This document shows, piece by piece, positions 1-49,413 of a stretch of DNA of 49,413 bases. Source of the DNA: a virus; IMG/VR virus record IMGVR_UViG_3300035698_011691, positions 1 to 49,413 of that record. One strand, 5' to 3'. The notes under the pieces are model-generated. The model searched no databases. It was not told the DNA's origin and was given only the letters and a program-made list of their open reading frames with translations. A program made the translations under genes and the position numbers. Within the stretch, counting starts at the first letter, position 1. Each line of letters starts with the position of its first letter.

Positions 1-222
1 ATAAAGAAATTAGAAAAGGAAATTGAAGAAAGTTCTACTATGGAGAATACAGATGTAGAAGAAGCAAAACTTCAAACACTCAAAGAAGTTGAGAAATTAA
101 TTAATGAAATATTCTATTATGAAACAAGAGATGGGATGATACCAATAATTAGTATTGATAAGGTTGAAGAATTTCAACAAAAGATTTCGGGTTTTGAAAC
201 AAAGGTGAAGAAAAATGGGTAG
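1..222 (+). CDS. Hypothetical protein, 5' end outside window
   Basis: The frame is open from the first base of the window, so the gene probably begins upstream; an internal ATG at 40 would give 60 aa. The visible part is charged and helical (Glu/Lys-rich, heptad-like in the first 35 residues) and has no catalytic motif that I recognise. It overlaps the next gene by 8 nt, so it belongs to a plus-strand run of small genes. Function unknown. Confidence 0.6.
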   Translation: MKKLEKEIEESSTMENTDVEEAKLQTLKEVEKLINEIFYYETRDGMIPIISIDKVEEFQQKISGFETKVKKNG

Positions 223-493
223 ACAAATAATAGATTATGAAAAATTCAAAGGGTTAAAGATAGCTGTAAACACATTTTGGATGGGGGATAAAGAAGGAGT
301 TCAAATAACTACTGAAAAAGACTATATTCAAATGGGTAGAGATGATGCTATTATATTTTTCAAAAAGATTTTAGATAAACTACATCATCAGATTAAATCT
401 GATTTAGAGAACCCACCTTGGTGGCAAGAATTACATAAAAAATCTTCACAAATTAAAAGAAAGAAGAAGAAAAATGATAATGGAACTAAATAA
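215..493 (+). CDS. Hypothetical small protein
   Basis: A 92-aa reading frame overlapping both neighbours, as expected in a translationally coupled cluster. The middle holds a helical stretch (DDAIIFFKKILDKLHHQI) and the C-terminus is a very basic Lys/Arg tail that may bind nucleic acid. No family recognised. Confidence 0.65.
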   Translation: MGRQIIDYEKFKGLKIAVNTFWMGDKEGVQITTEKDYIQMGRDDAIIFFKKILDKLHHQIKSDLENPPWWQELHKKSSQIKRKKKKNDNGTK

Positions 494-785
494 AGAAGAT
501 AAAGTTTTTAAAATTAAGTCAAAGATTTGTTTGATGTGTGGACATAAATTTAATAAATCAAAAGGAAAAGAAGATTTATACTTATCAGACCACCATGCTA
601 TACCAAGAAAAATGAAACCAGTTTTCAATGTTATTATTCCAATACATGTAAAGTGTCATAAGAAGCTTAATAGTAATTTCATGACTAAATCAGAATTTAT
701 TAAAATGGAACATAAAATAGAATCTCTCCATGCAGGTTTTTTAAGAATTAAAAAAGGATTGAAACTAAATGGAGAAACTGACTGA
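474..785 (+). CDS. HNH-like zinc endonuclease
   Basis: 103 aa. A CLMCG knuckle near residues 19-23 is followed by DHHAIP (about 39-44) and then HVKCHKKLN, the order of an HNH (beta-beta-alpha metal) nuclease: zinc Cys pair, catalytic His in the DHH segment, and a late His/Cys. The C-terminal third is helical. HNH proteins in virus genomes act in packaging, as homing nucleases or against host DNA, and nothing here decides which. An in-frame ATG at 480 is an equally good start. Confidence 0.7.
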   Translation: MIMELNKEDKVFKIKSKICLMCGHKFNKSKGKEDLYLSDHHAIPRKMKPVFNVIIPIHVKCHKKLNSNFMTKSEFIKMEHKIESLHAGFLRIKKGLKLNGETD

Positions 786-820
786 ATTTAAAAATAAAAC
801 GAACAAAGAGGTAAAATAAA

Positions 821-1093
821 ATGGAAAAGTACATAAAAAAAATAATAGAAATAATAAAATGGTTAATTATAATTGGATTACTTATAGCATTAATTTTTAT
901 GCCTGAACAAAAAGTAGTTAATTCAGGCTATCAAACTTGTTCTTCTACATTCCATACAAATTGCGAAGGCATTTGTAAACATGGTTATAATTATGTTCTT
1001 CATTATGGTTATCATAATGGGAAATGTAAGTTTGAATCCTTTAATGAAATTCAAAAAGATAAAATGTATGAAGAATTTTGTAAAATAATTTAA
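821..1093 (+). CDS. Membrane-anchored Cys-rich protein
   Basis: 90 aa. A single hydrophobic segment (about residues 12-28, WLIIIGLLIALIFM) follows a basic N-terminus, predicting one membrane anchor with the rest outside the cell. The exposed part has five Cys (CSSTFHTNCEGICKHG, then GKCKF and a late Cys) that could form disulfides. An AGAGGT ribosome site lies about 10 nt before the ATG. Role unknown; its place next to the holin-like peptide suggests an envelope function. Confidence 0.65.
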   Translation: MEKYIKKIIEIIKWLIIIGLLIALIFMPEQKVVNSGYQTCSSTFHTNCEGICKHGYNYVLHYGYHNGKCKFESFNEIQKDKMYEEFCKII

Positions 1094-1098
1094 TCTTT

Positions 1099-1132
1099 AT
1101 TATATAATTTAAAAATATATTTTTAAAAATTA
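1099..1132 (+). promoter_or_regulatory. 34-bp AT-rich promoter element, copy a
   Basis: Matches the consensus AATTATATAATTT plus AAAAATATATTTTTAAAAAT that also occurs at 40629, 43844 and 47302, each time just before a plus-strand unit. The palindromic AATTATATAATT part could be the TATA box. Transcription would then start near 1130 and give a leader of about 57 nt for the gene at 1188. Confidence 0.55.
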
Positions 1133-1187
1133 ACTTTTATTTATAATTCTATGTATATATACATTGAAAGGGGGTTTATAATATAAA

Positions 1188-1361
1188 ATGGAAAGTAAAT
1201 CATTCTGGACAAGCATGACTTTTTGGGGATGTTTCTTACTATTTGCAGCTGGCGGACTTGAAGCAATAGGAGTTTCTGGAGGACTTCTTATTATTGAGAA
1301 AGTAGCAGCAATTTTAGGAATACCACTAACAGGTTTTGGAATAAGGAGAGCATTAGATTAA
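1188..1361 (+). CDS. Holin-like small membrane protein
   Basis: 57 aa beginning MESKSFWTSMTFWG. It has two short hydrophobic stretches (about 10-27 and 30-50) separated by a Gly-rich turn and ends in a short basic tail (GIRRALD). Size, topology and the KSFWTS opening resemble small holin-like membrane proteins of tailed viruses; this is similarity by eye, not proof of lysis activity. A GGGGG-rich ribosome site lies upstream. It ends 22 nt from the convergent glycosyltransferase. Confidence 0.6.
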   Translation: MESKSFWTSMTFWGCFLLFAAGGLEAIGVSGGLLIIEKVAAILGIPLTGFGIRRALD

Positions 1362-1379
1362 TTCTCTAAGAAAACATAA

Positions 1380-1402
1380 TTTTTTATTTTTTTATTTTTT
1401 TT
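1380..1402 (+). terminator. Poly-T terminator at convergent gene ends
   Basis: Three runs of 6-8 T, each broken by a single A, follow the stop of the plus-strand gene. T-runs terminate archaeal transcription. The run overlaps the last codons of the convergent minus-strand gene. Confidence 0.6.
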
Positions 1403-2571
1403 AAGTGTTCTACAAGTTTTTTAGCAGATAATTCCCATGTCCACTTCTTTACATCTTCTAAAGCTTGTTTTCCCATCTCTTTTACTTTGTCTTGATTATT
1501 AAAACACCATCTCATTTCATTTTTTATATGTTCTATATATGGCACTGCCCATTCAACCCCTTCATACATTATATCATCTTTTACTTCTTCCAATTTATAA
1601 TTTATAAATAATGAATTTTTATTTGTCATATAATCTGTTTGCCCACCATAGTTTGTTTGTATTGTTGGCAAACCACAAGCCATTGCCTCAATTCCAGGAA
1701 GATTAAATGCTTCTGCTCTTGTTGCACAAACAAATACATCTGCATCATTATACATTTTGTATAGTTTATCATAAGGAATATTATCTAAACAAATCTTTGT
1801 TATTGCTCTATCAGGAGGATTATTTAAATTTATCAATGATTGTTGTAACATCTGAGGATTCATATATGCAGTATTAAGCTTTACTATCAGTTCTACTTTT
1901 TCATCTTTGCCAAATTCTTCAGCAAATGCTTTTATAACATATTGAACTCCTCCTCTATCCCAAGAAGTTCCTCTCCATCCTTTGTTACAAATGAATTTGA
2001 AAGTGGGTAGAGAAGGGCTCGAACCTTCAGTCTTCCCCGCTTCAGGGGGATGCTTTCCCATTAAGCTATCTACCCTTTTGGGTTTGAAAAGATTTAAATC
2101 AACTCCATGAGGTACTATTCTTATTTGGTCTACAAGTAGTTGTTCATCTTTACTTAATTGTTCTGGATAACCACTTTCATTAGTATGTTGGTCTGCAAAG
2201 AGTGTTTTTATAATAGCATCTTTAGTATGTTGTGAAGGTACTAAAATTAAATCAATATTAGGATTTAAAAACTCATCAACAAAAGATTTTGGAACATTAC
2301 TTCCTTCCCAAACACAATAACCTATATTCATTCCCAATCCAGTATAGAGTTTCCAATTGTGAGGTGTAGCTATGATTAGATTGATTTCATTATCATCTGG
2401 TTTTGCTAAAATCATATCTAACTCAGCATCATTAACTAACTTCTCCCATTCAGGAACTAATTGAGTTGATAATCTTACATCTGCTTGTTTGTATAAAGCA
2501 TTGGCTAATTGTCTTGTATGTATATCATACCCAGTTGTTCCGAGTATGCTTCCTATTATATTTATTTTCAT
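1384..2571 (-). CDS. GT4 glycosyltransferase with tRNA gene in frame
   Basis: 395 aa, GT-B fold. The N-terminal domain (1-165) ends in the usual interdomain signature VPHGVDLNLFKP. The C-terminal domain begins at FKFICNKGWRG and carries the nucleotide-sugar site ADVFVCATRAEAFNLPGIEAMACGLP, with the E-x7-E pattern of retaining GT4 enzymes. It would transfer a sugar from a nucleotide-sugar to an unknown acceptor in the cytoplasm. Odd point: about 24 residues of the interdomain linker (166-190) are encoded by a complete tRNA-Phe gene on the same strand, without breaking the frame. The start overlaps the next gene as ATGA. Confidence 0.9.
   Translation of the reverse strand: MKINIIGSILGTTGYDIHTRQLANALYKQADVRLSTQLVPEWEKLVNDAELDMILAKPDDNEINLIIATPHNWKLYTGLGMNIGYCVWEGSNVPKSFVDEFLNPNIDLILVPSQHTKDAIIKTLFADQHTNESGYPEQLSKDEQLLVDQIRIVPHGVDLNLFKPKRVDSLMGKHPPEAGKTEGSSPSLPTFKFICNKGWRGTSWDRGGVQYVIKAFAEEFGKDEKVELIVKLNTAYMNPQMLQQSLINLNNPPDRAITKICLDNIPYDKLYKMYNDADVFVCATRAEAFNLPGIEAMACGLPTIQTNYGGQTDYMTNKNSLFINYKLEEVKDDIMYEGVEWAVPYIEHIKNEMRWCFNNQDKVKEMGKQALEDVKKWTWELSAKKLVEHLKKIKK
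2004..2075 (-). tRNA. tRNA-Phe (anticodon GAA)
   Basis: Reading the minus strand, 72 nt fold into a full cloverleaf. The acceptor is GGGTAGA/TCTACCC, the D arm GCTT/AAGC with loop AATGGGA (A14, G18-G19, A21), the anticodon arm TCCCC/GGGGA with loop CTGAAGC (anticodon GAA), the variable loop AGACT, and the T arm GAAGG/CCTTC with loop TTCGAGC. U8, the A15-U48 pair, G53-C61 and discriminator A73 are all as expected. CCA is not encoded. It sits wholly inside a glycosyltransferase gene. A TTTAAATC box at about 2092-2099 could serve as its promoter, although it is slightly close. Confidence 0.93.
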
Positions 2572-2690
2572 TTTTTAATCCATCTTTTATATTTCTTATG
2601 TAATTCTATAAGTATTTTTCTTATTTCACTTACACACCAAACTCCAACTGTGAACAGAAATACTATTCCTACAACTTCTAAAAAATTCAT
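2568..2690 (-). CDS. Small single-pass membrane protein
   Basis: 40 aa (MNFLEVVGIVFLFTVGVW...). One hydrophobic helix at about residues 4-20 is followed by a basic amphipathic tail (RKILIELHKKYKRWIKK). Its stop overlaps the glycosyltransferase start as ATGA, the junction type used throughout this operon, which supports it as a real gene. Function unknown. Confidence 0.5.
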   Translation of the reverse strand: MNFLEVVGIVFLFTVGVWCVSEIRKILIELHKKYKRWIKK

Positions 2691-2691
2691 T

Positions 2692-2772
2692 TTAATAGTT
2701 ATTATCCCAAGCCCATTTAATTCCAATTCCAATAATTATTCCTATCAGTAATGCTAATTCACACGACACCAT
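2692..2772 (-). CDS. Micro-protein, possible membrane helix
   Basis: 26 aa: one hydrophobic Ile/Gly-rich helix followed by KWAWDNNY. It fills the space between two genes and its start overlaps the end of the preceding gene. Size alone makes this tentative. Confidence 0.3.
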   Translation of the reverse strand: MVSCELALLIGIIIGIGIKWAWDNNY

Positions 2773-3607
2773 TTAACATCTCCTTTCTATAAGTTTCTAA
2801 AAAATCACCATGCTTATTAAATAATCTCTTTGTAAAAGCATTTAGCAATTCATGATTACTTCCTATTCTATCTTGATATTCTTTTGTTCTCTCTCCTCCA
2901 GATGGAGTTTGTAAATGATAAGCAATGGCTCCTGTATCAATTCCAATCTTAAATCCTTTTACTAAAGCTTTGAATGAAAAGAATTGCTCTTCTCTATAAC
3001 TACAAAAACCTAAATTATCTTCGTATTCAACTTCTTTATGAACTTCTTTTTTAATTAAAGCCATACTTCTAAAATTAGGAGAAGGAAGTATTTTATCATC
3101 TAAATATTCCATTCCACAATCATCTCCAAAGTATACAATCTCTCCTTTATCATTCAATCTAACATCACTTATAAATGGCTCTACAAACTTAGTTTCTCTC
3201 TTAGGAAAAGGCACTCCTACAGCAGGAACAACTCCACTTGCTATGTCATAGCCCTTCTCCAAGACTTTTATTAACCTTTCTATATAATCAGGTTGTAATA
3301 AGTTGTCATCATCTAATCTTAGTATTGCCTCTCCTTTTCCAATCTTCATTATCCTTTCTACTAACATCCTTCTTAACTTTGTAACGCCATAAGGTATGTT
3401 GTTTCTCATCATCACAATATTATGATTTTCTAATTTCATTCTGTTCGTTATTGCAGTTATAAAATGATGTTGTTGTATTGGCAATCCACTTCTATCATCA
3501 TATATAAAAATATCAAAATCTTGATGTGTTTGTGTTCTCAAACTTTGTAAAAGCAAAGCTAATTCTGTTGGACGGTCTTTCGTACATATCATTATATCTA
3601 TACGCAT
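2759..3607 (-). CDS. GT2 family glycosyltransferase
   Basis: 282 aa, GT-A fold. The N-terminus IDIMICTKDRP is the usual first strand and loop, DDRS (about 38-41) contacts the nucleotide, and RLDDDN (about 97-102) is the DXD metal site. A later DNLGFCSYREEQFFSF stretch fits the acceptor/ED region. It would be an inverting sugar transferase with unknown donor and acceptor. It overlaps the radical SAM gene by 10 nt. Confidence 0.88.
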   Translation of the reverse strand: MRIDIMICTKDRPTELALLLQSLRTQTHQDFDIFIYDDRSGLPIQQHHFITAITNRMKLENHNIVMMRNNIPYGVTKLRRMLVERIMKIGKGEAILRLDDDNLLQPDYIERLIKVLEKGYDIASGVVPAVGVPFPKRETKFVEPFISDVRLNDKGEIVYFGDDCGMEYLDDKILPSPNFRSMALIKKEVHKEVEYEDNLGFCSYREEQFFSFKALVKGFKIGIDTGAIAYHLQTPSGGERTKEYQDRIGSNHELLNAFTKRLFNKHGDFLETYRKEMLNGVV

Positions 3608-4896
3608 TCTAATAACTCCTTTTTTAATGTATTTATTTCTTGTGTTGTTAAACTATTTGTTCTTGTAAAACAAGGATGAATTCCATCACCTTTATAGAAA
3701 GTATCATCTTTTGAAAAGTCAGGTCTATTAAAATATAAACCTTTGTATCCAAAACTATACCCTTCAAATCGTGGTGAATAAGTTGCGTTGTCATAAATTT
3801 TACTTCCTGGATATGGTGTTAAAATAGTTACATCAAAAGTATCTGGTTTTGCTTCTTGTATATATCTTTTTGTTACCATAACATCATCATATGTTTCAGA
3901 TGGACAACCAACTAATGTAAAAGCTTTGAATTTTATTCCTTTGTCTTTTATCATTTGAGTTGCTTTTCTATTTATCTTATCTGTAGTTCCTTTATTTACA
4001 ACTTTGAGTATTCTATCACTTCCACTTTCAATTCCACTACATAATTCTACAAAACCAGCTTCTGCAAGATGTTCTAATAATTCAGGATGCTTAACAACTA
4101 AATCTGTTCTTACGAATCCCCTATGTTTATAATCTCTATCTTTAAGCAATTTTGTTAATGCTGTTAATCTTGATGGGTTTATATTTATTTCATCATCATA
4201 CCACATGAATGCTGAAAATCCAAATTTGTCATTTAAATAATCCATTTCTTTTACTACTTCTTTTGGACTTCTATGTCTTGGATTTTTATACATTGGCATG
4301 TCTCTACCACTACAAAACTCACATGCAAATGGGCATCCCCTTTGAGTCATAATTGTTGTAGCATCTCTTCCTGCTAATTTATATTTATAAGATTTTATAT
4401 CTATAAAAGACCTATCTGGAATAGGTTGTTTATCTATATTAATTAAATCAGTTGTTGCCCATTGCTGTCGTCTTAGTTTAACCATAGCAACGTCTCTAAT
4501 TGATATACTTTCACCATCTCCATATACTATCATATCAAACTCTTCAAGAGTTTTAGTATTAACATCTGTTATCCCTCTTTGTCTTAGCATAGAAATAGCA
4601 GAAGCATGTGGTCCTCCAACAAATGTGAATGCGTTAGGATTCTTATCTTTGAGTATTCTATTTATTTTATGAGCATATTTGAATTGTGGTGATGTTGATG
4701 TAATTCCAAACATATCTGCTTTTTTAGCTAATCTTCTTACATCTTCTTCCCAATTCTTATTACCATTTAAATCTTTAACTTCTACATCAAGTCCTCTTTC
4801 TTTCCACGCTGTTGCAAGTTGAAGTATTCCCAAATAAGGAAATACTTTGTCATCTTGTAGAAAAGGACTTGGTGGATTTATTAATATTGTTTTCAT
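3598..4896 (-). CDS. B12-binding radical SAM enzyme (1)
   Basis: 432 aa. The first 150 residues form a cobalamin-binding Rossmann domain (NPPSPFLQDDKVFPYLGILQLA, then FVGGPHASA). The radical SAM core starts at RGCPFACEFCSG, a CxxxCxxC cluster that binds the 4Fe-4S used to cleave SAM. The family includes methylases, ring-modifying enzymes and tailoring enzymes acting on unactivated carbon. The sugar-gene context suggests C-methylation or rearrangement of a glycan precursor, but the substrate is inference. Confidence 0.88.
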   Translation of the reverse strand: MKTILINPPSPFLQDDKVFPYLGILQLATAWKERGLDVEVKDLNGNKNWEEDVRRLAKKADMFGITSTSPQFKYAHKINRILKDKNPNAFTFVGGPHASAISMLRQRGITDVNTKTLEEFDMIVYGDGESISIRDVAMVKLRRQQWATTDLINIDKQPIPDRSFIDIKSYKYKLAGRDATTIMTQRGCPFACEFCSGRDMPMYKNPRHRSPKEVVKEMDYLNDKFGFSAFMWYDDEININPSRLTALTKLLKDRDYKHRGFVRTDLVVKHPELLEHLAEAGFVELCSGIESGSDRILKVVNKGTTDKINRKATQMIKDKGIKFKAFTLVGCPSETYDDVMVTKRYIQEAKPDTFDVTILTPYPGSKIYDNATYSPRFEGYSFGYKGLYFNRPDFSKDDTFYKGDGIHPCFTRTNSLTTQEINTLKKELLECV

Positions 4897-5213
4897 CTTA
4901 ATTCTAATTTGCTTATAATGTATTTAAATTGTTTATATTTATTCTTTCTAAGCCACCATGTAAACCATATTGCATTCATATGTGCTGCATAGAGTCCTAC
5001 TTTATGACATCTAAAACATAATGTAATTCCATTATCAATATCCCATCTACATCCTTTCATTCCTTTTGGCAATATATGATGTGCATGACAGTTTCTTCCT
5101 ACTAATTTATTTTTACATATTTGACAAGTAAAATTATCTCTTTCTTTTACTCTTTTCTTCCAAGTATTGTCTAAAGCTTTCAATTCGCTTTTCTTAGTTA
5201 TTGTTTTTGGCAT
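4893..5213 (-). CDS. HNH endonuclease
   Basis: 106 aa. CQICKNKL (zinc pair), HAHHILPKG (catalytic HH), DNGITLCFRCHK (Asn and second zinc pair) give the complete H-N-H order. The basic N-terminus (MPKTITKKSELK) suits DNA binding. It overlaps the radical SAM gene as ATGA, so it is embedded in the sugar operon and may be a free-standing homing-type nuclease that spread within it. Confidence 0.88.
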   Translation of the reverse strand: MPKTITKKSELKALDNTWKKRVKERDNFTCQICKNKLVGRNCHAHHILPKGMKGCRWDIDNGITLCFRCHKVGLYAAHMNAIWFTWWLRKNKYKQFKYIISKLELR

Positions 5214-5214
5214 T

Positions 5215-5406
5215 TTATTCTTTGAACAACCCTTTTATTTTTTTTGCACAATCTGGACAAATTTGTTTGTTAGGTAGGATTTCTTTTGCACAAAAGAAAT
5301 GTCCTTCTAAATATGGAGTAATTTCTAATGTGTCTAACCATATTGCAATTACACAATATCCAGGTTTGAATTTTTTGCACATCTCACATTTAAACATTTT
5401 TACCAT
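5215..5406 (-). CDS. Zinc-ribbon protein
   Basis: 63 aa from the ATG at 5406. That start was chosen because it sits beside the end of the SDR gene; an ATG at 5397 and one further upstream are also possible. It shows CEMCKKF, a mid Cys pair and a closing CPDC: two Cys pairs that would bind one zinc. Many such small zinc proteins occur in this genome. Specific role unknown. Confidence 0.6.
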   Translation of the reverse strand: MVKMFKCEMCKKFKPGYCVIAIWLDTLEITPYLEGHFFCAKEILPNKQICPDCAKKIKGLFKE

Positions 5407-5407
5407 T

Positions 5408-6040
5408 TTAAAAACTATGACTATCTCCTCCATCTACAGTTATTGTTGTTCCATTAATATGTGATGCTTTGTCACTACATAAAAAAGCTACTATATTAGC
5501 TACATCTTCTGGCTCTCCCAATGACATTTTATTTTCTTTTGCAAATCTTTTTATATCTGGTTTAGTATTGATACATCCAGGGCAAATAGTATTAAATGTT
5601 GTTCCTTTATAATTTCCAGCAAAAGATTTCATGAGGGCAATTTGTGCTGCTTTTGCAGATATAAAAGCTGGGCTTGGACCTTTAATTTTTTCTTTTCCCC
5701 ATATAGACGATATTGTTACTACTCTTCCATAATCTCTATCTTTTTTTACAAATTGTTGAGTTAATTCTGCTGCTATTCCCCAATTCTTTTGCATAATAAT
5801 ATCCCAATCCTTTTTCCATGTTCCTCCTCCACCAACATTATTTATAAGTATATCTATTTTATCTATAAATGACTCTTTTATCATGTCAACTATATGTTCT
5901 TCTGTTAAATCAAATCCTGTTGATGTTGATATATTAACAACTTTTACTCCTTCTTCTTCTAATGCTTTCTTGATAGCAAGTCCTATTCCGTGACTTCCGC
6001 CTGTTATAAGAGCTTTCTTTCCTTTAAGATTTAATTCCAT
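5408..6040 (-). CDS. SDR-family protein with Phe in place of catalytic Tyr
   Basis: 210 aa classical short-chain dehydrogenase/reductase fold. The nucleotide loop GGSHGIG (about 14-20), the NNVGG segment, the catalytic ISSIW Ser, and the C-terminal GEPEDVANIVAFLCSD...VDGG are all present. The YxxxK motif reads FISAK, so the general-acid Tyr is Phe while Lys remains. Either chemistry is altered or lost, or it is a binding or structural paralogue. Full length for the family. It lies between the transketolase and radical SAM genes of the sugar island. Confidence 0.88.
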   Translation of the reverse strand: MELNLKGKKALITGGSHGIGLAIKKALEEEGVKVVNISTSTGFDLTEEHIVDMIKESFIDKIDILINNVGGGGTWKKDWDIIMQKNWGIAAELTQQFVKKDRDYGRVVTISSIWGKEKIKGPSPAFISAKAAQIALMKSFAGNYKGTTFNTICPGCINTKPDIKRFAKENKMSLGEPEDVANIVAFLCSDKASHINGTTITVDGGDSHSF

Positions 6041-6095
6041 TTCATATAAAATACTATATATTCTTTACATTTAATTTGAAAATTTATATAATTCA

Positions 6096-6230
6096 TCATT
6101 TTTTAAGTCCTTTCTTTCCTCCCTTCATCTTTCCTATCCCTTTTCCGCCAGCTAATCCTCTACCTTGTCCTCTTCCATCTCGTGGACCTTGACTTCCTCT
6201 TCTTGGACCTGTTTTATCTCTTTTTGGCAT
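6096..6230 (-). CDS. Gly/Arg/Lys-rich micro-protein
   Basis: 44 aa, starting MPKRDKTGPRRGSQGP and continuing as RDGRGQGRG and Lys/Gly repeats. It has no hydrophobic core and is very basic, so it is probably disordered and nucleic-acid or phosphate binding. The KTGPR...GRGxGRG pattern recalls small proteins seen in tailed-phage genomes and DUF5320-like peptides, but the match is by eye. About 55 bp of AT-rich spacer separate it from the SDR gene. Confidence 0.5.
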   Translation of the reverse strand: MPKRDKTGPRRGSQGPRDGRGQGRGLAGGKGIGKMKGGKKGLKK

Positions 6231-6236
6231 TTTTAT

Positions 6237-7169
6237 TTACCTCCTTATAAATTCTTCTATTTTATTTATTAATGAATCTACATCTAATCCAATCTTTTTT
6301 GATAACACTTCTCTTGGTCCATAATTCTGTAAGTAATCTGTCATTCCAATTCTTTTTAAATTAGTATTCATATTAATATCACAAATAAACTCTGCTATTA
6401 TAGAACCAACACCACCATCTAAAACATGTTCTTCTATTGTTATAATTTTATCTGTATTTAAATATGAAGATAAAACTTTTTTATTTAAAGGTTTTAATCT
6501 ATGTAAATCTACAACACCAATTTGTAATCCTTCTTTTTCCAATCTTTTAGAAATTTCAATGGCTTTATGAACCATATTTCCACAAGCTATTATTGTTCCA
6601 TGTTGTCCTTCTTTTATTTTATTTACCCCATCTTCAAAATTATATTCTATCTTATCATATATAAAAGGCAAATTATCATGGTCAAATCTAACATAACTTA
6701 AACAAGGATTTTCTCCAATATTTTTAATCATTGATGCTAAACTAATTGTATCAGAAGGACAATAAATTTTCATATTTGGAATGCTCCTCATCATTGCTAC
6801 ATCTACAATGGCATTATGGGTTGGTCCTTCATGACTATATGAAAATCCAGTTCCAATTCCAACTATTGTTACAGGTGCTTTTCTTATCCCTAAACTTAAT
6901 GATATTTGTTCAAAACATCTAAGAGTTATGAATGGAGTTATACCATGAATGAATATCTTTTTTCCACATGATGCTAATCCTGCAGCCATATTTATTATAT
7001 TTTGCTCTGATGGTCCACAATTTAAAACTTGTTCTGGAATTTCATCATAAAATCTTTGTAAGCTTTGTGCTCCTTGGTCTCCTAAAAGTAAAATTATATT
7101 TTTATCTTTCTTTGCTGCTATTAGCAATTCTTCAAAAAACGCATCTCTCATATCTTCATATATTATCAT
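6237..7169 (-). CDS. Transketolase-like, C-terminal subunit
   Basis: 310 aa: the pyrimidine-binding domain (about 1-170) plus the transketolase C domain (about 190-310). GPSEQNIINMAAGLA carries the conserved catalytic Glu that activates thiamine diphosphate; GFSYSHEGPTHNAIVD is the typical His-rich loop. With the adjacent N-terminal half it forms a split transketolase or 1-deoxyxylulose-synthase-like enzyme that moves a two-carbon ketol. ATGA overlap with its partner implies 1:1 synthesis. Confidence 0.9.
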   Translation of the reverse strand: MIIYEDMRDAFFEELLIAAKKDKNIILLLGDQGAQSLQRFYDEIPEQVLNCGPSEQNIINMAAGLASCGKKIFIHGITPFITLRCFEQISLSLGIRKAPVTIVGIGTGFSYSHEGPTHNAIVDVAMMRSIPNMKIYCPSDTISLASMIKNIGENPCLSYVRFDHDNLPFIYDKIEYNFEDGVNKIKEGQHGTIIACGNMVHKAIEISKRLEKEGLQIGVVDLHRLKPLNKKVLSSYLNTDKIITIEEHVLDGGVGSIIAEFICDINMNTNLKRIGMTDYLQNYGPREVLSKKIGLDVDSLINKIEEFIRR

Positions 7170-8029
7170 GCCATCACCTCTATTGGAATTTTAATTTTTT
7201 CTTTTAGCTCTTCTCCTTTTGCAAAATCAATACCAATAAAATATTTTTTTTCTTTTAGTTCTTCTATTGCTTGTTTCAATTCAGCTCCTTTTGGAATACC
7301 ATGATGCCATTTAGCTACTCCTTCCATAAATGAAATTCCTTTTCCTTTTATTGTATGAGATATAATAACTGCTGGCTTATTTGTTTTTGTTTCTTTTATT
7401 TCTTTAAAACAACTAATAATTTCTCCTAAATTATGACCATCTATTTCATAAATATTCCAATTAAACCCAAGCCATTTATAAAACATTGGACTTTTACTTG
7501 CATATTTATTTGTATGTCCAAGCACACCAAATTTATTATCATCAACTATGACAATCAAATTATTTAATTCATTACTTGATGCAAACATAACTGCTTCCCA
7601 AATAGAACCTTCTGTACATTCAGTATCACCCAAAAGAACATATGTTTTATAATCCTTTTTATCTAATTTTGCAGCAAGGGCTATTCCACAACCAAAACCT
7701 AAACCATATCCTAAAGAACCTGCAGTCATTTCTACTCCAGGAGTTGACCAATCTGAATGTCCTGGCATTACTAAACTTCCATATTGGTTTAATGTTTCTT
7801 CACTTATAACATCATTGTCAGCTAAGATTGTATAAAATGCTAATGGACAATGTCCTTTACTAAAAACAAAATGGTCTTCTTTTTTTAATACTCCACCATT
7901 ATAAAGGGCTAATAGAAGTTCTACTGATGACAATGCACCACCTAAATGGGCTTGTCCACATTTCACTCCTACATCTAATATCTTTCTTCTAATTTCTTTA
8001 GCTTTCTCATCCAATTCTTTTAAGTCCAT
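7166..8029 (-). CDS. Transketolase-like, N-terminal (ThDP) subunit
   Basis: 287 aa. The thiamine-diphosphate motif is GDTECTEGSIWEA...VDDN (about 135-165). HLGGALSSVE and KGHCPLAFYTIL are standard transketolase loops, and the PGHS and GSLGYGLG segments complete the site. A strong AGGAGGTGA ribosome site precedes ATG 8029, which fixes the start. Split enzymes of this form occur in archaea and in sugar-modification clusters. The product could be sedoheptulose-7-phosphate, which would feed a heptose pathway with the HldE-like gene at 15033 (inference). Confidence 0.9.
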   Translation of the reverse strand: MDLKELDEKAKEIRRKILDVGVKCGQAHLGGALSSVELLLALYNGGVLKKEDHFVFSKGHCPLAFYTILADNDVISEETLNQYGSLVMPGHSDWSTPGVEMTAGSLGYGLGFGCGIALAAKLDKKDYKTYVLLGDTECTEGSIWEAVMFASSNELNNLIVIVDDNKFGVLGHTNKYASKSPMFYKWLGFNWNIYEIDGHNLGEIISCFKEIKETKTNKPAVIISHTIKGKGISFMEGVAKWHHGIPKGAELKQAIEELKEKKYFIGIDFAKGEELKEKIKIPIEVMA

Positions 8030-8663
8030 CAATTTTCACCTCCTCTGGTAAGCAATATAAAAATCCTCTATAAGTTTTCTCTGGTTTGCTCCAAGCATAT
8101 ATCAGATTATCCAACTCATCCATATCTTCTGCCTCTTCTACTTTCTTTGGGTCACAACTACTTAATTCATTTGTATAGAATTTAAAGTTTTTGTTTATCT
8201 TCAATAATTTATCTTTTAGTAAATTAAAATTTAAAGGTTGATTATCGTAAATGATATGTCCTAAATTATTATCAAAATCATGAATAATTATAATACAATC
8301 TTTTATTTTCCTTAAACTATCAAGTTCATCTAATACAATAAACCTTTTGCCTTTTGGAAGATTGATGTTATAAAAATGAGCGTCAAGATAAAAGATTACA
8401 GGTCCATTTAAGTTTGTAAATCTTTTCAAAAACTTAGGACTATTCTCATTAATCACTATAACATTTTCATAATCTTTTAGCTTTTCAAGTGAATGGTTAA
8501 AAGACTTCCTGTTAAGTTCGCAAGTAATAATAGTTTCAAAATTCTTTGATTGTACTCTTGCATTATTTCCATTGAATGTTCCTGTTTCTACAAAGAGTTT
8601 TACTTTAAATATATCTCTTAGTTTCTTTATATGCTCTAATGATGCTTTATCTGTCCAGCTCAT
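8007..8663 (-). CDS. Class I SAM methyltransferase-like protein
   Basis: 218 aa from the ATG at 8663, which makes an ATGA overlap with the preceding gene. The N-terminal LFVETGTFNGNNA resembles motif I of Rossmann methyltransferases of the macrocin-O-methyltransferase/FkbM neighbourhood. Later IFYLDAHF and IIIHDFDN fit strands 4-5 with acidic residues that could bind metal. Likely O-methylation of a sugar. The 3' end overlaps the transketolase gene by 23 nt. Confidence 0.7.
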   Translation of the reverse strand: MSWTDKASLEHIKKLRDIFKVKLFVETGTFNGNNARVQSKNFETIITCELNRKSFNHSLEKLKDYENVIVINENSPKFLKRFTNLNGPVIFYLDAHFYNINLPKGKRFIVLDELDSLRKIKDCIIIIHDFDNNLGHIIYDNQPLNFNLLKDKLLKINKNFKFYTNELSSCDPKKVEEAEDMDELDNLIYAWSKPEKTYRGFLYCLPEEVKIDGLKRIG

Positions 8664-9334
8664 TTTATTCCCCACTTTTTTCTCATGTAAACAAATGCTT
8701 CTTTTTTTAATTGTTCAATATTTTTAACTTTCTCATGTTCATGTCCTTCTACATAATTTGGAATATGATTAACCCAATAATCTATAATATATACTTGCAA
8801 CCCAGCTTGCTTAACAGCATAAGTATAATCAATATCACATCCCCATCCAAGAGGTATGTTCTCATCATATCCTCCCAACTTTTCAATAGTTTTATAAGGG
8901 ATGTATGTGCACCATCCTCCTACCCAATGAAATCCTTTTATAAATTCAAGACCAGATTGTCCTCCTCCACCATAGCAAGTTATTATTCCACAATCTTCTC
9001 TTTCTTCTGCTATTCTTTTCATTTCAATTAGCCAATCACAATTATATTTTCTTGAAAATATGACATCTGTTTGAGTTAAGAATAAATCTTCTTTTCTTTT
9101 TTTTGCTATATCAAATAATTTATTATAAGCTTTCATTGGTCCTTCTTTTTTAGTATGAATTACATCTACAAATGTATAAAACTTTGCTAACTCATCACAA
9201 AATTCAGCACTACCGTCTGTGCTTTCACTTTCTAACAATATTATAGGGTCTCTTATTAAAGTTGATTTAAGAAAACTATAGAATGCATATTTCAATCCTT
9301 CTAAATTGTTGTAAACTGGTATTCCTACTATCAT
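8660..9334 (-). CDS. GT2 family glycosyltransferase
   Basis: 224 aa, GT-A fold: MIVGIPVYNNLEGL opening, LESESTDGS nucleotide loop, LTQTDVIF in the position of the DXD strand, and the acceptor-side GGYDENIPLGWGCDIDYTYAVKQAG that is typical of GT2 (an ED-type catalytic region). It lacks a strict DXD, having TDV, so donor-metal contact may be altered. Cytosolic. Confidence 0.85.
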   Translation of the reverse strand: MIVGIPVYNNLEGLKYAFYSFLKSTLIRDPIILLESESTDGSAEFCDELAKFYTFVDVIHTKKEGPMKAYNKLFDIAKKRKEDLFLTQTDVIFSRKYNCDWLIEMKRIAEEREDCGIITCYGGGGQSGLEFIKGFHWVGGWCTYIPYKTIEKLGGYDENIPLGWGCDIDYTYAVKQAGLQVYIIDYWVNHIPNYVEGHEHEKVKNIEQLKKEAFVYMRKKWGIK

Positions 9335-10566
9335 TTATTTAACCCCCTTTCTCTCAAAAATGTTTGTAATTCTACTAAGTTATCCATAATTTGTTGTCTT
9401 GGCAACCCCCATCCTGGTTCATATTTAAAAGGCACAGCATCTTCTACACTATCTTTACTATCTTTAAATCTACATCTTAAATGATTATAGCTTGAATAAT
9501 TCTTATCTAAAATCTTCATACCAAATCTTTCTGGGTGTTCATAAATTTCACATCCTGGATATGGTTGGAATGTGGATAACAAAACAACATCAGGATTGGT
9601 TTTCTTTATGAAGTTCTTCGTTCTACTGACAATATCTACTGGTTCTTTTGGTAATCCATTAAGTAAATATAGCCTTGTTTTTATTCCATATTTTTTGCAT
9701 AATAATAATGTTTCTTCTGCTTGTTCTACTACAATACCTTTTTTATTTACATTTAAAACATTTTGGTCAACACTTTCTAATCCTATTGAAAGTTCTACAC
9801 AACCAGATTTGCTTGCCAATTTTATTATATTTTCTTGAACTCCTGCTCTTGTTTGTCCTCTCCAAAAAACTTTCTTTCTTTTTAGTAAGTTTAAGAATTC
9901 AATTGTTTCTTTTTCTTTTGATGGAAAACATATCTCATCTTGCAAACTTAATCCCTTAATGTTATATTCTTTTTTTAGATAGTCAATTTCTTCTTCAATG
10001 CTTTCTAAACTTCTTCTTTCTATTGGCATTCTATTATAGTTAGCACAGAAAGTACAAAACATTGGACAACCATGGGAAAATAGAACTGTTGTTGAAGGAA
10101 TGTCTTGAGTTTTAAATAAACTTGTTACTATTTTCTTTTTTGGCAAGAAGTGTCTTTTTGGGAATGGGTAATCATCTTGTGCTGATATATTATAAATATC
10201 TTCTAAATCATTTTCTTCAACATCTCTCATTATTTGTTTGACACTCTCTTCTCCTCTACCCAGACATATGGCATCAAATACCTTTAAGCTTTCTTCTGGA
10301 AATATATTTATATGAGGTCCTCCTGCTATATGAACTCCAGGATTATCTTTTACTATTTGTTTTACTTCTTTAAAATCTGGTGATGCAACTGTATAGAAAT
10401 GTATATCTGCTTTTGGTAATGTTTTATGTCCATCTCTAAAGTCTGTAAAGACTATTTCATGTCCTTCATTTTCTAATATTGTTGCAAGATATAATTGTGT
10501 AAGAGGTTGTGCTCTTAATGGTTCTGTCCAATAACTCCAACTTGGTATTACAAAATTAACTTTCAT
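9331..10566 (-). CDS. B12-binding radical SAM enzyme (2)
   Basis: 411 aa. The N-terminal cobalamin-type domain (MKVNFVIPSWSYWTEPLRAQPLTQLYLATIL...; GGPHINIFPEE) precedes the radical SAM core with HGCPMFCTFCAN (CxxxCxxC, about 165-175) and a TIM barrel with ELSIGLESVDQNVL. Same architecture as the enzyme at 3598 but clearly diverged, so the island carries two distinct B12 radical chemistries. It overlaps both neighbours by 4 nt. Confidence 0.88.
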   Translation of the reverse strand: MKVNFVIPSWSYWTEPLRAQPLTQLYLATILENEGHEIVFTDFRDGHKTLPKADIHFYTVASPDFKEVKQIVKDNPGVHIAGGPHINIFPEESLKVFDAICLGRGEESVKQIMRDVEENDLEDIYNISAQDDYPFPKRHFLPKKKIVTSLFKTQDIPSTTVLFSHGCPMFCTFCANYNRMPIERRSLESIEEEIDYLKKEYNIKGLSLQDEICFPSKEKETIEFLNLLKRKKVFWRGQTRAGVQENIIKLASKSGCVELSIGLESVDQNVLNVNKKGIVVEQAEETLLLCKKYGIKTRLYLLNGLPKEPVDIVSRTKNFIKKTNPDVVLLSTFQPYPGCEIYEHPERFGMKILDKNYSSYNHLRCRFKDSKDSVEDAVPFKYEPGWGLPRQQIMDNLVELQTFLRERGLNK

Positions 10567-10841
10567 TTGAAATCCATATGAACTGCCCCCATTGTTGTTA
10601 ACTTTCCATTAATATAAATTCTACCCATACAAATAGTACTTCCACATTCAGGGCATGAAGTCTGTTTCATTCCATAAATAGCACAAAAACCCCCTGTTGG
10701 AGAACTATAACTTTTCCATTTGTGTCCATTGATACAAGTATAATGCCAAACTTCTTTATTCTTCTTATTCTCTTTATTCATGTCCCTAAAAATATCTCTT
10801 TTTCTTGGAGGTCTTAGAAATTTAAAAATACTACCGAACAT
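10563..10841 (-). CDS. Zinc-finger protein
   Basis: 92 aa with a very basic N-terminus (LRPPRKRDIFRDMNKENKKNK) followed by WHYTCINGHKWKSY and CPECGSTICMG. The Cys/His set could bind one zinc as a ribbon. TCxNGHxW is common in small zinc ribbons. No family name assigned. It overlaps the dehydratase gene by 11 nt. Confidence 0.55.
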   Translation of the reverse strand: MFGSIFKFLRPPRKRDIFRDMNKENKKNKEVWHYTCINGHKWKSYSSPTGGFCAIYGMKQTSCPECGSTICMGRIYINGKLTTMGAVHMDFK

Positions 10842-11946
10842 TTTCTCTCCACCAGTTTAGTAAATCTTCCATAGTTTTCTCAAAACTGATTTCAGGTTTC
10901 CATCCTGTTTGTTTTATAAATTTATTGCAATCAGGAATCTGAAGAGTGACGTCGTATGGTCTTAATAGCTTTGGGTCTTCTTGTTTCCATAAATGTCCTT
11001 TTATTGTAGATAAACTTATAAGATAATCTAACATCTCTCCAATTGTCTTTGTTGTATTACCACCAATATTATAAACTTCTCCTGGTACTCCTTTTCTAAC
11101 TAAAAGATAATATGCTTTTGCTGCATCTCTTACATCTGCCCATGTTCTAATTGAATCTAAGTTTCCATGTTTTATTGGAGGCATATTTCCTAGACAAAGT
11201 AATCCTCCTCTGCTTTTTTCTAATTCAGCAATCTGTTTGGCAAAAGCAACTTCAGCACTCAACATTGTTCGTCTTGGTCCTGTATGTGTGAACATTCTTG
11301 TTCTAATAGTTTTTAATCCATAGTTTGTCCAATACATTAATGCTAACATATCTGTTCCTACTTTCCCAACAGCATAAGGATTAGCTGGGTTGAATTGCTG
11401 AGTTTCTTTAATTGGTATATCTTCTTCCTTCACTAAACCATAGACTTCTGATGATGAACAAACATGAATTGTTGGGTCATAACAAGTATATTTTTCTTCA
11501 TCTGAGTACATAGCTGGAGTCAAATTTTCATTTGCTATTAATTCTCTTATCATTTTAACAGCTTCTAATAAATTATAAGTTCCTAAAGTGTTTGTTCTTA
11601 TTGTTTCTGCTGGATAAACAAAACTTGCTGAAGGATAGCTTTGTGCTGCTAAATGGAATATGTAATCTGGTTTAACTTCTTCTATTGCTTTAATACAACT
11701 ACTCAAATCATTCAAATCCATTAATATCCAGTTGACTTTATCTTTGATGTGTTTGAAAGAGTCTTGGTTGTCTGTCCATCTATATGTGACATAAACTTCT
11801 TCTCCTTTTTCTAAAAGCAAATCTGCTAAGTGTGAAGCGACAAATCCTGGCCCTGTTATAAGATTTATAGTTGCAACTTTTTCTTTTGTTTTTATTTCTT
11901 CTTTCTCTTCTTGTTGTTGTCCAAACAACTGTTGTAAGCCGTTCAT
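10831..11946 (-). CDS. NAD-dependent epimerase/dehydratase (GDP-mannose 4,6-dehydratase type)
   Basis: 371 aa from the ATG at 11946. A longer frame exists upstream, but a membrane-protein gene ends at 11949, so the shorter start is preferred. Extended SDR: ITGPGFVASHLADLL nucleotide loop (the third Gly is Ala), HLAAQSYPSASF, the catalytic SSSEVYG Ser and YAVGK Tyr/Lys pair, and FTHTGPRR. The layout matches GDP-mannose 4,6-dehydratase and relatives, which make 4-keto-6-deoxy nucleotide sugars. A Gln/Glu-rich extension precedes the fold. Confidence 0.87.
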   Translation of the reverse strand: MNGLQQLFGQQQEEKEEIKTKEKVATINLITGPGFVASHLADLLLEKGEEVYVTYRWTDNQDSFKHIKDKVNWILMDLNDLSSCIKAIEEVKPDYIFHLAAQSYPSASFVYPAETIRTNTLGTYNLLEAVKMIRELIANENLTPAMYSDEEKYTCYDPTIHVCSSSEVYGLVKEEDIPIKETQQFNPANPYAVGKVGTDMLALMYWTNYGLKTIRTRMFTHTGPRRTMLSAEVAFAKQIAELEKSRGGLLCLGNMPPIKHGNLDSIRTWADVRDAAKAYYLLVRKGVPGEVYNIGGNTTKTIGEMLDYLISLSTIKGHLWKQEDPKLLRPYDVTLQIPDCNKFIKQTGWKPEISFEKTMEDLLNWWRENVR

Positions 11947-11948
11947 TT

Positions 11949-12107
11949 TTACGGTGTAATTAGTGCTATAGTGATAAAAATTATTAGATAAATAAGTATT
12001 TCCACACCATAAGCTAAGACGTTCCACCAGAAACTAAATAACTTAGTTCCATTCAAAACCCAAGCTAACAAATTTGCTGCTAACAAAAGAGTTGATATTG
12101 CTACCAT
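11949..12107 (-). CDS. Two-helix membrane micro-protein
   Basis: 52 aa with two hydrophobic helices (about 3-17 and 32-51) and almost no charge. It overlaps the upstream cupin gene by one base (TAATG) and ends 2 nt before the dehydratase start, so it is in the operon. Could anchor or gate a glycan-modifying complex; no family recognised. Confidence 0.5.
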   Translation of the reverse strand: MVAISTLLLAANLLAWVLNGTKLFSFWWNVLAYGVEILIYLIIFITIALITP

Positions 12108-12508
12108 TATTTTTTGCCCTCCTTTAATTTATAAACAACATCATTCATTTCTCCCGAAATATATATTGCTTCTGTTCCTTCTATGATTATGCTATCTTCT
12201 AAAAACTCTCCTGTATGAGCAACATAGGGGTCTGTTATCATTACTTCTCCTTCGTTCATAATTAATGTTTCTACTTTTTGATAATCAACATCATCAGGAT
12301 TTACATTAGCTAAATAATATTTTATTTTTCCTTTTAATAAATATCTATTTTCCCTGTAACGATGGAAATGATTTCCAAGTATTTGTCCTTTCTTTACTTT
12401 TAAAATCTTCACTTGTTTACAATCAAAATTACCATTAAACATTTCAAGTATGTCTCTCCTTTCATCTGAGTGAGCAAGTTTGATTGGGTGTATTGTTACG
12501 CCTTTCAT
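12107..12508 (-). CDS. Cupin, sugar isomerase/epimerase-like
   Basis: 133 aa from ATG 12508, which gives an ATGA overlap with the gene before it. The sequence opens with SDERRDILEMF and has the cupin metal motif GNHFHRYRENRYLLKGKIKYYL followed by a second strand set with EGEVMITDPYVAHTGE. This is the pattern of WxcM/FdtA-type sugar isomerases and capsular cupins that act on dTDP-4-keto-6-deoxy sugars, which fits beside the dehydratase gene. Exact reaction unknown. Confidence 0.75.
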   Translation of the reverse strand: MKGVTIHPIKLAHSDERRDILEMFNGNFDCKQVKILKVKKGQILGNHFHRYRENRYLLKGKIKYYLANVNPDDVDYQKVETLIMNEGEVMITDPYVAHTGEFLEDSIIIEGTEAIYISGEMNDVVYKLKEGKK

Positions 12509-12654
12509 TTTCCACAATGTTTACATTTTTCTTTTATTTTCATTTTATTAATTAGTTTAAATGGATTACAAAGTAAGTCTATTCCTGCTCCCAATTGTCC
12601 TTCAATAGCAAAAACAATTCTTTCTCTTTCACCTTTTGTTAAATTTATTTTCAT
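12505..12654 (-). CDS. Small CxxC-tailed protein
   Basis: 49 aa. Starts MKINLTKGERERIVFAIEGQ and ends with KCKHCGK. ATGA overlaps on both sides (with the E1 beta and cupin genes) strongly support translation. The C-terminal CxxC could bind metal as half of a site shared with a partner. Function unknown. Confidence 0.55.
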   Translation of the reverse strand: MKINLTKGERERIVFAIEGQLGAGIDLLCNPFKLINKMKIKEKCKHCGK

Positions 12655-13199
12655 TTTGTATTTGGACTCTTCTCTCCTTGTGGTGTTTCTATTAATAATG
12701 TTGACATCCCTGCTTGTGCTCTACAATATGCTAATTCATAACCTATTTCTATTGATTTGGGTGTCCTTAATTTAATAACTAAGATATTTTTTAATCCTGT
12801 CTTTAACATTTTATAGTAATCTCCGCAATGCTGAGGTCCTGGATATAATGGTTTTGTATTTCCAATTTGAGTTCTTATAATCACTCCCGGACTAAACTCT
12901 CCATGTGATATTTCTTCTGCTTTGTCTAAGTGATTTACTAATTGATTGATAGCACAAAGCAAGAAGTCCATTCTCGGATAGATTGTTATGGGAATGTAAC
13001 CCTCCAAAGCCAGTCCAATACTCATTCCCATTTGCATTTCTTCAGCAACTGGCATTTCTATTCTTTTCTTTTTATTAACATCAACTAAACTTCTATGCAT
13101 AGCACTTCCTTCATATATCACAGTTTGTCCTAAAAAGATTGTATCTTTCTGTTTTCCTAACCACTCCATTGCTTTTTTTGTTTCTTCTAAATAGTTCAT
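12651..13199 (-). CDS. Thiamine enzyme E1 beta-like, pyrimidine domain only
   Basis: 182 aa. IFLGQTVIYEGSAMH, then EMPVAEEMQMGMSIGLALEGYIPI (catalytic Glu) and HCGDYYKMLKTGL match the pyrimidine-binding domain of 2-oxoacid dehydrogenase E1 beta. The usual beta subunit is about 320 aa and carries a C-terminal transketolase domain; here the protein stops at the end of the first domain. Its likely partner is the E1 alpha-like protein at 14375. The pair would bind thiamine diphosphate and could decarboxylate or ligate a 2-oxo acid. Confidence 0.82.
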   Translation of the reverse strand: MNYLEETKKAMEWLGKQKDTIFLGQTVIYEGSAMHRSLVDVNKKKRIEMPVAEEMQMGMSIGLALEGYIPITIYPRMDFLLCAINQLVNHLDKAEEISHGEFSPGVIIRTQIGNTKPLYPGPQHCGDYYKMLKTGLKNILVIKLRTPKSIEIGYELAYCRAQAGMSTLLIETPQGEKSPNTK

Positions 13200-13399
13200 A
13201 TTGGTACTCTCCCGTTTTCATCTTTTAATAAATGCTTAATGAAATCTAATACTACTTCTTTGTAAGCACTTCCAAACCAATTAGTTTTATCACTATCGTT
13301 CCATCTAAATCCCTTTTTATAAAACCAAATATCTCCATTAGACTTACTTAGTTGTTCTTGCATATCTACTATTTTATTTATTATTTTATCTTTATTCAT
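13196..13399 (-). CDS. Hypothetical small protein
   Basis: 67 aa, ATGA-overlapped at both ends inside the thiamine-enzyme cluster. Mixed charged helix, then WFYKKGFRWNDSDKTNWFGSAY and a closing helix. No recognised motif. Confidence 0.6.
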   Translation of the reverse strand: MNKDKIINKIVDMQEQLSKSNGDIWFYKKGFRWNDSDKTNWFGSAYKEVVLDFIKHLLKDENGRVPI

Positions 13400-14373
13400 C
13401 TTTGTAAACCTCTCTCATCAAATTTTTCAATTTCACCTTTTAAAAATGCTAATCTAAGTTTATTTTTATCTAATAAATTTAACATAGAAATATAATCAAT
13501 ATATTGTAATTTATTATCAAATTCTTGTAAAGAAATTCCTGTATATTTTTTTAATTTATTTATAATATCTTTGCTAAAATCCATTTGATTAAAAACAATT
13601 CCAATTCCTGCTAATTTTAAACAATTAATAGTAGCAATATTTTTTTCTTTCAATGTTGCAGATTTTGAATTTATTATTTTATAAAAAACTTCAGGTTTCT
13701 TTAAAAACAATGTTTCTCCAACAGTTAAGAACCCACCACTCCTTTTTGAATATTCATATAACATATGATTAAAATATTGTGAATTATATAAAATATATAA
13801 TTTAAAATCTTTTTCATTTAAATATTTATGAGTATCAAAGAATAAAGGTTGTTTTTCATATAATCTTGAAAATTCAACTTCACAAAGTATTCCTAAAACA
13901 TTATCTAAGTTTTTTTCACATCCTTTTATAATATCTAAATCTGCTCCTTGTGCATCAACAGATAAAAAATCAATATTTGGAACTTCTTTATTTTCAATTA
14001 AAGTATCAAGTTTGTTAATATCCATTTTTATAGTTGATGTTATTTTAGTATGGTCACCCCATTTAGTTTTTGTAGCTGGGATAATATAATTTGCTGCACT
14101 TTTTGCTGATTTAAGAATGCTACTTGCTGAAGGGTCAGCTGTTATATAAAAATTTGTTTTGCCATCTTCTTTTCCAACACATTTGTTGATTATTTTATAT
14201 TTTTTATCTCTTACATCAAAATCATCAAATGCTGTTTCTTCTGCATCATAAAACGTCCAAAAAATATCATCTTTTAAATTGTTTAGTAATTCTGTCGGAC
14301 CACAACTTTCAATGCCACCAATATGATGCACATTAATTATAAAATCTTTTTTTTGTATTTCGTGTTTTTCCAT
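13396..14373 (-). CDS. FkbM-family methyltransferase
   Basis: 325 aa. The FkbM signature IDFLSVDAQGADLDIIKGCE lies about residues 137-155, preceded by NVHHIGGIESCGPTELLNNL and VGKEDGKTNFYITADPSASS, the usual order in this family of O-methyltransferases acting on sugars and lipids. The C-terminal 90 residues are an extra helical region. It lies between the two halves of the E1-like enzyme. Confidence 0.82.
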   Translation of the reverse strand: MEKHEIQKKDFIINVHHIGGIESCGPTELLNNLKDDIFWTFYDAEETAFDDFDVRDKKYKIINKCVGKEDGKTNFYITADPSASSILKSAKSAANYIIPATKTKWGDHTKITSTIKMDINKLDTLIENKEVPNIDFLSVDAQGADLDIIKGCEKNLDNVLGILCEVEFSRLYEKQPLFFDTHKYLNEKDFKLYILYNSQYFNHMLYEYSKRSGGFLTVGETLFLKKPEVFYKIINSKSATLKEKNIATINCLKLAGIGIVFNQMDFSKDIINKLKKYTGISLQEFDNKLQYIDYISMLNLLDKNKLRLAFLKGEIEKFDERGLQR

Positions 14374-14374
14374 T

Positions 14375-15043
14375 TTAAAAATTTATCCATTTCCCAATTC
14401 CATAGTGAGGATATTTCCTCTTGTATTTATATCCAAAGACTTTTCTTTTTTTAGTTTTACCATTGCACCCCCAAACTTTATTTGTGGGAGTATAACATCC
14501 TATTTCATTATTTTCAACTATAAATGTTATTGGTAAATTAAATCTAATAGCATAATTATTACATTCATGTGCTATTCCCATACAAGAAGCCATATCTCCA
14601 ATGAAACACCAAACATGTGGCATCCCCATACATTTTCCAATAATTTTCTTTTTATTATCCATAAAATCTAAATCTATATAACGAATATTATTTTTCCATT
14701 GCATTTTTATTGCCATAGCAACTCCTAAAGCAATAGGCAAATTCCCACCAACAATTGCTGATGTAAATATCTTATGTTTCTTTGAGTTGATACTGATACT
14801 TCTTTTTGCTAATATCTCTCCTTTAAGCCATTTAGCATCTTGACTTTTTAACAAAGCATGATAATGACTTCTATGAGTTGAGAATACCCAATCATTCTTT
14901 TTTATTTTCTTAAATATTTTTATAAGTTCTCTTTCTTGATTTCCATCAACACTCCCTGTAAGATGAACAGGTGCTCTTATTTTTCCTTCTGAATAGTTAT
15001 TAGCAATGTCTGTTTCAAAATCTATTAATTCTTTAGACTTCAT
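14375..15043 (-). CDS. Thiamine enzyme E1 alpha-like
   Basis: 222 aa. FSTHRSHYHALLK is the RxHxH loop of E1 alpha, and FIGDMASCMGIAHECNNYAIRFNLPITFIVENN is the thiamine-diphosphate motif (GDxA ... NN) at about 150-180. The protein ends about 40 residues later, where a standard alpha subunit (about 320 aa) carries on; a basic, aromatic tail replaces the rest. With the beta-like protein at 12651 it makes a trimmed heteromer. No E2 or E3 gene is seen, so a full oxidative complex is unlikely. Confidence 0.82.
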   Translation of the reverse strand: MKSKELIDFETDIANNYSEGKIRAPVHLTGSVDGNQERELIKIFKKIKKNDWVFSTHRSHYHALLKSQDAKWLKGEILAKRSISINSKKHKIFTSAIVGGNLPIALGVAMAIKMQWKNNIRYIDLDFMDNKKKIIGKCMGMPHVWCFIGDMASCMGIAHECNNYAIRFNLPITFIVENNEIGCYTPTNKVWGCNGKTKKRKVFGYKYKRKYPHYGIGKWINF

Positions 15044-15500
15044 CTTTTAACCTCCTTAGTATTTCTGAAGTTGAATAACTTGTTACATCATCTAAAAGAT
15101 TAAGTTTTCCATTCCATTCTTTTAATATTGGTTCTTCAATACCTTTATACCCACCTTTTGATTTTGTATGTTGAATTGGTTTAACTAATCTTAAAAAATT
15201 AGTTGGGTCATCTTCTTCAAATATATAAACATAATCTACTGGTATTAATTCATTTAAAACATATGCTCTTGCTCTTTGGTTATGAATTGGTCTTGTTGGT
15301 CCTTTTAATCTTTTGACTGATGCATCTGAATTAAGACCTACAACTAATATATCACAACTTGCTTTTGCTACTTTTAATAATTGAATATGTCCATAATGTA
15401 TTACATCAAAACAACCATTTGTAGTTCCTATCCTCCACCCTCTATGTCTAAACTCTTCTACTTTTCTTTTTAAATCATCTTTACTTATTATTTTTCCCAT
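15033..15500 (-). CDS. HldE/RfaE2-type nucleotidyltransferase
   Basis: 155 aa from ATG 15500. TTNGCFDVIHYGHIQLLKVAK is the HxGH nucleotidyltransferase motif (HYGH here); VGLNSDASVKRLKGPTRPI and VDYVYIFEEDDP are hallmarks of the adenylyltransferase domain of HldE (D-glycero-D-manno-heptose-1-phosphate adenylyltransferase). The C-terminal YSTSEILRR is the ISTTxI-like motif. It would activate a sugar phosphate with ATP or CTP. The exact sugar is uncertain because no GmhA/GmhB or HldE kinase domain is seen here. Confidence 0.85.
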   Translation of the reverse strand: MGKIISKDDLKRKVEEFRHRGWRIGTTNGCFDVIHYGHIQLLKVAKASCDILVVGLNSDASVKRLKGPTRPIHNQRARAYVLNELIPVDYVYIFEEDDPTNFLRLVKPIQHTKSKGGYKGIEEPILKEWNGKLNLLDDVTSYSTSEILRRLKDEV

Positions 15501-15904
15501 ATTTTCCAATCAAATCCTTTTTCTTTATTTAATTCTGCTGCTAAACAATCAAGTTTTAAATCTTTTCTTTCGCCTATCTCATGACTTATAACATTCATTG
15601 CTTGATTCCTTACTCCATTTATTGAGTGAGTATATTTCAAAAGCTTGTCTTGAGATGTTCCGCCCTTTCTCGCTTCTGATTCATTTGTCCATATTGTTTC
15701 ATTTGCTACAGCATTTACTTGAATAGCTCTTATTATTTGAGATGTTATTTTCTTTTCTTTTAATATAATGTCTATATCATGCATAATTTCTTTTGCTTCT
15801 TCTTCATATTCTTTTTTGTGTTCTGGAATTTTAATTGATTTAAGTGTGACTATACAAAGTCTATCTATTAGTTGAGCAAATGTAGGTAAGAATTTTCTGT
15901 TCAT
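15488..15904 (-). CDS. Uncharacterised helical protein of glycan islands
   Basis: 138 aa from ATG 15904 (ATGA overlap). Starts RKFLPTFAQLIDRLCIVTLKSI and contains EHKKEYEEEAKEIMHDID and WTNESEARKGG followed by KYTHSINGVRNQAMN. It is all-alpha with conserved-looking His, Asn and Glu. I recall similar proteins in polysaccharide loci of phages and bacteria (DUF4254-like), but the assignment is weak. Confidence 0.55.
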   Translation of the reverse strand: MNRKFLPTFAQLIDRLCIVTLKSIKIPEHKKEYEEEAKEIMHDIDIILKEKKITSQIIRAIQVNAVANETIWTNESEARKGGTSQDKLLKYTHSINGVRNQAMNVISHEIGERKDLKLDCLAAELNKEKGFDWKIWEK

Positions 15905-17166
15905 TTTTTCTCTCCAATAAGTAATTGATTTGAGAATAACCAATCTTTTGGTGCTTCTCTAATAGCAAAATATTTACTTAGTTTTCCTATCCACCATTCT
16001 TTGTCTTCTTTTATAATATGAGTTGAGTCTGCATCAAGGTTTGGGTCTCCTAAAAATGGAATTGAGAAAATGAATTTACTATCTTTATTCTGTTCTTTCT
16101 TTAAAACAATGTCTAAATCTTCATAAGACAAATGTTCTAAGATATCTATAAACAAAACTAAATCAAATGGTTCATTTATAGAAACATTTTTTATGTCTTC
16201 ATTTATAAGGTCTCCAATATTAGTATTCCAATTGTCTCCAACATATTTACTTATTTCAACTCCTTTGTATTTTAAATTTTCATTAATCATTTTTCCTGCT
16301 AATCCGAATAATCCAAATCCACATCCTATATCAAGAATACTATTTGCTTTTGAATACTTTAGCCATTCACTCATCATTACAAAATGTTTAACTTCTATCT
16401 GCTTTCTTGGTTGAAAATAAAATTCATCTTTGTCAATTTCATATCTATCACAAAGCTGTTTTGGCAATTCCATTGGATTGATTTCTTTACTTGGATAATG
16501 CCCAAAGAGATGATTTATTTTCCATTGATTTAAAAACACAAGACTATGCATTACAGAATCATTTGCATGTTGCTTATATCTTTTTAAAATGTAATCTAAG
16601 TATAATACTGGTAAATGTCCTAAGTGCCATATTGTTGTATCTAAACAAGCACCCATTGTTTCTCCTAATTCTGTTTTAGTTACATTCAAAACTGGATGGC
16701 TCTGAAGGGGATATTTCTTTGCTTCAGATATCTTGAATAATCTTCTTGGAACAACATGAACAAGTTTTGTTGCATCTTCATGTCCTAAATCTCCTATAAG
16801 ATGTCTCATCTTTACATTATAAATTCCAGGTTTTCTATCTTTTTGATTTATAAATTCTTTTATTTTTGATAAATCTTCTACTACTTCATCTTCATCAAGA
16901 ACTAAACACCAATCATTTGGATAATTTTTTTTAAGATGTTCTAAATATCTATTTCTACATTTTCCATTTGTTGCTGGGTCTGTTTCATCCCAACCATTGT
17001 TAAATATTTTATTTTTATAAAATCCAGACTCACTATATTTAAAAATAAATCCTTTATTATTCGACCAATATAAAATTTTATCAGCATCTTTAACACTATC
17101 TAAACACATTTCAGCAAATTGTCTTTTTCCTGGTCCCATTATAACTACTATTAATTTATGTTCCAT
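15901..17166 (-). CDS. GT2-like transferase fused to SAM methyltransferase
   Basis: 421 aa in two parts. Residues 1 to about 230 look like a GT-A glycosyltransferase (MGPGKRQFAEMCLDSVKDADKILYW; CLVLDEDEVVEDL as the DXD-like strand; IWHLGHLP). Residues 255-421 are a class I methyltransferase with ILDIGCGFGLFGLAG (motif I) and FDLVLFIDILEHLSYEDL (motif post-I/II). One chain could add a sugar and then methylate it, or cap the chain end. It overlaps the epimerase gene by 11 nt. Confidence 0.8.
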   Translation of the reverse strand: MEHKLIVVIMGPGKRQFAEMCLDSVKDADKILYWSNNKGFIFKYSESGFYKNKIFNNGWDETDPATNGKCRNRYLEHLKKNYPNDWCLVLDEDEVVEDLSKIKEFINQKDRKPGIYNVKMRHLIGDLGHEDATKLVHVVPRRLFKISEAKKYPLQSHPVLNVTKTELGETMGACLDTTIWHLGHLPVLYLDYILKRYKQHANDSVMHSLVFLNQWKINHLFGHYPSKEINPMELPKQLCDRYEIDKDEFYFQPRKQIEVKHFVMMSEWLKYSKANSILDIGCGFGLFGLAGKMINENLKYKGVEISKYVGDNWNTNIGDLINEDIKNVSINEPFDLVLFIDILEHLSYEDLDIVLKKEQNKDSKFIFSIPFLGDPNLDADSTHIIKEDKEWWIGKLSKYFAIREAPKDWLFSNQLLIGEKK

Positions 17167-17983
17167 GTTCTCTATAATAATCTACTATCTGTTTAATTCC
17201 TTCTCTTAATTTGATTTTAGGTTCATATCCAAATTTTCTTGCCTTTGTTGTATCTACAACTACTTGCTGTGGTTGTGCTACTTCAGGGTTATAAAATCTG
17301 ATTCTGATTTCTCCAACTTCATCAGCAATCATATCAGCAACATCTACTAATTTAACGACATCATTTCCAGAAATATCATAAGTATCATTTTTTGTTTCAT
17401 CCCATCTATTGTATAGCAACATAACTCCATCTACAAAATCATCAACATGAGTGAAGTCTAATGTTTTATTTTTATCTCCAAAGATAGGCAATTCTTCTCT
17501 TCTCAGTGCTTTCCTACACCATTCAGTTATCAATCTTCCTGTTAAATCTTTTCCAGGTCCATAGACAGTTGATGGTCTTATTATGATGTAATCTAATCCA
17601 TAACAATCATGATTTGCTCTAATTAAATTTTCTAAATATTTCTTACTTGCTGTATATGGATTTTCTTCTGGATGTAAAACTCTACTACTTGACATTGCAA
17701 TTGTTCTTGGTATTTTATTTTTTCTACAAACTTCAGCTATGTTAAAACTTCCAATAACATTATTTGTAAATGCGAGTGAAGGATTTTGGATTGTTTCTTC
17801 TATTTTACAAAAAGATGCTAAATGAAACATTGCATCTGCATCTGCTCTTAACCCTCTAATATCTATAATATCTTTGTCTTCTCTTCTATCTATTGAAGCT
17901 AAACAACTATGACCTTCATCTTCTAATCTTCTTTTTAGTACTTTACCAATCAATCCTTTGTGTCCTGTTATTATATATTTCAT
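17156..17983 (-). CDS. NAD-dependent sugar epimerase
   Basis: 275 aa extended SDR: TGHKGLIGKVL nucleotide loop, FHLASFCKIEETIQNP, MSSSRVL (Ser), YTASK (Tyr/Lys), RPSTVYGPG and DFTHVDDFVDG. This matches the UDP-glucose-4-epimerase/UDP-galacturonate epimerase group. Reversible oxidation of a nucleotide sugar; substrate not predictable. It follows the tight overlap pattern. Confidence 0.85.
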   Translation of the reverse strand: MKYIITGHKGLIGKVLKRRLEDEGHSCLASIDRREDKDIIDIRGLRADADAMFHLASFCKIEETIQNPSLAFTNNVIGSFNIAEVCRKNKIPRTIAMSSSRVLHPEENPYTASKKYLENLIRANHDCYGLDYIIIRPSTVYGPGKDLTGRLITEWCRKALRREELPIFGDKNKTLDFTHVDDFVDGVMLLYNRWDETKNDTYDISGNDVVKLVDVADMIADEVGEIRIRFYNPEVAQPQQVVVDTTKARKFGYEPKIKLREGIKQIVDYYREHGT

Positions 17984-18141
17984 TTTAATTGTATTGATGT
18001 AATCCTTACAAATGGACTTCCTTTTTTAGCTGTATGAAGAATATAATCTTCTGGTTGAGCACTTCTCACAACTCTATCGTTATCTTCTGCATTTTTTCCT
18101 ACTAAAATAATTCTTCCTGAGCTTAATTTATGAGCTTTCAT
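17980..18141 (-). CDS. Minimal NFACT-R (DUF814)-like protein
   Basis: 53 aa: SSGRIILVGKNAEDNDRVVR, then QPEDYILHTAKKGSPFVRIT. The G-R-x-I-x-V-G-(K/R)-N-A-E-x-N-D block followed by H(T/A)...G(S/A)PF is the core of the NFACT-R domain of RqcH/Tae2, which binds RNA and stalled ribosomes. Here it stands alone and is about half the usual domain. ATGA overlaps on both sides support it as a real gene. The activity of such a fragment is unknown. Confidence 0.65.
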   Translation of the reverse strand: MKAHKLSSGRIILVGKNAEDNDRVVRSAQPEDYILHTAKKGSPFVRITSIQLK

Positions 18142-18365
18142 ATGAACTTCTCCCCTGCCAGCTTGTCTATTTTTGTTAGTATTGAACCTTCTATAAAGTC
18201 ATCCACTTCAAAGTGATGATGTATAACCCAGTCTTTCAACAGCTTGATAAATTCTTCAAACTTATCATCTACTTGATTCATCAAACTCTTCCATCTGACA
18301 TCATCTAATTCTGCATACTGAACTATTTTATTTAATTCCTTACGAAAATTAAATTCTTTTTTCAT
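18138..18365 (-). CDS. Small helical protein, paralogue of 35844 gene
   Basis: 75 aa. It contains FIKLLKDWVI and ends IEGSILTKIDKLAGEKFI. The protein at 35844 has FIKLLKEFAI and IEGSVLTK...IDKLAGKKLK, so the two are related copies on opposite strands of the genome. No outside family recognised. Confidence 0.65.
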   Translation of the reverse strand: MKKEFNFRKELNKIVQYAELDDVRWKSLMNQVDDKFEEFIKLLKDWVIHHHFEVDDFIEGSILTKIDKLAGEKFI

Positions 18366-18589
18366 GTTAATTTTTCTCCCATGAGTTGTTGTAATTCATA
18401 AATTGCCAAATCAACTCCAATCATTTTAAATTCAACATCATCTTGTTTGACACCAAGTTTCTTTATTTTGTTTATATATTTTTTGATATATTCTTTCACT
18501 TTTGGAACATCTAAAAACCCATCAGGTTCATCTTTCCAATCTCCTTCACCAAAAATATTCTCACTTAAACTTTTAAATTCTTCTTTCAT
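18362..18589 (-). CDS. Hypothetical acidic small protein
   Basis: 75 aa, overlapping both neighbours as ATGA. Helical C-terminal half (VKEYIKKYINKIKKLG ... AIYELQQLMGEKLT). No motif recognised. Confidence 0.6.
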   Translation of the reverse strand: MKEEFKSLSENIFGEGDWKDEPDGFLDVPKVKEYIKKYINKIKKLGVKQDDVEFKMIGVDLAIYELQQLMGEKLT

Positions 18590-19758
18590 TTTTCAACTAA
18601 TCCCTCCATCAATTTATTCCAATTCTTTCCAACAGTATCCCAATTATAAAATTTATCAACTTTTTCTTTTCCTATCTTTCCAAGTTTCTTTCTTAATTCT
18701 TTGTCATTATATAGTTTTTCTAATGCTTTTACTCCTTCATTGTCATTCATAATTGCTCTTTCTACATTCCATGAACCAGTAAGTTCTGTAGAAATATCAA
18801 TTGGAATGCCACATTCGCCATCTTCAATTAACAATTCTTGAGTTGTAGTATAATTAGTTGCTACAACAGGAACTTCACAAGCCATTGCTTCTATTATCGG
18901 AACTCCAAATCCTTCTCCAGAAGTAGATAAGAAAAATACATCCATCACATTATAAACTTCATTCATTTTTTTATAATCAAAACCATCAAAAAATTTCATT
19001 CCACTAAATACAACTCTATTTTGTAATTGATATCTCATAATCAATTGTGTTATATCAAATGGAGCAGCAACATCATAAGGGTCTGTATGCATAAACAATA
19101 CTGCATCAGGATGTGTTTTGCAAAACATAGCAAATGTTTTTATTGTTCTATCTAACATTTTTCTTCCTTGATTTCTTGCTACAACACCAACTACAAACTT
19201 ATCTTGGAATCCCCATTGTGTTTTTGCTTTTACTTTTTCTTCATCTGATAGAGGAAAATAATTCTTAACATCTACTGCATGAGGGATGTAATTTGTATCA
19301 ACACCATGTATATCTTTTACTTGTCTTTGTGCAAATCTACTCATAGCTATTGGGCAATTCATTTTCTTTAAAATATTCTCACAACCCAGCGGCATTCCAC
19401 CTCCACCATCAGAAGGAAAATAAAATATTGTTTTAGCTGGTGCAAAATCTAAATTCATAATCCATGGATATAGCATAAATGTATCGAGTAATATTCCAAA
19501 TACATCTGGTTTGTATTTTTGTATAAACGGAACTAATAAATCTTGAGCATAAGGTTTGTGACTTCCACCAAGAATAGTAAAGTTAAATTTTGGAGTATCT
19601 TTTAGTTGTAACCCTTTTGGTATCGTCTGTCCAACATAATTATGACCTATATAATAGCATTCATGTCCTTGCTCTGCTAATTTGTTTAGAATGTTCCAAG
19701 AAATAGTTGCATATCCAGTTACTGTTAATGGAGAATCTGAAAGCCATAAAATTCTCAT
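18586..19758 (-). CDS. GT4 glycosyltransferase (2)
   Basis: 390 aa GT-B enzyme. The N-terminal domain opens LWLSDSPLTVTGYATISWNIL; YIPHAVDVKNYFP marks the domain hinge; the C-terminal domain holds VGVVARNQGRKMLDRTIK and FFLSTSGEGFGVPIIEAMACEVPVVATN, the E-x7-E donor site of retaining GT4 enzymes. Compared with the gene at 1384 it has a normal short hinge and no tRNA. It is one of the first genes of the sugar operon. Confidence 0.9.
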   Translation of the reverse strand: MRILWLSDSPLTVTGYATISWNILNKLAEQGHECYYIGHNYVGQTIPKGLQLKDTPKFNFTILGGSHKPYAQDLLVPFIQKYKPDVFGILLDTFMLYPWIMNLDFAPAKTIFYFPSDGGGGMPLGCENILKKMNCPIAMSRFAQRQVKDIHGVDTNYIPHAVDVKNYFPLSDEEKVKAKTQWGFQDKFVVGVVARNQGRKMLDRTIKTFAMFCKTHPDAVLFMHTDPYDVAAPFDITQLIMRYQLQNRVVFSGMKFFDGFDYKKMNEVYNVMDVFFLSTSGEGFGVPIIEAMACEVPVVATNYTTTQELLIEDGECGIPIDISTELTGSWNVERAIMNDNEGVKALEKLYNDKELRKKLGKIGKEKVDKFYNWDTVGKNWNKLMEGLVEK

Positions 19759-20003
19759 TTGAAAATATGCAGAACTCCACTGTCAAATCTTTTATTATTT
19801 AAATCTTTTAACGTATCTTCTGCAGTTACTTTAGTTCCACTTTGCAAAATTATATTGTTACCACTAATTTGTATTCTAAAGAAACAACCAGAAAATTGTT
19901 GTTTTATGAATCTGGGAATAGTGATTGAAAAATTATCACCAGTTTTATTATTGACTGTTGTTTTTCTTATTATATATTGTAATGCGGGTCCTCGATATGA
20001 CAT
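19755..20003 (-). CDS. AbrB-type (SpoVT) DNA-binding protein
   Basis: 82 aa. IRKTTVNNKTGDNFSITIPRFIKQQFSGCFFRIQIS...IILQSG is a swapped-hairpin AbrB fold: the TGDxxxITxP strand, helix and C-terminal strand. The C-terminal half of the protein at 39064 matches it block by block (IRKIVTKNRTGDVYGITLPKSI). Likely an autoregulator at the head of the sugar operon. A structured leader (20023-20103) lies immediately upstream. Confidence 0.72.
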   Translation of the reverse strand: MSYRGPALQYIIRKTTVNNKTGDNFSITIPRFIKQQFSGCFFRIQISGNNIILQSGTKVTAEDTLKDLNNKRFDSGVLHIFK

Positions 20004-20022
20004 TCTTATTTTTAAAAATCAT

Positions 20023-20103
20023 CTCCCTCTTTTATGTTTTGTTTACACTTTTTATGCCTTGTGTGAAGGCCGTTTGTTATTATTAACATCTCACAGGAGG
20101 GAG
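20023..20103 (-). ncRNA. Structured leader or small RNA, three-way junction
   Basis: On the minus strand CTCCCTC (20097-20103) pairs with GAGGGAG (20023-20029), enclosing two perfect hairpins, TGTTA/TAACA (20075-20088) and GCCTT/AAGGC (20056-20070). No ORF fills this 130-bp gap. It lies 20 nt upstream of the AbrB-type gene and could be a 5'-UTR regulator or a processed small RNA. There is no T-run after the hairpins, so it is not a simple terminator. Confidence 0.5.
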
Positions 20104-20133
20104 TCAAATTTTATTTTTTGTTTTCTATGAGTA

Positions 20134-20523
20134 TTATTTTGCTTGAAGCTTGCCAAACCTTTCTAAAGATTCATTAACTCCTTTAATTAATTCTTCAGCA
20201 GTTAATTTCTTTTGCGCTATAGATTCTTTATAATTATTTAAATCTTCTTTTGCATCTACAATCTGCCTATCAATACTATCCTCAGTATTTTTAATCTTAA
20301 AATCAAAATCTGTTTGCTCTCTTTCAATATTTATTTTTTTACTATCTTGAGTCATAACAAAATCTTCTTTTTGCTTTTCTATATCTTCTTTAGTTCTTTC
20401 AAGATTTAACACATCTCTTTTTTTCTCTTTTGTAGTATCATTTAATTCATCTCTCTCTCTAATTAAAACTCTCTTTTGCTTTTCAAGGTCAGAAATAACT
20501 TCGTATCTACTTTTTGTTTCCAT
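20134..20523 (-). CDS. Coiled-coil protein
   Basis: 129 aa, almost entirely one charged coiled coil (EKQKRVLIRERDELNDTTKE... through KKLTAEELIKGVNESLERFG) with no globular motif. Preceded by a purine-rich ribosome site (AAAGGAGGC) and an AT-rich promoter region. Scaffold-like in composition, but there is no direct evidence for that role. It is the first gene transcribed leftward from 20605. Confidence 0.75.
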   Translation of the reverse strand: METKSRYEVISDLEKQKRVLIRERDELNDTTKEKKRDVLNLERTKEDIEKQKEDFVMTQDSKKINIEREQTDFDFKIKNTEDSIDRQIVDAKEDLNNYKESIAQKKLTAEELIKGVNESLERFGKLQAK

Positions 20524-20610
20524 TTTGCCTCCTTTTTATAATTATATAATTTAATATATCTAGGTATTTAAATATATATATTGAATTATATATATTTAAA
20601 AACATATATT
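20524..20610 (-). promoter_or_regulatory. AT-rich promoter region
   Basis: This gap is nearly all A/T and contains AATTATATAATTTAA (20540-20554), the palindromic core of the element also found at 1099, 40629, 43844 and 47302, plus TTTAAATATATATA (20568-20581). It separates the replication block from the coiled-coil and sugar genes and probably restarts leftward transcription. Confidence 0.45.
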
Positions 20611-21576
20611 TCATTTTTTATATATCACCAAATTATACTTTTCACACTTCTTTTTGCAAAAACCATCACTCATAATTCTATCACAACTTGGAAAAAGTAA
20701 GTCATGTCTATCAAATAAATATTGTAATTGCCTTTCTTCTTGAACACAATGTGTTAATTTTCTTTTTGAAAGGTGCTTAGACAATATCTCAAAAACTTCT
20801 TGTTTTGTATAACCCATTTCTCTAAAATAAAGAATGACTAAATATCTTCCCTTCCACCCAACATCTTTTTTGCTAAGTATTTTTCTTATACAATGAGGTG
20901 CATTAATTTCATAATTTGAAAAGTCTGAACTCTCACCTTCTTCAAAAATATAATATTGATTATCAAATTCTTTATTTTGATAATCAAATTCTTTTATGTA
21001 AAACAAATCATTTCCTATGATAGTGTTCTTAACAAAGTTTTGTTTTTCAGCTAATTGTTTTATAAATACATCTCCTTTTTCAAATTGTTCTTGTGTAAGA
21101 GGGATACAAAATCTTTTGCCTTTGAGATTATAAGTATTTGGAACTCTTGCTAATTGCGCTGCATTGCCTATTACTTGAGCATCAACAGTCAAGTTTAGTT
21201 GATTTATGAAATGATGTTGAGAATTATAAATACAGCTTTTAGGATTTTTTGCTTTGTAAGGATGAGTTAAAACATATAGATGATATCCTCTACCACTCAT
21301 TATTATAAGGTGTTTTATGTCATCTTTTAAAAGTAGTTGATGCAATGAATTACATTCTTCCCATGCTTTGCAACTCTTATCATCAAAGTCAAAGAAAATT
21401 TTGTCAATAGTTATGTTGTTGTAATCTGCTTTGTCATCTGTGATATCACAAGTATAAACAGAAGTATAAACTGCTTTCTTTTTTCCATTATAAAGATTAA
21501 CAAAGTTAAGCCATTCTTGAATATTGTTGACTACTTTTCTTGATGGCCCACATTCTCTTGGGAATTTATTAAACAT
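20611..21576 (-). CDS. Archaeo-eukaryotic primase with PriL-like Cys domain
   Basis: 321 aa. DKIFFDFDD (59-66) is the catalytic acid pair of the AEP fold, SGRGYHLYV (94-102) the primer/nucleotide loop, and VIGNAAQLARVPNTYN the following strand; His121-His122 lie between them. The C-terminal part (222-321) has PHCIRKIL, GRYLVILYFREMG, and Cys at about 229, 277, 298, 307 and 311, which resembles the 4Fe-4S domain of the large primase subunit. One chain may thus combine PriS-like catalysis with a PriL-like cluster domain, as in some archaeal mobile elements. Its role would be priming viral replication. Confidence 0.82.
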   Translation of the reverse strand: MFNKFPRECGPSRKVVNNIQEWLNFVNLYNGKKKAVYTSVYTCDITDDKADYNNITIDKIFFDFDDKSCKAWEECNSLHQLLLKDDIKHLIIMSGRGYHLYVLTHPYKAKNPKSCIYNSQHHFINQLNLTVDAQVIGNAAQLARVPNTYNLKGKRFCIPLTQEQFEKGDVFIKQLAEKQNFVKNTIIGNDLFYIKEFDYQNKEFDNQYYIFEEGESSDFSNYEINAPHCIRKILSKKDVGWKGRYLVILYFREMGYTKQEVFEILSKHLSKRKLTHCVQEERQLQYLFDRHDLLFPSCDRIMSDGFCKKKCEKYNLVIYKK

Positions 21577-22276
21577 TTGCTGTTAGAATACATTTATTTT
21601 TGAATTGGCAATTATAACAATATCTGTTTCTTTTAGGGTCAAACATTCCTCTATCCATATCTCTTCTTGCACTATCTACAATGCTATACATTTTTTCAAT
21701 ATATTTTTGTTCTATCTTTTCAAAAAACAACTTATCTTGGTCTGTGAAATATATTGCCCAATACTTAACATTTATTTTTTTACACAATCTTACTAACTCT
21801 GCATAAACAGCAAGTTCGAATCTATAATCATCTAATTTTTCTCCATGAAATTTTCCTGTCTTCCAATCTACAATAATAATTCCATTGTCATCTGGATTAA
21901 TATATACAGCATCACAAATTCCTTTTAATCCAATAGTTTCATTTTTCATTTTTAATTCTTGAAACAATGGCTTGAAATATATTAAATCAAATTTGCCTTC
22001 TTTGTCAACACAGCTTTGTATTCTTTTGTTTTCAAATTTCATAAAGTTGTTTAATTCAGCATCTGGTTCTATTTGAATCTCTGGAATTATTTGCTTATCT
22101 TTCTTTACAAGTTTTATTTTTTTATAAACATCTTCAATTTTCTTATGAATGTTAATTCCACGTTGTTGAGCTGGAGATGAAATAGAAGTAATTCCATCAA
22201 TATAAACATACTTCCATTTAAGAGGACATTGCAAATATAAATTTACACTTGATTTTGAAAGTAGTTTTTTTGTCAT
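21569..22276 (-). CDS. PD-(D/E)XK nuclease, Cas4/RecB-like
   Basis: 235 aa. SVNLYLQCPLKWKY (first Cys), RGINIHKKIE (catalytic His loop), GICDAVYINPDDNGIIIVDWKTGK (D...DxK catalytic core, about 120-143), QLAVY-like YRFELAVYAEL, and a C-terminal CYNCQFKNKC. The four Cys match the 4Fe-4S layout of Cas4/AddB nucleases. It acts on DNA ends, probably in replication or recombination. No cas genes are nearby, so a CRISPR role is not supported. Confidence 0.88.
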   Translation of the reverse strand: MTKKLLSKSSVNLYLQCPLKWKYVYIDGITSISSPAQQRGINIHKKIEDVYKKIKLVKKDKQIIPEIQIEPDAELNNFMKFENKRIQSCVDKEGKFDLIYFKPLFQELKMKNETIGLKGICDAVYINPDDNGIIIVDWKTGKFHGEKLDDYRFELAVYAELVRLCKKINVKYWAIYFTDQDKLFFEKIEQKYIEKMYSIVDSARRDMDRGMFDPKRNRYCYNCQFKNKCILTANV

Positions 22277-22278
22277 TT

Positions 22279-24675
22279 TTAAAATAAATCTAAAGTTTTA
22301 TTTTTATTAAATATAACTTCAAATTTTTTACATAATAATATCAATTTCTTTTCTATATACAAATTAAAATATTTTTCATAGTCTACTTCAAAATTATCTG
22401 GTAATTCTGTATCTTCATCTAACATTATAACTTCTGTTTTGGGATATCTGAGAAAACTTTTGCCTTTCACAAATAACATCCCTCCTTTATAATTATCTCT
22501 GCTAAAAGTTGTGTTTAGATATTTATTAGAATATTGCATAGCTCTCACATGTTGTGGTATAACTTTATATTCATGAAAAAATTTATTAATTTGTTTGACT
22601 ATTAACAATTCTTTATAATTTAAAATTTTTAATTTTGTTTTAGCTTCTTTTACTTCTACTTTTATTTCTTCCATATCGTCGATTAACAATATATCCATCA
22701 TTAATATATTTAGTATTTTCTTTAATGCGTCTGGAGTATCTCTTCTAATTATCTCTACATTTCTACCATAAAGTATTTCTTTATCCAGTTCATTCCCCTT
22801 AAACATTTTTACTAATCCTATGTATTTTTTCTTTGCTATTGGATTTATAAGTTTAGTAAACACAGTTTCACATTCTATAACTAAATTTTTTACATTGTTG
22901 TGATATTTTTCATGCAACATCTTTTTTAACTCTTCTCTTATGAATACATTTATGTCATCTGCTAAATAATCAAATTCTTTTCTTATTTCAACATAACTGA
23001 TATCTTTTTCATTTACTACAAACACAGAGTCTGTATCTCCTCTTATAACAGAAAAGTTTTCTTTACTGTTGACATACTCTATACACTTTTTTAAGATTGT
23101 TCTGCCCATATAAGTGATAGAAGATGCTATTCTATTATCATATAATCTAAAAGAATTCAATCCAAATACTCCATAAATAGAATTTATGATAGCTTTAAAT
23201 GCTGTTTCTATAGAATCGTATGTTCTATATTGTTGTGAGTCATTTTCAAATGAATTTTTTATTTTTTTGTATTCATAACGTTGTTTTATGAGATTGTTTA
23301 CTAACTTAGTTAATACTCCTTGATTTTTTAAACTAAAAAAATTGTCATCTATAGATACACAATCTTCATCTTTATAGTCAACTATCGTATCTGGAGATAT
23401 GTTGAATGTTCTTATAATATTGGGATATAGAGAATTAAAATCTAAGACTCCTACGTTTTTGTATATTCCTTCTGTCGCAGGATGAACATAAGCACCTTCT
23501 AAGTCTAATTTTTCAGACCATTTCTTAGTAGGAAACACTAAGTTACTATATTCTTTTAAAATCATCTTATCTATTATTATAGAATTGTATTGAGTTTCGT
23601 ACAAATTAAGAGATGGTAAAATGTTTCTTATATTTACATAATAAAAAAATAGTTTTAATTTGTCATCTAACAATTTCAATATTTCTACATCTCTAACATT
23701 ATATTCTGCTAATTTTTCTACTTCATTGTCTTTCCACAATTCGCTGATTCCCTTATCTAATTTTATTTTATTGATATCTTTTAGAAAGAAAGTAGCAACT
23801 TTGTCTAAAGTAAGATTAGTGGGTTTATTAAGAGAGAATTTCAATAAATCTTTTACCATGTCTTTCATATCTATAACATCTATTCCGTAAACTTTAAACT
23901 TCTTTCCAAAAAACCTGTCATCATCTTTCAATATCTTATTATAAACTCTTCTTACAGGACTTATAAAGTTTTTATTTAAGCCTACTTTAGTTAATCGATT
24001 GTATAAATAAACTATGTCAAAACCCAATATATTCCATCCTGTTACTATATCAAATTGTTGATATTTTAAAATAAAATCTTTCAACATCTCTTTTTCACTT
24101 TCAAAAATCAGATGAATAACATCGTTTTTTGTATATTGTTCTCTTTTGCTATCTTTGTTCCACATCATAAATGTTTTTTTATGAGTAAAAGAATCAATAT
24201 AAGAAATAGAAATTATAGGTTCTGGTGTATTTATAACATCAACACTACTAAAAGTTTCTATATCTAAGTAAATTATTCTATATTTTTTGTCATCTTTTTC
24301 TACTTCGAAGTTATCAATATAGTCTATAGAAAAGCGAAAGTCATTTGCTATATCAGATTCGAATGTATTACTTTTGAATGCAGCCCATCTATTAGAAACG
24401 CTATTGATTTTTCTAAGTTTCTTTTTATGATTGTATAAAGTATATTCTCCTTTTTCATCTTCTATATAGCAATGATTTTTGAAGTTTTTAACTCTTATTT
24501 TGAATTTGTAGTTGTCTTTTCTACACATTATCCACACATTTTTATAAGTATCTTCGCTGATGTTTATCAGTTTAAAACCTTCTATCTTACTTTTGTTATT
24601 ACATTCTACACAATTCTTATTACAATTGTAGTGATATTCTTCTTCTTTCAATTCTTTGTTTTCTATGAAATTCAT
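22279..24675 (-). CDS. polB: Family B DNA polymerase
   Basis: 798 aa, complete. Exonuclease motif I DIE (138-140), motif II in WNILGFDIVYLYNR, motif III YNVRDVEIL (325-333). Polymerase motif A DFNSLYP (412-418), motif B with KAIINSIYGVFG, motif C GDTDS (546-550). The N-terminus has a CxxxCxxC-like cluster (CNKNCVEC) unusual for PolB. All catalytic residues are present, so it should be a proofreading replicase. It overlaps the kinase/TS fusion by 4 nt. Confidence 0.96.
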   Translation of the reverse strand: MNFIENKELKEEEYHYNCNKNCVECNNKSKIEGFKLINISEDTYKNVWIMCRKDNYKFKIRVKNFKNHCYIEDEKGEYTLYNHKKKLRKINSVSNRWAAFKSNTFESDIANDFRFSIDYIDNFEVEKDDKKYRIIYLDIETFSSVDVINTPEPIISISYIDSFTHKKTFMMWNKDSKREQYTKNDVIHLIFESEKEMLKDFILKYQQFDIVTGWNILGFDIVYLYNRLTKVGLNKNFISPVRRVYNKILKDDDRFFGKKFKVYGIDVIDMKDMVKDLLKFSLNKPTNLTLDKVATFFLKDINKIKLDKGISELWKDNEVEKLAEYNVRDVEILKLLDDKLKLFFYYVNIRNILPSLNLYETQYNSIIIDKMILKEYSNLVFPTKKWSEKLDLEGAYVHPATEGIYKNVGVLDFNSLYPNIIRTFNISPDTIVDYKDEDCVSIDDNFFSLKNQGVLTKLVNNLIKQRYEYKKIKNSFENDSQQYRTYDSIETAFKAIINSIYGVFGLNSFRLYDNRIASSITYMGRTILKKCIEYVNSKENFSVIRGDTDSVFVVNEKDISYVEIRKEFDYLADDINVFIREELKKMLHEKYHNNVKNLVIECETVFTKLINPIAKKKYIGLVKMFKGNELDKEILYGRNVEIIRRDTPDALKKILNILMMDILLIDDMEEIKVEVKEAKTKLKILNYKELLIVKQINKFFHEYKVIPQHVRAMQYSNKYLNTTFSRDNYKGGMLFVKGKSFLRYPKTEVIMLDEDTELPDNFEVDYEKYFNLYIEKKLILLCKKFEVIFNKNKTLDLF

Positions 24676-25553
24676 TTTGTATAAACATGCGCGCTTATTA
24701 TTTTGAAATTCAACTTTACTTTTTTAGCATCAAAGAAATGAGCATTTATTTTATTAGCTATCTTATATGAGTAGTACACATCTAACGGAAGTATTTTTTC
24801 TACATCTGAACTCCTTATATTAACATAAACTTCTAAAATGTTATTTCTAAATAAAACATGAAAACTATTTATACACTCATCACTAGTAAAAATAAATCTT
24901 CTTGATTGTAAAGATTGGTTATATTCTTTTAGTTGAGAATTGATTGTGTGAAGAAGAAAAAAATAAATTCTATTATAATAATATTTTTCGTGTTCTAAGT
25001 TATCAAAATCTTCTATTTTTTTGTAAGGAACATTTTTAAAGTTATAATTTATATTTCTTATTTCTAAAGTATTATTAACTTCTTCTCCATTTCTTTTTAT
25101 AACATTTACTAATCTTTTTATTTGTTCTAATCCATCTTCGTTTTCTAAATCTTGTATTCTGAGTTTTATCAACGCTACACATTCTTTTATGCTATAAAAA
25201 GAAGTATTTATTACTTCATAGCTAAAAAATGTATCATGAAGATATTTTTCATATTCTTTTTTTATTTTTTCTATCTCGTTGATGTCTATGTCTTTTTCTT
25301 TTTCTTTTTTTATTCTATTTTTTATATTTTTTTTAGAAGCAGTCACATACACTAATAAAACTTTTTCTAACATATACTTTTCTAATTCAAAGAACTCGTT
25401 ATAGTTCAATTTTCTTTTTCTGTGTCTACCGTAAACAATAGAAGATTCAGTGAATCTGTCTGTTATCTGATGTTTATAATTTGTTGCTTTATGCAAAGCT
25501 TTGATTAGAGTAGTTTTTCCTGTTTTATCGCAACCTGCAAATATAATCATCAT
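24672..25553 (-). CDS. dNMP kinase fused to TS/dCMP-hydroxymethylase-like domain
   Basis: 293 aa. Residues 1-125: thymidylate-kinase-like P-loop AGCDKTGKTT (6-15) and TDRFTESSIVYG (DR-x-S motif). Residues 139-293: a trimmed thymidylate-synthase fold, with SRR (217-219, phosphate), Cys227 at the catalytic position, RSSD (247-250), LPLD (255-258) and HVY (289-291). From Cys227 to LPLD the spacing equals that of E. coli TS C146-R166-N177 without gaps. Asp258 replaces the Asn that selects dUMP, as in dCMP hydroxymethylase. Predicted to make and phosphorylate a C5-modified dCMP (inference). The TS part is about 100 aa shorter than usual and may need a partner. Confidence 0.75.
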   Translation of the reverse strand: MMIIFAGCDKTGKTTLIKALHKATNYKHQITDRFTESSIVYGRHRKRKLNYNEFFELEKYMLEKVLLVYVTASKKNIKNRIKKEKEKDIDINEIEKIKKEYEKYLHDTFFSYEVINTSFYSIKECVALIKLRIQDLENEDGLEQIKRLVNVIKRNGEEVNNTLEIRNINYNFKNVPYKKIEDFDNLEHEKYYYNRIYFFLLHTINSQLKEYNQSLQSRRFIFTSDECINSFHVLFRNNILEVYVNIRSSDVEKILPLDVYYSYKIANKINAHFFDAKKVKLNFKIISAHVYTK

Positions 25554-26089
25554 TTTAATTTCTCCTTTAAGTCATTATAAATGTTTTCTATAGTAATATC
25601 TTTATTAAAATTGTGCATTCTTAGATAGTAAGAAGGATGATAAACATATATTAATTTGTATTTGCTAAAAAACAGAAAGTTTTCTTTTATTATTCCTTTA
25701 GCAACGCTACCCAAAACAATTACTCTTTTGGGTTTTACTATTTCTAGTTCTTTGAAAATATGTTTTAAACAACTTCGTATTATTTTTCTAGTTTCTTTGT
25801 AGAACATAAATTCATTATTTACAGTACTACATTTTATAATATTGCTAACGTAATAATCATCTCTTTTATATCCCAATTTTTCCATTGCTTTCTTGAATAC
25901 TACATCGTTTAAATTTTTATCAACATCAAATATTTTATAACCTCCTCCTCTTCTTTTGTTAGAAGGATTTTGTGCTATCACAAATATCTCTTTTTGAGAC
26001 AATCTATCTTTGTCAAATGGTCTTATAGAATTTACTTTAAGTTTGCATAATCCACATTCTTTACATGCTTGTACATCATCGAATATCAT
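25550..26089 (-). CDS. Uracil-DNA glycosylase superfamily (family 4/5-like)
   Basis: 179 aa from ATG 26089, a start that keeps the N-terminal iron-sulfur Cys and gives the usual family opening. CKECGLCKL (two of the cluster Cys), FVIAQNPSNKRRGGG in the place of motif 1, YYVSNIIKCSTVNNE (third Cys), SCLKHIFKELEIVKPKRVIVLGS (fourth Cys), and HPSYYLR as motif 2. The GExPG motif of true family-4 UDG is diverged to AQNPS, so specificity may differ from uracil. It lies in the nucleotide-modification block. Confidence 0.78.
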   Translation of the reverse strand: MIFDDVQACKECGLCKLKVNSIRPFDKDRLSQKEIFVIAQNPSNKRRGGGYKIFDVDKNLNDVVFKKAMEKLGYKRDDYYVSNIIKCSTVNNEFMFYKETRKIIRSCLKHIFKELEIVKPKRVIVLGSVAKGIIKENFLFFSKYKLIYVYHPSYYLRMHNFNKDITIENIYNDLKEKLK

Positions 26090-26666
26090 TTTTTTCTCCC
26101 TTGTTTTCATGATGACACTTAGAGTGAGATAAAAATACATTTAAGTTATTAAAATTTACATAATATCTACTATTTATCCCAACTCTATTTTTGTGATGTA
26201 TAGTTATTTTATCTTTCTTATCTAAAGTTTCTTTGCAAAATATACATTTAGAAGGATTTTCATATATAAACCAAAATATTTTTATTATTTTATTCATCCA
26301 CTCTTCTAAAGGGTTTATTGCTCTAGAAATCCATCTTTCTGTTGAAATATCTTTTATTATTCTTTCACAATTTATTATTTTTTCTATTTCATAAGCGTAA
26401 TGATTTTTAAAATCATAGTAAACTTTAACATATTTATTGTTTTCTTCTTTAGTATTACCAATCATAGTTATTTCTATAGTATCATTTATTTTGTTTATTA
26501 TTAATTTATTAAAAATTATATCAATACATGTTCTATGTATTTCAAAAATACATCTTTTTTCTTCTTCTAATAAAAGTTTAGTTTTTCGTGGTTTATACTT
26601 GTTAGAGTAATTTCCCTTAAGAATATCAATTAAAATCTTGTATTTTTTATCTATATCATAGTTCAT
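26076..26666 (-). CDS. Protein with C-terminal HNH domain
   Basis: 196 aa from ATG 26666 (ATGA overlap with the methyltransferase gene). The first 140 residues are a novel mixed domain rich in Lys and Ile. The end holds CIFCKETLDKKDKITIHHKNRVG and NLNVFLSHSKCHHENKG: zinc Cys pair, HH, Asn, and a closing Cys/His, that is, an HNH nuclease. Its target is unknown; it could cut unmodified host DNA if the viral DNA is modified. Confidence 0.75.
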   Translation of the reverse strand: MNYDIDKKYKILIDILKGNYSNKYKPRKTKLLLEEEKRCIFEIHRTCIDIIFNKLIINKINDTIEITMIGNTKEENNKYVKVYYDFKNHYAYEIEKIINCERIIKDISTERWISRAINPLEEWMNKIIKIFWFIYENPSKCIFCKETLDKKDKITIHHKNRVGINSRYYVNFNNLNVFLSHSKCHHENKGEKNDIR

Positions 26667-27532
26667 TTTTCTAAACCCCACATTACATCATACGATTCAT
26701 TAGGATATATAGTAGAAAAAAATTGATTTAATATAGAACCTTCAAAATGTTTTGATAATTTTTCATATAATTCTTTATTGTTAATATCTTTTTCTAAAAT
26801 TTTTTTAAGATGTTTAGTTTTAATTGAACAACCTCTTTTTAAAAATGTTTTAAATTTTAATTTATCAATTTCTTTTTCTAATTCTTTTATATTCCATTCA
26901 TAGACATGGTCTTTACTATATATGTCTTCAGCTAAAAATTTATTAGGAGTAGATAAGAACATGACACCGTTATCTTTCAAAACTCTATAACATTCTTTTA
27001 ATAAATCAACAGCATGTTTTTTATCTATATGTTCTATCATTTCGAAAAACACTATAACATCTACAGTTTTATCTAATAAAGGTATTCCATTATTCAAATC
27101 ATAATTTAAATATATAGAAAATTCTTTAGATTTTAAATTTAAAGCTTTTTCTAAAACATTTTTAGAAATATCAATTCCAATATATTTCATATTAATAGCA
27201 TTATGATACATAATTTTTCTAAAATTTGCTTTTCCACAACCTAAATCAAGTAAAGTTTTATTACAATTATTAAATCTTCCTCCTCTAATAAAGTGACGAA
27301 CATAAGAATATCTAAAAAAATGAGCAAACGTTATATTTCTTTCTATTCCTTTATTCAGTTCGTCTAAAAAATTCCATCTTATAGCTTTCGACGGGAATTT
27401 AGAATTATTATTATACAAGCCTAAAGTTTTATCCCACTTAATAGGTTTTTCTTTTAATACAGTATTGAAAAAATTTATTCTTTCATTTAGTTCTTCTTGA
27501 GCTAATTCTAAATCATTTTTTCTTCTTTTCAT
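26663..27532 (-). CDS. Class I SAM methyltransferase
   Basis: 289 aa. LLDLGCGKANFRKIMY (motif I), YIGIDISKNVLEKA (motif II acid), VDVIVFFEMIEHIDKKHAVDLLKECYRVLKDNGVMFLSTPN (motifs IV-VI). Full-length methyltransferase domain with an N-terminal helical cap (1-90). The HIDKKHA/LKDNG pattern is that of small-molecule or sugar methyltransferases (UbiE/BioC type). Unlike the sugar-island enzymes it sits in the replication block, so a modified-nucleotide substrate is possible. Confidence 0.82.
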   Translation of the reverse strand: MKRRKNDLELAQEELNERINFFNTVLKEKPIKWDKTLGLYNNNSKFPSKAIRWNFLDELNKGIERNITFAHFFRYSYVRHFIRGGRFNNCNKTLLDLGCGKANFRKIMYHNAINMKYIGIDISKNVLEKALNLKSKEFSIYLNYDLNNGIPLLDKTVDVIVFFEMIEHIDKKHAVDLLKECYRVLKDNGVMFLSTPNKFLAEDIYSKDHVYEWNIKELEKEIDKLKFKTFLKRGCSIKTKHLKKILEKDINNKELYEKLSKHFEGSILNQFFSTIYPNESYDVMWGLEK

Positions 27533-28506
27533 TTTGCTTCAAATAACAATTTATCTTTTTTATCTAATTTGTCATAGTCATCTTTAGTAAAGTTAATCCA
27601 CTCTTGTGGTTTGTTGATGTGTATTTTGAGTTGTTTCTCTAACTCATCTATGTCAGTACAACTCTCGTTAAAAGTAGAATAATCTGTTCCACTTTTCCAT
27701 CTACCACATCCAGCAAATAGACATCCAAAAACATTACTCAATTCATAACTTTTGCTGTATTGACAACTCTTACTATAGTCACATCCGGGTCTTAAAAATT
27801 CACTTAGTAAAGGAAATTTGTTTTTTACTTCTTCTCTTATCAACCAATGTAACCCACAAACAAATTCTTCTTCACAAAACTTCATTCTGTTTCTACACTG
27901 ACTTTGTAATGCTAAATAGTTAGTAGAAAAGTGATATGGATGGTGATAGCTCATTGGCAAAATACATCTTGCTATTTGCCAAGAACCCTTGTTTTGTATT
28001 ATTTCGCTATATAATTCTTTCATTTTACTAACATGACTTACAAATTTATCTCTAAATTCTTTTTCTCTTTTAAACTTATTGTAGATTTTAGTATACAAAA
28101 CTAAATCAACATCGTTTTTGTTATTGTCTCTACATCCTATAGAATAAAATGCTGCTCCTACTCTAGCTCTAGCATGTTGGTCAAATCCATGACGAGGCAT
28201 TCCAATAACTTTGAAAGTAAATGATATCCCTTCAAGTGCTTGAGGCAAAGTATTTCCAGTTATAGCAGCTAATACTATTCGATATCTATTCTCAGGCGTT
28301 AGTTTACTCCATTTTGTTTCATATTCGTTGTCTCCCCACGTTGCTGTTGACGCTGCTACGATGCTTTTGTACGGGTTAACAGGACAATCAATTAGTTCTG
28401 CTTGTAGATTTTCACAACCTTTTACAAGACGAGTTCTTACAGTAACGTCTTGGTTGGGCATAGTACCCATACTTTCTCTTAGGTTGTCGATTTCTTCTTT
28501 TTTCAT
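27529..28506 (-). CDS. ThyX-like flavin-dependent thymidylate synthase, diverged
   Basis: 325 aa. LEGISFTFKVIGMPRHGFDQHARARVGAAFYS matches the FAD/dUMP-binding core of ThyX (family RHR motif here RAR), and HHPYHFSTNYLALQSQCRNRMKFCEEEF matches the second helix-rich core. The expected S-x-R-Y end reads GCRDNN. An added C-terminal segment has six Cys (CDYSKSCQY ... GCLFAGCG), suggesting a metal site. It may be a real dTMP synthase, or a relative acting on another nucleotide. Confidence 0.72.
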   Translation of the reverse strand: MKKEEIDNLRESMGTMPNQDVTVRTRLVKGCENLQAELIDCPVNPYKSIVAASTATWGDNEYETKWSKLTPENRYRIVLAAITGNTLPQALEGISFTFKVIGMPRHGFDQHARARVGAAFYSIGCRDNNKNDVDLVLYTKIYNKFKREKEFRDKFVSHVSKMKELYSEIIQNKGSWQIARCILPMSYHHPYHFSTNYLALQSQCRNRMKFCEEEFVCGLHWLIREEVKNKFPLLSEFLRPGCDYSKSCQYSKSYELSNVFGCLFAGCGRWKSGTDYSTFNESCTDIDELEKQLKIHINKPQEWINFTKDDYDKLDKKDKLLFEAK

Positions 28507-29093
28507 TTTATGTGTTTCTTCAAATCATTTAATTTATAAATTCGAATAACATTCTTTTCTAGTTTTACTTTGCTATTGTATTTGTTATTGAGTAAAAACA
28601 CTTTGTAACCCCATTTGCTTATACTATTTGCTACATATGAATTGTCTTCAACTATAAACTTAACATGGGGAAGTTCACTTAATATTTTAGCATGTTTGTC
28701 TTTTTCTCCAAAGTAAATGTAGTCGTATTTGATATCATTAGTTTCAAGCCAATTGAGAGTTTGATTATAAAGAGTAAGATATTTATTTGCTGGTCTTGCA
28801 GTTATTATCACAATAGTATATTTTTTATATCTCAAATACGCAGTTATTTCAGAAGCATCTTTGTCTGGCGTTAATGTTTCTTTTACTCCACATAATCTAT
28901 ATTCTTCTTTTAGTTTTCTGTATTGTTCATAAGACAAAGTATTTTTCATAGCATTTAAATCGTTAAACTTTGTTTTTAGTTTTTCGTTTACAAAATCACA
29001 CCAACACTGAGGGTAAGAAGAAAGGAGAACGCCATCTATATCTATGCAACATATCTTTTCTTTCTCTTTTATTTCCCACAAATTACTTAACAT
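28503..29093 (-). CDS. HAD-family phosphatase (nucleotidase-like)
   Basis: 196 aa. CCIDIDGVLLSS (motif I DxD), VIITARP (motif II), a Lys-rich stretch KDKHAKIL (motif III) and FIVEDNSYVANSI (motif IV) complete the HAD site. It resembles 5'(3')-deoxyribonucleotidases and polynucleotide-kinase phosphatase domains. In this block it could remove unwanted dNMPs or process modified nucleotides (inference). Confidence 0.83.
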   Translation of the reverse strand: MLSNLWEIKEKEKICCIDIDGVLLSSYPQCWCDFVNEKLKTKFNDLNAMKNTLSYEQYRKLKEEYRLCGVKETLTPDKDASEITAYLRYKKYTIVIITARPANKYLTLYNQTLNWLETNDIKYDYIYFGEKDKHAKILSELPHVKFIVEDNSYVANSISKWGYKVFLLNNKYNSKVKLEKNVIRIYKLNDLKKHIK

Positions 29094-29313
29094 TTTTAAG
29101 TTTTTCTAGTTGTTCTTTTAAGACTTTTACTTTATTTATTATATTGCGATTTCCTTTGAATGAGATTTTTTCTAAATCTTCTTCACACAGTTTTATTCTC
29201 GATTCAGTTATCTTTATTTTATCTTCTACAGTGTCCTCTGTTATTTTGACTTTTTCTACACTACGAAGAACTTTCATTCTTTCTTTCATCTTAGTAGACA
29301 TTTTTCTAGACAT
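29083..29313 (-). CDS. Small coiled-coil protein
   Basis: 76 aa, charged and helical throughout (KVKITEDTVEDKIKITESRIKLCEEDLEKI ... LKEQLEKLKNVK has heptad spacing). It overlaps genes on both sides; an internal ATG at 29301 is an alternative start. Function unknown. Confidence 0.6.
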   Translation of the reverse strand: MSRKMSTKMKERMKVLRSVEKVKITEDTVEDKIKITESRIKLCEEDLEKISFKGNRNIINKVKVLKEQLEKLKNVK

Positions 29314-30175
29314 TTTTCACATCTCGTATTATATCGTTTATTTTTTTAGAGTTATCTAAATTCGCGTATCGACCTAAGAATGTGATGTTTTTGAATTTTC
29401 TTACTTTGTTTTTATTAGATAGTTTGTAGTCTTTCAATATTTTAAAATCGAGAAGTTCAAAAACATCAATATCTATTTCTTTAGTAGCTTCGACTATTAG
29501 AAAATCTTTGTATAGACTTACTCTGTTGACATAATTATCTTTATCTATGACATAAATAAAATCAAATTCAGACTTGAACTTAAAATTGTTACGTAACATG
29601 TTTTTATAACAAAAGAAATAGATGTCTTTGTTCTTAGATTTGTATTTCAGATTAGATAGTTTACAAAAGTTTTTATAGTGTATTGTAGAGATTAGTTTGT
29701 CATACGGCAATTTTCTATTATTGTCTAATATAACGATGTTAGATTTGATGTCGACATGTTCGACTAAATTGTTTATAAATCTATTTTTTATCTTTTTGAA
29801 TATAGCATTTATAAACTTTTTAAAATCGAAATCTAAATATTTGAAGTTTCTATTCTTGTTGTTTAGAAAATGTTTATCATCATTAGAGTTTCTAGTTTTT
29901 AGAGAATATTCTTTTATCATCTCCTTTGTGAGTTTTTTATGTATTTTTTGTTTATAATAATAAGCTGTTTTAGCAACTTTTATAGTGTATTTTATTTTCA
30001 ATTCTTTCAGAAGTTTTTCGAATTTTTTATTATAGTGAATAAAATGCGGGCCTAATGGAAATTTACTAACGAATTGACCACCTATGTTTTCTTTTTTATC
30101 TATCAGATAATAATCTTTTAAATAATAAGATGCAATCAAACCATTTAAGCCTGCTCCAATTATGTATTTATTCAT
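29306..30175 (-). CDS. FAD/NAD-binding amine-oxidase-like protein
   Basis: 289 aa. YIIGAGLNGLIASYYLKDYYLIDKKENIGGQF is a GxGxxG Rossmann dinucleotide site with the following acidic strand, and GPHFIHY and a late FLGRYANLDN (flavin-contacting C-terminal motif) follow the order of amine oxidases and UDP-galactopyranose mutases. The rest is extremely Lys/Asn rich and diverged. FAD enzymes occur in phage thymidine-hypermodification clusters, but a sugar or amine substrate is equally possible. Confidence 0.7.
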   Translation of the reverse strand: MNKYIIGAGLNGLIASYYLKDYYLIDKKENIGGQFVSKFPLGPHFIHYNKKFEKLLKELKIKYTIKVAKTAYYYKQKIHKKLTKEMIKEYSLKTRNSNDDKHFLNNKNRNFKYLDFDFKKFINAIFKKIKNRFINNLVEHVDIKSNIVILDNNRKLPYDKLISTIHYKNFCKLSNLKYKSKNKDIYFFCYKNMLRNNFKFKSEFDFIYVIDKDNYVNRVSLYKDFLIVEATKEIDIDVFELLDFKILKDYKLSNKNKVRKFKNITFLGRYANLDNSKKINDIIRDVKNV

Positions 30176-30198
30176 TTTAATTATTACGACTGAAGTTT

Positions 30199-30483
30199 CT
30201 ATTCTTCAGATTTTTTAGACTCTTTAAATATTCTAGATGCTCTACTTAAAATTTTAGTAACTTCTTTGTCTTCAACTTCTAAACTTTTTATTAATTCTAA
30301 AACTTTATTTGCATTTGCTATTCGTATGTCTGTTATTTTTCCCATATTCTTATTGCCTCCTTTCATTTTTATAAACGAGTTAGCTCCTGTAGGGATAAAT
30401 CTATTGCAATATTTGCATAAGATAAATTTTTCACCTGGTATTTCTGTTAATTCTTTGCCGCATGAACTACAATGTGTTGTCAT
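30199..30483 (-). CDS. Zinc-ribbon protein
   Basis: 94 aa. MTTHCSSCGKEL...LCKYCNRFIP is a four-Cys zinc ribbon (residues 5-26) followed by a helical domain (GKITDIRIANANKVLELIKSLEVEDKEVTKILSRASRIF). Adjacent to the RecA-like ATPase, so it may be a replication accessory. ATGA overlap. Confidence 0.65.
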   Translation of the reverse strand: MTTHCSSCGKELTEIPGEKFILCKYCNRFIPTGANSFIKMKGGNKNMGKITDIRIANANKVLELIKSLEVEDKEVTKILSRASRIFKESKKSEE

Positions 30484-31247
30484 TTCAACATCTCTTTTAT
30501 TTTTTCTAATGTCGGACTCTCAACAATCTTTCCTATAATCTCCCCTTTCTGCCTACACTTTTCTATCTTAGCTTGAAACATAATTTGTTTATTTATAAAT
30601 TTTATTTGGTGATGTAAAACAATATCAACATAAAATGGAATTTTCTTTTGTGTTTCAGGTTTGTATCTTCCAGAAGGTTGTCCAGGACCATCATATATTT
30701 CACCTTCTCTTGCTGTGAAAATGATATTGCAATTTTTATTTATAAGCTTTAATACATTCTTTCTTATAAGAGAATTAGGAACGCCCCAATCAAATTGTTG
30801 TTTAAATCTATCTTCAATTGGAATTTTGAATACTTTGGTTTTTGCATATGCTTGAACCCAGCTCCAAATGTCTGACATTGAATCAACAATAATTGTTCCA
30901 ACTTCTTCTTCAGGAAGTTTTATTAAATAGTTTACTGCGTCTTGAAAATTATCAAAATTCTTAACCTCATCTTTGTCATCAACATCTGCTCCTCCAAGAT
31001 TACAAATATTTATAACTTTAGCATCTGGAAATTTGTCTGCTAATGGTGAAGCACCATTCTCTGTATCTATAATATAAACTGGTTTGTCTGATGACAAAGC
31101 AAAGTGAGTCTTGCCAGTTGAAAAACTACCATAAGATAAAATCTTTATCCCTCTCTTTGCTTTTGCGTCTTTGAGAGTTGTAAATACGATTTTACTCTTT
31201 TTTACTTCTTCTTTCTTTTCTGTGTTTTGTTGTGTTTGCCAGCTCAT
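30480..31247 (-). CDS. RecA-like ATPase (Sak4/phage nucleotide-binding type)
   Basis: 255 aa from ATG 31247 (upstream in-frame starts overlap the next gene). Walker A GSFSTGKT (40-47), PVYIIDTENG, Walker B GTIIVDSMSD, and CNIIFTAREGE. This is the compact RecA/Sak4 fold that works with a single-strand DNA-binding protein in viral recombination; the likely ssDNA-binding gene lies just upstream in the same operon. No L2/N-terminal domain of full RadA. Confidence 0.85.
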   Translation of the reverse strand: MSWQTQQNTEKKEEVKKSKIVFTTLKDAKAKRGIKILSYGSFSTGKTHFALSSDKPVYIIDTENGASPLADKFPDAKVINICNLGGADVDDKDEVKNFDNFQDAVNYLIKLPEEEVGTIIVDSMSDIWSWVQAYAKTKVFKIPIEDRFKQQFDWGVPNSLIRKNVLKLINKNCNIIFTAREGEIYDGPGQPSGRYKPETQKKIPFYVDIVLHHQIKFINKQIMFQAKIEKCRQKGEIIGKIVESPTLEKIKEMLK

Positions 31248-31248
31248 T

Positions 31249-31419
31249 TTATCCTCTCTCAATAATATCTGCAAGGTCATCTGCGAAATCCCAATCTATG
31301 TTTTTTCTCAAATCCCTAATTACTCCATCTCTATCAAAATCACAATCAGTTATGTCAATTCGCACATCAAAGACTGTTCTCTTACTTTCTCTCTCATTAA
31401 TTTCTTTACAACTTGTCAT
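31249..31419 (-). CDS. Small acidic protein
   Basis: 56 aa (MTSCKEINERESKRTVFDVRIDITDCDFDRDG...), ending in an acidic WDFADDLADIIERG. It ends 1 nt before the ATPase start. Could be an interaction peptide for its neighbours; no family recognised. Confidence 0.5.
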   Translation of the reverse strand: MTSCKEINERESKRTVFDVRIDITDCDFDRDGVIRDLRKNIDWDFADDLADIIERG

Positions 31420-31477
31420 TTCGTTTCTCCTTCTATGATTTAAAAAATAAAAATAAAAAATTTATTATTTATGAAGT

Positions 31478-31588
31478 TTACTCTTCATCAGTTGAAACTT
31501 CTTCCTCTGCTTTTGGCTCTTCGGTTGATTCTTCTGGTGCCTTAGCATCGTCTTCAGTTTCTGGTGTTTCAGTTTCTGTTTCTTCCAT
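31478..31588 (-). CDS. Highly acidic micro-protein
   Basis: 36 aa made almost only of Glu, Thr, Asp, Pro and Ser. A good ribosome site (AAGGAGAAT) precedes it. It resembles the acidic tail of ssDNA-binding proteins, and the gene upstream is the likely ssDNA-binding protein, which itself ends in an acidic tail. About 58 bp of A/T-rich spacer follow. Confidence 0.45.
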   Translation of the reverse strand: MEETETETPETEDDAKAPEESTEEPKAEEEVSTDEE

Positions 31589-31600
31589 TTTATTCTCCTT

Positions 31601-32668
31601 TTAATTTATTTCTAAATTCTCCTCTGTTAATTCTGTTGTCTCAGGAGGAGTTATTTTATATTCAGGAATAGCATACATCCCATACACATTGATGCTCACA
31701 TCGCTTAGCTCTTCTGTAGGATTACCTTGTTCATCTTTCTTTTTGCCTTGTGATGTTCTACCAACAACAACCACTTTACTACCTTCACTAAAATCTATTT
31801 TGCATCTTTGAGGAACCCAACAAGTCACTCCAGCACTATCTAAGTCTAAGCTATCCTTTTCAATAGTCATAATTCTACTTCCCATTGATGTAGGTTGAAG
31901 ATTCAATACTGAAACATCTCCTATTGTTATAGCAACTCTGTTATAATTATCTTTTTCTGCTTGATGATAATCATTTAACTTGTCTAAAGTTACTAACATA
32001 TCACCACAATATTTCTTTATTATCTCCATGTATTTTAGTAGAGATAGAGATTCATCAACTTCAAAGTTTGTGAATGTCGAAGAATTTAACTTAAAGAAAT
32101 TATCTATTTCTTCAGGTGTTTTATCAATCCCCATAAATCTTATTGGCTTAAAAACAGGAACATTTTCATTACTTGCTTTGTCTCCCATTATTGACATAGA
32201 AAAGAATCTTGGTGTGCCTTCACTTTTTTTAGCAGCTATTCCAAAGATATTTCTAATTAAATTTTTATCAGGCAAAGGTTTTCCATAATTCATATTTGCT
32301 TTTCCATTGTTCCATTCCTTTCTTGTATCTAAAGGTGTTCCTTCTTCGTTTGTTAATCCTTGTGCAATGGCAGACTGAGGGTCTGTTTTGAATATTTCAA
32401 GAGCTTCTCTTCTTTGTCTTGCTATCATATCAACGCAATCACTTGTTCCTATAATTATTCCTTCAAATCCTACTGCAGGGCTTTTCAATTGTCTTTTATA
32501 ACTCAAACTTAATCTTTTGAGCGCTCTTTGTTGTTGCTCTTCTTCACTTAAATCAGTATGTATTGTCTTCTCTTCTTCTACGAGCTTGTCATATTCAGAC
32601 TTAATGTCTTCTGCTGGTATTGAAAGTTTCTTACTCCAGGTTTCTAAAATGTTATTTAGTTCAATCAT
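31601..32668 (-). CDS. Likely ssDNA-binding (RPA-like) protein
   Basis: 355 aa. N-terminal helical region (1-60), GFEGIIIGTSDCVD strand, a central domain, and an OB-like stretch near the end (CWVPQRCKIDFSEGSKVVVVGRTSQGKK ... VSINVYGMYAIPEY) followed by an acidic tail (ETTELTEENLEIN) as in ssDNA-binding proteins. Position next to the Sak4-type ATPase supports the call, but no diagnostic motif exists. Confidence 0.55.
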   Translation of the reverse strand: MIELNNILETWSKKLSIPAEDIKSEYDKLVEEEKTIHTDLSEEEQQQRALKRLSLSYKRQLKSPAVGFEGIIIGTSDCVDMIARQRREALEIFKTDPQSAIAQGLTNEEGTPLDTRKEWNNGKANMNYGKPLPDKNLIRNIFGIAAKKSEGTPRFFSMSIMGDKASNENVPVFKPIRFMGIDKTPEEIDNFFKLNSSTFTNFEVDESLSLLKYMEIIKKYCGDMLVTLDKLNDYHQAEKDNYNRVAITIGDVSVLNLQPTSMGSRIMTIEKDSLDLDSAGVTCWVPQRCKIDFSEGSKVVVVGRTSQGKKKDEQGNPTEELSDVSINVYGMYAIPEYKITPPETTELTEENLEIN

Positions 32669-32858
32669 TTTGACCTCCTTTCAGTATCTGTCTAATTAAA
32701 TTTGTTTCTTTCATTGTAAAATTGATTACTAAATCTTTCTCTAAATTGTCTTTGTCTGCCCATCTTAAAGACAATCTAACATTGTTTATTATACTACCTG
32801 AAAAAGAGTTTTGATTTTCTTCTCTCTCACTTTTTATTTTTCTTTTTAGTATCTCCAT
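32661..32858 (-). CDS. Hypothetical small protein
   Basis: 65 aa overlapping both neighbours. Basic N-terminus then a beta-rich middle (IINNVRLSLRWADKDNLEKDLVINFT). No motif recognised. Confidence 0.55.
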   Translation of the reverse strand: MEILKRKIKSEREENQNSFSGSIINNVRLSLRWADKDNLEKDLVINFTMKETNLIRQILKGGQND

Positions 32859-33021
32859 CTTTTGTTTGCCTCCTTTTTTTATAAATCAATTTGTTTCCAC
32901 CATCTTCTACATAAAAATCATATATATTTTCATCAAGTTTAAACACCTCAACATACTCATTAGGGACAATAATATACTTGCTCCCACCAATTTGGGTTAG
33001 CTTAAAATTCTTTATTTTCAT
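32827..33021 (-). CDS. AbrB-type regulator, probably leaderless
   Basis: 64 aa. KLTQIGGSKYIIVPNEYVEVFKLDENIYDFYVEDGGNKLIYKKRR fits the GGSxxVxVP strand, helix and hairpin of AbrB/SpoVT proteins, with a basic tail. A TATATAAA box lies about 24-27 nt before the ATG, so the mRNA should start at or near the start codon. First gene of the leftward operon and next to a 10-bp dyad that it may bind. Confidence 0.62.
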   Translation of the reverse strand: MKIKNFKLTQIGGSKYIIVPNEYVEVFKLDENIYDFYVEDGGNKLIYKKRRQTKDGDTKKKNKK

Positions 33022-33144
33022 ATAGAACTATACAAAAGTTGGTTTATATACTTATTTATACTTTAAAATATATATTTATAAGTATATTTTGTTGTATATA
33101 TATATTTATAAAAGAAAATGAATTAAAGACTATAGGAGATTATC
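33022..33144. promoter_or_regulatory. Divergent promoter with 10-bp dyad operator
   Basis: ATATACTTAT (33046-33055) and ATAAGTATAT (33078-33087) are perfect inverted repeats 22 bp apart. The leftward TATA box (reverse complement of 33041-33049) overlaps the left arm. The rightward box TTTATAAA (33105-33112) is followed by an AGGAGA ribosome site (33134-33139) and ATG 33145. One bound regulator could switch both operons. Confidence 0.6.
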
Positions 33145-34404
33145 ATGAAAAGAGATGAGGCAGAGGCAATTTTAAAAGACAAGTTTTTATATCACAAGAT
33201 TATAAATAACATTAACAAGTATGTCGTCGGTGAGACCCTCACAATAAAGTACATTTTCTTGCATTTGAATAAGATACATATAAAGAATATTAGAGGCACT
33301 AAGTCAGCAAAAGTTGATGGTGAGAGTTCAGCAGGAAAGAATTATGTTACTGAGAAGGTGTTTGATATTTTTCCTGATAATAAGAAGATATTTAGGACAA
33401 GGATATCATCAAGGGCATTTGATTATTGGAACATGGAAAAGAAGGAGACAGAATGGGATTGGAATAATTATATATTGTTTATAGACCAAGTTAGTGATGA
33501 CTTGCTGAATAGCGATACATTCAAGCTGATGGTTAGTGAAGGAACAAAGACAACGATTGTTATAAAGAGCAAAGCAGTTGATATTGAAGTCAAGGGAAAG
33601 CCAGTGTTGATAATTACAACTTGTAATGCAACTCCAAATAATGAGATTATAAACAGATTTGATAGTATAAATTTAGATGAGAGTGATAACCAGACAGCTG
33701 AAATATTGAAATTTCAGGCAAGAGAAGCAGAACAAGGAGAAATGGTTTATGATGAAAAGTTTTTAACGTTGAAACAAGCATTAGCAAGATTGAAACCTGT
33801 TAAGATTAAGATTTCATATGCAACGTTATTGGAACATTTCATGGGCAATAGGAGCTTGAGAATGAGGAGAGTTTTTCCAAGATTTTTAGATTTGATTAAG
33901 AGTAGTTGTGCATTGCATCAGTTTCAGAGGAAGAGTGATAAGGGATTTTATTATGCAAATAAAGAGGATTATGAGATTGCAAGAGAAGTTATAGAGAAGA
34001 TGAAGAGAAGTACTGTTATTGGTTTGAGTCATCAATTAAAAAGAGCTTATGAAAGTTGTATAAAGTTTACAGAAAAGAAGATAAAAGATGATGTTTTATT
34101 TATAGATGAAAAAGAAAAAGGGTGGTGGTGTGTAAATGATATGTATAGTGAAGATGGATTTGTTTCTTTGACGAGTTGGTATTCTTATGTACAACAACTA
34201 TATGAAAGAAAACTGTTAGAGAGTAAGTTTTGCTTTGCAGACGAAAGAAAGATTAACAAAATACATTTTTATAGAGCAATAGAGGTTAGAGATAAAATAA
34301 AATTCCCTTCTTGGGAAGAATTAATGAAGTTGAGTGATTGGAAAGATGTAGATAAAGAAGATTATGTAGAAGCTGAAAGTGGGCAACTATATGATAACGA
34401 ATAA
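33145..34404 (+). CDS. AAA+/helicase-like P-loop ATPase
   Basis: 419 aa. Walker A GESSAGKN (59-66; Asn in place of the usual Ser/Thr), Walker B NYILFIDQ (108-115), sensor-like LIITTCNATPNNEIINRFDSINLDES with an Arg-finger-like NRF. The order resembles MCM/SFIII-type ATPases found next to primases in mobile elements. The C-terminal third has winged-helix-like features (LTSWYSYVQQLYERKLL). Probable replicative helicase or loader, lying next to the candidate origin. Confidence 0.68.
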   Translation: MKRDEAEAILKDKFLYHKIINNINKYVVGETLTIKYIFLHLNKIHIKNIRGTKSAKVDGESSAGKNYVTEKVFDIFPDNKKIFRTRISSRAFDYWNMEKKETEWDWNNYILFIDQVSDDLLNSDTFKLMVSEGTKTTIVIKSKAVDIEVKGKPVLIITTCNATPNNEIINRFDSINLDESDNQTAEILKFQAREAEQGEMVYDEKFLTLKQALARLKPVKIKISYATLLEHFMGNRSLRMRRVFPRFLDLIKSSCALHQFQRKSDKGFYYANKEDYEIAREVIEKMKRSTVIGLSHQLKRAYESCIKFTEKKIKDDVLFIDEKEKGWWCVNDMYSEDGFVSLTSWYSYVQQLYERKLLESKFCFADERKINKIHFYRAIEVRDKIKFPSWEELMKLSDWKDVDKEDYVEAESGQLYDNE

Positions 34405-34423
34405 TATATAATTATATACATTT

Positions 34424-34659
34424 CACGTTTTAATGTTTTTAATGATTTTAACAGAAATTGACGTTTTCTAAGGGTCTTTTTAATGATTTTAATATTAAAG
34501 GTAATAATATAACATTTTATTAATATATATATACTTAAATACACCTAAATAACGAGATAAGTGACTCTATGTATACGTTTTCACGTTAAAATATTAAAAT
34601 CATTAAAATCGCGTCTAGAAAACGACGTTTTTTGATTAAATCATTAAAAACATTAAAAT
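34424..34659. repeat. Large inverted repeat with iterons, origin candidate
   Basis: The left arm holds two direct copies of an ACGTTTT box plus TTTTTAATGATTTTAA (34424-34451, 34460-34492). The right arm holds the mirror copies (TTAAAATCATTAAAA at 34594-34608 and TTAAATCATTAAAAACATTAA at 34636-34656, with TCTAGAAAACG between). The centre is A/T-rich. No ORF covers it. It lies between the helicase-like gene and the small-gene run. Confidence 0.6.
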
Positions 34660-34740
34660 AGAGAAAACTACAGATCGCTTTTTATATAATTATATATGAG
34701 AAAACGGCGAGAATTACGCAAAACTCAAGTATATAAACAT

Positions 34741-34768
34741 ATATATATTAGAGTATATATATTAGAGT
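34741..34768. repeat. Two tandem 14-bp repeats, AT-rich
   Basis: ATATATATTAGAGT occurs twice back to back, followed by a TATATATATATATAAACG run. It is part of a 120-bp A/T-rich stretch between the inverted repeat and the RNA-like region, and could serve as an unwinding element or as TATA boxes for rightward transcription. Confidence 0.5.
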
Positions 34769-34837
34769 ATATATATATATATAAACGATTTTGATTTAGT
34801 AATATCATAATAAAAACATGGAAACAAACACTAACAA

Positions 34838-34986
34838 ATCATACTCAACTCGATACAAGAAAAAAAGAATAACCAACTTTGAGTATAGGTATTGGGGGAA
34901 GAAACAACCGGACATTCGTGGTGATTGCCAACCTTTAGTGTAATAGGTTAAATACCGGTGACAGTATTCCATCATACTCACAAAAC
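34838..34986 (+). ncRNA. Structured RNA with switch-like alternative pairing
   Basis: TTGAGTAT (34879-34886) can pair upstream with ATACTCAA (34841-34848) or downstream with ATACTCA (34974-34980). In the second state GGTATT/AATACC (34888-34893, 34951-34956) and AACCT/AGGTT (34930-34949) stack inside. It ends just before the GGGAGGAG ribosome site of the 35005 gene, so it could be a leader that senses something, or a free small RNA. It overlaps a possible 41-codon ORF (34818-34943). Confidence 0.5.
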
Positions 34987-35004
34987 GTGGGAGGAGAAAA
35001 CAAA

Positions 35005-35178
35005 ATGGAAAATGAAAAACAAGAAGAAGAATACAGGATAGCTGCTAAAGCACTTGTTGCTTTAAAAAGAGTAGCTATAAACCTAACAGAAAGTGCAGAA
35101 GCTTATAGCCAATGCATAGAAAAAATTGAAGAAGTTGAAAAGCTTCTTTATAAAAAGTTTGGGAGATTCAGTCAGTAA
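35005..35178 (+). CDS. Small helical protein
   Basis: 57 aa (MENEKQEEEYRIAAKALVALKRVAINLTESAEAYSQ...). Start fixed by the GGGAGGAG ribosome site about 11 nt before ATG 35005. Two helices, no motif. Located after the structured leader, so it is the candidate regulated gene. Confidence 0.65.
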   Translation: MENEKQEEEYRIAAKALVALKRVAINLTESAEAYSQCIEKIEEVEKLLYKKFGRFSQ

Positions 35179-35179
35179 G

Positions 35180-35335
35180 ATGGAAACAAAAGTTTCTGAA
35201 TTCACTTGTGAAAAGTGTGGATTTATTAGTTTGCATAGGAGAGAGAATCTAATAAGTTATATCTGTCCTAAGTGCTTACAAATGAATGACATCTCAGATG
35301 AAAACTGGAAAGGAACAGAAGAAGTTATAAACTAA
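35180..35335 (+). CDS. Zinc-ribbon protein
   Basis: 51 aa from ATG 35180. CEKCGF and CPKCLQ flank a basic/aromatic loop (ISLHRRENLISYI), a simple four-Cys zinc ribbon. It starts 1 nt after the stop of the previous gene. Function unknown. Confidence 0.62.
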   Translation: METKVSEFTCEKCGFISLHRRENLISYICPKCLQMNDISDENWKGTEEVIN

Positions 35336-35460
35336 TACTCAACACCATGGTTGAGCAGGGAGTTCCCTATCTCCCTGTCCTTATACTCGAGGCGGACGCA
35401 AGATAAGCTCTTTAGGAGTCGTTCTAAAGAGCCCTTGTGGTCACTTTTATAATCAAAGAA
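35336..35460 (+). ncRNA. Non-coding stretch with three perfect hairpins
   Basis: Three consecutive perfect stems: CTCAAC/GTTGAG (35338-35355), CAGGGAG/CTCCCTG (35356-35377), GCTCTTTAG/CTAAAGAGC (35407-35432). The base composition is much richer in G/C than the surroundings and no ORF covers it. ATACTCAAC here repeats the sequence at 34841, so this RNA could also pair with the 34879 segment. No T-run follows, so a terminator is unlikely. Confidence 0.6.
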
Positions 35461-35461
35461 A

Positions 35462-35644
35462 ATGGAAAACATAATAAAACAAACACAGCAAGAGAAAATA
35501 AAAACTTTAATGATGAAATGTGCTTTTTGTAGTAAAAAAACTAAACATATTATAACAATAGAAAAAGGTACTAAAAATAAACTTTATGGATGTTTAGAAT
35601 GTAACCCACATTTAAATAAAGAGGTTTTAAAATGGAAAACATAA
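35462..35644 (+). CDS. Zinc-ribbon protein
   Basis: 60 aa. CAFCSKKTKH and GCLECNPH form a four-Cys ribbon (about 20-50) behind a helical N-terminus. It overlaps the next gene. One of a series of similar micro-proteins in this arm. Confidence 0.6.
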   Translation: MENIIKQTQQEKIKTLMMKCAFCSKKTKHIITIEKGTKNKLYGCLECNPHLNKEVLKWKT

Positions 35645-35850
35645 CAAAATACAATGTAAAGAGAAATTGGAAGAGAATGGCAATAATGTCAGGGATAGTT
35701 GCTGGTTGCTTAACAACAGTTGGAACTAATTGGCTAATCCCAGGAGTATTAATGTGGGGCTGCTCAAATCTGACATTCAAGCAAAGCTTTAGATTGAGTT
35801 GGAATGGATTGAAAGATAGATTTGATATGTGGAGGTATAGAAGATGGTAG
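35632..35850 (+). CDS. Small membrane protein
   Basis: 72 aa. A hydrophobic region (about 17-48, MAIMSGIVAGCLTTVG plus NWLIPGVLMWGC) suggests two short membrane helices, followed by a basic Trp/Arg-rich tail (RFDMWRYRRW). Starts MENITKYNVKRNWKR. Function unknown. Confidence 0.6.
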   Translation: MENITKYNVKRNWKRMAIMSGIVAGCLTTVGTNWLIPGVLMWGCSNLTFKQSFRLSWNGLKDRFDMWRYRRW

Positions 35851-36083
35851 AATTTAATTTGAGTGAGAAGAGAGAGGAAGCAAGGAATTGGTTTACTACT
35901 GGAGAGACTGAACTCATTAGAAGACAAGTTGGTTTTGTTTTTGATAAAATAGAAAAACAAGACAAAGAATTTATCAAGCTGTTGAAAGAGTTTGCTATTA
36001 AAACGTCTATGATAGAAGGCAGTGTTTTAACAAAAGACTTTATGGCAGAAATAGACAAGCTGGCAGGGAAGAAACTAAAATGA
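35844..36083 (+). CDS. Small helical protein, paralogue of 18138 gene
   Basis: 79 aa. Shares FIKLLKEFAI and IEGSVLTK...IDKLAGKKLK with the product at 18138. The N-terminal half differs. Duplicated within this genome; the conserved C-terminal block may bind a common partner. Confidence 0.65.
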   Translation: MVEFNLSEKREEARNWFTTGETELIRRQVGFVFDKIEKQDKEFIKLLKEFAIKTSMIEGSVLTKDFMAEIDKLAGKKLK

Positions 36084-36313
36084 AAATGATTGAAGAACTT
36101 ATTGAATTGAAAGAAGAGATTGAAGTAGATGATTATATAGCAAAAGATAAATGTTGCTTATGTGGAAAGGTGTTACCAGATGAGCATCTAGGGAGAAACA
36201 ACCCAAGACCATTGAAAGGAGAAGGTAAGTGTTGTGATGAGTGTAATGAGACAAAGGTTATTCCAGCAAGGATTGATAATATAATACATGAAAGGAGGTA
36301 TAAGAAAAAATGA
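36080..36313 (+). CDS. Zinc-ribbon protein
   Basis: 77 aa. CCLCGKVLP, then NNPRPLKGEGKCCDECN and KVIPARIDNI. The NNPxPxxGxGxCCxxCN pattern is common in phage-encoded zinc micro-proteins. Coupled by 4-nt overlaps on both sides. Confidence 0.65.
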   Translation: MKMIEELIELKEEIEVDDYIAKDKCCLCGKVLPDEHLGRNNPRPLKGEGKCCDECNETKVIPARIDNIIHERRYKKK

Positions 36314-36750
36314 CAGAATTTAAAGTTGGAGATAGAGTTAGGAGACAAGGGGAATATAGAGGTAACGCATGGGGAAGAAGATGTGAAGAAAACGGACTTG
36401 GTATTGATGCAATATTTACAGTAAGAATACAAGAGGGTCGCGATATAGCACTTAATCCTACAGTAGGAGACGATGATAGTACTTGGGATAGTGATTTATT
36501 TGATAAAGTTATTGGTAAGGGAAAGATAGCTAAAGAGAAACCAAAAGTATTGCATGTTGTTATAGAAGATAGTTGTAGTAATTGTGCTGGAGTAAAAGAT
36601 AGTTATGATAAAGCGTTAGCATTAGCTGAAAGTAGGTTAGAAGACATGAGCATTTATAAGTTGACAAAAGTAGCTGAAGTTAAATCTAAGAGAGTAACTA
36701 CAAAAGTGATTACAAGAGTTCCAACTAAAACAACAGAAAAGAAAAAATGA
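36310..36750 (+). CDS. Protein with SH3-like N-terminus
   Basis: 146 aa. FKVGDRVRRQGEYRGNAWG...GLGIDAIFTV fits a small SH3-type barrel (about 1-60). A middle segment contains SCSNCAGVKDSYDKALALAESRLEDM, then a basic Thr/Lys tail. No enzyme motif. Function unknown. Confidence 0.55.
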   Translation: MTEFKVGDRVRRQGEYRGNAWGRRCEENGLGIDAIFTVRIQEGRDIALNPTVGDDDSTWDSDLFDKVIGKGKIAKEKPKVLHVVIEDSCSNCAGVKDSYDKALALAESRLEDMSIYKLTKVAEVKSKRVTTKVITRVPTKTTEKKK

Positions 36751-36959
36751 ATTATATACAAAAGGAAATACAAATTGCAGAAATCATAAACAGGGCTAAG
36801 GAGAATAACAAAGAAGAAGTTGTTATCCCTCATACAGGCCATTGTGAAATGTGTGGTGAAGTATTTCCTTTATTTGATTTAGATTTTATAAGAATGAATG
36901 GAGAAGGAAGATTGGCATGTAGAGAATGTGAGTTTATAGTAAAGAAGGTGTGTGAATAA
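36747..36959 (+). CDS. Zinc-ribbon protein
   Basis: 70 aa. CEMCGEVFP and CRECEF flank a Phe/Asp-rich loop; helical N-terminus (IQKEIQIAEIINRAKENN). Related in style to the neighbours. The protein at 37114 begins with the similar IEIQIAKENVI. Confidence 0.6.
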   Translation: MNYIQKEIQIAEIINRAKENNKEEVVIPHTGHCEMCGEVFPLFDLDFIRMNGEGRLACRECEFIVKKVCE

Positions 36960-36961
36960 AA

Positions 36962-37117
36962 ATGACAACATTACAAGAAATAGCAGATGACCTTATAGCA
37001 AGGGCTGAATGGACGAAAAGACAACCAAGAATGTCAGATAACGATGAGTTTAATGACATTTTACTTAATCAAGCATGGGAGGAAGCTCAAGAGATGTTTG
37101 AGTATTTAAACAGATGA
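36962..37117 (+). CDS. Small acidic protein
   Basis: 51 aa (MTTLQEIADDLIARAEWTKRQ...). Helical and acidic; ATGA overlap with the next gene. No motif. Confidence 0.5.
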   Translation: MTTLQEIADDLIARAEWTKRQPRMSDNDEFNDILLNQAWEEAQEMFEYLNR

Positions 37118-37332
37118 AAATAGAAATACAAATTGCAAAAGAGAATGTTATCAATGCTACAATTGAAAAGGCTAAGTTTTGGCATAAAGCAATAGCAAAA
37201 GAACACAAACAAACCTGCCAAAGATGGCTAGAGTTTTTGAATCAACATAGGTTAATTAATGAAGAATTTGCGAAGAAGAAAATCATTGACCTCAAAACAG
37301 CAATTAAAATATATGGGGACGCAGGGATATGA
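37114..37332 (+). CDS. Small basic helical protein
   Basis: 72 aa. Helical (KAKFWHKAIAKEHKQTCQRWLEFLNQH). Overlaps neighbours by 4 nt. No recognised family. Confidence 0.55.
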   Translation: MKIEIQIAKENVINATIEKAKFWHKAIAKEHKQTCQRWLEFLNQHRLINEEFAKKKIIDLKTAIKIYGDAGI

Positions 37333-37469
37333 AAATAGAATTAATAACAAAAAACAAAGTAAACAAAATGATAGATAAGAAGTTGAAAGAGATATGGAAA
37401 GAGATGAATAAGATAAATGAGAAATTGGGAGAAGTCAAAAGATTAGCAATGGAGGTGAGGTTTGAATGA
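37329..37469 (+). CDS. Micro-protein, Lys-rich helix
   Basis: 46 aa, one amphipathic Lys/Glu helix (KVNKMIDKKLKEIWKEMNK...). ATGA-overlapped on both sides, which is the main support for it being translated. Confidence 0.45.
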   Translation: MKIELITKNKVNKMIDKKLKEIWKEMNKINEKLGEVKRLAMEVRFE

Positions 37470-37639
37470 AAATTTATAAATGTGATAGATGTGGAAGGAT
37501 AAGTGAAAACCCAGAGAAAGATGGATTTTGTAGAATACTTGTGTACAAAGGTATGCATTTTTGGTTAGCAAACCAAGGAAGCAAATATACTCATCATCAT
37601 TTTTGTAAGAAGTGCAAGAAGGAGTTATTTAAAAAATGA
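37466..37639 (+). CDS. Zinc-ribbon protein
   Basis: 57 aa. MKIYKCDRCGRI and FCKKCKKELF hold a four-Cys site with a His cluster (YTHHHFC) between them. Overlaps on both sides. Confidence 0.6.
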   Translation: MKIYKCDRCGRISENPEKDGFCRILVYKGMHFWLANQGSKYTHHHFCKKCKKELFKK

Positions 37640-37791
37640 AAACAAATAAAAAAATAGTATTGAAGTTAGACCAATCTGAATATGATGTCTTGATGACTGC
37701 AAATCAAGGTTTTAGAGTAACAAACGGGCTGATTAGGTTAGTAGGAGAGATTGTAGTTGATGCTATGAGGAGGGAAGAAGAATGCCATTAA
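37636..37791 (+). CDS. Small protein, possible RHH-like
   Basis: 51 aa: KKIVLKLDQSEYDVLMTANQ strand and helix, then VTNGLIRLVGEIVVDAMRR helix. This strand-helix-helix layout is that of ribbon-helix-helix DNA-binding dimers. Tentative. Confidence 0.45.
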   Translation: MKTNKKIVLKLDQSEYDVLMTANQGFRVTNGLIRLVGEIVVDAMRREEECH

Positions 37792-38018
37792 ATAAAATAT
37801 ATTGGTTAGATAAATATAAAGGGAAATGTCATGGAGGATATTTCATAAGATGTAATCTTTTTGAACAAATAAAATATTTTGAAAGTATGGGTCATAAAGT
37901 TGTAGGAATAAAATGTGAAGATGGATGGAACATGGAATTTATTTGTGAAAAACCAAAGAATAAAAATAAAATTTTAGATATTAAAAAAAAGGAGGAAGAA
38001 GATGGAACAAAAATTTGA
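37782..38018 (+). CDS. Hypothetical small protein
   Basis: 78 aa, starts MPLNKIYWLDKYKGKCHGGYF. Basic C-terminal tail. Overlaps neighbours. No family recognised. Confidence 0.5.
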   Translation: MPLNKIYWLDKYKGKCHGGYFIRCNLFEQIKYFESMGHKVVGIKCEDGWNMEFICEKPKNKNKILDIKKKEEEDGTKI

Positions 38019-38148
38019 AAAGTGTTATTGCAATATATGCAGGAAGATAACAGTGCATGTATCTTCAGTTGAAAGAGATAAATGGGTTTGTACAATGTGT
38101 CAAAGCAGTATTAATAATGAGATGTTTGAAGAGAGGAGGAAGAAATGA
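38002..38148 (+). CDS. Zinc-ribbon micro-protein
   Basis: 48 aa. CYCNICRKI and CTMCQSS provide two Cys pairs. GGAGGAAG ribosome site just before the ATG. ATGA overlap with the next gene. Confidence 0.55.
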   Translation: MEQKFEKCYCNICRKITVHVSSVERDKWVCTMCQSSINNEMFEERRKK

Positions 38149-38366
38149 AAGATAATACATTTGCAGGAACAAATACAAGCCAAGACAATTATGAAGATTT
38201 AAAGAAAGAAGAGATAATGGAGAAAGCACATGAAATTGATGATGGTGCTTTAGATACTTATATGGATGATAATTGGGCAGAGCTAAGTAAAGAGTTTTGT
38301 TGTGAGGATTATAATGATGAGTTTAGAGAATATTGTAAATTAAAATTTAATGAGACAAACAAATGA
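38145..38366 (+). CDS. Small acidic protein
   Basis: 73 aa, Asp/Glu-rich with aromatic residues (DDNWAELSKEFCCEDYNDEFREYC). A DNA-mimic or interaction protein is possible from its charge, but nothing else supports that. Confidence 0.5.
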   Translation: MKDNTFAGTNTSQDNYEDLKKEEIMEKAHEIDDGALDTYMDDNWAELSKEFCCEDYNDEFREYCKLKFNETNK

Positions 38367-38617
38367 GAACAAAACCAAGCCCAAAGATTTCAAAACACAT
38401 AGACCATAGATTACTTATAAGATTTTATAAAATATTTAAAAGAGACCCTAAAAGGATTTTTGTAAGAAAAGATTTTTATAATAATTATGATACTATATCA
38501 TCACATTTGTTGGTTTTAACTAAATTAGGATTGATTGATGCTATTGTTGTAAAAAGTTATAGTGGAAGACATAGAACGGCATGTAGAAATATAGCAGGAT
38601 ACAGATTTAAAAAATGA
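38363..38617 (+). CDS. Winged-helix-like protein
   Basis: 84 aa. DHRLLIRFYKIFKRDPKRIFVRKDFYNNYDTISSHLLVLTKLGLIDAIV has the helix-turn-helix and recognition helix of a small winged helix (about 14-60), followed by a basic wing with YSGRHRTACRN. Probable transcription factor. Confidence 0.55.
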   Translation: MRTKPSPKISKHIDHRLLIRFYKIFKRDPKRIFVRKDFYNNYDTISSHLLVLTKLGLIDAIVVKSYSGRHRTACRNIAGYRFKK

Positions 38618-38802
38618 GAACAAAACAAATAAAGAAATGCATGGAATTGGTTGATAGCATTAGTATTAATCCTGTTAGGGCATTGCAACCAAGATTGAAT
38701 TATTTAAGATGTTGTTTGGAAGAGGAGCTAATAAAGAATGAAAGACGAAGAATTGAAATAACTAAAAGTAAGGAGAGGAACGATGATAGACAAAAAGTTT
38801 AG
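38614..38802 (+). CDS. Small basic helical protein
   Basis: 62 aa; helices with a basic tail (LIKNERRRIEITKSKERNDD). No recognised family. Confidence 0.45.
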   Translation: MRTKQIKKCMELVDSISINPVRALQPRLNYLRCCLEEELIKNERRRIEITKSKERNDDRQKV

Positions 38803-39067
38803 TTTTGTGTTTAGACCACAAGTAGCGGAGATAATGATGGAAATTGACAATGATAAGAAGAAAGGAAAGAAGAGTTGGAAGAGTGACTTAATGAAGAAGA
38901 TGAACAATGAAGAAAACACAATATTGATGATGACAATGAATAATATTATAAAGGATTTGATTAAAATGGAGCTTTTGAAGACAGAGAAAGTAGGAAGATT
39001 GTTGTATTTGGAATTGACAGAAGAGGGAGATAAGATAGTTAAATTGATTAGGGGGATTATGAAATGA
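38783..39067 (+). CDS. Winged-helix (MarR/PadR-like) protein
   Basis: 94 aa. NTILMMTMNNIIKDLIKMELLKTEKVGRLLYLELTEEGDKIVKLI is a helix-turn-helix with wing (recognition helix then YLELTEEG strand), the core of MarR/PadR-type regulators. A probable regulator of this small-gene arm or of late genes. It overlaps its neighbours. Confidence 0.6.
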   Translation: MIDKKFSFVFRPQVAEIMMEIDNDKKKGKKSWKSDLMKKMNNEENTILMMTMNNIIKDLIKMELLKTEKVGRLLYLELTEEGDKIVKLIRGIMK

Positions 39068-39471
39068 AAAGAGATAATTGCATTGTTTGTGGTAATAAGA
39101 TTTCACATAGAATAAATTCTGTATGTTGTTCAAAAAAATGTAATGTAATGATGAATAAAGATGCAGAATATTATTATAAAGTTTTAGAAAAAGAAGCAAA
39201 AGAACATCATAAATTTAGAATGTTATTAAGAAATAAATTAGCAGAGATGAAAAAAGAGAATAGAAGTAATCAGAATGGTAGATATAGGGGAGAGGCAAAA
39301 ATTCATAAGATAAGGAAAATAGTTACAAAAAATAGGACAGGAGATGTTTATGGAATAACGTTGCCAAAATCTATTCACAAAAAATTTAAAGATTTTACAT
39401 TTGAACATTATTCAAATGGGATTATAGTTCTTGTTCCAGAAAAAATAAGAAAGGAGACTTTAAAATGCTAA
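39064..39471 (+). CDS. Zinc-ribbon plus AbrB-type DNA-binding protein
   Basis: 135 aa. The N-terminal 25 residues are a zinc ribbon (CIVCGNKI, VCCSKKC). The C-terminal 50 match the product at 19755 (IRKIVTKNRTGDVYGITLPKSIHKKF against IRKTTVNNKTGDNFSITIPRFIKQQF), so it is a second AbrB copy fused to a ribbon. A likely regulator. ATGA overlap with the regulator before it. Confidence 0.7.
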   Translation: MKRDNCIVCGNKISHRINSVCCSKKCNVMMNKDAEYYYKVLEKEAKEHHKFRMLLRNKLAEMKKENRSNQNGRYRGEAKIHKIRKIVTKNRTGDVYGITLPKSIHKKFKDFTFEHYSNGIIVLVPEKIRKETLKC

Positions 39472-39899
39472 TTGATATGGATGACAGAGAAACAAATGTG
39501 ATGATGAAGGAGTTAGGAGAGATGGAAATAATGTGCTATCCAAAGAGATTGAAGACAGGTGATTATGTTTGGAAAGATGTTTGTATTGAGAGGAAGACAA
39601 TGGATGATTTCTGTGCAAGCATGATTGATGGCAGATTGAGGAGTCAAGTTGAGAGAATGAAGAAGGAATTTAAATATAATTATGTGTTAGTTAGTGGAAA
39701 GATTAGTGGTAGGAAGGGAGATATGAATGAGAATTGTGTGATTGGGATGTTAGTGAGTTTGGTTGTGAAGTATAATATTAAGATTCTGATATTGGAAGAT
39801 GACAGGCAGTTGGCTTATGCTATAAAAAGGATTTTAGAGAGACATGAGAAGATGTATGACTTAGAGGAAATGAAAGGGGGTGAAGTAAATGGGAAATAA
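39465..39899 (+). CDS. XPF/ERCC4-type nuclease
   Basis: 144 aa. LIDMDDRE, KTGDYVW and CIERKTMDDF give the catalytic set of the ERCC4 fold, with ERKxxxD intact. A minimal nuclease domain, without helicase or HhH. In archaea XPF/Hef cuts branched DNA, so here it may process forks or recombination intermediates. Confidence 0.88.
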   Translation: MLIDMDDRETNVMMKELGEMEIMCYPKRLKTGDYVWKDVCIERKTMDDFCASMIDGRLRSQVERMKKEFKYNYVLVSGKISGRKGDMNENCVIGMLVSLVVKYNIKILILEDDRQLAYAIKRILERHEKMYDLEEMKGGEVNGK

Positions 39900-40089
39900 A
39901 ACAAAAATTAATTTAGGATTTAAAATATTAGGTTGGATTTTAATAGGTATAGGTATAATTGGTTGGTTGGCAAATTTTGCTTTAGGAACTGAAGTAGAAT
40001 ATGTCACACATCAAATGTATTATGCCTTAAAAGAAATAGGAAATCTAATAATAATTCTTATTGGAACTGTAATTCTTAAAGGAAAATGA
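39889..40089 (+). CDS. Two-helix membrane protein
   Basis: 66 aa with two hydrophobic helices (about 9-29 and 48-62). The loop is short and acidic. Ribosome site inside the end of the previous gene. No family recognised. Confidence 0.6.
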   Translation: MGNKTKINLGFKILGWILIGIGIIGWLANFALGTEVEYVTHQMYYALKEIGNLIIILIGTVILKGK

Positions 40090-40412
40090 AAGAAATAACA
40101 ATAGAAGGAAAAGGTGGAAATATAGCTTATGATGACAAGAAAGTTATTATTAAAAGAAAAGGTTTTATGTCTTTTGCAGCACATGGAATTAAAGGAGATA
40201 AGATAATTCCAATCAAGAATATAACATCTTTGCAGTTTAAAAAAGCTGGAAGAATGGGACAAGGATTTATACAGTTTTCAATTCTTGGTGGAAGAGAAGC
40301 TAAAGGTGGAATGTTTCAAGCAGTATATGATGAAAATAGTGTATTCTTTAAATATAAACAACGAGAAGGATTTGAGAAATTAAAAGAATTTATTGAAGGT
40401 AAAATTTACTGA
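40086..40412 (+). CDS. PH-like/DUF4429-type protein
   Basis: 108 aa, mostly beta strands: IIKRKGFMSFAAHGIKGDKIIPIKNITSLQFKKAGRMGQGFIQFSILGG resembles the DUF4429 (PH-fold) domain, with a final helix (REGFEKLKEFIEG). Such domains occur in small membrane-associated or stress proteins. A single ATGA overlap with the membrane gene before it suggests a pair. Confidence 0.55.
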   Translation: MKEITIEGKGGNIAYDDKKVIIKRKGFMSFAAHGIKGDKIIPIKNITSLQFKKAGRMGQGFIQFSILGGREAKGGMFQAVYDENSVFFKYKQREGFEKLKEFIEGKIY

Positions 40413-40474
40413 AAACATAAACAGCATCATCTCTTTATGGGATTGTGTCAATAGCAGCTTAATAAGATATAAAT

Positions 40475-40511
40475 ACCTCTTTAAACGCCATTTAAGGAGG
40501 TTTTTCTTTTT
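40475..40511 (+). terminator. Hairpin plus T-run terminator
   Basis: ACCTCTTTAAA (40475-40485) pairs with TTTAAGGAGGT (40491-40501) with one G-T pair, followed by TTTTTCTTTT. It ends the small-gene operon about 60 nt after its last stop codon. The form is that of an intrinsic terminator, and the T-run alone would also work in archaea. Confidence 0.75.
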
Positions 40512-40628
40512 GTAAAGGATTTATATAGTTTAGACAAGAACTTTCATTAGAGACCTTCTATGGCGTTCTGAGGGGTTATTAGAGGCATATCATAGACGTA
40601 TTCTTAAGTAAATGTAATTGTTAAACCT
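40512..40628 (+). other. Intergenic region with TATA box and possible RNA
   Basis: No coding frame found. TTTATATA (40521-40528) would start an RNA near 40550. TCTATG (40557-40562) and CATAGA (40591-40596) can pair around a G/T-rich loop. It may hold a small RNA or the leader of the packaging operon; the structure is weaker than at 35336. Confidence 0.3.
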
Positions 40629-40662
40629 AATTATATAATTTAGAAATATATATTTAAAAATG
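40629..40662 (+). promoter_or_regulatory. 34-bp promoter element, copy b
   Basis: AATTATATAATTTAGAAATA followed by TATATTTAAAAATG matches the other copies at more than 25 of 34 positions. It ends 20 nt before ATG 40682. Confidence 0.6.
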
Positions 40663-40681
40663 ATATATAATTATATATGAT

Positions 40682-40855
40682 ATGAAAGAAAGTCAGTATG
40701 TTCAAAAATGCATAACAATAAAGAAAGAACAAGAAGAATTTTTGAAGGATGAGAAAGTATTTATGCTAAGCAAGTTTGTTCAAAGTAAGTTGGACGAATA
40801 TATAAAAATGAAAAAAGAATATAAGGAGTTTATGGAAGATGAAGAGAAAGCTTGA
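40682..40855 (+). CDS. Ribbon-helix-helix-like small protein
   Basis: 57 aa. KCITIKKEQEEFLKDEKVFMLSKFVQSKLDEYI follows the strand (CITIK), helix, short turn and helix of RHH repressors. First gene after the promoter copy at 40629, so it may regulate the packaging operon. Overlaps the next gene. Confidence 0.55.
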   Translation: MKESQYVQKCITIKKEQEEFLKDEKVFMLSKFVQSKLDEYIKMKKEYKEFMEDEEKA

Positions 40856-41126
40856 TGCAAAGGAGATGGCAATGATGTTGAAGGTTTTAGAGAGCAGGAA
40901 GAAAGAGAAAGCTTGGACTGAATATCAGATTAGATATCATGAGTTGATGTTGAATGAGGGATTGATAATGAACCATGAGAAGAATATGAGAGATTTTAAA
41001 CAGAAGAAAGCAGAGTTTGAAGTAGAGTTGAAGATTGTAAAAAACATTATGACAGAAATGGAAGACCAAATTAGAAATGGTGTTGAGATTAAGAAAGATG
41101 AGAAGGAGGTAAAAGATGGTAGATGA
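40839..41126 (+). CDS. Coiled-coil protein
   Basis: 95 aa, long charged helix (EMAMMLKVLESRKKEKAWTE ... FEVELKIVKNIMTEMEDQI). No motif. Upstream of the packaging genes. Confidence 0.55.
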   Translation: MKRKLDAKEMAMMLKVLESRKKEKAWTEYQIRYHELMLNEGLIMNHEKNMRDFKQKKAEFEVELKIVKNIMTEMEDQIRNGVEIKKDEKEVKDGR

Positions 41127-41559
41127 TTTTAAAAAGGTTGGCAAGAAGAGTTTTTTCGATGTATTTAATAGGCAGATGGCAGATATTGCAATGAAGTTTT
41201 CAAAGTTGCATAAACCATTTGACGAACCTTGTGCAAGGTTAGAGTTCAGAGATAAGTTAGAAGCAGCTGAAAGAGAATGTGAAAGAAGATTTGGGTTTTT
41301 GAAAGAGGATATAAAAGTTGAAATTGGCGATTTAGATAAGTATGGTGATGCAGATAGATTTGAACTTGAAGAAGACCAAGAAGATTTAGTTGACAAGGTT
41401 ATTGAAGGTAGTAGAACTCAAGTTATTATTGGACATACATTGAGTTATAGATGTAAGAAAAGAGGACATGGCATTAGTGTTTTCATTCCTATAAAGCAAT
41501 ATCAAGAAATGAAAGAAAAGAAAGTTGAGAAGCCTATAATTAAAAAGGGAAATAAATAA
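41116..41559 (+). CDS. Hypothetical protein of packaging operon
   Basis: 147 aa. Helical N-terminal part (FFDVFNRQMADIAMKFSKL), RDKLEAAERECERRFG, an acidic centre, and a beta-containing end (QVIIGHTLSYRCKKRGHGISVFIPIKQY). No recognised family. Confidence 0.5.
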   Translation: MVDDFKKVGKKSFFDVFNRQMADIAMKFSKLHKPFDEPCARLEFRDKLEAAERECERRFGFLKEDIKVEIGDLDKYGDADRFELEEDQEDLVDKVIEGSRTQVIIGHTLSYRCKKRGHGISVFIPIKQYQEMKEKKVEKPIIKKGNK

Positions 41560-41581
41560 TAATTATTTATATATATTTATT

Positions 41582-42022
41582 ATGGGATGGTTAGGAATAA
41601 AAGATTATGGCTTTGGGGGAAAGCACAGAACTAAGGAAGAAGATGATGAATACAGAAAAAGAATTGGTGGAGTTCCAAGGAAAAGAGTTTGGACAAAGGA
41701 GAAGTGTGTTCAAGAGTTAGAAGATATTCTTAGTATTTTAAAAAAGGTTTTGAGAGAAGATAGTAAACTCGAAGCTGATAATCCAAAGAAGTTAAAACAA
41801 GAAACAATAAGAGATGCAATAACATTGATGAATAAGATTCTCGATTATGTAAAGTATTTGTATCCACCAGTTCAACAAAACTTAAATGTGAATGTTGATA
41901 TGACTGCGAATGCTGTTATTGAAAGATTGAAGGAATGGAAGAAGAAAGAGAATGTTTTTGTTGTGACTGGTGAGAATAAAGAAGAGGAGAAAAAAGACAT
42001 ATTAAAAAAGGAGGTAAAATGA
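41582..42022 (+). CDS. Possible small terminase subunit
   Basis: 146 aa. WTKEKCVQELEDILSILKKVLREDSKL...ETIRDAITLMNKILDYVKYLYPP is helical, with a basic HTH-like start and a central oligomerisation helix. Position shortly before the large terminase is the main argument; two short genes lie between. An AT-rich spacer precedes it. Confidence 0.45.
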   Translation: MGWLGIKDYGFGGKHRTKEEDDEYRKRIGGVPRKRVWTKEKCVQELEDILSILKKVLREDSKLEADNPKKLKQETIRDAITLMNKILDYVKYLYPPVQQNLNVNVDMTANAVIERLKEWKKKENVFVVTGENKEEEKKDILKKEVK

Positions 42023-42246
42023 AACAGAAAAAACAAAAAAGAAAGAAAAGGATTAGTATGTTAATGAAAGGAATTGGAGAAACTTTTAATATTCACACAT
42101 ATATTTGGAAAAACAAAACAGAAAAATATGTAATTGAAGACATTACAAATGTAACAGAATATGTCAATTCTATTTTAGAACAGCATGGAGAAAAGGCTGC
42201 TATAAATAAAATGAAATCTTTTATAAAAATAAACGAAAATGCATAA
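42019..42246 (+). CDS. Hypothetical small basic protein
   Basis: 75 aa, starts with a Lys/Arg-rich stretch (KQKKQKRKKR), helical end. ATGA overlap with the preceding gene. No motif. Confidence 0.5.
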   Translation: MKQKKQKRKKRISMLMKGIGETFNIHTYIWKNKTEKYVIEDITNVTEYVNSILEQHGEKAAINKMKSFIKINENA

Positions 42247-42490
42247 AAGTGAATACATCGAATATTTGAAGAGTGAAGATTGGAAAGAAAGAAGACAAGA
42301 GTTGATGGAGCAGGCGGGTTGGGTGTGTAGTGAATGCGGCGAAAAGGCAACCCAGTTGCATCATGTAAATTATAATAATATTGGCATGGAGGAATTAGAA
42401 GATGATGTGATTGCAATATGTAATGATTGTCATAATAAAATTCATGAGAAGGGAGAATATGGATACGAAGATTATAAAGGATGGTGTTGA
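42239..42490 (+). CDS. HNH endonuclease (packaging type)
   Basis: 83 aa. CSECGEKATQLHHVNYNNIG...ICNDCHNKIH contains both zinc Cys pairs, the catalytic HH and the closing His of an HNH domain. It directly precedes and overlaps the terminase gene, which matches the HNH-terminase pairing needed for DNA packaging in some tailed phages. Confidence 0.9.
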   Translation: MHKSEYIEYLKSEDWKERRQELMEQAGWVCSECGEKATQLHHVNYNNIGMEELEDDVIAICNDCHNKIHEKGEYGYEDYKGWC

Positions 42491-43835
42491 TATTAAACCA
42501 AGAGAAATTGAACCTGTTAAACTTACTGTTGAAGATTTTAAAGACCCAATCGGATTTCAAGTTGCTTATTTAAATCAAATTCCTCATAAGAAACAAGAAG
42601 AGGTTTTATTGTCTCCTCATAAGAATAAAATTATTGTTTGTGGAAGAAGAAGTGGCAAGACCCAAATGATTTCTGGGGAGATTATAAGAGGCGCTGTATT
42701 AGGAATTTATAAAAGGCAAATGGTTATTGGTCCTCAATATAAGCATACATTAATTGTTTACAATAAGATTATAGAGCTTATGACAAAAGCAAAATTGATG
42801 GATGATATTCAAGTTTATAAATTAAGTCCACGTCCAACTATTATTTTTTGTAATGGTGCTTCTGTAGATTTTGGGAGTGCTGACAACCCAGATAGTTTAA
42901 GAGGAGAAGCCTATGATAGGTTGTTTAAAGATGAAAGTTCATTTATTAAGGAAGGAGCAAAGAATGCTATCAAGCCATTAACATATGATACTGGTGCTCC
43001 AATTTGGGAAACAACAACTCCATGGGGTAAGGGCGAAGTTTGGGAATTATGGGAAAGAGGAATGAGAGGTGATGAAGATTATGGATGCTTTCATTATAAC
43101 TATAAGGATAATCCTTATTTATTGCCTGAAGGAATAAAAGAAATAGAGAAAGATATTTTGGATTATGGTGAAGATAGTGAATATGTACAATGTGAGATTT
43201 ATGGTAACTTCGTTGAGGATAGAGATGCTTATTTTAAGAAGGAGATGATTGAAGGTTGCTTTGAAGATTATATATTGGGCATTGATATAAACAAAAGATA
43301 TTCATATGCGTTGGGTGTTGACATTGCAGGAGAAGGAGAAGATGAGAGTGTATTCATATCTGTGCAAAGTGTTGGTGGTGAGATAAGGATTCATTCCATT
43401 GATAATTTCTTAAAGAACAAGCCAAGGGAGATTGTGGGGAAAGTAAAGATTTTAGATAGGGAATATACTTACTTTAAGATATGTATGGATAAAACAGGAA
43501 TGGGAGAAGGTCCTGTTGACCAGTTGAGAGAGACATTAAATGAGAATGCTGTTGATGATTTTAGAGTAGAGCCAATACGATTTACTACTCAAATGAAAAT
43601 GGATATATATAGTAATTTGAAGAAGGTTATGTCACAGGGCAAACTGAAGTTTCCTAATAATGAACATACAAAGAAACTGATATTTCAATTGAGAGATTTA
43701 AGAAGAGAGATTATGAGTAGTGGTGATATAAAGATACACCACAGCGAGAAGGGGCATGATGATTATCCCGATGCATTGGCATTGGCATGTTGGGCTTGTA
43801 AGGATGAAGATATGTATATGCCTACTATTGCTTGA
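42459..43835 (+). CDS. terL: Large terminase subunit
   Basis: 458 aa from ATG 42459 with a GGGAG ribosome site just ahead; overlaps HNH. Walker A CGRRSGKT (61-68), coupling TTTPWGKGE, Walker B DRLFKDES (153-160). RNase H nuclease: GVDIAGEGEDES (Asp), YFKICMDKTGMGEG (Asp), HHSEKGHDDYPDALALACWA (Asp pair). Complete. Motor and nuclease for DNA packaging. Confidence 0.95.
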   Translation: MDTKIIKDGVDIKPREIEPVKLTVEDFKDPIGFQVAYLNQIPHKKQEEVLLSPHKNKIIVCGRRSGKTQMISGEIIRGAVLGIYKRQMVIGPQYKHTLIVYNKIIELMTKAKLMDDIQVYKLSPRPTIIFCNGASVDFGSADNPDSLRGEAYDRLFKDESSFIKEGAKNAIKPLTYDTGAPIWETTTPWGKGEVWELWERGMRGDEDYGCFHYNYKDNPYLLPEGIKEIEKDILDYGEDSEYVQCEIYGNFVEDRDAYFKKEMIEGCFEDYILGIDINKRYSYALGVDIAGEGEDESVFISVQSVGGEIRIHSIDNFLKNKPREIVGKVKILDREYTYFKICMDKTGMGEGPVDQLRETLNENAVDDFRVEPIRFTTQMKMDIYSNLKKVMSQGKLKFPNNEHTKKLIFQLRDLRREIMSSGDIKIHHSEKGHDDYPDALALACWACKDEDMYMPTIA

Positions 43836-43843
43836 TAATCGTT

Positions 43844-43877
43844 AATTATATAATTTAATAATATAAATTTAAAAATA
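43844..43877 (+). promoter_or_regulatory. 34-bp promoter element, copy c
   Basis: AATTATATAATTTAATAATA plus TAAATTTAAAAATA, closely matching copies a, b and d. It ends 20 nt before ATG 43897, the same spacing as copy b, so it probably drives the portal and virion genes. Confidence 0.62.
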
Positions 43878-43896
43878 AATTTAATTTATATATATT

Positions 43897-46044
43897 ATGT
43901 GGAATCCATTTAGTAAACAAGAGGTGAAAGAAGTATACGTTCCTACTATTTCTCAAACTGATATACCAATGATTACAGAGAAGTTTAAAGGAGAAGTTGA
44001 GAAGAAAGATATTAAGTTTCCAAGAGAATTAGGTGAAGAGCATCCATTTGATTTTAGTCAATTAGAAGGGCTTTATAAGAAGTTTGGATTCTTTACAGCT
44101 GTTGTAGATAAGTATGTTGATTATGTTGTTGGTCCTGGATTCTTTGTTGAATGTGATGATGAAAGAGCAAAAAAGATTATTGAAGATTTTATGAGAGATA
44201 TTAATTTTGATACATTGTTGAGAGAGTGGTGTAAAGAAGGTTTGATTAAAGGCAATGGATTTATAGAAATAGGCGGAGATAAAAAGAAAGGAATTAATGG
44301 TATGAAGATATTGAATGCTAATTATATGTATGTTGATAGAGATAAATTTGGGGTTGTTGAAGGTTATAATCAATATAAAGGTGGGTTTGATGCATTTGCA
44401 AAAGAAAAAGTAATACCCTTTACAACGTCTCAAATAGCACATTTTCCTTTTAATAAAATAGGTGATTGTGCTTATGGATTGGGTATTGGTTATCCAGCAT
44501 TAAAGCTTATTGATAATGCTTTGCAAAATAGTAAAGATTTGCATATGCTTCAGAGCAAGAAAGCAAATGCTCCTTTACATGCTCAATTAGGAAAGGTTGA
44601 TGGCAATATAAAAATCATTCCAAAAGCAGAAGATGTTGCTGCATTTGGAAAGAAATTGGAAACAATGAATAATAAACAAGAATGGGCAACAGACCCTCTT
44701 GTAAATTTTAAGGTTATTGATTATGGAAACATTGGTGATAAGTTTACTACTGCTTTGAAGTATGATAAGGACATGCTTATAAATGCATTTCAAATACCCG
44801 AAGTGTTATTAGGGCAAGGGAACATAGCTGAAGGATTAGCAGATGTTCAAATGGATGGATTTGAAAGAAGAATACAATCTATACAGGCTGAATTAGAAAA
44901 GGTTGTTGAAGAGAATATATTTAAGAGAATATTAGAAGCAAACGGATTAGAAGTCCATGTTGAATTTCAATGGGGAAGACCATCAAACAAAGAAAAGGCA
45001 GATAGATTATCTCGACTAACAGAACTTATGAAAATTCCTACAATATCAATGACATTAGTTAAATTGATGGAAGAGGACGTTGTTAAGATGTTGGATTATG
45101 ATGAAAATGAATATGAAAAGATGTCAGCTGAAGAAGAGAAAGAAAGAGAATTGGAAAGACCACAACCATTAGTTCCTGGACAGAATGAAAATCCTCCTAA
45201 GTTGCCTCCTAAGAAAAAGATTCCTCAACCTAAACCAGAGCAAAAGTTTGATTTATTTATAACCAATATGAAGTCACAAAATGAGAACATCTTAAAAGAA
45301 TTTGAAAAAATAAAGAACGCATCAGAGACTAAGAGATTAAAAAGAAAATCAAGAAAGGAAAGGCTGAAGGAGAGAAAGAACATTATTCCAATGGGAGTTA
45401 TAAAGAAAAAGCATGTAGAGATAGTACATATTGATAATAGAAATTATGAATATCAAAAATCATGTCCTCATTGTGATGAAAAAGTAGGTAATATAAATGA
45501 TATTGAAGAGTGGTTGGGATTTAAATATAAAACTTATCTTGCTCATATATTAAGTGTTGTAAAGGCAGATAAGTTTGAATATATACAAGCTTCAAATGCT
45601 ATAGAAGAACAGGCAGGTTATCTTAGCACCAAGCAAGTAGCAAAAGTAAAAACAATTTTAAGCAATGGTTTTGAAAAAGGAGAAAGCATATCTACAATGA
45701 CAAAGAATGTTGATAAGATTGGTATAAAGGATTTATATAGAATGACAAAGGAAGGTAAATTAAAAGTAGGAGCAAGTGGATTGCCTATATTAGCAAGGAG
45801 TGCTGAAAAGAGAGGCACGGGAATTATAAGAACTGAAGTTACAAGAATGGCTAATAAAGGAGCAGAGGAATATTATAAGAAACAAGGATTTACAAAAGAG
45901 AGATGGGTAGCAAGCTTTGGAGAAAGGACATGTCCTGATTGTGAAGATTTAGATGGTCAAATATTTGAAATAAATAATCATCCGCCATTGCCTTTGCATC
46001 CATTATGTAGATGTATGATGGTGGCTGTTGAGGAGTTAAAATAA
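43897..46044 (+). CDS. Portal fused to Mu-F-like minor head protein
   Basis: 715 aa. The first about 420 residues form the portal (FPFNKIGDCAYGLGIGYPALKLIDNALQ, then EVLLGQGNIAEGLADVQMDGFERRIQ). After a Pro/Lys-rich linker (about 425-520) with a CPHCDEKVG zinc knuckle, residues 560-715 are a Mu gpF domain: RSAEKRGTGIIRTEVTRMANKGAEEYYKK, ERTCPDCEDLDGQIF, PPLPLHPLCRCMM. Portal and head-morphogenesis proteins are usually separate. Confidence 0.92.
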   Translation: MWNPFSKQEVKEVYVPTISQTDIPMITEKFKGEVEKKDIKFPRELGEEHPFDFSQLEGLYKKFGFFTAVVDKYVDYVVGPGFFVECDDERAKKIIEDFMRDINFDTLLREWCKEGLIKGNGFIEIGGDKKKGINGMKILNANYMYVDRDKFGVVEGYNQYKGGFDAFAKEKVIPFTTSQIAHFPFNKIGDCAYGLGIGYPALKLIDNALQNSKDLHMLQSKKANAPLHAQLGKVDGNIKIIPKAEDVAAFGKKLETMNNKQEWATDPLVNFKVIDYGNIGDKFTTALKYDKDMLINAFQIPEVLLGQGNIAEGLADVQMDGFERRIQSIQAELEKVVEENIFKRILEANGLEVHVEFQWGRPSNKEKADRLSRLTELMKIPTISMTLVKLMEEDVVKMLDYDENEYEKMSAEEEKERELERPQPLVPGQNENPPKLPPKKKIPQPKPEQKFDLFITNMKSQNENILKEFEKIKNASETKRLKRKSRKERLKERKNIIPMGVIKKKHVEIVHIDNRNYEYQKSCPHCDEKVGNINDIEEWLGFKYKTYLAHILSVVKADKFEYIQASNAIEEQAGYLSTKQVAKVKTILSNGFEKGESISTMTKNVDKIGIKDLYRMTKEGKLKVGASGLPILARSAEKRGTGIIRTEVTRMANKGAEEYYKKQGFTKERWVASFGERTCPDCEDLDGQIFEINNHPPLPLHPLCRCMMVAVEELK

Positions 46045-46045
46045 G

Positions 46046-46687
46046 ATGGGACAAATAACACATCCGAATTTAAGAAGTCCAATGGCTATGGTTAGTCCTG
46101 ATGCAAGATTGCATACTACAGGTAGTGTTACAGTTCTTCCAAATGTGGTTTTAGATAAAGTGAGAGTTAGAGGTAGTGGGTTAGTTATGTTTCCTAAAGA
46201 AATGGATAGAATAATAAATGGTAATTTATATCAAGCTGGTTCATATATTCAAAATATGCCAATAGACACAAGTGGAGGAGTATTTTTATGTTGTGGAGCA
46301 AATGATATACATTTCGAATTTACTGCACAAACAGATGGCAATATGATTTTTAATATATATGAAAATACACAAGTGTCAAATAGTGGAGCAAGTCTTATGA
46401 TATCTAATAGAAGTAGACATGCAGCAGTATTAGGAAGCGTAATTGATGCGGCAGTATGGGTCGACCCAATAATATCAACAAGTAGTGGAACAATGTTTTA
46501 TTCATCTATGTTTTTAGGAGGAAGTGGAGCAGTAACAAAACATCGTTCAGCTTCACAAGGTATTGGTGGCGTAGGTGCAGATTGGTTATTTGAAGCGGGT
46601 AGTTGTTATTATATGGAATTTATAAATGAAGCAGGAAGGCTGTTGAATGCAGATTTTGATATTATAATGCATGAACATAAACATTAA
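46046..46687 (+). CDS. Virion accessory (decoration/fibre-associated) protein
   Basis: 213 aa, beta-rich. FEFTAQTDGNMIFNIYENTQVSNSGASLMISNRSR and VWVDPIISTSSGTMFYSSM...DWLFEAGSCYYMEFINEAGRLLNADFDIIMHEHKH recall a widespread phage virion family found next to fibre genes (polar N-R-x-R then Gly-T strand pattern, long beta sandwich). No enzymatic motif. Function: capsid decoration or fibre attachment, by position and fold. Confidence 0.6.
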   Translation: MGQITHPNLRSPMAMVSPDARLHTTGSVTVLPNVVLDKVRVRGSGLVMFPKEMDRIINGNLYQAGSYIQNMPIDTSGGVFLCCGANDIHFEFTAQTDGNMIFNIYENTQVSNSGASLMISNRSRHAAVLGSVIDAAVWVDPIISTSSGTMFYSSMFLGGSGAVTKHRSASQGIGGVGADWLFEAGSCYYMEFINEAGRLLNADFDIIMHEHKH

Positions 46688-46688
46688 A

Positions 46689-46889
46689 ATGGGACAAATA
46701 TATAAAAATTTATATTATGATGAAGAAGGAAGATGTTACTTATTTGCAAATGAGAGTGATAGGAAATATGTTGTTGACCAACAATCTTATTTACTCATCT
46801 ACATATTAGAGATGCTTATAGAATTAAAAAAATCAAATGAGGTATATACACTTAACAATGAGATGTCAAGTAAAAAAATGCGAAAATAG
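46689..46889 (+). CDS. Hypothetical small protein
   Basis: 66 aa from ATG 46689, starting MGQIYKNLYYDEEGRCYLF. Begins 1 nt after the previous stop. No motif. Confidence 0.5.
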   Translation: MGQIYKNLYYDEEGRCYLFANESDRKYVVDQQSYLLIYILEMLIELKKSNEVYTLNNEMSSKKMRK

Positions 46890-47001
46890 AGCAATGTTGC
46901 TTTATGGAAGTAAATGGATTTGTGGAGAGTGTTTTATGAAAATCTTTAATAAATTAATAAATGATAAGAATAAACAGATAGAGGAAATAGAAAATGATTA
47001 A
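46858..47001 (+). CDS. Zinc-ribbon micro-protein
   Basis: 47 aa. MRCQVKKCENRAMLLYGSKWICGECF gives two Cys pairs. Overlaps genes on both sides, which supports a real coupled gene. Confidence 0.45.
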   Translation: MRCQVKKCENRAMLLYGSKWICGECFMKIFNKLINDKNKQIEEIEND

Positions 47002-47311
47002 AATATGTCCACACTGTGGAGAAAGATATATGATTGGTTTTGATACAACAGATTTTGTCCATCAGTGTAATAGTGGGAATAAAGCAATAGACCAAGAAGA
47101 TGTTGTTGTTATAGGTGATTGGGAAGACTTTAGTGGCAGTGAAAAAGTTCCTGCACAACAAGTATTAAGACAAGGAGCAGAGAATAAGCTAATGGGAACA
47201 ACAGCTGACATAGAAGGTGATGATTTAGAAGACCATACAAGGAGGGGATTGAGAGCTTCTACTCACAGACAAAGGCAACACTTTGAATTCATTAAAACAC
47301 AAATTATATAA
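46994..47311 (+). CDS. Zinc-ribbon virion-region protein
   Basis: 105 aa. ICPHCGERYMIGF opens a ribbon (also HQCN), then an acidic region with VVVIGDWEDFSGSEKVPAQQVLRQGAENKL. The end is RGLRASTHRQRQHFEFIKTQ. No family recognised; lies amid structural genes. Confidence 0.5.
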   Translation: MIKICPHCGERYMIGFDTTDFVHQCNSGNKAIDQEDVVVIGDWEDFSGSEKVPAQQVLRQGAENKLMGTTADIEGDDLEDHTRRGLRASTHRQRQHFEFIKTQII

Positions 47312-47335
47312 TTAAAAAATATATTTTTAAAAATA
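47302..47335 (+). promoter_or_regulatory. 34-bp promoter element, copy d
   Basis: AATTATATAATTAAAAAATA plus TATTTTTAAAAATA. It ends only 2 nt before ATG 47338. If AATTATATAATT is the TATA box, transcription begins about at the ATG (leaderless). Confidence 0.6.
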
Positions 47336-47337
47336 AA

Positions 47338-47469
47338 ATGGGATTTATAATATTAGGAGAAGATGTAAAAGATATTGATGAGTTCATAAAAGAATATCTT
47401 GTTGATGAGAAGAAGAAAAAGAGGGAATTAAAAGAAAAATTGAACAAATGGAAAAGAAAGAAAAAATAG
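47338..47469 (+). CDS. Micro-protein, possibly leaderless
   Basis: 43 aa: MGFIILGEDVKDIDEFIKEYL followed by a strongly basic tail of Lys and Arg. It sits directly behind promoter copy d and overlaps the next gene. Role unknown. Confidence 0.5.
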   Translation: MGFIILGEDVKDIDEFIKEYLVDEKKKKRELKEKLNKWKRKKK

Positions 47470-47693
47470 AAGAAAAAAACATAGAAGAGAAAAAGAATCC
47501 TATTGGAGTTGATAGAAGTGGGTTAACACTAAATAAATTTATGGATGATATGTCTATGTTGGGGAAACAAGTAAATGACCCTAATTTAAATAAACCTACA
47601 TTTCACTATGGTGACTTAGCTATAACAAATTATTTGTTGTGGTTATTATTGGCTGAGACAATGACATTAAATGATACTTTAGGAGGAGAATAA
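47448..47693 (+). CDS. Hypothetical protein before the fibre gene
   Basis: 81 aa. Basic/acidic N-terminus then a Leu-rich helix (DLAITNYLLWLLLAETMTLND) that could be a membrane helix or coiled coil. Overlaps both neighbours by one base or more. Function unknown. Confidence 0.5.
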   Translation: MEKKEKIEEKNIEEKKNPIGVDRSGLTLNKFMDDMSMLGKQVNDPNLNKPTFHYGDLAITNYLLWLLLAETMTLNDTLGGE

Positions 47694-49036
47694 TGGCAGA
47701 AGCAATTGTTGATGGAAGAGGCAGTGGAAATTATGTTGGAGTAGATAATAAAAATAGAATGATGGTAGTTGGGAGTATTGTTACTATGCCAACTGTATCA
47801 ATATCAGCAGCAGCAGACCCTGCAACAACTGAAATTGGAACTACAAGTTTAGGTTCTGCGTCTTTAATGGGTGCTTATGATGGAGTAGCTGATGTTCAAG
47901 CATTAAGAATAGTAAATGGGTCACATTTATTAATTGCTGGAAGTATAAGTTCGATACCATCTGTAAATGTAACAGCAGGAAGTCAATCATATATGATTGC
48001 AAGTGGTGCTGCATTTCATGAATTAATAGCAACACCAGAAGATGCATTAATAATATCTATATCTGGAGCAATGGGAAGTGTTGGAGTTACAGCATTACCA
48101 GGAGATTTAGGAAGTGTAGTTATAAGTTCTTCGAGTTTAATTGGAGTAAGTGGAGCAATATTTGATAGTGGAGACATTACTGGTTCTGTAGTAATAAGTT
48201 CTGCACCAGTATTAGGAGTTTCTGGAGATAAGTTAGATAATCTTGCTGGTAGTATGGGAGTAACTGCATTGCCTGGAGATTTAGGAAGTGTTGTTATAAC
48301 ATCTTCTGCCCTTATTGGAGTAAGTGGATTAAAGTTAGATGATTTAGGAATAACAACTATGCCTACAGTAACAGTAGATTCGACAGCTTTAGATATTAGA
48401 GCTTTAAATTCTACAGATGATAGTGTAAGAATTATTGGTTCAGGAAATATTGGCTCTGTAGTTATAAGTTCAGCTCCATTAATTGGAATATCTGGTTTAA
48501 TTTTTACTGATGGAAAAATGACTGGTTCATTTCATCCAGCTGGTGTAGGAAGTGTTGTAATTCAATCTTCAAATTTAATTGGAGTTAGTGGATTAATATT
48601 TACTGGAGGAGATATAGTTGGTTCTGTATCATTACAAGGAGTTGGTTCTGTTCATGTTGCTAATAATCCTGTTGGTTCTGAGAGTTATATTAAGGGTGGA
48701 AGTGTAAGTGTTTATGATACTTATCCAAAGATATCAAAACAATATGTATCGCATGTTGTACAAACAACAGGTATGTGGGTTCCACAAACTGGTAGTAGTG
48801 TTGTAATTACAGATGTTTTAATATCAACTCAAAGTGGGACAAATGAACAAAGAGCAATTTTAGATATAGGAAGTACAACTTTCCAAAATATGGCAACAGC
48901 ATATTTAGCAAGTAATGGTGGTTTTGTTACAAATTTACAAACTCCATTTGAAGGACATACTAATGGTTCTGTTACAATAACAACTACAACAGTTGGAAGT
49001 ACAAGTTTTACAATAACTGGTTATGAGGTAGTTTAA
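47693..49036 (+). CDS. Repeat-containing tail fibre/adhesin-like protein
   Basis: 447 aa of beta-rich sequence with about five copies of a G-S-V-V-I-x-S-S-x-L-I-G-V-S-G motif (about residues 140-310), often preceded by PGDLG. The N-terminus (AEAIVDGRGSGNYVGVDNKNRMMVV) resembles phage fibre-region proteins that start with the IDG-SG-x-V-D-NR pattern. The C-terminal 100 residues are a beta domain with TGMWVP and Gly/Thr repeats. Probably elongates as a fibre. Confidence 0.68.
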   Translation: MAEAIVDGRGSGNYVGVDNKNRMMVVGSIVTMPTVSISAAADPATTEIGTTSLGSASLMGAYDGVADVQALRIVNGSHLLIAGSISSIPSVNVTAGSQSYMIASGAAFHELIATPEDALIISISGAMGSVGVTALPGDLGSVVISSSSLIGVSGAIFDSGDITGSVVISSAPVLGVSGDKLDNLAGSMGVTALPGDLGSVVITSSALIGVSGLKLDDLGITTMPTVTVDSTALDIRALNSTDDSVRIIGSGNIGSVVISSAPLIGISGLIFTDGKMTGSFHPAGVGSVVIQSSNLIGVSGLIFTGGDIVGSVSLQGVGSVHVANNPVGSESYIKGGSVSVYDTYPKISKQYVSHVVQTTGMWVPQTGSSVVITDVLISTQSGTNEQRAILDIGSTTFQNMATAYLASNGGFVTNLQTPFEGHTNGSVTITTTTVGSTSFTITGYEVV

Positions 49037-49059
49037 GTTAATTAAATTAGGAGGAAAAA

Positions 49060-49215
49060 ATGGTAAATGAAAATATAATAAAAGTCGACGATAATAATGT
49101 TGCTATTGTAAAGGAAGCAAGAGAAATACATAATAAAGCTCAATTGGAAGCAACTAAAATAAAATTACAAGTAAGAATAGTGGAAATAGATAAATTATTG
49201 GCAGTATTTGTTTAA
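49060..49215 (+). CDS. Micro-protein of fibre operon
   Basis: 51 aa (MVNENIIKVDDNNVAIVKEAREIHNKAQLEATKIKLQVR...), helical. A strong TAGGAGGA ribosome site precedes it. It overlaps the LamG gene by one base (TAATG). Confidence 0.55.
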   Translation: MVNENIIKVDDNNVAIVKEAREIHNKAQLEATKIKLQVRIVEIDKLLAVFV

Positions 49216-49413
49216 TGGCAATAATAGATAACTTAGTTTCTTATTGGAAATTAGATGAAGCAAGCGGTGATGCAATAGATGCTCATGGAGATAATGATGG
49301 GACTACAACAGGTGTAACTTATTCAGATACAGGAATTATAAACACAGGATTAGGTTTTGGAGGTGATGGGGATAGGATCACTATTTCAGATGTCGCAGAG
49401 TTAAGACCAGGAA
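49215..49413 (+). CDS. LamG/concanavalin-like lectin, 3' end outside window
   Basis: 66 residues visible; the gene runs off the right edge. VSYWKLDEASGDAIDAHGDNDGT...GFGGDGDRITISD is the start of a LamG (jelly-roll lectin) domain, the usual glycan-binding unit of tail fibres and virion adhesins. It follows the repeat-rich fibre gene, so it is probably the receptor-binding tip. Confidence 0.8.
   Translation, partial: MAIIDNLVSYWKLDEASGDAIDAHGDNDGTTTGVTYSDTGIINTGLGFGGDGDRITISDVAELRPG

Follow-up and report, generated by a model that had tools for sequence, protein, structure and literature searches.

The DNA analysed here, called the window below, is a viral stretch of 49,413 bases. Positions 1384-2571 of its minus strand hold an uninterrupted ORF coding for a glycosyltransferase (GT) of 395 amino acids, recognised as a GT4-type enzyme of GT-B fold by Pfam, PHROG and a structure model. 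A tRNA-Phe(GAA) gene is located inside this ORF, on the same strand (2004-2075). Directly upstream lies a GT2 glycosyltransferase gene (2759-3607, minus strand), and the same GT2-to-GT4 order is found in the relatives L010 and L147. Scanning of the GT region for sigma-70 promoters and terminators gave nothing above chance. Positions 2759-17983 form a large sugar/glycan block with GT2 enzymes, B12-radical SAM proteins, transketolase halves, sugar epimerases, an RfaE-like nucleotidyltransferase and PDH-E1-like proteins. A small HNH endonuclease ORF (4893-5213), possibly another homing endonuclease, is situated beside a radical SAM gene.

The window terminase is closest to that of Halogranum tailed virus 1 (E = 3e-41, against 3e-16 for the next distinct virus), the B-family polymerase is closest to those of Haloarcula tailed viruses, and an ERCC4/Hef-type nuclease is present. 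The virus is probably a tailed virus of an archaeon, judging by its genes. An HNH-like stretch at 42302-42439 immediately precedes the terminase large subunit gene, and similar ones occur in L089, L090, L098, L099, and L104. To our knowledge, the tRNA genes of archaeal tailed viruses are stand-alone genes, and no nested tRNA in such a virus was found in the literature searched.

The nested tRNA-Phe gene

ARAGORN reports a single tRNA in the whole window, tRNA-Phe with the anticodon GAA, at 2003-2075 of the minus strand. The Rfam tRNA model RF00005 matches positions 2004-2075 of this strand with 70.1 bits (gathering score 29, E = 2.3e-13) and is covered over its full length (1-71 of 71). Together with the reading frame, these matches define a gene running from G1 to A73 with no encoded CCA. 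Folded alone, the segment adopts precisely the cloverleaf (-25.9 kcal/mol); the stem score reaches 53, against 29 for the best of 200 shuffles. Compared with the tRNAs scored in the relatives and MAG genomes, its Rfam score is at the upper end, which gives no hint of decay. The tRNA-Phe gene is complete and canonical, and apparently intact. Its GC content is 54% versus 30% in the remainder of the GT gene and 29% in the window overall, which ranks it with the most GC-rich 72-base segments of the contig. The anticodon-loop base G37 was considered as proof of an archaeal host and dropped, since phage-like tRNA-Phe genes with G37 and an encoded CCA also exist.

Only one of the three sense frames through the tRNA is open, and it is the one used by the GT ORF. 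Read in this frame, the tRNA gives RVDSLMGKHPPEAGKTEGSSPSLPT, corresponding to codons 166-190, the first and the last of which are shared with the flanks. The order on the minus strand is CTTTTCAAACCCAAAA, the tRNA body GGGTAGATAGCTTAATGGGAAAGCATCCCCCTGAAGCGGGGAAGACTGAAGGTTCGAGCCCTTCTCTACCCA and CTTTCAAATTC. An earlier note on this DNA had described a complete canonical tRNA-Phe on the same strand as a glycosyltransferase and in frame with it, and had proposed a covariance-model search. The ARAGORN call, the full-length RF00005 match and an ORF that passes through the entire tRNA without a stop codon agree with this description. The span given there, 1996-2091, also takes in the flanking repeats; the tRNA proper occupies 2004-2075.

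The glycosyltransferase

The GT ORF matches Pfam Glycos_transf_1 (PF00534) with E = 1.3e-12 and a PHROG glycosyltransferase family with E = 7.9e-32. Homologues were collected by alignment-based and pattern scans of viral contigs and by a search within whole related records; single-sequence searches had at first returned none, while the alignment-based ones succeeded. The resulting alignment contains 32 full-length proteins, the window GT and 31 homologues. The AlphaFold2 model computed from its 32 rows has a mean pLDDT of 91.3 and a pTM of 0.90. Foldseek groups the model with GT-B enzymes, the top match being the Chlorella virus NY2A glycosyltransferase 3oy2 (E = 2.1e-16, TM 0.68), so that both the sequence family and the two-Rossmann fold place the protein in GT4/GT-B. 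The N-terminal Rossmann domain (residues 1-160; 2092-2571, minus strand) is delimited by the alignment and the model. The C-terminal one (residues 191-395; 1384-2001, minus strand) carries the Pfam match at residues 207-332 and invariant residues.

pLDDT falls below 50 solely at residues 168-175 and 177-186, both within the tRNA-encoded stretch, suggesting that the two Rossmann domains are intact and joined by a disordered, tRNA-encoded loop. This also fits the proposal of the earlier note that the linker is the place where an insertion is likely to be tolerated. The GT gene looks intact despite the insert, as far as the alignment and the model tell. We infer that a full-length enzyme with a floppy 24-residue loop would be made and would still be active.

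It could be argued that only the tRNA is a functional product, the GT being a dying or expendable gene whose open frame is a matter of luck. The GT mRNA would be lost whenever the tRNA is processed, and the first ATG 3' of the tRNA does not occur before residue 237. A relative, L012, has a GT broken just past the linker. Against this, the window ORF has 395 codons without a stop or frameshift, keeps the family-invariant residues of the 32-protein alignment, is predicted to fold with high confidence, and accommodates the insert in its sole stop-free sense frame. We regard an expendable GT as improbable.

Insertion into the interdomain linker

The residues between the conserved F162 and F191 number 28 in the window and mostly 8-12 (median 10) in the 31 full-length homologues, none of which has a tRNA in the linker. 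Short linkers such as LFKPKNKSHDKFTFICNKGW (L143) and IFKPQPTKKDKFVFLCNKGW (L150) can be compared with LFKPK-RVDSLMGKHPPEAGKTEGSSPSLPT-FKFICNKGW in the window, where the native flanks LFKPK and FKFICNKGW are both kept. What was inserted corresponds exactly to the mature tRNA body, G1 to A73, its 24 codons replacing about six native linker residues. Native codons reach AAAA directly before G1, and CTTTCAAATTC starts directly after A73. Judged by this alignment, which the earlier note had suggested for residues 166-190, the tRNA is an insertion into the interdomain linker of the GT.

Since the window is a single metagenomic contig, a host or viral tRNA could have been mis-joined into the GT gene during assembly. 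A further contig spanning the junction did not turn up in the searches, whose set may lack near copies of the window. However, the sequence on either side stays in the GT frame and agrees with the homologues, the insert is exactly 24 codons long, and the tRNA is absent elsewhere in the contig. In-frame placement between both native flanks makes an assembly error unlikely, and we give it hardly any weight.

The tRNA is bordered by two TTTGAAA copies, and the flanking sequences TTTGAAAG and TTTGAAAAG reported earlier are indeed present. The left copy corresponds to the FKP codons (TTCAAACC) and the right one to the FKF codons (TTTCAAATTC). The left native flank, CTTTTCAAACCCAAAA (2076-2091, minus strand), encodes LFKPK and abuts G1; its motif is also found in the tRNA-free linkers of L143, L150, L010, and L012. 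The right native flank, CTTTCAAATTC (1993-2003, minus strand), encodes (T)FKF and abuts A73; it is identical in L142 and L119 and nearly so in L147, again with no tRNA. As each copy is found in relatives with no tRNA in the linker, the repeats represent ancestral coding sequence and not an insertion footprint. We therefore abandon the view that they flank the tRNA as after an insertion, and reject transposition with target-site duplication.

Eight other homologues have linkers of 17-44 residues without a detectable tRNA inside, so the site has been lengthened by other means too. The earlier note had reasoned that the tRNA call would be coincidental if tRNA-free homologues had an equally long linker or if the cloverleaf scored low. 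Long tRNA-free linkers do exist in these eight proteins, and linker length alone proves nothing; the low score was not seen, and a 70-bit cloverleaf argues that the tRNA call is not a coincidence.

The closest full-length relative, L142, has a linker of 26 residues (L142:2285-2362) whose origin is unassigned. Its ends carry a GTCTCC/GGAGAC inverted repeat, and the folding energy of the linker DNA plus flanks is -18.6 kcal/mol. A decayed tRNA in this linker was considered on the strength of the GTCTCC/GGAGAC pair and a ATCCACCTGAA match, and rejected (no Rfam match, cloverleaf p = 0.075, alignment p = 0.18). Common ancestry of the L142 linker with DNA beside the L147 endonuclease was likewise set aside as weak (p = 0.037 among several tests).

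An insertion-prone site in related viruses

Several relatives have an endonuclease gene at or near the position occupied by the tRNA in the window. L147, which groups with the window in a four-member clade (support 99/99), has a GT interrupted in the same linker: an HNH endonuclease ORF (4385-5071) separates the N-terminal GT ORF (3915-4388) from the C-terminal one (5061-5804). Relatives of this HNH endonuclease are located elsewhere in the related viruses L094 and L097. The GT of L188 (L188:2498-4203) is split at the same linker by an ORF for a DUF559-type endonuclease (2982-3605), with overlapping start and stop codons. In L187 (L187:1-1393) an HNH-like ORF (268-681), so labelled from a Cys/His pattern read by eye and with no Pfam match at 1e-3, interrupts the GT some 20 residues ahead of the linker, and the C-terminal GT half begins anew at an ATG of its own. 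In the split relatives, translational coupling of the halves is suggested by overlapping stop and start codons. By the gene order in these contigs, the GT linker is a hotspot for unrelated endonucleases, at the linker itself in L147 and L188 and just upstream of it in L187. The window GT is not interrupted by a homing endonuclease ORF, and no endonuclease tied to the linker site was found in the window contig.

tRNA genes are also found close to the GT in other relatives. Antisense tRNA-Met genes abut or overlap the GT stop codon in L141 (10042-10118), L163 (3670-3745), and L164 (2382-2457). L010 has tRNA-Met and tRNA-Asp genes about 235 nt and more downstream of the GT. In L183 a sense tRNA-Ala (3648-3721) contains the GT stop codon in its 5' part (TAG at 3656-3658). 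With the window excluded and phylogeny uncorrected, five tRNAs are situated less than 300 nt from a GT, compared to 0.64 expected (p ~1e-4). As L141, L163, and L164 are one lineage, about three independent lineages support the clustering, and tRNA genes thus appear to gather at the 3' end of the GT in about three lineages other than that of the window. The partial sense overlap in L183 is a different arrangement from full nesting, and neither a second nested tRNA nor a recognisable remnant of one was detected among the 31 homologues. Taken together, these comparisons indicate that the linker is a site which tolerates breakage and is prone to insertions in this group of archaeal-type tailed viruses.

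We searched for the source of the tRNA. No match was found in 371 genomes of the phylum of a Pacearchaeota MAG (a search with no positive control) or in plasmids, phages gave weak matches only, and viral tRNA-Phe genes found by pattern match at only about 60-65%. Thus, a near-identical source tRNA was not found in the MAG phylum, plasmid, phage or viral searches. A GTAGATAG microhomology between the L012 linker and the 5' end of the tRNA is present, but shuffling gives p = 0.24, and we keep it as a lead only. The likely entry route would be a double-strand break within the linker and its repair with DNA that carried a tRNA, which is plausible as endonuclease genes visit this site in relatives; it is also the least certain step of the proposed sequence of events.

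Possible fates of the GT transcript

We consider it fairly probable that an intact viral tRNA-Phe was captured in sense orientation and in frame at an insertion-prone GT4 linker, leaving the enzyme translatable and giving the transcript an either/or fate. According to this model, the GT transcript would fold the tRNA, RNase P and tRNase Z would cut it, and tRNA-Phe would be released with the destruction of that mRNA copy. Uncut transcripts would be translated, so that each transcript would give tRNA-Phe or the enzyme, not both. Competition between translation and tRNA processing would follow logically from the nesting. With no ATG after the tRNA ahead of residue 237, a separate C-terminal half would not be readily made after cutting, unlike in the split relatives.

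The nested tRNA was seen in one contig only, and no relative has the same insert. Selection on the tRNA cannot be shown from a single contig, and the capture may be recent and non-adaptive. Recent inert capture is the strongest rival to the either/or model. On this account the tRNA would not be processed, or its processing would be irrelevant, and the insert would serve as linker only, decaying to an ordinary long linker, as may have happened in other homologues with linkers of 17-44 residues. Besides the restriction to one contig, this would be consistent with the several homologues that have long linkers of unassigned origin and no tRNA signal, and with the open sense frame found in 23 of the 38 tRNA sequences tested. 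On the other hand, this is a fully intact tRNA with a score typical of working ones, and the virus group carries tRNA genes. We judge an inert passenger unlikely, while taking it seriously.

The either/or model could be extended to a working dual gene, in which tRNA processing would control the amount of GT made during infection. This would be a doubtful extension, with a rather low probability in our estimation. In a variant, the mRNA halves may be rejoined after tRNA excision. As the tRNA body is exactly 24 codons, the rejoined GT would stay in frame, its linker reduced to four residues (KPKT).

Comparison with known systems

tRNA genes carried by archaeal tailed viruses are known, HGTV-1 having 36 of them (PMC8651126), and the window resembles HGTV-1 in being an archaeal-type tailed virus with a tRNA gene. 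The split relatives can be compared with phage Aeh1, where nrdA is split by the homing endonuclease gene mobE and a working enzyme is still made (PMC2988022). In L147, L188, and L187, similarly, endonuclease-like ORFs with overlapping starts and stops interrupt the GT at the linker or close to it. In contrast to Aeh1, the window has an unsplit ORF, and what was inserted is a tRNA rather than an endonuclease. As the GT site appears to have been repeatedly entered or abutted by tRNA genes and several kinds of endonuclease gene, it may show how viruses acquire tRNA genes.

PMC8124441 cites a tRNA-Lys in the mitochondrial cox1 gene of Armadillidium vulgare, which is like the window in that the tRNA lies fully within a protein gene in direct orientation. 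As far as that citation describes it, the isopod case belongs to a compact organelle genome, whereas the window tRNA is a clear insertion relative to the short-linker relatives. A close parallel for the transcript is selC, the gene of tRNA-Sec, nested in selB of Alphaproteobacteria, for which an either/or fate determined by tRNA processing was proposed (PMC8124441). Our model for the GT transcript is the same as the one proposed there. Relatives of those bacteria have selB/selC remnants, and in many species selC extends the C-terminus of a bacterial protein to which it is functionally linked, while the window tRNA is internal, lies in the linker of an unrelated enzyme, and was found once, in a virus.

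Nested tRNA genes in ORFs are therefore already known from bacteria and mitochondria; as far as the literature searched goes, what is new is the location inside a linker, in an unrelated enzyme and in a virus. The locus could provide a clean instance, beyond those of tRNA-Sec and mitochondria, of a single RNA segment facing two mutually exclusive fates. It could also illustrate how a new stretch of protein arises from a tRNA sequence.
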